A stretch of 32,399 bases of DNA from Pseudomonadota bacterium (GTDB taxonomy: Bacteria; Pseudomonadota; Gammaproteobacteria; Steroidobacterales; Steroidobacteraceae). Position numbers and translations under genes: made by a program. Below the pieces are notes generated by a model. That model did no database searches. It had not been told where the DNA came from and saw nothing but the letters and a program-made list of their open reading frames with translations. The stretch is taken from positions 1 to 32,399 of the forward strand of contig JAKBCR010000024.1 of assembly GCA_021807675.1 (NCBI GenBank). The letters are read 5' to 3'. This document shows positions 1-32,399 of the stretch, piece by piece (the stretch's first letter is position 1; the number at the start of each line of letters is the position of its first letter).

Positions 1-93
1 CGCAACGCCGGCCGCCCGGCCCCGGCCGGTCATTTGACATAGCGTGACAGCATGAGCCCGATTGCCTCGCCGCGGTTGGAGGTACGCAGCCCC

Positions 94-1836
94 TCAGACC
101 GCGAGGGCGGTACCTTCGCGGCGCGGCTGCGGCTGCCGCCCGGCCCGCGCGGCAATATCGTTCGCGGCGATGAAGCCAAAAGTCAGCGCCGGTCCTATCG
201 TGCCGCCCGCGCCCGGATAGCAATTGCCGAACGGACATCCGGAGGCATTGCCGGCCGCATAAAGGGCTGGGATGGGCTCGCCGCGCGCATCGAGGACGCG
301 AGCGAAGGCATCCGCCTTCAGCCCACCCTTGGTGCCGAGGTCCCCGAGATTGATGGGCACGGCGTAGAAGGGCGCGCTCTCGATCGCGCCCAGGGAAGGG
401 TTGGGCTTGCAGGTGGGATCACCGAAGAATTTGTCGTAGTCGTTGCCGCCGCGGCCGAACTCCGGATCCCGACCCGTCCGTGCATACTCGTTCATGCTCG
501 CCACGGTGGCGGTCAGCGCCTCGGCGGGCACCTGGATCTTCGCCGCCAGCGCCTGGAGGGTGTCCGCCTTGAAGATGTAGTGGTCCCACCATTCCCGCGG
601 AATGACCCGGTCCGGCATCACGGCAGCGGGCATGAATCCGCCGGCGGCGAAACTCGAGCGGAAGCGGCTGTCGAACACCAGCCAGCAGGGACAGTTGGCC
701 CCGGTTTTCTGCTGATCGGCGACCATCCCCTTGCCGAAATCATCGTAGCCGCAAGCCTCGTCCACGAAGCGCCGCCCCGTGCGATTGACGCAGACGCTGT
801 GCGGGCGGCCGACGTCGAATGCCGCCTGGTGAATCTCCTCGAAATTCGAGGCGGCGGGCATCGGCATGTGCATGGTGGGCATCCACCAGCCGGCATCGGT
901 GTGCTCGGTGGCCGCGCCGATCGCCAATCCCGCGAGCAGCGCTTCGCCACGATTGGCGTCCTCCGGCGTGCTGCTGTAGCGAGTGAGACCGGGAACCGCC
1001 AGGAAGCGCTCGCGCAGCTCCTGGTTCCACTCGAAGCCTCCTGCGCAAACCACCACGCCGTGGCGGGCATGGATGTCGTATGGGTGGCCGAAATAGCTGA
1101 CCGTCACCCCGCTGACCCGGCCGCCGGAGACGAGCAGGCGCTCCAGCCTTCTCTCGAGATGCACTTGCACGCCGCGATCGAAGAGGCGCTTGTAAAGATG
1201 TCCCATGAGCGCCGCACCCTGGGTGAGCCGGCGATCACGGCGGGTGAAGGCTCGCGTGCTTCGATCCGACCAGTAGCCCCAGAGGATCCTCGCCAGGGCA
1301 CGTTTCCAGCCCTTGCCGCGGGCGGATAGCGTGAAGAACTCGCCGAGATCCATCGAGTAGCGGTTCAGGAGCTTGAAGCGGGTGTATTGCTCGCGCAGCA
1401 GCGTGAACTTTTCGCCGAGCTCCCGCCCATCGAACGTCGGACAGACGAGCGAGCGGTCTGCCCGCGCCGCGGGGGCACCGGGGTAATAGTCAGGCCACGG
1501 CGTAGACGCAAGGGCGATGCCGAGCGACTTCATGAACCGCACCATCTGCGGCCCCTGGTCGACGAACGCCTCGAGCCGCTCGCGCTGGATCGGTCCCGAG
1601 ACCACGGCGTCCAGATATTGCAGCGCCTGCTCCCGGCTGTCGCTGTTTTGCGCGAGCTGGTGGTTCGGAACCCACAATACGCCGCCGGAAGTCGCCGACG
1701 TGCCCCCGAACTTGTGAGCCTTCTCTACGATGACTACCGACAGGCCAAGCTCGGCCGCGCGCAGCGCGGCCATGGCGCCCGCCGCACCGGAGCCAATGAC
1801 GATGACGTCGTAGAGCTCATGGATCTCGCTAGCCAT
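94..1836 (-). CDS. FAD-dependent oxidoreductase, 3-ketosteroid-dehydrogenase-like
   Basis: FAD_binding_2 / fumarate reductase flavoprotein family, most like 3-ketosteroid dehydrogenases, which desaturate ring A of 3-oxosteroids using FAD. The N-terminus has the dinucleotide-binding motif VIGSGAAGAMAA followed by VVIVEKA and the GGTSATSGG segment. The C-terminus has CYPGAGGTIGPALTFG, which matches the Tyr-Pro-Gly-x-Gly active-site segment of KstD enzymes. I chose the ATG at 1836 (580 aa) because GGGGGA lies just upstream and the FAD motif starts about 10 residues in; upstream starts at 1848 and 1896 lack a good ribosome site. It diverges from the SDR gene at 2051. Family is sure; steroid specificity is inference, and related flavoproteins act on other cyclic ketones. 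Confidence 0.88.
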   Translation of the reverse strand: MASEIHELYDVIVIGSGAAGAMAALRAAELGLSVVIVEKAHKFGGTSATSGGVLWVPNHQLAQNSDSREQALQYLDAVVSGPIQRERLEAFVDQGPQMVRFMKSLGIALASTPWPDYYPGAPAARADRSLVCPTFDGRELGEKFTLLREQYTRFKLLNRYSMDLGEFFTLSARGKGWKRALARILWGYWSDRSTRAFTRRDRRLTQGAALMGHLYKRLFDRGVQVHLERRLERLLVSGGRVSGVTVSYFGHPYDIHARHGVVVCAGGFEWNQELRERFLAVPGLTRYSSTPEDANRGEALLAGLAIGAATEHTDAGWWMPTMHMPMPAASNFEEIHQAAFDVGRPHSVCVNRTGRRFVDEACGYDDFGKGMVADQQKTGANCPCWLVFDSRFRSSFAAGGFMPAAVMPDRVIPREWWDHYIFKADTLQALAAKIQVPAEALTATVASMNEYARTGRDPEFGRGGNDYDKFFGDPTCKPNPSLGAIESAPFYAVPINLGDLGTKGGLKADAFARVLDARGEPIPALYAAGNASGCPFGNCYPGAGGTIGPALTFGFIAANDIAARAGRQPQPRREGTALAV

Positions 1837-2050
1837 GCTTTCCCCCATTCTCGACCGCTGTAGCATGTTTACACTGAGGACGGCGCCCGCGTCCATGGCC
1901 TGAAGCGATCCGGAAGCCTCCGACTAGCCTGCATCGGATCTGACCGTTGTCTGGTGCGGTCAGGCGGCCCCGCAGCGCGAGCGGGCCCACCCGCGGGAAA
2001 CGGGCTGCGTATACTCTGCGGCGATCCGCCAGAAACACGGTGACATCCGC
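1837..2050. promoter_or_regulatory. Divergent promoter region with 7+7 inverted repeat
   Basis: This gap separates the divergent flavoprotein and SDR genes. It contains a perfect inverted repeat, CTGACCG-N10-CGGTCAG, at 1940-1963, near the middle of the gap. The dyad length and position fit a dimeric repressor operator. TATACT at 2010-2015 is a possible -10 for the SDR gene, with no convincing -35. The operator role is inferred from symmetry only. Confidence 0.45.
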
Positions 2051-2863
2051 ATGACGAACTCGGCCGGGCCAACTTCCTCAAAACCCGTCGCACTGGTCAC
2101 GGGTGCCAGCGCGGGAATCGGCGAGGCGATTGCACGCAAGCTCGGTGCCACCGGCTACCGCCTGGTCCTGGTGGCGAGGCGCAAGGAACGCCTCGAGCGC
2201 CTCGCTGCCGATCTTGCACCGGTCACGGACGCTCGCATCCTCGCCATCGACGTGACGGCACCGGATGCGGCTGAGCGTGCCGTGGCCCTGGCCAAGGAAG
2301 GTTTCGGCAGGCTCGACTGCCTGGTCAACAACGCGGGGTCGGGCAAGTGGGCCCCCGTGCACCTGACCGATGACGCCACCCTCGGGGAAGTCATCGATAC
2401 CAGCCTCAAGGCACCCTTCCGATTCTGCCGCGCGGCGATTCCGGTCATGGGTCGCGGCTGTTCCATCATCAACATCGGCTCGGTGTTCGGCATCATGGGA
2501 GGCCTCGACGGTGGCGCCTATTGTGCGGTCAAGGCCGGGCTGATCGGGCTCACGCAGGCCCTGGCGGTACAGTACGGCGCGAGCGGCATCCGCTCGAACC
2601 TGGTCGCGCCGGGCGTGATCAAGACGGACATGACCAGGGACTACTGGGACTCGCCGGGCTTCCAGCGTGTGAACCAGGAGATGACGCCGTTCGATCGGGA
2701 TTGCACCGCGGAAGACGTCGCCAACGCCGTGATCTTCCTGGCCTCCGAGCAGGGCAGCATCATCAATGGACAGACCATTGCGCTCGACGGGGGCTGGTCG
2801 ACGACCAAGTACCTCTCGATGGCCGCCCTGACCCGGGGCTTGAGCCGCGGCGGCAAGGACTGA
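2051..2863 (+). CDS. SDR family NAD(P)-dependent oxidoreductase
   Basis: Classical short-chain dehydrogenase/reductase of 270 aa, the usual size, expected to interconvert an alcohol and a ketone with NAD(P) in the cytoplasm. Visible motifs are the cofactor glycine motif TGASAGIG (residues 17-24), NNAG (93-96), the catalytic Ser144 in NIGSVFG, and Tyr157-x-x-x-Lys161 in YCAVK, followed by the PG segment near 188. VARRKER after the second strand carries basic residues, which mildly favours NADP(H). It diverges from the KstD-like gene, so the two may share control and act on the same ring ketone or hydroxyl. Substrate is not determinable; hydroxysteroid dehydrogenase is one possibility. Confidence 0.92.
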   Translation: MTNSAGPTSSKPVALVTGASAGIGEAIARKLGATGYRLVLVARRKERLERLAADLAPVTDARILAIDVTAPDAAERAVALAKEGFGRLDCLVNNAGSGKWAPVHLTDDATLGEVIDTSLKAPFRFCRAAIPVMGRGCSIINIGSVFGIMGGLDGGAYCAVKAGLIGLTQALAVQYGASGIRSNLVAPGVIKTDMTRDYWDSPGFQRVNQEMTPFDRDCTAEDVANAVIFLASEQGSIINGQTIALDGGWSTTKYLSMAALTRGLSRGGKD

Positions 2864-2867
2864 AGGA

Positions 2868-2898
2868 GCCGCGAACGCGGCCGCCTCGAGGGGCGGCC
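2868..2898. terminator. Probable bidirectional terminator
   Basis: Two adjacent GC-rich hairpins fill the gap between the convergent SDR and amidohydrolase stop codons: GCCGCG-AA-CGCGGC (2868-2881) and GGCCGCC-TCGAGG-GGCGGCC (2879-2898), which overlap by three bases and may be alternatives. No T-run follows. Position between convergent genes supports transcription termination in both directions. Confidence 0.5.
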
Positions 2899-2920
2899 TG
2901 CGCATCGCCGCGCTCCGCTC

Positions 2921-4087
2921 TCAATTCAACCGATAGAGCGCGAGCGCCGTCTCGCCCAGGATCTTGCGGGCATCGGCCTCGGAAGCGGCATCGAGTATTT
3001 CCTTGAGCGCATCGGCGGTGTAGCCGAACGTGCCCTCACTGTGCGGGTAGTCCTGGGCCCACATGACCCGATCGGCCCCGATGTAATCGAGCAGTTGCAG
3101 TCCGATCGCATCGGTCTGGAAGGTGGCATACATGTTGTGGCGCCAGTAATGGCTCGGCCGGTGCCGCGGCTTGATGTCGTAGATCTCCCGATGGGCACCG
3201 TAGGTCAGCTCCGCATCCTGAAGCGCTCCCGCGACCCAGTTGATGCCGCCCTCGGCGAAGACCACCCGCAGGGAAGGATGCCGGTCGAGAATGCCCCCGA
3301 AAATGAGATTGCCAAACACCTTGCGGAAGGGCGCCGCCTGGACGATGAAGAACGTGCCGAATCCGCCGCGCTCGCCATCGGTCGGCACCTCCCCGATGTG
3401 AAAGCTCACTGGGAGTCCCGCCTCCTCCGCCGCGGCCCACAGCCGGTCCATCTTCGATCCGGCGTAGTCGAGAGGCTTGCCGTCAGGGCCCTTTCCGGGA
3501 CTGAACGGCAGCATGAAGCTCTTGAAGCCCAGGTCGAGGATCTGGCGCACCGCCCCCTCCACCCGCTCCGGATTCCACCAATTGCTCAGGATCCCGACCG
3601 GATAGAACCTGCCGGGATTGGCGGCGCTGAGCTCGGCCACGTACTCGTTGTACGTGCGGTACATGAGCTCCTGCATCTCCTGGTCGGGATAGCGGACGAA
3701 GGCGAGGAGGCTTTGCGGATAGACGATCTCCTTGGCGATGCCTTCGATATCGAGGTGCCGATTGCGGACTTTGAAATCGAAGCCGTCGTTCAAAACGGAC
3801 TTCGCGAGTGCCGTATCGATATCGACTCCCGTCGGATATGCCTCCAGCTTCCCTTTGAATCCCACGCGCCAGTAGCGATCGAACCAGACGCGTGGCGCCG
3901 AGTCTCTCAGGCGCTGCGGGAAGGTCTCGTAGAAGACATCGCGGGTCAGCTCGATATGGTTGTCGGCCGAGACGAGCGTGGCGCCTTGCGGCAGCTTGAC
4001 CGCACTTCGGGGCTGCGGGTCCCGGTCCACGATCAGCCCCGCCTCCGCAGCGCACGGGCTCTCGAGGGAAGCGTGTCGCTCACTCAT
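2921..4087 (-). CDS. Amidohydrolase family protein (Amidohydro_2 type)
   Basis: A 388-aa TIM-barrel metal-dependent hydrolase or decarboxylase of the Amidohydro_2 group (ACMSD and gamma-resorcylate decarboxylase relatives). Candidate metal and catalytic residues are Asp42-x-His44 (SADNH) at the first strand, His230 (SFHIGE), His270 (DRHPSL) and Asp346 (WAQDYPH). The start is well supported: GGAGG stands seven bases upstream of the ATG. It is the last gene of the P450, acyl-CoA synthetase, amidohydrolase operon, 46 bp after the synthetase. Members of this subgroup are common next to P450 and acyl-CoA synthetase genes in aromatic and terpenoid catabolic loci. C-C hydrolysis or decarboxylation is likely; the substrate is unknown. 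Confidence 0.88.
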   Translation of the reverse strand: MSERHASLESPCAAEAGLIVDRDPQPRSAVKLPQGATLVSADNHIELTRDVFYETFPQRLRDSAPRVWFDRYWRVGFKGKLEAYPTGVDIDTALAKSVLNDGFDFKVRNRHLDIEGIAKEIVYPQSLLAFVRYPDQEMQELMYRTYNEYVAELSAANPGRFYPVGILSNWWNPERVEGAVRQILDLGFKSFMLPFSPGKGPDGKPLDYAGSKMDRLWAAAEEAGLPVSFHIGEVPTDGERGGFGTFFIVQAAPFRKVFGNLIFGGILDRHPSLRVVFAEGGINWVAGALQDAELTYGAHREIYDIKPRHRPSHYWRHNMYATFQTDAIGLQLLDYIGADRVMWAQDYPHSEGTFGYTADALKEILDAASEADARKILGETALALYRLN

Positions 4088-4133
4088 TGGTTTACCTCCG
4101 GTTGTCTCTGCCGGTCGATACGGCTTCAGTCGC

Positions 4134-5768
4134 TCATCGGGCAGCGGCCGAATCGGTGATGCGGCTCGATATCATGTTGGCCAGCTCCGAGAGCTTGACC
4201 TTTCCCGTTCCGGTTCGCGGCACGTCCTCGGCCGCGATGAAGACGATCTGCCGCGGAACCTTGTAGCTCGAGAGCACCTTGCGCAGCGCCGCCTTGAGCG
4301 ACTCCTCGCTCGGCCGGGCGTCCTTCGCCGCAACGACGGCGGCCACGACGCGCTGGCCGAGCTCAGGGTCCGGCAGCCCCACGACGAGGGGCAGCTCCAC
4401 CCCGGGGAGGGCGCGCATGGCGGCCTCGACCTCGAGCCGAGAGACGTTCGCGGCCTTCGTCTTGATCATATCCCCCCGGCGCGCGAGGAAGTAGAGATAG
4501 CCGTCCGCATCCACCCGCACGAGGTCACCTGTCGGATAATAACCATCCGCAGTGAATACCTCGCGCCGCTCGACCTTGTAGAAGCCCGAGAGCAACGCGC
4601 CACCCCGAAGCTGCAGCTCACCGCTCTCACCTGGCGGGACCGGGATGCCGGTCTCGGGGTCGACGACCCGCCGCTCATAGCCGTTGACGGTCCGTCCGGA
4701 GGAGCCCGCCTTGTCATCGGGCAGGCGGCAATCGAGCCGCTCGGCGCTGTGCGCCGCGAAGGTCTCGCTCATTCCGAGCATATTGACCTGCAGATGCGGC
4801 GGAATGAGCTCGCCACCGCCGTCGCGGAACGGCCCCAGACCGACGATACTGTCCACGTCGATGCCGCGAGCGATCGCCGCATCGCGCAGCTTCGCCAGCA
4901 TGTCGCCCCAGCTGTTCACTCGGTTGACCCGGAATCGTTGGATGGTATCGAGGACGACGTCCGTTTCCGGCGAGGCGGGATACACGAGCGTAGCCCCGAC
5001 ACTCAACACCTCCATCGCCATGGCGAGGCCGCCGAGCCAGAACGCCGGCAGGAGCGGCATCATGCGATCGCTCCTCTTCAGCAGGAAGTACTTCGCAAGC
5101 TCGGGGGGATGACGGGTGATGTTCCATTGGGTGTGCACGACGGCCTTCGGGGCCGAGGTACTTCCGGAGGTGTAAACGACGACGGCATCATCACCCGGCG
5201 CCACCTCGCGCTCGACGGCCGCGAGCAGCGCCGCATCCGGCGCCCCCGGCGCGTCCGCCCGCTCGATCAGATCCTCTATCGGCCGCGCCCAGGGCAGATC
5301 AGCCGCCTCATCCAGCCAGATCGAGCGTAGATAGGGGGCCACGGCCAGCCGTAATGCCTCCGCCTTCCCCTGTGCGAGCTGCGGCAGGGCGGCGCTCAGA
5401 GTCGCCGCGTAATCATGGCGCAGGAAGCGGCGCGCCCCGAGGAAGATCTGCGTGTCGCTGTTGCGCAGGATGTGAGCCAACTCCGGAGGCGTCGCGAGCG
5501 TACTGACCAGCGTCACCAGCGCTCCAATGCGCAAGGCCGCCAGATACGCCGTCAGCCAAAGAACCCCATCCGGCGCCTGCAAGGCGATCCGCGCTCCCTT
5601 GCCGACTCCGATCGCGAGCAGCGCGCGTGCCATCCGCGCGGTGCGCCGCTCGAGCTCCTCGTAGCTCAGGGTCTCCCGGGCCGTCGCGATGGCTTCATGC
5701 CTGCCTCGCTGCGCCACCACTCCGGCGAGCAGGGCCGGCAGCGTCGAGGCGAGCTCCCCCTCGCCCAT
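4134..5768 (-). CDS. AMP-dependent acyl-CoA synthetase/ligase
   Basis: ANL-superfamily enzyme of 544 aa that activates a carboxylic acid with ATP and transfers it to CoA. It has the P-loop-like TSGSTSAPK (about residues 200-208), GMSET (about 332-336), the YPTGDLVRVDADGYLYFLAR hinge region (about 410-429) with the catalytic Asp of TGD, and the C-terminal catalytic Lys in GTGKVKL (about 523). The start overlaps the upstream P450 stop in a TGATG junction, showing translational coupling. A TTG one codon earlier is less likely. It lies between a P450 and an amidohydrolase in one operon, suggesting that a P450-derived acid is activated here. It resembles cyclic or aromatic acid ligases, but the acid is not identifiable. 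Confidence 0.92.
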   Translation of the reverse strand: MGEGELASTLPALLAGVVAQRGRHEAIATARETLSYEELERRTARMARALLAIGVGKGARIALQAPDGVLWLTAYLAALRIGALVTLVSTLATPPELAHILRNSDTQIFLGARRFLRHDYAATLSAALPQLAQGKAEALRLAVAPYLRSIWLDEAADLPWARPIEDLIERADAPGAPDAALLAAVEREVAPGDDAVVVYTSGSTSAPKAVVHTQWNITRHPPELAKYFLLKRSDRMMPLLPAFWLGGLAMAMEVLSVGATLVYPASPETDVVLDTIQRFRVNRVNSWGDMLAKLRDAAIARGIDVDSIVGLGPFRDGGGELIPPHLQVNMLGMSETFAAHSAERLDCRLPDDKAGSSGRTVNGYERRVVDPETGIPVPPGESGELQLRGGALLSGFYKVERREVFTADGYYPTGDLVRVDADGYLYFLARRGDMIKTKAANVSRLEVEAAMRALPGVELPLVVGLPDPELGQRVVAAVVAAKDARPSEESLKAALRKVLSSYKVPRQIVFIAAEDVPRTGTGKVKLSELANMISSRITDSAAAR

Positions 5769-7099
5769 CAAGCACGCCTCGAGAACGTGAGCGGCAGCCG
5801 CATCACGGTCTGCGTGGCGACCGTAGGCAGGTAAGCGATCTCCTCGAGCGGTATCGCCAGCCTGATGTCATCGAGCCGCTTGATGATCTCCTGTGCGGCG
5901 ACCTTGATCTCCATCTTGGCCAGGGCCGCGCCGATGCAGCGGTGGATGCCGGCGCCGAAGGTGAGATGCTTGCCGACGTTGCCGCGGGTCACGTCGAACT
6001 GCCTCGAGCACGGAAACTGGGACTCGTCGTCGTTGGCCGATGCGAAGAGAATGCAGACCTGCGCGAAGGCCGGAAGCCGGGTGCCGCCGAGCTGCACCTC
6101 GCGGGTCGTCGTGCGAAAAAGTCCATGCGAGGGCGGCTCGAGGCGAAGCAGCTCCTCGACGAAGCGGGTGAGGAACCGGTCATCGTCGGCGGACTCGTGC
6201 AGCCGGCGCGCGAGATCGGGCTGGGTCGCAAGCACGAGCAGGAGGTTTGCGATGGCGGCGGCGGTCGTATCATTGCCCGCGATCAGCATGGCACGCACGC
6301 AGGAGACCTTCTCGGCGAAGGACAGAGTCGGATTCTGCTCGTCATCGAGCCGGGCATGCACCAGATCCGAGATCATGTCCTCCCGCGGCTCGCTCTCGCG
6401 CGCCCGTATGATCGGGATGATGTAGTTCTGCAGCTCGCACATCTCGCGCGCGTTCGCCAGCATCTCATCGTGCGTCTGCATCCTGCCGATCTGCGCGAGG
6501 AGCGCGGTCGTCCAACGGGCGATCCGCTCCGTGCCGACCTCGTCGAAATCGAATCCGAGTTGCTCGCAGATGACGCGCGCCGTGAGCGGCGCGCCGATGT
6601 CCTTCATGCCATCGGCATGACCCCGTCCGGCGATCGGCTCGATGAGATCGACCACGATCTGGCGGATTCTCGGCTCGAGGGTCTTGACCCGGTGCGCGGT
6701 AAACGCCTTGTCGAGGAGCTTGCGCAGGCGCGTATGCGCCGGAGGATCACAGGCGATGATGTCCCGGACGAAGCCACCGCCCTCGCGATTCATGATGTCC
6801 GCGAGCTCATCGACGAAACCGTTCGCGTAGCGATCCTGGTAGCCGTGCTCGAGGGAGAACGTGACCGGATCCCGCAGCACGGTCTCGACGTCCTCGTAAC
6901 GGCTCACGAGATAGACATCGAGCTTCGGATCGTAATAGACCGGCTGCTGCTCGCGCAGCGCCCGGTAGAACGGGAAGGGATTCTTGCGAATCAGAGGATC
7001 GACACGCGACTCGTCGCCGCGCAGCCTCATCGCACCGCCCGCATGCGGGCAGCCCCCCTGAACTTTTGAGCCCGATGAGCCCGATTCGATTCCGTCCAC
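5768..7099 (-). CDS. Cytochrome P450 number 1
   Basis: Soluble bacterial class I P450 monooxygenase of 443 aa. Visible elements are the I-helix oxygen-activation motif AGNDTT (274-279), the K-helix ExxR in EELLR (Glu316/Arg319) and the heme loop FGAGIHRCIG with the axial Cys388. There is no membrane anchor. The start is the GTG at 7099, supported by GGAGAG seven bases upstream; an in-frame ATG at 7030 would shorten the N-terminus by 23 residues and remove CPHAGG. It is first in an operon with an acyl-CoA synthetase and an amidohydrolase, and diverges from the AraC-ferredoxin genes. The ferredoxin at 8401 is the obvious electron donor. It is not closely similar to the other two P450s here. Confidence 0.95.
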   Translation of the reverse strand: MDGIESGSSGSKVQGGCPHAGGAMRLRGDESRVDPLIRKNPFPFYRALREQQPVYYDPKLDVYLVSRYEDVETVLRDPVTFSLEHGYQDRYANGFVDELADIMNREGGGFVRDIIACDPPAHTRLRKLLDKAFTAHRVKTLEPRIRQIVVDLIEPIAGRGHADGMKDIGAPLTARVICEQLGFDFDEVGTERIARWTTALLAQIGRMQTHDEMLANAREMCELQNYIIPIIRARESEPREDMISDLVHARLDDEQNPTLSFAEKVSCVRAMLIAGNDTTAAAIANLLLVLATQPDLARRLHESADDDRFLTRFVEELLRLEPPSHGLFRTTTREVQLGGTRLPAFAQVCILFASANDDESQFPCSRQFDVTRGNVGKHLTFGAGIHRCIGAALAKMEIKVAAQEIIKRLDDIRLAIPLEEIAYLPTVATQTVMRLPLTFSRRA

Positions 7100-7342
7100 G
7101 GTTTTACTCTCCGCATCTCGAGTGGCGAGGCCTCGGCAGGAGGGGACCTGCCCCCGCGCGCCCGGGCCGCCTCGCAGTTGGCCAGAAGCCGCGCCGGGCG
7201 TCTCGACATCTCGCGCCCGCGCCTCAATATCTTACGCCCGGCCGAGTCCCCGGCGTTCGTGAATGATCGATATTCCAAACATGCGCCGCCAGGCGGCATC
7301 CGCCTGAAGTGCTACTATCTCGCTCGCAGCCAAGGGGTCAGC
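7100..7342. promoter_or_regulatory. Divergent promoter with 21-bp-period direct repeat
   Basis: This region separates the P450 operon from the AraC-ferredoxin genes. Two same-orientation half-sites, 7202-7220 and 7223-7241, agree at 14 of 19 positions as CTCxAxATCTxxCGCCCG and lie exactly 21 bp apart. AraC-type regulators classically bind direct repeats with that period, and an AraC-family gene starts at 7343. Autoregulation plus control of the P450 operon is inferred. Confidence 0.5.
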
Positions 7343-8389
7343 ATGACGGAAACCATATTCGCGTTCGACGAACGCAACTATCACGATTGTCAGAGCGCCT
7401 TTCGAGGCGTCGACAACCGGGAGTATTACCTTGGCGACTATTCCATCGATGGTCGTGCCGGCGTCGAAGTGCGCGCGGAGCGCAAGACGGTAGGGGCCTG
7501 CTCGATCATACGCTTGCGCTCGAACACGCGTCTTTCCTTTCGCCGCGCCTGGCCTCACATCCGCGAGGACGCTGCCGACGTGACCGTACTCTGGTTCGTC
7601 AAGCGCGGACGCCTCTGCGTGACGCATCAATCCGGCAGCTGTGTCGCAGAAACGGATTGCTTCCTGGTCACGAAGGCGATGACGCCCTTCTTCATGGAAT
7701 GCCGGACCGATCCGAAATCCATGCACGAAGTGCTGCACGTCGTGCTGCCCACGCACCAGCTGCGACAACTCATGCACTTCGAGTTGCCAACGGGATTCTG
7801 CATCTCCGCCCGGCGACCGGAGTTCACGATCGCGGAGCACATGCTGATGGATGTATTCGAGGCCGCCGGCGATCTTTCCGAACTCGCCGCGCAGCTGATC
7901 CTCGACAGCGCGCTGCGGGTGTTGGGCGAGGCGCTCGCCGAGGGAGGCGCCTGCCGCGCAGGGCGGCGCAACGTCGCCGATGGACGACTGGAGCAGGTGC
8001 TTAAATTCATCGAGACTCATGTCTCCGACCCGAACCTCAGCCAGACAGCGGTGGCCAGGGCCTGCGGGATCTCCTCGCGCTACCTGCGCCACCTCTTGAA
8101 AACTCGCGGCTTTTCGTTCTCCGCTCTGTTGTGGCAGAAGCGGCTGCAGCTCGCGGGCGACTGGATCCTGCAATCGAAGCCGGAGGAGATCTCGATCTCG
8201 CAGATCGGATACCGCGTTGGGTTCAAGAGCGCACCGCACTTCAGCCGGATGTTCAAGCGCGCGTTCAAGATGTCGCCGCTCGAGTACCGCGCCGCCGGCG
8301 CACAGGAGGGTGCGCGCACGCCTCCCCAATGCTTCACCGGCAAGGCCGCAGGATCTGTGATCACGGATGGCGCGTCACTGCGCGCGTGA
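7343..8389 (+). CDS. AraC-family transcriptional regulator number 1
   Basis: A 348-aa regulator with a sensor-like N-terminal region and a C-terminal double helix-turn-helix. The C-terminal part has the usual AraC features: an internal helix pair (SQTAVARACGISSRYLRHLL) and the second motif ISQIGYRVGFKSAPHFSRMF followed by SPLEYR. The N-terminal half resembles AraC members that regulate catabolic oxygenases, but I cannot assign an effector. The start is the ATG at 7343 with AAGGGG six bases upstream; the reading frame stays open further upstream but without a better site. The ferredoxin gene starts 11 bp after its stop, so the two are probably co-transcribed. It likely controls the divergent P450 operon through the repeats at 7202-7241. 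Confidence 0.9.
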   Translation: MTETIFAFDERNYHDCQSAFRGVDNREYYLGDYSIDGRAGVEVRAERKTVGACSIIRLRSNTRLSFRRAWPHIREDAADVTVLWFVKRGRLCVTHQSGSCVAETDCFLVTKAMTPFFMECRTDPKSMHEVLHVVLPTHQLRQLMHFELPTGFCISARRPEFTIAEHMLMDVFEAAGDLSELAAQLILDSALRVLGEALAEGGACRAGRRNVADGRLEQVLKFIETHVSDPNLSQTAVARACGISSRYLRHLLKTRGFSFSALLWQKRLQLAGDWILQSKPEEISISQIGYRVGFKSAPHFSRMFKRAFKMSPLEYRAAGAQEGARTPPQCFTGKAAGSVITDGASLRA

Positions 8390-8400
8390 GGCCACCGGCG

Positions 8401-8733
8401 ATGAGCTCGATCAAGGTTACGTTCATCCAGCAGGATGGCGAAGAGAAGATGGTGCAGGGCATCGCGCACAGCCAGTCCCTGATGGAGGCCGCGGTCGCGG
8501 CCGGCGTCCCCGGGATTCTCGGGGACTGCGGCGGGGCATGCATGTGCGCGACCTGCCACGTCTACGTTCCACCGGAATGGGAGTCCGTCGTCGGCCCGCC
8601 GGATGATGTGGAAGGCGCGACGCTCGACCTGGTCTCGGACGTGCGCCAGGAGAACAGTCGGCTGTGCTGCCAGATCGCGGCTCGACCCGAGCTCGACGGC
8701 CTGCGGCTCACGGTCGCGCGGAAGTCGAAGTGA
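8401..8733 (+). CDS. Adrenodoxin-type [2Fe-2S] ferredoxin number 1
   Basis: A 110-aa one-electron carrier of the adrenodoxin/putidaredoxin type, which typically passes electrons from a ferredoxin reductase to a P450. Cluster ligands are Cys43-x5-Cys49-x2-Cys52 in CGGACMCATC and Cys90 in SRLCCQ. Two additional cysteines, Cys47 and Cys89, lie beside ligand positions. The ATG at 8401 follows GTGAGG nine bases upstream. It sits directly downstream of the AraC gene and opposite the P450 operon, so P450 number 1 is the likely partner. No ferredoxin reductase gene is present in the window. Confidence 0.94.
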   Translation: MSSIKVTFIQQDGEEKMVQGIAHSQSLMEAAVAAGVPGILGDCGGACMCATCHVYVPPEWESVVGPPDDVEGATLDLVSDVRQENSRLCCQIAARPELDGLRLTVARKSK

Positions 8734-8919
8734 GGGCGCCGCGGGGCCGATCCGGGGCGGCCTCGAGCATGAATGCGAGGAAGGCACATTGAACCGCGGC
8801 ACACCGAGTGGTACAAACAGCGGGCTGAAGCTCCGCTACGGCTTCACTGTTGGCCGCAACCGCTTCCCCCTCTCACCAGGGAACCCGGACCCGGACCCTG
8901 GCCTCCGTGGACGATCGCC

Positions 8920-10233
8920 ATGCTGACGCTTACCAATGCCAAGATATTCGACGGCCGTGAAATGCGTCAGGGCCGGCATACCCTCACCCTGGATGGCAAC
9001 CGCATCGCCACCCTCGGGGCGAAAGCTGCGACTGGCACGGGAGATGTCCTCGACCTCCATGGCCTGACGGTGATGCCGGGCCTCATCACCTGCCATCTGC
9101 ACGCCGACTTCTACAAGTTCACCCTCGCACAGGGACTTGCGGGCGACCCGCTGGGCAAGGAATTCCCACCTGGAGTCATGATGGCGATCGGTGTGCGCAC
9201 CTGCCGGGTTCTTCTCGAGAGTGGCTTCACCGGTTACGTTGGTGCATCGTGCAGCAACGACGTCGATGCGCAGCTGAAGATCGCCATCGCCGAAGACATC
9301 ATTCCAGGGCCGCGTATCCGCGCTTGTGGTCATCACATCGGAACGACGGCGGACCTCAACGACAGCCCCAAGTGGTGGCGGAACTTCCAGACACCGGGGA
9401 CCGACCTGTTCGTCGACGGACCGGATGCGTTGCGCCGGGTCGTGCGTGAGGAGATCAGGCGCGGCGCCCAGACGATCAAATTCTTCGCCAGCGCCGGCCA
9501 CGGCTTCCCCGGCCGTACCATCCGCAACATGGCGCGGGATGAGATTGCCACGATCGTCGATACCGCCCACAACCGCGGCGCGCGCGTGCGCGCCCATGTC
9601 GCCGACAAGGCCATGATCCTCGAATGCATCGAGCTCGGCGTCGACGTCATCGATCATGGCGACGAGGTGGACGAGGAATGCATCGAGGCCATGGTCAAGG
9701 CCGGCACCTTCTGGGTACCGAGTCTCATCTATCCCAAGCTCCTTCTCGAGCTCGGTTGGGGAGATTCGGGCGGGGCGATGCAGCGTCTCTACGAGAGCGT
9801 GCGGCGCGTGCTGCCGCTCGCGCAGAAGGCGGGAGTACGCATATTGATCGGTGATGACTACAGCGGCGTATTCCGGGACGCCGTGAAGGACGACCCACTC
9901 GATCATCAGGTCGGCAGGTACGGCCGCGAGCTCGCCTATTACGGAGCCATCGATGGGCTGTCCCCAGCCGAGGTATTGAGCTGGGGCACCCGAAATGCCG
10001 GCGAGCTGCTGGTCGATGCGCCGGGCAAGGTTGGAATCATCGAGCCCGGAGCGCTCGCCGACCTCATCGTCATCGACGGCGATCCGATCGCGGACCTCTC
10101 GCTCTTCGCCCGGCCGGAACAGGCCCTGAAGGCGGTCATCCGCGACGGCGCGGTATTGATCGACCGGCTGCCACGGGCCGACGAGGCGGCGACCCCCAGC
10201 TTGGCGCGCATTGCGGGGACGACAGCCCGCTGA
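8920..10233 (+). CDS. Amidohydrolase family protein (imidazolonepropionase/prolidase-like)
   Basis: A 437-aa metal-dependent hydrolase with the composite fold typical of the Amidohydro_1 imidazolonepropionase-like group. It starts with a small beta domain (LTLTNAKIFDG) and has His59-x-His61 (CHLHAD), a candidate carboxylated Lys187 (TIKFFASAGHG), His226 (RAHV), His246 (IDHGDE) and an Asp at 312 or 313 (IGDDYSG), then a C-terminal ADLIVIDGDP segment. This family usually hydrolyses cyclic amides, lactones or peptides. I chose the ATG at 8920, where homology begins; the ribosome site is weak. It follows the ferredoxin gene by 186 bp and may be read from the same promoter or its own. It belongs to a different amidohydrolase branch from the gene at 2921-4087. 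Confidence 0.88.
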   Translation: MLTLTNAKIFDGREMRQGRHTLTLDGNRIATLGAKAATGTGDVLDLHGLTVMPGLITCHLHADFYKFTLAQGLAGDPLGKEFPPGVMMAIGVRTCRVLLESGFTGYVGASCSNDVDAQLKIAIAEDIIPGPRIRACGHHIGTTADLNDSPKWWRNFQTPGTDLFVDGPDALRRVVREEIRRGAQTIKFFASAGHGFPGRTIRNMARDEIATIVDTAHNRGARVRAHVADKAMILECIELGVDVIDHGDEVDEECIEAMVKAGTFWVPSLIYPKLLLELGWGDSGGAMQRLYESVRRVLPLAQKAGVRILIGDDYSGVFRDAVKDDPLDHQVGRYGRELAYYGAIDGLSPAEVLSWGTRNAGELLVDAPGKVGIIEPGALADLIVIDGDPIADLSLFARPEQALKAVIRDGAVLIDRLPRADEAATPSLARIAGTTAR

Positions 10234-10288
10234 GATCGCCTTCGGCGGGGAGATCAGGACCGGGCGGCGCGGACCGCGGCTGCGCAAG

Positions 10289-10311
10289 CGCGCCGGCCGA
10301 AGCCCGGCGCG
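10289..10311. terminator. Hairpin between convergent genes
   Basis: A perfect 8-bp stem, CGCGCCGG/CCGGCGCG, with a 7-nt loop abuts the crotonase stop codon, in the 78-bp gap between the convergent amidohydrolase and crotonase genes. No T-run is present. Its location suggests a shared terminator. Confidence 0.45.
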
Positions 10312-11382
10312 TCAGGTCTTGCCCAGTCTGCGCTCCAGCGCCCGCAGCTGCTGCTGCGTCTCCTCGAGCACGCGGCGCAGCCGCTCGATCTCCTGCGCCT
10401 CGCTCCCCGCCCCGTCTCGCCGGCCCGCGGCACGGCCGGCATAGCTCATACGCCACTCCGGCGGGAACAGCGCATCGTTGTCCTTCACGGCATTCCCGAG
10501 GCCCTTCGCGAATGTCTCATCACCAAGCTCGAGCTCACCGTCGGATTTCACCAGGGGCAGCATCGACTCGAGCCAGCCGGCCAGGACGCTTCCCATGTAC
10601 TCGCCCTGCTGCTGCTTGAAGACCTCGAAAAAGGTCTTCTGCATCGCAACCGTGTCGGTAGGCCTCGTGCGCGCACACGCCAGCGCGTACTTTCGCACCT
10701 CGTCTTCCAGGCGCTCGCGCGGCACGACACTGTTCACGAAATGGCACTCGTACATCTCCCGGGCGGTGAAGGGGCGCCCGGTGAAGACCATCTCCTGGAA
10801 TTTGCGCAGCCCCATCGTCAGGGTCCACTGCCACATGCGCGCCGCCCAGCCGGCATAGCGAAAAGAGGAATGTCCGAAGAGCGCATCATCCGAGGAGATG
10901 ACGAGATCGGCGTCGGCCGCCTGGTAGAAGTGCCAGCCGTAGCAGTATCCCTTCGCCTCGATGATGCTGATCTTCTTGAAGTCCTGGAGCGAGCGTAGGC
11001 CGAAATTCGAGTTGGCGTAGAGCTGCGTGAGGCTGGCGAGATACCGATAGGAATCCTTCGGCGGGTATCTCACGCCCTCCTGCTCGCCGATCTTGAACTC
11101 GTGCAGGAGCGAGTGTTCCCCGCCCTGCGAGAACATGCGCGCCTGCTCGGGCAGGTCCGCGCCGCTGCCGAAATGCTCACCTTCCCCCCGAACGACCAAG
11201 ACCTTGACGTCGTCATCGACATTGGCGCGGTGCACGAGATCGGCAAAGCGCTGTCGCGCGGCGGTGGTCGGCGCGTTGAGCTTGTCGGGGCGGTTGAGGG
11301 TGATCGTCGCGATCTTCGTGCCGGGATCCTTCACATACCGCACGATTTCTTCGGGCGCCGGCTGCTTCACGTCGGTGGTCAT
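10312..11382 (-). CDS. Crotonase-fold (enoyl-CoA hydratase/isomerase-like) protein with coiled-coil tail
   Basis: Crotonase-superfamily protein of 356 aa, about 90 residues longer than a typical member. The CoA-binding and oxyanion-hole segment HFGSGADL (70-77) and the second conserved block GYCYGWHF (145-152) are clear. The two glutamates that hydrate enoyl-CoA in classical hydratases are not evident: the corresponding blocks read GWHFYQAADADL and ALFGHSSFRYAG. It may therefore catalyse isomerisation, C-C cleavage or another thioester reaction. Residues 328-354 (EIERLRRVLEETQQQLRALE) form a heptad-rich coiled coil. It is second in a minus-strand operon, 55 bp after the CMD-like gene. Confidence 0.87.
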   Translation of the reverse strand: MTTDVKQPAPEEIVRYVKDPGTKIATITLNRPDKLNAPTTAARQRFADLVHRANVDDDVKVLVVRGEGEHFGSGADLPEQARMFSQGGEHSLLHEFKIGEQEGVRYPPKDSYRYLASLTQLYANSNFGLRSLQDFKKISIIEAKGYCYGWHFYQAADADLVISSDDALFGHSSFRYAGWAARMWQWTLTMGLRKFQEMVFTGRPFTAREMYECHFVNSVVPRERLEDEVRKYALACARTRPTDTVAMQKTFFEVFKQQQGEYMGSVLAGWLESMLPLVKSDGELELGDETFAKGLGNAVKDNDALFPPEWRMSYAGRAAGRRDGAGSEAQEIERLRRVLEETQQQLRALERRLGKT

Positions 11383-11398
11383 GTGGCTTCTCCCGGTC

Positions 11399-11437
11399 GG
11401 CGCGGCGGGCGCCTGTGCGGCCGCCGCACGCCGCGCC
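11399..11437 (-). other. GC-rich intercistronic hairpin
   Basis: A 9-bp perfect stem, GGCGCGGCG/CGCCGCGCC, encloses a smaller hairpin (TGCGG/CCGCA) and fills most of the gap between the CMD-like and crotonase genes, starting immediately after the CMD stop codon. It could attenuate transcription or stabilise one part of the operon mRNA. No T-run follows, so full termination is not evident. Confidence 0.35.
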
Positions 11438-11992
11438 TCAGGCGTACTTTCTGAGCGCGTTGAAGCTTTCGAGATCCGGCTCGAGCTGCATGCCGAAGCT
11501 CTTCGTCAGCATCGCCATCGTCTGATAGCAGCCGCCGAGGAATACGATCTCCATCAGCTGCTGCTGCGAGTACCGCTTCGCAAGCTCGCTCCAGGTCGCC
11601 TCGCTGATGCATTGATCCTTGAACAGCTCCCGCGTCGCCTTCATCACCGTACGGTCGGAGGCGCTCAGACGCTCCCCCTGGCCGGCGAGCACCGCCGATA
11701 TGTCCTCATCCGTCAACCCGGACCGGCGCGAAATGGTGATGTGATGCGTCTTCTCGTAGGTCTCGTCGCAGAGCTGCAGCATGTAGAGACAGACGATCTG
11801 CCGATCGCGCGGAGGCAGGCTCGTCCGTGCGATCACTTCCGCGAGGAATGGCACGAAGGTCCCGTACATGCCCGGGTGGCGGACCAGGACCTGCGAAAAA
11901 ATGAGATTCTTCCAGTCACCCACGAGCTTGGCCTGCTCGGGGGTGAACTCCTTCGGGTCGAGCGGCGGGATGCGCACTGCGGTGGTTGACAT
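11438..11992 (-). CDS. Carboxymuconolactone decarboxylase-like protein number 1
   Basis: A 184-aa all-helical protein of the CMD/AhpD-like superfamily. The core RDRQIVCLYMLQLCDETYEK followed by THHITISRRSGLTDEDI matches the family pattern in which a conserved Glu/Tyr and His line a small cavity. The redox-active CxxC of true AhpD proteins is absent: only one Cys occurs at this place (LCDETYE). It is therefore probably not a peroxidase partner; such proteins are frequent in aromatic and terpenoid degradation loci and mostly uncharacterised. The start has AGGAT about seven bases upstream. It leads the operon with the crotonase and diverges from the alpha/beta hydrolase. Confidence 0.85.
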   Translation of the reverse strand: MSTTAVRIPPLDPKEFTPEQAKLVGDWKNLIFSQVLVRHPGMYGTFVPFLAEVIARTSLPPRDRQIVCLYMLQLCDETYEKTHHITISRRSGLTDEDISAVLAGQGERLSASDRTVMKATRELFKDQCISEATWSELAKRYSQQQLMEIVFLGGCYQTMAMLTKSFGMQLEPDLESFNALRKYA

Positions 11993-12160
11993 GGGGATCC
12001 TGGCTGTCGTGTAGAAGCTGGCTCATTGTAGCGCGGGGGCGCGCAGCCGGGTCTCGATAGGAAACGCCTGTTTTTCGATAGGCCGATTTGAGGGCCGTCG
12101 CCGGCCGGCCGCCGGCTCCAAACCGTTTACCCACGCGGGGCAAAGTCATAGCATTCGGGA
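11993..12160. promoter_or_regulatory. Divergent promoter with two TCGATAGG sites 21 bp apart
   Basis: This 168-bp region lies between the CMD-crotonase operon and the alpha/beta hydrolase. TCGATAGG occurs at 12054-12061 and again at 12075-12082, in the same orientation and exactly 21 bp apart, matching AraC-type operator spacing. The first site with its flank, CTCGATA-N5-CGCC, partly matches the half-site upstream of the AraC gene at 7343 (CTCGACA-N5-CGCC). Binding is inferred. Confidence 0.42.
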
Positions 12161-13033
12161 ATGAGCGCAGCCGAATCCCGTACCCTGACCGAGCCCACCG
12201 CGATCGTCGCCGACCTGGACGGGCGCGCCCGCCGATTCAACACTCCCTGTGGAGACGGTACGCTCCTCTGGCGGGCATGGGGAAGCGGTCCGCCCGTCGT
12301 TCTGCTGCACGGCTCTCATGGGTCCTGGTCCCACTGGATCCGCAACATCGATGCGCTGTCAGCAGAGCGGACGGTCTGGGCCCCGGATCTTCCGGGATAC
12401 GGTGATTCCGCGATGCCGCCTCGCGCCGATCACGCCTGCATCGCGCAGGTGATCGGCTCGGGGCTTCGGCAATTGATACCCGGCGAACTGCCGGTGGACA
12501 TCGTGGGGTTTTCGTTCGGTGCCGTCGTCGCCGCCCATCTGGCTTCATTCCACCCGGACCTCGTGCGCCGGCTCGTCCTGGTGGGCGCCGGAGGACTGGG
12601 CACGCCGCAAGGCGCGGTCACACTGCAGCGCGTCCGCGGACTCGAGGGGGATGCCCGGCGCGTCGTCAATCGCGCGAATCTGCTCGCCCTGATGCTGCAC
12701 CACCCCTCGAGCGTCGATGATCTGGCACTTCATCTGCAGGCAAGCGACGGCTCCCGGGCCCGGCTCGATCCCATACCGCTCGTGCTGCCGGACAAGCTGT
12801 TGCAGGCGCTGCCGCGCATTCGCACCCAGGTGGACGCCATCTGGGCGGAGCACGATCGCCCTCATCCGCAACCCGCCGTGCAGGAGCAGGTGCTGCGGCG
12901 ATTTCACCCCGACCTCGACTTTCAGATCATCCCCGAGGCGGGTCACTGGGCGATGTACGAACGGCCGACCGAGTTCGACCGGGCGCTGTTAGGGCTGCTC
13001 AGGGCCCCGCTGCGGCGGGGAAGCATCAATTGA
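12161..13033 (+). CDS. Alpha/beta hydrolase
   Basis: A 290-aa alpha/beta-hydrolase-fold enzyme of the size of meta-cleavage product hydrolases (MhpC, BphD, HsaD) and related esterases. The oxyanion-hole HG is in VVLLHGSHGSWSHW (about 47-60), the nucleophile Ser118 is in GFSFG, a candidate acid Asp232 is in WAEHDRP, and the base His262 is in EAGHWAMYERP. There is no signal peptide, so it is cytoplasmic. The ATG at 12161 has only a weak ribosome site. It diverges from the CMD-crotonase genes across a shared regulatory region. It may hydrolyse a C-C bond in a ring-cleavage product or a lactone/ester; the choice cannot be made from sequence alone. Confidence 0.9.
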   Translation: MSAAESRTLTEPTAIVADLDGRARRFNTPCGDGTLLWRAWGSGPPVVLLHGSHGSWSHWIRNIDALSAERTVWAPDLPGYGDSAMPPRADHACIAQVIGSGLRQLIPGELPVDIVGFSFGAVVAAHLASFHPDLVRRLVLVGAGGLGTPQGAVTLQRVRGLEGDARRVVNRANLLALMLHHPSSVDDLALHLQASDGSRARLDPIPLVLPDKLLQALPRIRTQVDAIWAEHDRPHPQPAVQEQVLRRFHPDLDFQIIPEAGHWAMYERPTEFDRALLGLLRAPLRRGSIN

Positions 13034-13050
13034 AGCGCTGGATCCGGGCA
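13034..13050 (+). repeat. Dispersed repeat copy 1 (AGCGCTGGATCCGGGCA)
   Basis: This 17-bp sequence is identical to 28005-28021. Extended leftward through the hydrolase stop codon it shares TGAAGCGCTGGATCC (13031-13045) with 14218-14232. It lies immediately after the alpha/beta hydrolase and next to hairpin-forming sequence. Confidence 0.6.
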
Positions 13051-13092
13051 TTGCGCTGCGCGGTCCCTGCTCGCGCAATGCTCGCGCAATGC
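13048..13092. terminator. Hairpin and small tandem repeat after the hydrolase
   Basis: GCATTGCGC (13048-13056) pairs with GCGCAATGC at 13073-13081, and alternatively with a second copy at 13084-13092. The second copy arises from an 11-bp tandem duplication, TGCTCGCGCAA (13068-13078 and 13079-13089). The structure follows the hydrolase stop by 14 bp and could terminate its transcript. Confidence 0.42.
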
Positions 13093-13119
13093 TCCGGGGT
13101 GTCCCGCCCTGGCCACCCG

Positions 13120-13137
13120 TTCGCCGCATGCGGCGAA
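13120..13137. repeat. Perfect 18-bp palindrome
   Basis: TTCGCCGCATGCGGCGAA is perfectly palindromic and lies between the convergent hydrolase and TonB-receptor remnant. With no loop it is less suited to termination than to protein binding, although a cruciform or bidirectional terminator is possible. Confidence 0.4.
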
Positions 13138-13180
13138 CCCCTGTACCTGGGTGCCGTGTCGTGTCCCGGGGCGTCCAACC

Positions 13181-13780
13181 TCAGAAATTGACGTCGGCCT
13201 CGATCGAGACGATGCGGCGGGTGCCGTAATTCAGCAGGTTGCCGAAAGAGCTCGAGTTGGAACCGATGTAATAGACCTGATCCAGGAGGTTGTTGGCCAC
13301 GAGATACAGGCCGTACCTGTTGTCCGAGGTCTTCACTCCGACACGGGCATTCACCAGCCAGTACGCGGCCGCCGTGTCGTTGGGCACGATCCCCGGCAGC
13401 GACGAGTAGGCGAAGATCATGCTGTCGGTGTAGGAGCCCAGCAGGTTCGCCACGAGGTCGTAGTGCTCGCTGATCGGCTGATCGAGCGCGGCGGTGAGCG
13501 ACACCTGCCACCTCGGCGAGTGCGTCATCGTCTGGCCGTCACGATTGAAGGGCGCGAGGACCGTGCTGTCCCGCAGCGAGAAGTTCAGGTACTTCGCGTT
13601 GAGATACCCGGCATTGACCCCCAGGATGAGCGGGTCGATGATCCTCCAGTCCAGGCTCCCCTCCACGCCCCAGGTCCGTGCCGACTGGGCGTTGATGATG
13701 GCGGTCGTGATGAAGGTGTGCCGGGGTCGGATGCCGCCCACGGGCGTTCCCGCCGAAGGCGACGTTGCGGCTCGAGCCAT
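13181..13780 (-). pseudogene. C-terminal remnant of a TonB-dependent outer-membrane receptor
   Basis: About 199 residues with the features of the last beta-strands of a TonB-dependent receptor: alternating strand patterns, INAQSARTWGVEGSLDW, GYLNAKYLNF, YWLVNARVGVKT, LVANNLLDQVYY, and a terminal Phe as in outer-membrane barrels. Full receptors have about 700-900 residues with a signal peptide, TonB box and plug; none of these is present upstream. The recognisable similarity begins around 13720, and the residues before it look unrelated. The intact ancestor probably imported the pathway substrate. It could be read from the apparent ATG at 13780, but the product could not form a receptor. Confidence 0.75.
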
Positions 13781-14290
13781 GGAGAAAGCGCGCGAGCCTA
13801 TCAGCCGCGCATACCAACCCTCTCGACAGTGCGCGCCTCTGCATCTGCCCTCGCCGCCCTCTGCGCGGGCCGCCTGCTGCGCGAACTCAGGAGGAGAGTC
13901 AGAAGGGAATCGTCTCGAGAAGGCCGATCAGATCGTGATCGAGCATGGCGGCGCTGACGGGGGCGTCAGCGGATCTCGAAGCCCGGCACGGTGACATCCG
14001 GCGCCCGGGTCCTCAGGGCGGCCATCACCCATTGGCGGATCATCTGCTCGAGGCGAATGGGCACAGGAGATGATCGCGGCTCGACGGTTTTGCTGTCATC
14101 GTTTTTTCCGGCGCGGCACTGGCGGGCGCACGCTCTGCGCCCTGGAGGGTGTCAGTGCCTCCGGCGGTTGTCTCGATAAAGCGCGTTGCCGCGGCTGCAG
14201 CTCATGCTCTGGTATCATGAAGCGCTGGATCCCTTTATCCGGCTTGCCTGTCGGCGCGCCGAGCCGCGGAACCCGTACTGGAAAACATCG
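13781..14290. other. Gene-poor stretch with possible coding relics
   Basis: No intact gene is visible in these 510 bases. On the minus strand, codons from about 14095 down to a stop at 13966-13968 read like a protein end (QMIRQWVMAALRTRAPDV, then TVPGFEIR). In a different frame, SADAPVSAAM continues as LDHDLIGLLETIPF and stops at 13899-13901. Together they would make one C-terminus broken by a frameshift, but I recognise no family. The stretch also holds repeat copy 2 and the leader of the phosphatase-like gene. Confidence 0.35.
14218..14232 (+). repeat. Dispersed repeat copy 2 (TGAAGCGCTGGATCC)
   Basis: These 15 bases are identical to 13031-13045. They lie about 60 bp upstream of the phosphatase-like gene and share the core AGCGCTGGATCC with 28005-28016. 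A short hairpin, GGAT-CCCTTT-ATCC, can form from its right end. Confidence 0.5.
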
Positions 14291-15130
14291 ATGAGTGCTC
14301 CCTCGGACCTCGGGCAGACCCAAGTGCCACCGCCGGAAACGGCCCTGGACGATGCGTGGGCGGTGGCCAGCGCCGCGCGGATCGTCCCGCTCGAGCGTAG
14401 CGTCAATTTCCGCGACCTCGGGGGATACCGGACGCAGGACGGCCGGCGTATCAAGCGCGGCAAGTTGTACCGCTCCGGCGATATGAGCGGTCTTGCGGAC
14501 AATGACCTCTCCTACCTGGCGACCCTCGGGGTGCGAACGCTCTGTGATCTGCGCTCGACCAGCGAGCGAACGAGGCATCCGAACGAGTGGGTCGGGGCTC
14601 AGGCGGTGAGGTATTGGGCACGGGATTACGAGGAGAACTTCGGCGACCTGCGCCGTCTGATGATGCAGGCGTCGATGACCGCCGAGCAGGCGCGTGCGGC
14701 CATGATCGACGGCTATGGCCGCGCGCCATACGATCATTCGGCAAGTTACAGGGAGCTGTTCTTGCGCATTGCGGCGGATGAGATCCCGCTCGCCTTCCAC
14801 TGCACCGCCGGCAAGGATCGTACCGGGGTTGGCGCCGCGCTCATTCTCGAGGCGCTGAATGTGCCGCGAGCGACGATCGTGGCCGACTATGTGTTATCCG
14901 ATGATGCCGCGGAGGGCATTCAGCGCCTGCGGCCTGGCGAGAGCGAGGCGTTGGCGAGGCGGCTCGCGCCCGGGGTGGTGCGCGAGCTCTTGCGTGCCGA
15001 TGCCTGCTACTTGCAGGCGGCATTCGCCGCCATCGAGGCGGGGCACGGATCGGTGAGCGGGTATCTTTCGGCGCAGCTCGGCGTCGATGACCGCATGCTG
15101 CGGCGGATTCGGTCGCAGCTCCTCGAGTGA
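14291..15130 (+). CDS. Tyrosine-phosphatase-like protein (Y_phosphatase3 family)
   Basis: A 279-aa protein with the cysteine-phosphatase signature HCTAGKDRTG (170-179; nucleophile Cys171, phosphate-binding Arg177), and upstream the family segments SVNFRDLGGY (37-46) and KLYRSGDM (58-65). The lysine after Gly in the P-loop is typical of bacterial lipid/tyrosine phosphatases of this family (for example MptpB-like proteins). Such proteins often sit in catabolic clusters for unknown reasons. The start is the ATG at 14291 with GGAAA about eight bases upstream. It stands alone, converging on the MBL-fold operon. The physiological substrate, phosphoprotein, phosphoinositide or other phosphoester, cannot be predicted. 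Confidence 0.9.
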   Translation: MSAPSDLGQTQVPPPETALDDAWAVASAARIVPLERSVNFRDLGGYRTQDGRRIKRGKLYRSGDMSGLADNDLSYLATLGVRTLCDLRSTSERTRHPNEWVGAQAVRYWARDYEENFGDLRRLMMQASMTAEQARAAMIDGYGRAPYDHSASYRELFLRIAADEIPLAFHCTAGKDRTGVGAALILEALNVPRATIVADYVLSDDAAEGIQRLRPGESEALARRLAPGVVRELLRADACYLQAAFAAIEAGHGSVSGYLSAQLGVDDRMLRRIRSQLLE

Positions 15131-15190
15131 GCCCGCCCGCCCCCCCCGCGGACCATCGGAGCTGCCCTGCGCGGGCGCCGGCCGCCGGCT

Positions 15191-15976
15191 TCAGTCCGGA
15201 CGGAAGCGCGGGAGCGCGATCAGGTGCTGCAGCGCCTGCGGGACGGTTGCACCGCGAATGGCCGGAGTATGCGCGCCCACGATCACCCCGATGTCGAGGC
15301 TCGCGAGCCGATCGACCTCGGCCTTGAACAGCGTCTGATCCACCAGGGCTATCCAGGGACAGAGCGCGATGTGCTGGAATCTCGCCATGCCCTGCGCCCA
15401 GAGAAGCGGCGGGATCTCATCGACCCAGTCGACAGGACTCTGCGGCATCGGGGCGCAAAACGCATCGGCTGAATAATAGACACGCGTGGAAGGGTCGAAG
15501 AGGCCGCGAGTATACGGGCTGTCGTAGACCGGGGGACGAACCGCGCGAAGCGCCCGATCGCCGACGTGGAACGTCTCTCCGTCCTCGATCATCCGCATGC
15601 GCTCGAGCGGGATGCCCAGGCATGCCGAAGTCCGATACGATTCGGCCCGGCTGGTCACGACCGTGGCATTCGCACATCGACCGAGCGCCTCGACGAGATT
15701 GCCGGCGTGATCGCCGTCGATGTGCGTGATGAAGATCCATCGCACCTCATGAGGGGGCACGAGCGAGAACACGTCCTCGAACCAGGCCGTGCGGTGGGTA
15801 ACCATTCCGGTATCGACGATGACGGGCTCCGCGGCGCGGATGATCATCGAGTTCAGGTTCGTCCACGTCCCGCCCGTGGAGGCAGTGATCGCCCGAATCA
15901 CGAACGTGTCGGGAGCCACCTCGAGGGGAGCCTGCCGTGGACCCGAGGTGGTCATGTTGATCTCAAAGCCGCTCAT
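15191..15976 (-). CDS. Metallo-beta-lactamase-fold hydrolase (FprA/ODP-like)
   Basis: A 261-aa MBL-fold protein. The metal motif is His85-x-Asp87-x-Asp89-His90 (THIDGDHAGN) in place of the canonical HxHxDH. This acidic substitution resembles the di-iron flavodiiron/ODP group (HxExDH). Other family segments are VIVDTGM (52-58), YYSADAF with a metal Asp, and VGAHTP near the C-terminus with the last metal His. No flavodoxin domain is fused. The ATG at 15976 has GAAGG five bases upstream. It is third in a minus-strand operon after the ferredoxin and SnoaL-like genes, 25 bp from the latter. It may be an oxygen-binding di-iron protein or a hydrolase with altered metal preference. Confidence 0.84.
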   Translation of the reverse strand: MSGFEINMTTSGPRQAPLEVAPDTFVIRAITASTGGTWTNLNSMIIRAAEPVIVDTGMVTHRTAWFEDVFSLVPPHEVRWIFITHIDGDHAGNLVEALGRCANATVVTSRAESYRTSACLGIPLERMRMIEDGETFHVGDRALRAVRPPVYDSPYTRGLFDPSTRVYYSADAFCAPMPQSPVDWVDEIPPLLWAQGMARFQHIALCPWIALVDQTLFKAEVDRLASLDIGVIVGAHTPAIRGATVPQALQHLIALPRFRPD

Positions 15977-16001
15977 GAAGCCTTCGCGCCCGCTCAGGGA
16001 G

Positions 16002-16403
16002 TCAACTCGCCCTCTGGAAGACTTCGATCACCGGCAGGGGATTGAAGTACTCCACATGCTCGGCGACTCTGCCGTTGCGGACGCGCGTCAAAATCACATA
16101 AGCGTTCGCGTAGCGCTGGCCGGACAACAGCACCACCTCGGACCGGGCCGTGGTCACGAAAAGCTCCGGATCCTCCGTTCCCCTGATGACCACGTCGTGC
16201 CAGGCGAACCGCTCGGTGGTCCGCCACATCGCGCCGAGCGCTTCGGTGGCTCGAGAGGCTCCGCGAAGCTCGGCGGGGACCCCTGGGGGCGCGAATGGCA
16301 GGCGGATCACGACATCGTCCGCCGCCTTGGCAGGCCACCGCTCGGCCGGTCCGGTCGCGACCAGGTCGAGCCACTCTCTGATCAGCACCTTCGCGTCCGT
16401 CAC
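16002..16403 (-). CDS. SnoaL-like / NTF2-fold protein
   Basis: A small 133-aa alpha+beta cone protein of the SnoaL/ketosteroid-isomerase-like group. It begins with the typical helix (VLIREWLDLVATG), continues with WHDVVIRG and ends with strands YANAYVILTRVRNGRVAEHVEYFNP. Members act as isomerases, cyclases or small hydrolases. The start is a GTG at 16403 preceded by GAGG. It lies between a ferredoxin and an MBL-fold gene in one operon that diverges from P450 number 2, so it may process the P450 product. No catalytic residues can be confirmed without a structural alignment. Confidence 0.8.
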   Translation of the reverse strand: MTDAKVLIREWLDLVATGPAERWPAKAADDVVIRLPFAPPGVPAELRGASRATEALGAMWRTTERFAWHDVVIRGTEDPELFVTTARSEVVLLSGQRYANAYVILTRVRNGRVAEHVEYFNPLPVIEVFQRAS

Positions 16404-16453
16404 GTTGCCTCAGCCTCCAGAGCCCGATTCTCGATCGCTGGGTGCCTCAATCG

Positions 16454-16774
16454 TCAACCCTGTCTCTCCGGCAAGTGGACCACCATCCCGTCGAGATCAT
16501 CGGTCACCCGGACCTGACACGAGAGCCGGCTCCTCGAGTCGACATCATTGACGCCATCGAGCATGGACGACTCCATCTCGTCACGCTCACGCAGCTTGGC
16601 CGCCCAGGCCTCGTCGACATACACATGGCATGTCGCACAGGCACAGTTTCCGCCGCACTGAGCCTCTATGCCGGGAACGCTGTTCCTCACGGCCCCCTCC
16701 ATTAGCGTCAGTCCCGCCTCGACATCCACCACGTGCTCGGTGCCGTTGAATTCGATGTACGTAATCTTGGCCAT
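16454..16774 (-). CDS. Adrenodoxin-type [2Fe-2S] ferredoxin number 2
   Basis: A 106-aa ferredoxin paralogous to the one at 8401. Ligands are Cys40-x5-Cys46-x2-Cys49 in CGGNCACATC and Cys86 in SRLSCQ, with an extra Cys44 inside the loop. HVYVDEAW and the acidic interaction helix ([12 protein letters not shown]) are typical of P450 electron donors. I chose the ATG at 16774, giving the usual MAKITYI start; the frame runs eight codons further upstream. It diverges from P450 number 2 and heads the ferredoxin, SnoaL-like, MBL-fold operon, so it is likely the redox partner of that P450. Confidence 0.94.
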
Positions 16775-17052
16775 ATCTTCCGATTCCAGACGCCTCACCC
16801 CGAAAAGTTGCCGAGCTCTCCGCTCGTGCTAGACTGAGCCATCCTGCCACACCCGTATCCAGACCGCCATGACGACGGCTTCATCGGCGGCCGTTTTGGG
16901 GCAGCCCCAGGCGCCGGGTGTAGAAGACGGACGTGAAGTGTTGAGCGAGCGCCCCCCCTCGCTGGTAGGCTGAAACTCAGCGCCGCTTCAATGCCGAGCC
17001 GCTCGTGCGCCCTCGGGTCGGTCATGGCTCGAGCCCACCCTGGAGATCGACC
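16775..17052. promoter_or_regulatory. Divergent promoter region of ferredoxin 2 and P450 2
   Basis: This 278-bp gap contains no gene. The 10-mer CCGCTCGTGC occurs at 16820-16829 and at 16999-17008, each preceded closely by GCCGAG, one copy near each gene start. They could be regulator sites, but short GC-rich repeats are weak evidence. No clear -10/-35 pair is visible. Confidence 0.3.
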
Positions 17053-18303
17053 GTGCCTCTGATAACAGAACTCACCCTGCCCGAGCTCGCAATCGAGGAC
17101 CCGACCTTCGGCGAGGATCCCTTTTCCAAGTTCAGCGCCGCCCGCACGCAACACCCCTGGCTCGCCAGGTGCGCATACGGCTACGTGGTCACGGCCTACG
17201 CCGCCATCCGAGACCTCCTGTTGATGGACGACAAGATGCGCGGTCCCTACGACAAGGTCTTCGACCTGATGAATGCGCGCGGCTCGCGCTGGGCTCGCTT
17301 CCAGGAGGAGTCGTTGCTTGCGATCTGGGGCGAGCCGCACAAGCGGATTCGCGACGTGCTGGCGCCCATGTTCACGCCGCGCGCGGCCAACCTGCGCCGG
17401 GGACTGATGCGCGAGGTGATCACGGGCCTGCTCGATGAATGGGTGCCCAAGGGAGCATTCGATTTCGAGGAGTTCGCTTCCTATTTTCCGATCAACGTGA
17501 TGTGCAGGATGATCGGCGCCTCGCCCGATGTCATTCCCGGGATGCGCTCCTCCCTCGAGACGCTCGGCCTCAGCCTGAATCTGATTCCAAACTTCCTGCC
17601 GAAGCTGGAGCAGGCGATGCAGTTCATGGAGACCTACCTCGAGCGGCTGGTCTGCGATCGGCGCGCGGGCGAGCGCCCCGGAGCCGAGCCCGATCTCCTG
17701 GACGCGCTGATCCAGGCGAGAGACTCCGGCGGCCTCGGCGCGCAGCAGATGACGAGCTTCCTGATCTTTCTCTTCGTCGCAGGCTACGACACCTCGAAGA
17801 ACGTATTGACCATGATCATGGACCAGCTCATCGGGCGCCCCGACCTGTACGAGCGCTGCGCGGCGGACAAGCAATACTGCCAGAAAGTGGTCGAGGAGAG
17901 CCTGCGCTACCGCAATCCCGGCACCAGCTCCCGACTGGTCAACGAGCAGTTCGTGTACCGTGATGTCGTCTTTCCGAAGGATACGATGCTGTTCCTGCCC
18001 AACAGCGTATCCGGGCGGGATCCGCAGGCCGTCGACGACCCTGACACATTCGATCCGGATCGTCCGCAGCAAAACCGGCACCTGGCCTTCGGCCGCGGAA
18101 TGCACATGTGTCTCGGCCAGTACATCGCCCGCGCGCAGATCGAGGAGGGCTTCCATCTGATTGCGCAGCGCATGAGGAATCCCCGCCGGGCCGGCAAGAG
18201 CGGGGTGCGCCCGTTTCCAGGCGTGTGGGGGCTCAAAGGCCTGCCGATCGAGTTCACCCCCGCGCCCGGAAAGCTTGCGGCGTCGTACCCATCGATCGCT
18301 TGA
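17053..18303 (+). CDS. Cytochrome P450 number 2
   Basis: Soluble class I P450 of 416 aa. It has the I-helix motif AGYDTS, ExxR in EESLR, and the heme loop FGRGMHMCLG with Cys353. The start is the GTG at 17053 with GGAG seven bases upstream; this puts the heme Cys at position 353, exactly as in its paralog at 29478-30716, which supports both starts. The two share blocks such as FDFEEFASYFPI and LPIEFTPAP. The oxygen-activation segment reads Asp-Thr-Ser rather than the commoner Asp/Glu-Thr-Thr. It diverges from ferredoxin 2, and its last 50 bases overlap the end of the AraC gene on the other strand. Confidence 0.95.
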   Translation: MPLITELTLPELAIEDPTFGEDPFSKFSAARTQHPWLARCAYGYVVTAYAAIRDLLLMDDKMRGPYDKVFDLMNARGSRWARFQEESLLAIWGEPHKRIRDVLAPMFTPRAANLRRGLMREVITGLLDEWVPKGAFDFEEFASYFPINVMCRMIGASPDVIPGMRSSLETLGLSLNLIPNFLPKLEQAMQFMETYLERLVCDRRAGERPGAEPDLLDALIQARDSGGLGAQQMTSFLIFLFVAGYDTSKNVLTMIMDQLIGRPDLYERCAADKQYCQKVVEESLRYRNPGTSSRLVNEQFVYRDVVFPKDTMLFLPNSVSGRDPQAVDDPDTFDPDRPQQNRHLAFGRGMHMCLGQYIARAQIEEGFHLIAQRMRNPRRAGKSGVRPFPGVWGLKGLPIEFTPAPGKLAASYPSIA

Positions 18304-19309
18304 AGGCGCGCCCGAAACTCGTCTGCTCGGCGTATCCCAGCTGAAAGGCGATCTCATCGAGCGTGCTCTCGCTCCAGAGCAGCGCGTGCTTCGCCAGCCG
18401 GATCCGCTCCCGCTGGGTGATATCCGAGAATTTCACGCCAGCGCGCATCAGGCGCTTCTGCAGCGTGCGAACGGCGGTCCCGATCTGCTCGGCGCAATCC
18501 TTGACCGAGCAGCGGCGTGCGGGCAGGGCGCGGCGGACATATCCCTGGACCTGCTCGACCACGCCCCCAGCCGATGCGGCGGTGAGCTGCGCGAGGCAGC
18601 TTTTCAACACGTTGAACACGAGCCCGTTGGCGGTCGGCACCGGACAATCGAGGAAGTGAGTCGGAAAGGCGACCGCATTCGCCTCGGCTCTGGTGTTGAC
18701 CTTGCATCCCAGGCGGTCCTGGAGAAATTGCACCGCCGGCCGTCCGATATCGAACGTGAGACTGGCGTAACACGGGCGGAACCGCTGTCGTCCGAGCATC
18801 TGCAGCGTCTTCATGGTGAGCAGCAGACCTTGGTAATACACCTGCTCACTGCCATCGATTCCGACCGTGGTCGAAAATCTCAGCTCCGTGACGTCGCGGA
18901 TCGTCACCGTCTCCATCTCGGCTTCCGGCGAGGCGGACACGGACACGTAGTCGACGAGGCACGCGAGGGCCTCGCGCACGGTGGGCGCCGCCCGCGCCAG
19001 GGTGATCATGCAGCCATACGCATCAGGGTCCTGCCTTTCCGCGAGCCGCAGCCCGAACAGAGGCTCACGCAGGTGCCTGCTCGAGTATTCGAGCAGGCTC
19101 GCCGCGGCGGTGCACGCGATGTCCTCCTCGGGATCCTCGAAGGTCGAGGGATCGATTTCATGATGCTCGAGGAGAGCCGACGGGTCGCCCCCTAAGCTGC
19201 GCACGAGGTCGTCGTACCCTTTGAGATAACCTGCCCGCAGCCTCCCGCGCGCCGGAACCGCCCGGGACGGAAAATCATCCCCACAAATATACGGACTCTC
19301 GATGCGCAC
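18254..19309 (-). CDS. AraC-family transcriptional regulator number 2
   Basis: A 351-aa AraC regulator with an N-terminal Arabinose_bd/OruR-like ligand domain (YDDLVRSLGGDPSALLEHHE and following) and a C-terminal helix-turn-helix pair ending in LDEIAFQLGYAEQTSFGRAF and TTPQAFRA. The start is assigned to the GTG at 19309 because GAGGGGGA lies just upstream; an ATG at 19354 is possible. Its 3-prime end overlaps the P450 gene tail to tail. It diverges from PQQ dehydrogenase 1 and is a natural candidate to control that gene and, through the shared promoter block, iorAB. Confidence 0.9.
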   Translation of the reverse strand: MRIESPYICGDDFPSRAVPARGRLRAGYLKGYDDLVRSLGGDPSALLEHHEIDPSTFEDPEEDIACTAAASLLEYSSRHLREPLFGLRLAERQDPDAYGCMITLARAAPTVREALACLVDYVSVSASPEAEMETVTIRDVTELRFSTTVGIDGSEQVYYQGLLLTMKTLQMLGRQRFRPCYASLTFDIGRPAVQFLQDRLGCKVNTRAEANAVAFPTHFLDCPVPTANGLVFNVLKSCLAQLTAASAGGVVEQVQGYVRRALPARRCSVKDCAEQIGTAVRTLQKRLMRAGVKFSDITQRERIRLAKHALLWSESTLDEIAFQLGYAEQTSFGRAFKRSMGTTPQAFRARG

Positions 19310-19579
19310 AGATCCCCCTCGAATGTCGCCGTGGCTTGCGGACGACATAGGCATCGCCGCCGTGCCGCCGGATAGCGGGCCCTGGCGCCTCCTTGTGCAC
19401 GCTAGCAGCCCAATCCGCAGACCGCTCTGCACGCTGCGCCCACTCATCTGCAGGGCGCGCCTCGTTTCGGCTCTCGGCCGGCCGCACCACCCGCCTCTTC
19501 GATTCGGACGCGAACTGTCGGGACGAGCCCCCGCGACTGTGCTTCACTGGCGATCGAGTTGGTAGAGCTCGGGGGTGGC
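19310..19579. promoter_or_regulatory. Divergent promoter region of AraC 2 and PQQ dehydrogenase 1
   Basis: This 270-bp gap holds a 31-bp block at 19518-19548, TCGGGAC-N13-TGTGCTTCACT, which recurs at 24001-24031 upstream of the iorA-like gene with identical internal spacing (23 of 31 bases the same). It ends 31 bp before the PQQ dehydrogenase ATG, a suitable place for a promoter or activator site. No other gene is seen here. Confidence 0.55.
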
Positions 19580-21637
19580 ATGAAAGACCGGATCTCGCAC
19601 ACGCTTTTGGCGCCAATCGCGGCGGCCGCGATCATGGCGGCTGCGGCTCTCTCGCCTGCGCTCGCCAGGCAACAGACCCCGCCTGGCGCGGGCGCAGACT
19701 GGGTGACGGTGGGCGGCGCCTCGAGCGGCAGCGGCTACAGCCGGCTGCACCAGATCAACACCTCCAACGTGGGCAGGCTGGGACTCGCATGGTTTCTCGA
19801 CCTGCCGGGCGAGACCACGCTGGAGGCGACGCCGCTCGCGATCAACGGTGTGCTCTACTTCACCGGCAGCTACGCCAGCGTCTACGCGGTCGACGCCGCG
19901 AGCGGCAAGCGGCTGTGGAAATTTGATCCGCAGACCTGGAAATACGATCCGGCGAAGATGCGCGATGTATTTCCCGTGAACCGGGGAGTCGCCTACGCCG
20001 ATGGCCGTATCTTCTCGGGGGCAGTGGACGGCAGGCTCTTCGCCCTGGATGCGAATACGGGAAAGCTGCTCTGGAGCGCGCAGACGGTCGGTCGGCGCTC
20101 CGTGCAGACCGTCACAGGCGCTCCGTGCGTTTTCGATGGCAAAGTGCTCATCGGCAGCGGTGGTGGAGACCAAGGCGCGCGCGGTTACGTGACCGCGTAT
20201 GACGCGGCCACCGGCCGAGAGCTCTGGCGCTTCTACACGGTGCCCGGAACACCGGCGCAGAATCGGGGTGATCCGGCTCTCGAGCGCGCGGCTCGGACGT
20301 GGACGGGACCGGCCCCGAACGGCCGCAGGGGCGGAGCCGTGTGGGACAGCATCGTCTTCGATCGCAAGCTCGATCAGGTCTATCTCGGCGTGGGTAATCC
20401 CAACCCCATGGACCCCGCCATACGCAGCCCCGATGGCGGCGATAATCTCTATACCGACTCCATCGTCGCACTCGATGCCGCGACGGGCAGACTCCTGTGG
20501 GCGTACCAGGTCAATCCTCGCGATGAGTGGGACTACGATGCGACCGAGCCGATGGTCCTCGCGGAGCTCACCATCGATGGCAAGCGCCGTCCCGTGCTGA
20601 TGCAGGCACCGAAAAACGGCTTCTTCTACGTGCTCGATCGGCGCACCGGGAAGCTCCTCACCGCCGGCAAGATCGGCAAGGTGACCTGGGCCACCCGGAT
20701 CGACCTGGCCACCGGGCGGCCCGTGCAAGTGCAGAGCGCTCGCTACGACAAGAGCGGCTCCGCCGTGGTCTGGCCGAGCGCGGTCGGAGCGCACAGCTGG
20801 CAGACCATGTCATTCAGCCCGCAGACAGGCCTCGTCTACATTCCCTACATGCAGCTCGCCACGCGCTTCAGTACGCTCAAGGCCGCCTCGGGCGCGCTCA
20901 CCTTTGGCGGCGTCTCGGACGAGCTGATCGCGCCAGGCCCTGGCGACGGGAAGGGCGCCTTGATCGCGTGGGACCCGGTGCGTCAGCGGGCAGTCTGGCG
21001 GATACCGCGCTCGACGCTCTGGAACGGCGGCACCCTCGCCACGGCCGGCGACCTCGTCTTTCAAGGCACCGCCGGGGGGTACCTGTCGGCCTACGATGCC
21101 GCGAGCGGCAAGCGCCTTTGGCGATTCAATGCGGGGCTCGGCATCATCGCCGCGCCTGACAGCTATAGCGTCGGCGGCAAGCAATACATTTCGGTGCTGG
21201 TCGGCTACGGTGGCTCCGCGGCCATCGGCAGTCAGTTCATGAATGTCGGCTGGAAGTTCACCCAGCCGAGACGCCTGCTGACCTTCGCGCTAGGCGGCAC
21301 AGCGGCGCTGCCGCCGTCCCCTCCTCCCGATCCGACCGTCCATCCCGTGGACGTTCCCGGCCTGAAGCTCGACCCGGCCGCCGTGTCGGCAGGTCACGCG
21401 CTCTATCTCGCCTGCTCGATCTGTCACGGGAAGAATCTGGTCGCGGCCGGCGGGCCCGCGCCGGACCTGCGCGAGTCCCGCATCGCCATGAGCCCGGATG
21501 GCCTCTGGACCGTGCTGCACAAGGGTGCCCTCCTGTCGAAAGGCATGCCCCGATTCGGGCAGCTCACCCGCAAACAGGTGATGGACATCTATGAATACAT
21601 CAGAGCGGGAGCGCGCGCCGCGCTGGCGCATCATTAG
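19580..21637 (+). CDS. PQQ-dependent alcohol dehydrogenase with cytochrome c domain, number 1
   Basis: A 685-aa periplasmic quinohemoprotein: signal peptide (about residues 1-30, ending SPALARQ), eight-bladed PQQ propeller, then a cytochrome c domain with CSICH (612-616). Propeller W-motifs such as SVYAVDAASGKRLW repeat through the chain. The catalytic segment is DEWDYD with Asp318 and an extra Asp320; that second Asp is characteristic of lanthanide-dependent alcohol dehydrogenases. Asn273 (GVGN) is present, but the metal-binding Glu is replaced by Asp197 (GGGDQGARG), and the vicinal Cys-Cys pair before VNRGVAYADG is missing. The ATG at 19580 follows GGGGGT. It likely oxidises a primary alcohol and passes electrons to cytochrome c. 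It converges on its paralog with a 15-bp gap. Confidence 0.92.
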   Translation: MKDRISHTLLAPIAAAAIMAAAALSPALARQQTPPGAGADWVTVGGASSGSGYSRLHQINTSNVGRLGLAWFLDLPGETTLEATPLAINGVLYFTGSYASVYAVDAASGKRLWKFDPQTWKYDPAKMRDVFPVNRGVAYADGRIFSGAVDGRLFALDANTGKLLWSAQTVGRRSVQTVTGAPCVFDGKVLIGSGGGDQGARGYVTAYDAATGRELWRFYTVPGTPAQNRGDPALERAARTWTGPAPNGRRGGAVWDSIVFDRKLDQVYLGVGNPNPMDPAIRSPDGGDNLYTDSIVALDAATGRLLWAYQVNPRDEWDYDATEPMVLAELTIDGKRRPVLMQAPKNGFFYVLDRRTGKLLTAGKIGKVTWATRIDLATGRPVQVQSARYDKSGSAVVWPSAVGAHSWQTMSFSPQTGLVYIPYMQLATRFSTLKAASGALTFGGVSDELIAPGPGDGKGALIAWDPVRQRAVWRIPRSTLWNGGTLATAGDLVFQGTAGGYLSAYDAASGKRLWRFNAGLGIIAAPDSYSVGGKQYISVLVGYGGSAAIGSQFMNVGWKFTQPRRLLTFALGGTAALPPSPPPDPTVHPVDVPGLKLDPAAVSAGHALYLACSICHGKNLVAAGGPAPDLRESRIAMSPDGLWTVLHKGALLSKGMPRFGQLTRKQVMDIYEYIRAGARAALAHH

Positions 21638-21652
21638 CATGAGGCCCGGCAT

Positions 21653-23707
21653 TCAATTGTGGTGTTGCATGCTGAGCGCCTTGCGCGCCCCGGCGCGAAT
21701 GTAGTCGTAGATGTCCATGATCTGGGCGCGGCTGAGGTTGGCGAAGCGCGGCATTCCATGCTGGATCAGCGCCCCGTCGTGGACGACCGCGTAGAGACTC
21801 TGCGGGTCAAGAGCGATGGCCGAGGCCCGCAGATCGGGCGCCGGTCCGCCGTCGGATATGAGGTTCAGGCCGTGGCAGGCTGCGCAGGAACGATACAGAC
21901 TGTGACCCGCCGCGACGGCGCTCGCGTTGAGCTTCAATCCCGGATCATCGAGAGCGTGGACCGTTTCATCCGGCGGCGGTGACGGCGGCAACACGGCCTT
22001 GCCGCCGATGGCGAAGGTGAGGAGGCGCCGTGGGGCGCTGAACTTCCAACCCGCATCCATCACCGAGCCCCAGATGGCCGAGGAGCCGCCGTAACCCACC
22101 AGGATCGAGATGTACTGCTTGCCGCCGGCCATGTAGGTCATGGGTGCCGCAATCACACCCAGCCCTGCATTGAAAGCCCAGAGCTTCTTCCCGCTCCATG
22201 CGTCGTAGGCACGGATGTAGCCGTCGCCCGCGCCTTGGAATACCAGACCACCCGCCGTCGCCAATGTGCCGCCATTCCAGATGGTGTCATGCGGAACGCG
22301 CCACACCGGCTTCTGGCGCACCGGGTCCCACGCGAGCAGCGCGCCCTCGTCATCGCCCGGACCCTCATTGACGGCCTTGAGGCTCGCAAAGCCGATGTCG
22401 AATCCGCCGGGCTGCGACTTACCTGTCACCCAACGGACGCCCTCCTGCATGTAAGGCACGTACACGAGGCCGGTTTGCGGATCGAAGGACATCGTCTGCC
22501 AGCTATGCGCGCCCATGCTCCCCGGCCAAACGGTGCTCCCGGTCGTCCTGTAGTAGCGGGCGCCCGGGACCTCGACGGGACGGCCGGTCGTAAGATCGAT
22601 CCGCCTGGCCCAGGTCACCTTCCCGATTTTTTCCGCCGAGATGAGCTTTCCGGTGACGCGATCGATCACGTAGAAGAAGCCGTTCTTCGGTGCCTGCATG
22701 AGCACCCTGTGCCTTCTTCCATCGATCATGAGATCGGCCAGCACCATCTGCTGAGTGCTGTCATAGTCCCAGGCGTCTCTAGGGTTGACCTGATAGTCCC
22801 AAATGAACTTCCCCGTCTTGGCATCGAGAGCGACGATCGATGCCGTATACAGGTTATCGCCTCCCCCGGGACTGCGGATCCTCGGATCATAAGGGCCGGC
22901 ATTGCCCGTTCCGATGTAGATACGGCCCAACGCGCGGTCGAAGGTGATGCTGTCCCAGGGTCCGCCGCCAGTTCCGGTCTTCCAATACTCCCCGGACCAC
23001 GTCTTCGCGGCGCGCTCCATGGACGGATGGCCCTTGTTTTGCGCGGGCGAGCCGGGCACCGTGTAAAAGCGCCAGACCCGCTGTCCCGTCGCCTGCCGAT
23101 ACGCCGTGACATAGCCGCGCGCGCCGAAGTCGGCACCTCCGTTGCCGATGATCACCATCCCGTCGAATACCCGCGGCGCCCCGGTGACATAGTGCGCCGA
23201 GTTGCGGGAAACCGTATCCACGCTCCAGATGAGCCTGCCGGTCCTGGCATCGAACGCAAAGAGCCTCCCATCCAATGCGGCCGAGAACACCCGCCCGTGG
23301 GCGTAGGCCACTCCACGATTCGCGCCAAAGCTGTAATGCATCTTGGCGGGATCGAATTTCCAGGTCTTCGGATCGAACTTCCAGAGCAGCTTCCCGCTGA
23401 CCGCATTCACGGCATAGACCGTGGCATAGGTTCCCGTGAAATAGAGCACGCCATTCACCGCAAGAGGGGTCGCCTCCAGGGTCACCTGGCCTGGAAGATC
23501 GAGCGACCAGGCAAGTCCCAGGTTTCCGACGTTGGACCGGTTGATGCCGTCGAGCCGGCTGTATGCGGTCTCGTCGGTGTCGCCGTTGTGGCTCACCCAG
23601 TTGGCCGCCGCGGCATCCCTGTCAGTCACGGAAGCGGCGAAGGACGCCCTCCATCCACCCAGTGCGGCCATGTTGAGTACCAAGGCCCATACCAACGAGT
23701 TGCGCAT
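21653..23707 (-). CDS. PQQ-dependent alcohol dehydrogenase with cytochrome c domain, number 2
   Basis: Close paralog of the gene at 19580, in the opposite orientation. It has the same order of signal peptide (MRNSLVWALVLNMAALGG and on), PQQ propeller and C-terminal heme site CAACH. Catalytic segment: DAWDYDS, again Asp-x-Asp. Asn is present in GTGN; the metal Glu is again Asp (NGGADFGARG); the Cys-Cys pair is absent (SFGANRGVAYAHG). I chose the ATG at 23707 because it places a normal signal peptide at the N-terminus and gives 684 aa, matching the 685-aa paralog. In-frame ATGs at 23731 and 23821 exist; the latter has a better AAGGG site but would put an acidic 38-residue stretch before the signal. 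It diverges from iorAB. Confidence 0.9.
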   Translation of the reverse strand: MRNSLVWALVLNMAALGGWRASFAASVTDRDAAAANWVSHNGDTDETAYSRLDGINRSNVGNLGLAWSLDLPGQVTLEATPLAVNGVLYFTGTYATVYAVNAVSGKLLWKFDPKTWKFDPAKMHYSFGANRGVAYAHGRVFSAALDGRLFAFDARTGRLIWSVDTVSRNSAHYVTGAPRVFDGMVIIGNGGADFGARGYVTAYRQATGQRVWRFYTVPGSPAQNKGHPSMERAAKTWSGEYWKTGTGGGPWDSITFDRALGRIYIGTGNAGPYDPRIRSPGGGDNLYTASIVALDAKTGKFIWDYQVNPRDAWDYDSTQQMVLADLMIDGRRHRVLMQAPKNGFFYVIDRVTGKLISAEKIGKVTWARRIDLTTGRPVEVPGARYYRTTGSTVWPGSMGAHSWQTMSFDPQTGLVYVPYMQEGVRWVTGKSQPGGFDIGFASLKAVNEGPGDDEGALLAWDPVRQKPVWRVPHDTIWNGGTLATAGGLVFQGAGDGYIRAYDAWSGKKLWAFNAGLGVIAAPMTYMAGGKQYISILVGYGGSSAIWGSVMDAGWKFSAPRRLLTFAIGGKAVLPPSPPPDETVHALDDPGLKLNASAVAAGHSLYRSCAACHGLNLISDGGPAPDLRASAIALDPQSLYAVVHDGALIQHGMPRFANLSRAQIMDIYDYIRAGARKALSMQHHN

Positions 23708-24103
23708 GCCCGTACCGTGTCGGTTGCCCATCGAGAGAAGATGCTCGTGTTGTGTGGGTGGCGACCCCGGAAGACCGCGCCCCAATCGGTCATCCTGCCA
23801 CAATGACTCGTCCTCTGCCATGGAGAGCCCTTGCCGCCATTGCGGCCCTCGATGGACATGACTGCCCGGGCCCGAGGACTCGGCTCTACAATTCGTGCCG
23901 GTTCATCCGCACGGCACGCCCGGCCGGCGGTGCCGACCGGGAGAAGCCCGCCTCAGCGCAGCCGGCGCGGGCGCAAACTCCCGAGCCCGGCCGCGCAGTA
24001 TCGGGACAATCCGCCGACCTTGTGCTTTACTACGCGGATCAAGGCCGACCGGGACCGTACCGCAGGTATTGCGGCAACGGACCCTCACAATCTCGGAGGT
24101 TTC
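23708..24103. promoter_or_regulatory. Divergent promoter region of PQQ dehydrogenase 2 and iorAB
   Basis: This roughly 396-bp gap carries the second copy of the conserved block at 24001-24031, TCGGGAC-N13-TGTGCTTTACT, on the strand and side of iorA, ending 72 bp before its ATG. The far end also holds alternative starts for PQQ dehydrogenase 2. A strong GGAGG ribosome site precedes iorA at about 24094. No additional gene is visible. Confidence 0.55.
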
Positions 24104-24592
24104 ATGACCGCAGTCCGCTTGCGCGTCAACGGTGCGGAGCACGAAGTCGACGCGGACTCCTCGACCCCCCTGCTGTGGGTTCTCCGCGATCACCTCGGGC
24201 TCACCGGCACGAAGTACGGATGCGGTATCGGTGAGTGTGGCGCCTGCACGGTGCATCTCGATGGCACGCCGGTCCGATCCTGCATGTTGCGACTGGCCAC
24301 TCTGGCGGGTGCCGACGTCGTCACCATAGAAGGGTTGTCCGACAAGGGCGGTCACGTGCTGCAACGGCTCTGGGCCGAGATGAACGTGCCCCAGTGCGGA
24401 TATTGCCAGGCCGGCATGCTGATGGCGGCGGCTGGACTGCTGAAGCGAAACGCCCATCCCTCCGAGGACGACATCGACGCGGCGATCTCCAACATCTGCC
24501 GCTGCGGCACCTATCCGCGCATCCGTGCGGCCATCCTGCGCGCCGCGGACGCGGGCAGCGCACCGGAGGCCGGATCCCCGGAGAAGTCATGA
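24104..24592 (+). CDS. iorA: Molybdenum hydroxylase small subunit, [2Fe-2S] (IorA-like)
   Basis: A 162-aa iron-sulfur subunit of a xanthine-oxidase-family enzyme, carrying two [2Fe-2S] clusters. N-terminal plant-type cluster: Cys40, Cys45, Cys48, Cys60 ([10 protein letters not shown]). C-terminal cluster: Cys98, Cys101, Cys132, Cys134 (QCGYCQAG and ICRCGTY). It transfers electrons from the molybdenum subunit. The ATG at 24104 has GGAGG five bases upstream. It overlaps the next gene by four bases (ATGA), so both are translated together. The family includes isoquinoline 1-oxidoreductase and periplasmic aldehyde oxidases; the symbol marks family, not proven substrate. Confidence 0.93.
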
Positions 24593-26853
24593 CACAGCAG
24601 ACGGTGGATCGTCGCCAGTTCATCGTTTCCGTCGCGCTCGCCGCCGGCGGAATGGCTCTTGGCATCGTGCCCGCTGCGGCGCGCGAGCGGGCTGGCGCTC
24701 AGGGGCCCTGGGCAACGGACGACCCTGGAGCGACCGAGCTCTCGCCCTGGATCGAGATCGCCCGGGACAACACGGTGACCTTCCTCGTGCCGACGCCGGA
24801 AATCGGCAACGGGGCGATGACGCAGGCCGCCATGAACATCACCGAGGAGCTGGCCTGCGACTGGTCGAGAGTGAAGGTCGAATTCTGCTCGATCCGCCGC
24901 AACTACATGGAGCACGGCGTCTACGACTCGGGCTTCCTGCCTTTCTTCGGCGGCCATGGGACCGACAAGGTGCGGATGCACCATGAGCTGCAGCTCGGAG
25001 CGAGCGCCCGCGAGCGCTTGAGGACCGCGGCTGCGCAGCACTGGGGCGTTCCGCTCGCGACGATCGAGGCGAAGGATAGCCTGCTCACCCACACTCCGAC
25101 CGGAAGACGACTCACCTATGGCGAGGTGGCCACTGCCGCAGCCAAAGTGAGGCTCGCATCCGAGCCGAAGCTGAAATCGCCGGATCAGTGGACTTTCCTC
25201 GGCAAGGCGTCGCCGAGCAAGCTCAACATCCCGCAAATCGTCACCGGCAAGGCCGTCTACGGCATCGACGTGCAGGTCCCCGGGATGGTTTACGCCGCGC
25301 TCAAGCAATCCCCGGTCCAGGGAGGCAAGCTCAAGAGCCACAAGCCCGAGGCGGTGCTCGGCATGCCCGGCGTGCGCGCCGTCGTGGTGATCGATCGCGA
25401 GAAGACCCCGGGCACTCCCGTTCCGGGCAAGGCCACGTGGGGGTACTCCACCAATCAGCTGCAGAGCGGCGTCGCCGTCATCGCGGATCACTACTGGCAG
25501 GCGAAGACCGCGCTCGATGCCCTGCCCGTCGAGTGGGATGCGGGTCCGGGTGCGAAATGGGACACTGTCGAGCAGATATACGGGGCAGCGCGGGCCCTCC
25601 ATGACCGTCCGGGCGGCAAGGTTCTGCGCGAGTCGGGCAATGTTGATTCCGTCACGGACGGGCGGACGGTACAAGGAACGTATTCGACGCCGTACTGCGA
25701 GAATGCGGCTATGGAGCCGCTGAACGGCACCGCCGTCGTCACGAAGGATGGCGCCGAGATATGGTGCCCGACTCAGGACCTGCTGCAGGCCTACTGGGTC
25801 GCGATAGACGAAAGTGGCATGCGTCCTGAAAAGGTCAGATTGCATGAGTGCTACGTCGGGGGCGCCTACGGCAGAAGAACACAGGCCGACGACGTGCGTG
25901 TCGTCATCGCCATTGCCAGGGAATACCCCGGCGTTGCGGTGAAGACGATCTGGTCCCGCGAAGAATGCTTTCAGCAGGGTCGCTACCGCACCCCGATCAC
26001 GACGCAGTTCAAGGCGGTGCTCGATGAGCGAGGCTACCCGCGCGCGGTGACCGGCAAGGCCGTCTTCGTCGGGACTCATCCGCTCTTCCAGCTGCCGCTC
26101 GGATATTCCGACGTACCGTACTTCACGAGCGGCATCATCCCGAATGTCCGCCTTTCCGCGGCGAGCCTGCCTGTCAACATTCTCGACGGGGCCTTCCGCG
26201 GACCCTGTTACAACTCGCACGCGTTCCTGGTCGAGACCTTCATCGACGAATGCGCCGCGGCCGCCGGCATCGACCCGCTCGAGTACCGCCTCCATCTCGT
26301 CTCCCGATGGGACAAGTCGTGGGGCGACTGCCTGCGCGTGGCGGCCGAGAAGGCGGCCTGGGGCCGGCCCCTCCCCCCGGGAGAAGGAAGAGGAATCGCC
26401 ATCACGAGCTGGCCGAACGGCGCGATACACAATTTTGGAACGATCATCTGCGCCGTGGCGCACGTGAAGGTCACTCGCCGCGGGGAGCTCGAGGTCAAGC
26501 AACTCGACTACGCCTTCGATTGCGGCCGCGTCGCCAACCATGACGCCGTGCGTGCCCAAATCCAGGGTGGCGCGATCTTCGGCATGAACGTAGCCTTGAA
26601 CGAGCAGCTCACCGTCAAAGCCGGTGAGATCGTCGAGCGGAATTTCGACCACTATCCGATGCTGCGGCTCGGGGACAAGCTGCCGCAGGTCAACGTCCAC
26701 TTCGATGCGCTGTCCGGTTACAAGCGCTGGGACATCATCGGTGAGTCACCCGTCGGTCCCGTCGGGCCGGCAATCGGCAATGCGATTTTCCGCGCCACGG
26801 GCAAGCGACTGCGCACCACTCCGTTTCGCGATCACGACCTGAGCTGGACCTGA
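24589..26853 (+). CDS. iorB: Molybdenum hydroxylase large subunit (IorB-like), Tat-exported
   Basis: A 754-aa molybdopterin-binding subunit of the isoquinoline 1-oxidoreductase beta type, which binds molybdopterin cytosine dinucleotide in related enzymes. The N-terminus has a twin-arginine signal, [15 protein letters not shown], so the IorA-IorB complex is probably folded in the cytoplasm and exported together. Family segments include [13 protein letters not shown], the dioxo-molybdenum loop VGGAYGRR, and the C-terminal [17 protein letters not shown] carrying the candidate catalytic Glu. It lacks a cytochrome c domain, unlike some aldehyde dehydrogenase complexes; the heme domains of the neighbouring PQQ dehydrogenases or a separate cytochrome may take the electrons. 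It is likely an aldehyde oxidase or N-heterocycle hydroxylase. Confidence 0.93.
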
Positions 26854-26867
26854 TCGACGCGCCGCCT

Positions 26868-26884
26868 CGCCCGCGCCGCGGGCG
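26868..26884. terminator. Hairpin downstream of iorB
   Basis: A 7-bp perfect stem, CGCCCGC/GCGGGCG, with a GCC loop, starts 15 bp after the iorB stop in the gap before the convergent dioxygenase gene. A weak T-tract (CTTTTC) follows about 12 bp later. Terminator function is likely but not certain. Confidence 0.45.
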
Positions 26885-26983
26885 GGCGCGCTCGAGCTTT
26901 TCGGTCCGCCCCTGTCGCGCGCGTTTTGGGCCTCACGGCCACGCCCGCAGTCGGGGATGGACCCTACGCTACCGCACCTGCAT

Positions 26984-27838
26984 TCAGGCGAGGCTCGGAA
27001 AGCGGTCCTCGGGAAGCGGCTCGTTGATCTTCATGCCGGTATGGTCGAACGCCTCGGCGGGCGCCCCGGTCCAACAGGCATCCACCGGCTGCACGAGCAT
27101 CAGATACGCCCACCGTGGCCGGTTCGTGACGTTTGAGCCGGCGCCGTGCACCGTCATGTGCGAATGCACCGTGACATCGCCAGCGGCATACACCATGGGC
27201 TCCGACACCCCCAACTCAGTGCGCAGGTTCGGATAGATATCCAACAGATCCTCGCCCTTCTGATAGGTCCGGTAATTGCCCAGCACACCGAGACGGTGGG
27301 AACCGCTCACGAAGGACATGGTTCCGAACTCCGGACCGTAGTCCTCCAGCGCGAGCCAGAAAGTCATCCCTCCCGAGCGATCCACCGAGAAATTGATGAA
27401 GTCCTGATGGAAGCTGGTCGGTCCGTTACCACCGTGCCTCGCGGCCTTCGAGGAGGGGAGCTTGGGAGCGTAGAAGTCGGAGAAATACCGGACTCCCACC
27501 GGCTTGGCGCGATTCATCAGCAACTTCGCGTTCCGGCCGACGTGATCGATCAGCGACCGGACCGGCGGATTCGCCAGGCCGCCACCATACTCCGCGTTGA
27601 AATAGGCGATCTTCTTCTCGACACCGGGAGCCAGCGTCTCGATGACGGCATTGCTGTCGGCATCCTCGCCCATCTGCTTGAGAGCGGTGTTGAGTATGAT
27701 CCGCACCATCTCCGGGCGCACGAAGCCTTTCAGCTTGACCCAACCGTGCTCCACGTAATGAGCGACCTCGCCAGGGGTAACGGGCCGGCAAGGTCCGGCA
27801 CCGATGTCGCCTGTTTCTTTCCGCACCGCGCTTTGCAT
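26984..27838 (-). CDS. Phytanoyl-CoA dioxygenase (PhyH) family protein
   Basis: A 284-aa Fe(II)/2-oxoglutarate-dependent oxygenase of the PhyH type. The iron-binding triad is visible as His144-x-Asp146 in FHQDFINF and His231 in MTVHGAGSN, with Arg242 (RPRWAY) a likely 2-oxoglutarate anchor. The domain fills the protein from GWVKLKGFV (about 32-40) to the C-terminus. GGGA lies seven bases before the ATG. It is expressed alone, converging on iorAB, with a long upstream region. It probably hydroxylates a substrate or CoA ester in the pathway. Confidence 0.9.
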   Translation of the reverse strand: MQSAVRKETGDIGAGPCRPVTPGEVAHYVEHGWVKLKGFVRPEMVRIILNTALKQMGEDADSNAVIETLAPGVEKKIAYFNAEYGGGLANPPVRSLIDHVGRNAKLLMNRAKPVGVRYFSDFYAPKLPSSKAARHGGNGPTSFHQDFINFSVDRSGGMTFWLALEDYGPEFGTMSFVSGSHRLGVLGNYRTYQKGEDLLDIYPNLRTELGVSEPMVYAAGDVTVHSHMTVHGAGSNVTNRPRWAYLMLVQPVDACWTGAPAEAFDHTGMKINEPLPEDRFPSLA

Positions 27839-28200
27839 AGGAAATCCCGTGAAGATGATCTACAGTTCGAAAAAGAAGCTCGAATAACGATACCACCGCT
27901 GCGAGCGGAACGGGGCCGAGACCCCGTGAAGTGTATTCCACCCTATCGACTCCCGGGTGCCCCCGGGGGAAGCGCGCATGGTCCACGGCGGCACTTTACC
28001 CAGGAGCGCTGGATCCGGGCAGATCGCCTGGAGCGATCCGCAACGTCAAGCGCCTCAACGCTTGACGGCCCCGAAGGGGCGAGGCCCAGGACGAGCCGAG
28101 TAACGCACCGCCTCGCGCTGCGGCGGCGGGGCACATCCTGTGTCTGGGGTAGCGCCCGCGCCGCTTCATGATTTCGGGGTCGACATCGGTCGCCGGGCAC
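27839..28200 (-). other. Leader and structured region upstream of the PhyH-like gene
   Basis: No gene is evident in these 362 bases. Near the gene lie an inverted repeat, ACGGGG-N6-CCCCGT (27910-27927), and TCGATAGG on the minus strand (27942-27949), the same octamer seen twice at 12054-12082. Further upstream is the repeat-plus-hairpin block at 28005-28080. This may be a promoter with a structured untranslated leader, or a repeat element inserted between the SMP-30-like and PhyH-like genes. Confidence 0.4.
28005..28080. repeat. Dispersed repeat copy 3 followed by three hairpins
   Basis: AGCGCTGGATCCGGGCA (28005-28021) is identical to 13034-13050. It is followed without pause by three perfect stem-loops: GATCGC-CTGGA-GCGATC (28022-28038), CGTCAAGCG-CCTCAA-CGCTTGACG (28044-28067, 9 bp) and GCCCC-GAA-GGGGC (28068-28080). 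This is compatible with a REP-like mobile repeat, a structured small RNA or a terminator array. Confidence 0.5.
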
Positions 28201-29091
28201 CTATTGTGAGTGATCCCGCAGGCACAGGCGTGTGCGCGGCACCGCAAGGCCTGGCACCTCCACGCGGCCGTGAAACACGCATGCCTCGCGAGGCGGAGAA
28301 ACGCCCTTCAGCAGCGCATCGATGCCCTCGTTGCCCGCCGTCGTGACATAAAGGTCACGCCCATCCGTGCCGCCGAAGCACAGGCTCGTCACCGCCTTGT
28401 GTGGCACCGCAACGCGCTCGGCGGGCGTCCCATCCGGCAGGTACCGAATGAGCTCGCCCGAGGTGAAATACGCTATCCATACGGCGCCTTCCGAATCGAT
28501 GGCGAGGCCATCGCAATCTTCCTTCGAGGAGAAAGGAGTCCGATTACTGAGACTACCGTCCGTGAGCACGTCGTAGACAAACGTCCCGAGAAGGCTTTCG
28601 TTGTGGTAAAGACGCCGCCCGTCCGGACTGAATCCGATTCCGTTCGAGAACTTCAGACCCTCCCGCAGCTGCTGCACGCTCCCCTGCGGTGACAGCCTGT
28701 ACAGCGTCGTGAGTGAAGGCGGCTGCCCATACTCTCCTGCGCGGCTCAATGTCCCGAAGTAGAGGCCGCCTTCGCGGTCCGGGCACATGTCGTTCACGCC
28801 CGGGAGTGGCTTGCCCTCGATGGAGCCGAGCAACACACCCGACTCGCCGGTGTCCGGCCTCAGCCAGGTGAGACCTGCCTTGCCACCGCAAATGACGGCC
28901 CCGTCGTCATTGAACACCACGCCGCCGATGTGCTTCGAGCTCTGCAGAAACACGTCGACCTTCCCGTCCGGCCGCAACCGGTAAAGGCCGCCGAGCAGCA
29001 GATCCGTGAACCAGAGCATGCCCCCGTCGCAGCGCGGCGCCTCGAGAAAGCAGTAAGGCGAGGCAACGGACGTGAATTGGGCGCTATTCAC
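28201..29091 (-). CDS. SMP-30/gluconolactonase family protein
   Basis: A 296-aa six-bladed beta-propeller of the SMP-30/gluconolactonase/LRE family, which hydrolyses lactones with one divalent metal. Probable metal ligands are Glu17 (FLEAPR), Asn100 (PGVNDM), Asn150 (SNGIGFSPDG) and Asp194 (DCDGLAID). There is no signal peptide. The start is a GTG at 29091, one base after the TAG stop of the preceding CMD-like gene, showing tight coupling. It is third in the P450 3, CMD-like, SMP-30 operon, and a lactone formed after oxygenation is a plausible substrate. Confidence 0.9.
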   Translation of the reverse strand: MNSAQFTSVASPYCFLEAPRCDGGMLWFTDLLLGGLYRLRPDGKVDVFLQSSKHIGGVVFNDDGAVICGGKAGLTWLRPDTGESGVLLGSIEGKPLPGVNDMCPDREGGLYFGTLSRAGEYGQPPSLTTLYRLSPQGSVQQLREGLKFSNGIGFSPDGRRLYHNESLLGTFVYDVLTDGSLSNRTPFSSKEDCDGLAIDSEGAVWIAYFTSGELIRYLPDGTPAERVAVPHKAVTSLCFGGTDGRDLYVTTAGNEGIDALLKGVSPPREACVFHGRVEVPGLAVPRTRLCLRDHSQ

Positions 29092-29092
29092 G

Positions 29093-29440
29093 CTACTGAC
29101 CCTTTTGCGGGCCAGCGGCCCCCGATTCCTCGAACACGCCCTTGGCGACCGCGACGGCAGTGTTCGCGCATGGCCAACCGGCGTAGAAGGCGACGTGAGT
29201 GATCATCTCGATGAGCTCCTCTCGGCGCACGCCGTTCTCCAGCGCCCTGCGCATGTGGAACGGCAGCTCATTGGTTCTGTAGAGCGCGATCAGCGTCACG
29301 ACGGTGATGAGACTGCGGTCGCGCGGGGAGAGCTCAGGCCTTGCCCAGACGTCCCCGAACAGAACCTCATCCGTGATCTCGGCGAGCTTGGGCGCGATCT
29401 GGCCAAAGGCCTTCCGCGCTGCATCGGTTTTTCCAGTCAT
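29093..29440 (-). CDS. Carboxymuconolactone decarboxylase-like protein number 2
   Basis: A 115-aa protein close in size and sequence to gamma-carboxymuconolactone decarboxylases. It contains LSPRDRSLITVVTLIAL, NELPFHMRRALENG and THVAFYAGWPCANTA, the standard helices with the conserved His of the active-site region. The start is the ATG at 29440, with AGGAG seven bases upstream; the open frame extends further but without support. It lies 37 bp after P450 number 3 and is coupled to the SMP-30-like gene. Proximity to a lactonase suggests a lactone or decarboxylation step, but CMD-like proteins in such loci often have unknown roles. Confidence 0.9.
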   Translation of the reverse strand: MTGKTDAARKAFGQIAPKLAEITDEVLFGDVWARPELSPRDRSLITVVTLIALYRTNELPFHMRRALENGVRREELIEMITHVAFYAGWPCANTAVAVAKGVFEESGAAGPQKGQ

Positions 29441-29477
29441 GAAGTGGCTCCTCTTGGTGGAAGGACGCGCGAGCAGG

Positions 29478-30716
29478 TCAGCCCGGGCATTCGCCCGCCA
29501 ACGGGGCGGGAGTGAACTCGATGGGCAGACCGCGAATGCCCCAGACGCCCGGGAAGGGTCGCCAGCCGAGCGGCCCCGGCGATCGGGGGTTGGTGATCCT
29601 TCGCGCAATCAGGTGCAGGCCCTCCTCGAGCTGCGCTCGAGCGATGAACTGGCCGAGACACATGTGAGCCCCCAGGGCGAACCCGAGATGCGGATTCTTG
29701 CGGACCCGGTCGGGCTGAAAATCGTCCGCGTCGTCGGCCGCGAGCGGATCGCGCCCGATGATGCTCCACGGAAACCAGAGATTGGTGCCGGCGGGCATGA
29801 GCACGCCGCGGTAAGCGATATCCTCGGTCAGCAGCCGGTTGGTGGTGGTCGTGCTGTGAAAGCGCATCGTCTCGTCGACCACTTTGCGGCAGAAGGACAG
29901 ATCCTGTGCGCAGCGCGCATAGATCTGAGGCCTGCCCACGATCTCATACATGATGAGGGTAAGCACGTTCTTGGATGTGTCGAATCCCGCGACGAAGAGG
30001 AAGATCAGCAAATCGGCCAGCTCGCGCTGGCTCAAGCCCCCGTCCGCCTTTGCCTGCAGCAAGACATCGAGCAGGTCTTCGGCTTCCCGCAGCCGCTTCC
30101 CCCGAGCTCGCTCCTCGATGAGCCGATGGACGAACTCATCGAGGACCTGCGTCGCCCGCTCGAGAGCCCCGAGGATTTGCGGATCCATGCTGACGCTCAA
30201 TCCCAGAGCCTCGAGCGAGGACTTGAGACTCGGGATTGCTTCCGGCGGCGCGCCGATCAGATTGCACATCACCGTGATGGGAAAGAAGGAGGCGAATTCC
30301 TCGAAGTCGAATGCCCCCCTCGGCGCCCACTCATCCAACAGTCTCGCGATGACCTCGCGCATGAGCGGGCGATGCTCGCTCGCCCGCCTGGGGCTGAATG
30401 CCGGAGCCAGTATCTCGCGCAGCCGGGCGTGCGCCGGCCCCGACTGGCTGAGGATGTGACGCTCCTGAAACCGCCCCCAGGGAGTGCCCTGAGCCCCCAT
30501 GACCTCCACGAGCTTGTCGTAGGGCGTGCGCATCTTGTGCTCCATGCGAAAGAGATCGCGCACCGCCTCGTAGAGGGTTACGATCGGCCCGAACTTCCAC
30601 CTCGCAAGCCAGGAATGCCGCCGGCGGGCCGCCGCGAAATGCGCCGCGGGATCCTTCGCGAAGGAGGCTTCCTCCATGGGAAGATACGGAAGGTCGAGCT
30701 CAGCGAGGGGTGTCAT
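29478..30716 (-). CDS. Cytochrome P450 number 3
   Basis: Soluble class I P450 of 412 aa, paralogous to the gene at 17053-18303 along its length. I-helix motif AGFDTS, ExxR in DETMR, heme loop FALGAHMCLG with Cys353. The heme loop has Leu in place of the usual Gly/Arg two residues after Phe, a tolerated change. The start is the ATG at 30716; an upstream TTG at 30752 is less likely. It is first of an operon with CMD-like and SMP-30-like genes and diverges from a TetR gene. A TTGAAA box with possible -10 elements 15-17 bp away is visible upstream on this strand. Confidence 0.95.
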   Translation of the reverse strand: MTPLAELDLPYLPMEEASFAKDPAAHFAAARRRHSWLARWKFGPIVTLYEAVRDLFRMEHKMRTPYDKLVEVMGAQGTPWGRFQERHILSQSGPAHARLREILAPAFSPRRASEHRPLMREVIARLLDEWAPRGAFDFEEFASFFPITVMCNLIGAPPEAIPSLKSSLEALGLSVSMDPQILGALERATQVLDEFVHRLIEERARGKRLREAEDLLDVLLQAKADGGLSQRELADLLIFLFVAGFDTSKNVLTLIMYEIVGRPQIYARCAQDLSFCRKVVDETMRFHSTTTTNRLLTEDIAYRGVLMPAGTNLWFPWSIIGRDPLAADDADDFQPDRVRKNPHLGFALGAHMCLGQFIARAQLEEGLHLIARRITNPRSPGPLGWRPFPGVWGIRGLPIEFTPAPLAGECPG

Positions 30717-30762
30717 TCTTGGCGCACCGCGTGACTGCCGAAGGTTTCCCAACCATGCCTCC

Positions 30763-30776
30763 GATACTATAATATC
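30763..30776. promoter_or_regulatory. Candidate TetR operator overlapping divergent promoters
   Basis: GATACTATAATATC is a 14-bp palindrome with a single mismatched pair. It contains TATAAT (30768-30773), a perfect -10 hexamer reading toward the TetR gene, with only a weak -35 (TTTCCC, 17 bp away). On the other strand it overlaps the -10 region of the P450 number 3 promoter (TTGAAA upstream). A repressor bound here could block both genes. Operator function is inferred from position and symmetry. Confidence 0.5.
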
Positions 30777-30802
30777 ACCTCGCGGGTTTCAATTTTCGGA
30801 GG

Positions 30803-31582
30803 ATGGAGAATTTCAGCGTGCCAAGCTCAAATCCCCTGACGAGCCCACTGACGGACTGGATGGGATTCCTCGGCCGATCCGCGACAGGCAAGTTGAAGCG
30901 ACCGGTGAGAAGGAAGCGTTATGGCCGCGGCCGACCCCGGCGGGATGAGATCGAGCAACGCGATCATGACCTGCTCGTCGGAGCGCTCGATCATTTCCTC
31001 GAGAAAGGCTACGCAGGCGCCACCGTCGATGCGATCACCCACTCCCTCGGGATGGCCAAGCGGACCGTGTACGCCCGCTACGGCGACAAGCATGGCCTCT
31101 TCAAAGCCGCCTTGCAGCGCGCGATCGACGATTGGGTGGTCCCGCTCGATCAGCTGCAGGCGCTCGAGTGTGCCGATCTCGAGGAGACGCTTCTCGGGAT
31201 CTCGCGGATCCTCGTTGCGAGGATGATGAGCCCCGCCGGCCTGCGATTGATACGGATCACCAACGCGGAGTCCTATCGCATGCCGGAAATCGGCGCCTAC
31301 ATCTACAACCAGGGCGGCCGACAGATCATTCTCCATCTGAGCGATCTCTTCCGCCGCCGCATGGCGCCCGATCCCACCGATATGCCGGACCTCGAGGACC
31401 TGGCGATGACGTTTCTCAACGTCATGCTGGGCCCGGCCCGCCTCAACGCGTGGGGCCTCGTGCCGGATGCCGCCGCGGTGGAGAAGCTCACCCGGCAGCG
31501 CCTGCGCATGTTTCTGCTCGGAGCCCTGCCGCGACGTCACCGTCCACGGCCGTCACCGTCGAAGACGCCGCGACGGCAATGA
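30803..31582 (+). CDS. TetR/AcrR-family transcriptional regulator
   Basis: A 259-aa one-component regulator with an N-terminal TetR helix-turn-helix: ALDHFLEKGYAGATVDAI, then HSLGMAKRTVYARYGDKHGL. The C-terminal helical ligand domain resembles the AefR-like group. The first 50 residues are a basic, low-complexity extension (RPVRRKRYGRGRPRRDE), longer than usual. The ATG at 30803 directly abuts GGAGG, which is too close; a GTG at 30818 with GGAG nine bases upstream is an alternative start. It diverges from the P450 3 operon and probably represses it and itself through the palindrome at 30763-30776. Confidence 0.9.
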   Translation: MENFSVPSSNPLTSPLTDWMGFLGRSATGKLKRPVRRKRYGRGRPRRDEIEQRDHDLLVGALDHFLEKGYAGATVDAITHSLGMAKRTVYARYGDKHGLFKAALQRAIDDWVVPLDQLQALECADLEETLLGISRILVARMMSPAGLRLIRITNAESYRMPEIGAYIYNQGGRQIILHLSDLFRRRMAPDPTDMPDLEDLAMTFLNVMLGPARLNAWGLVPDAAAVEKLTRQRLRMFLLGALPRRHRPRPSPSKTPRRQ

Positions 31583-31697
31583 GCCTGGCACGCGATCAGA
31601 GCCGCATCCGCTCACTGGCTCCCTGCGCGCCGCGCGTCGGGTGTATCGAGCCCTCCTGCATGCTCTTCAACACCACTGGATCTCACGAGGCCCTCCA

Positions 31698-32231
31698 ATG
31701 CTTCCACTGCCTTTTCCTGATCGCGGATTCATGCAATTTTGCTGGCTGGTACCGGATCTCGATGCCGCCATGGCGGCCTGGACCCGCCACTGCGGAGTCG
31801 GGCCGTTTTTCCGCTTCGACCAGGTCGCCTACGAGAAGCCCAACTACCGCGGCACGGCCTCGGGCAATGCCGACATCACGGCCGCCATCGCCCAAGCCGG
31901 CGACGTGCAGATCGAGCTCGTCTGCGTCAGGGACAAAAAGCCTTCGATCTGGCAGGAAGGTCCCACTGCCGGCAGGTCCGGCTTTCATCACGCCGCGATC
32001 TACTGTCAGGATTACGATGCGACCATGGCCTCCTACGCCAAGGCCGGCTCCGAAGTCATTTTCACGGGGCTCATGATGGGCTTTCGCGTCGGCTGGATCG
32101 ACGCCGTGAGCACTCTCGGCTTCTTCGTCGAGCTGATCGAGGCCAACCCGGTTGCGGAAGGCATTTTCGGCAAGTTCCGCCAGGCGGCCGAGAACTGGGA
32201 TGGAACGGATCCGGTTCGCCGGCTCGGCTGA
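31698..32231 (+). CDS. VOC (glyoxalase/bleomycin-resistance) family protein
   Basis: A 177-aa vicinal-oxygen-chelate protein with two beta-alpha-beta-beta-beta modules. Candidate metal ligands are Gln13 (FMQFCW), a Glu in DVQIELVC, a His in SGFHHAAIY and a Glu in GFFVELIEAN, resembling glyoxalase I/methylmalonyl-CoA epimerase sites with Gln at the first position. The ATG at 31698 has GAGG seven bases upstream. It lies 115 bp downstream of the TetR gene and may be co-transcribed. Isomerase, epimerase or ring-cleaving dioxygenase activity are all possible for the family. Confidence 0.86.
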   Translation: MLPLPFPDRGFMQFCWLVPDLDAAMAAWTRHCGVGPFFRFDQVAYEKPNYRGTASGNADITAAIAQAGDVQIELVCVRDKKPSIWQEGPTAGRSGFHHAAIYCQDYDATMASYAKAGSEVIFTGLMMGFRVGWIDAVSTLGFFVELIEANPVAEGIFGKFRQAAENWDGTDPVRRLG

Positions 32232-32251
32232 GGGCTCGGCCCGCGGCCGCA

Positions 32252-32280
32252 GGAGGGCGCTGTCGCCGCAGCGCCCCTCC
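32252..32280 (+). terminator. Probable terminator after the VOC gene
   Basis: Stem GGAGG-GCGCTG pairs with CAGCGC-C-CCTCC (one bulged C), loop TCGCCG, 20 bp downstream of the VOC stop codon. No T-run follows; C-rich sequence comes instead. Position and stability favour termination. Confidence 0.5.
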
Positions 32281-32389
32281 CCCCCTTCGGTGTCACCGCG
32301 ACGGATCGCGCACTGCGCCGAGCCGGCCGGCATCTCGTGCTTTGACCGCGCCCAGGGCACGCCGTTACGCGCTTCGGAGGAGAAATCGA

Positions 32390-32399
32390 ATGTCGACTC
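32390..32399 (+). CDS. Start of a gene cut by the window edge
   Basis: ATGTCGACTC at the extreme right end is preceded, with seven bases spacing, by GGAGGAG (32376-32382), the strongest kind of ribosome site, and lies after the VOC terminator. Only three codons (Met-Ser-Thr) are visible, so the product is unknown. Confidence 0.55.

Follow-up and report, generated by a model that had tools for sequence, protein, structure and literature searches.

The window, that is the whole stretch of 32,399 nucleotides analysed here, carries two adjacent genes for PQQ-dependent dehydrogenases that read Asp-x-Asp at the catalytic aspartate, and this raises the question of which kind of enzyme they encode and which metal ion these enzymes would hold.

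19580-21637, plus strand: PQQ/heme c alcohol dehydrogenase 1 (P0001, protein 1), 685 aa, propeller and C-terminal cytochrome c
21653-23707, minus strand: PQQ/heme c alcohol dehydrogenase 2 (P0002, protein 2), 684 aa, paralogue of P0001

The two genes are convergent, with a gap of 15 bp, and their products share 66% identity over 651 aligned columns. P0001 and P0002 scored 540.8 and 538.0 bits, respectively, against TIGR03075 (cut-off 480.05), which identifies the propeller of PQQ alcohol dehydrogenases, and both exceeded the cut-off of PF13442, indicating a fused C-terminal cytochrome c. The heme columns of P0001 are occupied by C612, C615, H616 and M656 (CxxCH plus Met), and its N-terminus appeared signal-like when judged by eye. 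The best PDB match was 1kv9, a type II quinohemoprotein alcohol dehydrogenase. The following active-site residues were located on the DNA, as were N269 and the CxxCH at residues 608-612 of P0002.

20168-20170, plus strand: Asp197 of P0001, metal-ligand Glu position (alignment and DNA)
20396-20398, plus strand: Asn273 of P0001, conserved metal ligand (alignment and DNA)
20531-20539, plus strand: Asp318 (catalytic)-Tyr319-Asp320 (lanthanide-type Asp) of P0001 (alignment and DNA)
20612-20614, plus strand: Lys345 of P0001, partner of position 320 (column comparison and DNA)
21413-21427, plus strand: heme c motif CSICH of P0001, CxxCH residues 612-616 (domain match and DNA)
22685-22687, minus strand: Lys341 of P0002, equivalent of Lys345 (alignment to P0001 and DNA)
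22760-22768, minus strand: Asp314 (catalytic)-Tyr315-Asp316 of P0002 (alignment to P0001 and DNA)
23129-23131, minus strand: Asp193 of P0002, metal-ligand Glu position (alignment to P0001 and DNA)

The first-pass annotation had described both proteins as carrying Asp-x-Asp at the catalytic Asp, Asn in GxGN and Asp in place of the metal Glu, and as lacking the adjacent cysteines. DNA and PDB alignment bear this out: the residues are D318/D320, N273 and D197 in P0001 and D314/D316, N269 and D193 in P0002, and the columns of the vicinal Cys pair hold D129-V130 and Y125-S126, respectively. The possibility it had named against itself, that WDYD lies off the catalytic Asp, did not materialize, as WDYD aligns with the catalytic Asp column of 1kv9 and the other PDB chains. 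The metal triad thus reads Asp-Asn-Asp, compared to Glu-Asn-Asp in type II enzymes. Asp197, Asn273 and Asp318 are present in 18/18 examined members of the clade described below (the frames read for two of these rows are without the heme region, L021 at a contig end and L163 where the frame stops at a stop codon), and since it is kept throughout, the residue pattern is more than chance. The fused heme c domain, Lys345 and six more family members in the source genome had not figured in that annotation. This genome holds seven full-length copies and one fragment, comprising the window pair, five further full-length copies and the fragment; a scan of viral contigs found no relative.

P0001 and P0002 resemble the type II quinohemoproteins ADH-IIB (1kv9), ADH-IIG (1yiq) and qhEDH (1kb0) in the propeller with fused heme c, the PQQ columns, the Asn and the catalytic Asp, but differ from them in the Asp replacing the metal Glu, in the absent Cys pair and in the residue two positions after the catalytic Asp (+2), which is Asp rather than Thr. 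The residue at +2 is Thr in each of the four type II PDB chains and Ala in MxaF 1g72; XoxF 6oc5 has Asp there. XoxF (6oc5, 6dam) shares the Asp-x-Asp, and 6oc5 also has a basic residue in column 345; however, XoxF is without a heme domain, and 6oc5 retains the Cys pair and the Glu. The match to the PedH/ExaF-type lanthanide ethanol dehydrogenase 6zcw spans the propeller only (model 37-573). The main tree, built from rows with at least 330 filled columns and with Asp/Glu at 318, recovered a heme-bearing group of 106 rows (SH-aLRT 100) and placed XoxF in a separate group; PedH, ExaF, PedE and ExaA rows were not part of the trees. Grouping with XoxF was rejected on this placement and on the heme domain fused in P0001 and P0002. 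Both proteins fall into a Cys-less clade (support 100/99) with a nested Asp197 clade (100/100). We therefore call them a Cys-less variant lineage, because the vicinal Cys pair is absent in both; as judged from the tree, this lineage branches inside the heme-bearing enzymes and is not a typical type II member. The suggestion that the clade is divergent and its metal site altered thus stood, while the comparison group proposed with it, XoxF/ExaF/PedH, had to be replaced by the type II quinohemoproteins. Sequence and structure model show P0001 and P0002 to be intact enzymes of this type, with the other checked PQQ and heme columns kept.

The Asp-x-Asp is a labile marker. Over 134 distinct heme-bearing rows the +2 residue was Thr in 68, Asp in 38, Lys in 13, Asn in 10 and Ser in 2, with a gap in 3, and L030 (Asp) and L032 (Thr), which are close sisters, do not agree at this position. 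These row frequencies are not natural frequencies, because models A1 and A3 and score thresholds guided which sequences were collected, and some searches scored no more than the top 2 to 4 candidates of each genome. On a quick tree of 117 rows, where 29/114 inner branches had less than 80% support, the Asp-x-Asp state changed at least 14 times, Glu/Asp197 7 times (116 rows) and, after removal of three rows, the Cys pair 2 times; these state counts also omit E. coli Gcd, L073, L009, L026 and the truncated L028. Heme-bearing PQQ enzymes have thus often gained and lost the Asp-x-Asp. The first-pass annotation had taken the odd features as one combined set. This was rejected, since their change counts are unequal and seven rows combine the Cys pair with Asp197 and Asp-x-Asp.

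What appears to be new here is that the Asp-x-Asp position changes together with a partner residue, 345. Rows with Lys at +2 (position 320) were without Lys/Arg at column 345 in 14/14 cases (Thr 11, Ile 2, Val 1), and rows without Lys at +2 carried Lys/Arg there in 170/170; Lys/Lys or Asp/Thr intermediates numbered 0 among the 184 distinct rows. These counts cover rows with at least 80/102 letters in columns 250-351, distinct over 230-419, and include PDB reference rows and Gcd where they passed the filters. In a scan of columns 40-675, whose accompanying simulation takes no account of how lineages were sampled, 320 and 345 were the only columns in which the 11 Lys/Thr rows all share one residue and the 12 Asp/Lys rows all share another; column 406 also splits the types, with Asn in the 11 Lys/Thr rows and Ser (10), Val (1) or Asp (1) in the Asp/Lys rows. 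In XoxF, the residues at these two positions hydrogen-bond to each other, according to PMC8028316. From this we infer that 320 and 345 may form a two-residue charge switch. The Asp/Lys subclade of the window is nested among Lys/Thr lineages, and this nesting supports the Lys/Thr state as possibly the earlier one, with one weak fork and an AU test that was post hoc.

In the proposed mechanism, the alcohol would sit over PQQ with Asp318 acting as base, the hydride would pass to PQQ, and electrons would then reach the fused heme c with the usual disulfide absent. Asp320/Lys345 enzymes would surround the metal with four carboxylates (Asp197, Asp318, Asp320 and PQQ) and would most likely hold a lanthanide; the Lys320/Thr345 relatives, with three, would most likely bind Ca2+ or some other divalent ion, the count of carboxylate charges favouring a trivalent metal in the former and a divalent one in the latter. 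This explanation, Cys-less type II quinohemoproteins whose 320/345 charge switch sets lanthanide against divalent metal, has in our estimate a probability of roughly 0.5. Lanthanide use by P0001 and P0002 is plausible, and the coupled switch argues for it more strongly than Asp-x-Asp does by itself. More tentatively, the two states may form a reversible relay that alternates a trivalent lanthanide with a divalent metal or none; the window's enzymes would then have regained their lanthanide site by reversal from a lysine ancestor.

A real possibility, though short of even odds, is that these are type II quinohemoproteins of the usual Ca2+ (or Mg2+) kind in which a Lys345 salt bridge neutralises Asp320, with no selection of a trivalent ion. 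The lability of +2, including the differing sisters, speaks for it, as does E. coli Gcd, a Mg/Ca enzyme. Gcd reads WDMD, which counts against the lanthanide reading, and its aligned columns likewise lack the Cys pair, but it sits on a far tree branch and no heme domain was found in it. Also in its favour, the MxaF and XoxF sites are computed to bind either kind of ion, lanthanides better (PMC8028316). Two further papers weigh against the lanthanide reading: studied m-GDH carries Asp-x-Asp, although m-GDH is predicted to be metal-promiscuous (PMC11996626), and a Ca-type enzyme without the Asp is reported to keep 60-80% activity in 10 mM lanthanides (PMC10409515), so metal use does not hinge on the Asp alone. 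Against the ordinary Ca2+ reading stand the XoxF-like set of four carboxylates and the presence of Asp320 in 7/7 full-length copies of a genome that also has a XoxF system.

Across 73 genomes (G041 left out; XoxF scored as present from roughly 480 bits upwards against L071), XoxF occurred in 10/18 genomes with type II Asp-x-Asp enzymes and in 12/55 others (p 0.016). Outside the window's genus the signal vanished (1/7 vs 10/53, Fisher p 1.0), which also favours the ordinary Ca2+ reading, and a general link with XoxF carriage was rejected. Within the clade, 3/6 Asp/Lys genomes (two of the three from one genus) and 0/10 Lys320 genomes had XoxF; at least 2 of the ten Lys320 genomes had a PedH/ExaF-like WDFD enzyme (8 loci examined). 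Genome-level evidence for lanthanide use is weak.

It is rather unlikely that the 320/345 coupling reflects linkage only, without a functional charge switch, the two sites being 25 residues apart and sharing recombination tracts or a few inherited events. The tree implies no more than about 4 changes per site, and a paired test yielded 3 pairs that agree in direction, a number that cannot reach 0.05. At 320-359, L217, the second Asp/Lys case, resembles Asp-type rows (mean 0.73) more than it does its sisters (0.54); a recombination event could therefore have transferred both residues together. The missing intermediates, the uniqueness of the two columns and the bond in XoxF argue against linkage alone. 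That the Lys320 ammonium stands in for the metal, the clade toggling between metal-assisted and metal-free PQQ chemistry, is improbable: Lys does occupy a XoxF metal-ligand site and no basic partner is left at 345, but all 18 examined members retain Asn273 along with two carboxylates, suggesting that metal still binds.

For the charge-switch reading, the surroundings of the two genes bear on the possible substrate.

18254-19447, minus strand: AraC-type regulator, divergent from gene 1, candidate regulator by position only
24104-24592, plus strand: [2Fe-2S] subunit of a molybdenum hydroxylase (sequence)
24589-26853, plus strand: molybdopterin subunit of a xanthine-oxidase-family dehydrogenase, RRxF leader (sequence)

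Judging from these neighbours, the substrate is likely a hydrophobic compound, either hydroxylated and terpenoid- or steroid-like or of another kind, whose product would be passed to the molybdenum dehydrogenase for a possible next step from aldehyde to acid. The natural Asp/Lys and Lys/Thr relatives, among the latter the enzyme of Novosphingobium chloroacetimidivorans (L019), provide clean test pairs for the determinants of metal choice. If P0001 and P0002 take lanthanides, rare-earth biochemistry would reach heme-fused dehydrogenases and perhaps the catabolism of larger molecules; if the reversal holds as well, a PQQ dehydrogenase with a fused heme would have become lanthanide-dependent by reversal.

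The two genes, at 19580-21637 (plus strand) and 21653-23707 (minus strand), are arranged tail to tail, and their products are 66% identical. We assign both proteins to the type II quinohemoprotein alcohol dehydrogenases, since they score 540.8 and 538.0 bits against the TIGR03075 profile (cut-off 480.05), carry a C-terminal cytochrome c domain, and the first of them, P0001, has 1kv9 as its closest sequence match (E 9e-187). The best fold matches of the predicted P0001 model (pLDDT 88.7) were 1kv9, 1yiq, 1kb0 and 8gy2, followed by PedH and XoxF/MDH chains. The first-pass annotation had read in both proteins a WDYD motif at the catalytic Asp, the metal Asn, Asp in place of the ligand Glu, and the absence of a Cys pair. 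Alignment to PDB chains confirmed each of these features and placed WDYD on the catalytic Asp column.

The window's genome contains seven full-length family members plus a 299-residue fragment located at the end of a contig. All seven share Asp197 (the metal-Glu position), Asn273, the catalytic Asp318, Asp320 and Lys345 (P0001 numbering), and none has the Cys pair. The genome also encodes XoxF (L001), adjoined by a MoxJ-type protein and a c-type cytochrome frame, and a pqqE, the one pqq gene sought, that scores over the cut-off. The MoxJ-type periplasmic binding protein L070:4884-6674 has C-terminal ankyrin-like matches and adjoins XoxF and a c-type cytochrome frame. A second heme-bearing group (L047, L049, L062, L064, L065, L067, L068), drawn from genomes in the same genus as the window's, combines the Asp-x-Asp motif and Asp at the Glu site with a retained Cys pair.

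In a careful tree of 65 rows, built with the trait columns left out, a 23-row clade (100/99) lacks the Cys pair in every row that covers this region; L031 is a fragment without it. An inner clade (100/100) has Asp at 197 in 14 of 14 rows. On a 117-row quick tree, Asp-x-Asp changed at least 14 times, Glu/Asp197 seven times and the Cys pair twice. Seven rows combine Asp-x-Asp with both the Cys pair and Asp197. In ExaA, electron transfer is linked to the disulfide ring, according to excerpts of PMC12997753. A PQQ-ADH-like lineage (L022:3880-6054, L022:916-2376, L061:3915-6284) also lacks the Cys pair and has Cys, Ser or Gly in the metal Asn column and, in L061, Glu in the catalytic Asp column; its metal site is perhaps lost. 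The PQQ-ADH-like L074, L075 and L051 have a CxxCH motif and a gap where the catalytic Asp region is expected.

WDYK was first met in three loci of the clade. Among 18 clade members, two of them missing the heme part, 12 pair Asp320 with Lys345 and six pair Lys320 with Thr345; the other checked columns are kept save the Cys columns and W407 (Phe in two). Across 184 distinct rows of pooled loci, Lys320 is accompanied at 345 by Thr (11), Ile (2) or Val (1) in 14 of 14 cases, and rows without Lys320 have Lys or Arg there (170/170). When columns 40-675 were scanned, 11 Lys/Thr and 12 Asp/Lys rows (residues at 320/345) were fixed for different residues at 320 and 345 only; column 406 was also non-overlapping (Asn in 11 vs Ser in 10, Val in one and Asp in one).

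A 57-row tree places successive Lys/Thr branches below the 12-row Asp/Lys subclade that contains the window's proteins (forks 99/95, 100/94, 97/71, 97/86), with the three Lys/Ile/Val rows elsewhere at weak support (86/28). It requires at least four changes at each of the two sites, and three of three independent pairs go in the same direction. L217 falls inside the Lys/Thr group yet is again Asp/Lys; because it resembles Asp-type rows at 320-359, both sites may have been moved jointly by recombination. A single group of the Lys/Thr rows and L217 was rejected in a post hoc test (AU p 0.0195).

The inner Asp197 clade is rare. In two scans (369 and 398 genomes) nothing beyond G000 reached 900 bits, and another found it in seven named genomes, among them RYN_606, apparently the G005 genome from the window's genus. 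Within the family to which the Novosphingobium genome belongs, 10 of 298 genomes passed the search threshold; of these, G903 (L224) has a sister-lineage protein only, and in G880, G898 and G962 the form is Lys/Ile or Lys/Val. Further scans for clade members gave 1/11, 3/256 and 1/260 genomes, centres counted in.

Neighbourhoods were compared on contigs several of which are short. Molybdenum hydroxylase genes lie near clade members at three of 13 distinct loci (window, L018/L080, L079), P450-like genes in the window, L016, L018 and L079, and SMP-30 genes in the window, L020 and L069. A TonB receptor is encoded upstream of the clade member in L021, and a piece homologous to it lies beside L017. 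These neighbours would fit oxidation of bulky hydrophobic alcohols. The window's catabolic gene set (94-18303 and 26984-30752) includes CoA ligase, enoyl-CoA hydratase, PhyH and SMP-30 genes and a 3-ketosteroid-dehydrogenase-like flavoprotein below cut-off. Its P450 or P450-like genes and an overlapping frame are:

5768-7099, minus strand, P450 or P450-like gene
17005-18303, plus strand, P450 or P450-like gene
29478-30752, minus strand, P450 or P450-like gene
16795-18357, minus strand, ORF of 520 aa overlapping a P450-like frame, without Pfam match

Several observations bear against a lanthanide at the Asp/Lys site. WDMD is present in E. coli Gcd; excerpts of PMC11996626 note the motif in studied m-GDH and predict m-GDH to be metal-promiscuous, and in those of PMC10409515 a Ca-type enzyme without the Asp tolerates lanthanides. 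Outside the window's genus, XoxF occurs in one of seven genomes with a type II Asp-x-Asp enzyme vs 10 of 53 without one. Within the clade, XoxF was found in three of six Asp/Lys genomes (G000, G005, G804; not in G806, G810 or G1098) and in none of ten Lys320 genomes, but at least two of these ten have PedH/ExaF-like WDFD enzymes.

Among the matches listed in the open-licence literature, the excerpts covered report neither a lanthanide-dependent heme-fused type II enzyme nor the Lys/Thr switch. PMC8028316 gives the first coordination shell of XoxF as Glu197, Asn285, Asp327, Asp329 and PQQ, with Arg354 bonding both Asp327 and Asp329; the spacings of these two to Arg354 (27 and 25 residues) equal those of D318 and D320 to K345. 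The same paper cites m+1 carboxylates as the limit and counts four in XoxF. The Asp/Lys form likewise has four (Asp197, Asp318, Asp320, PQQ) and the Lys/Thr form three. From these counts and the m+1 limit we infer that the Asp/Lys enzymes would hold Ln3+ and the Lys/Thr enzymes a divalent ion.
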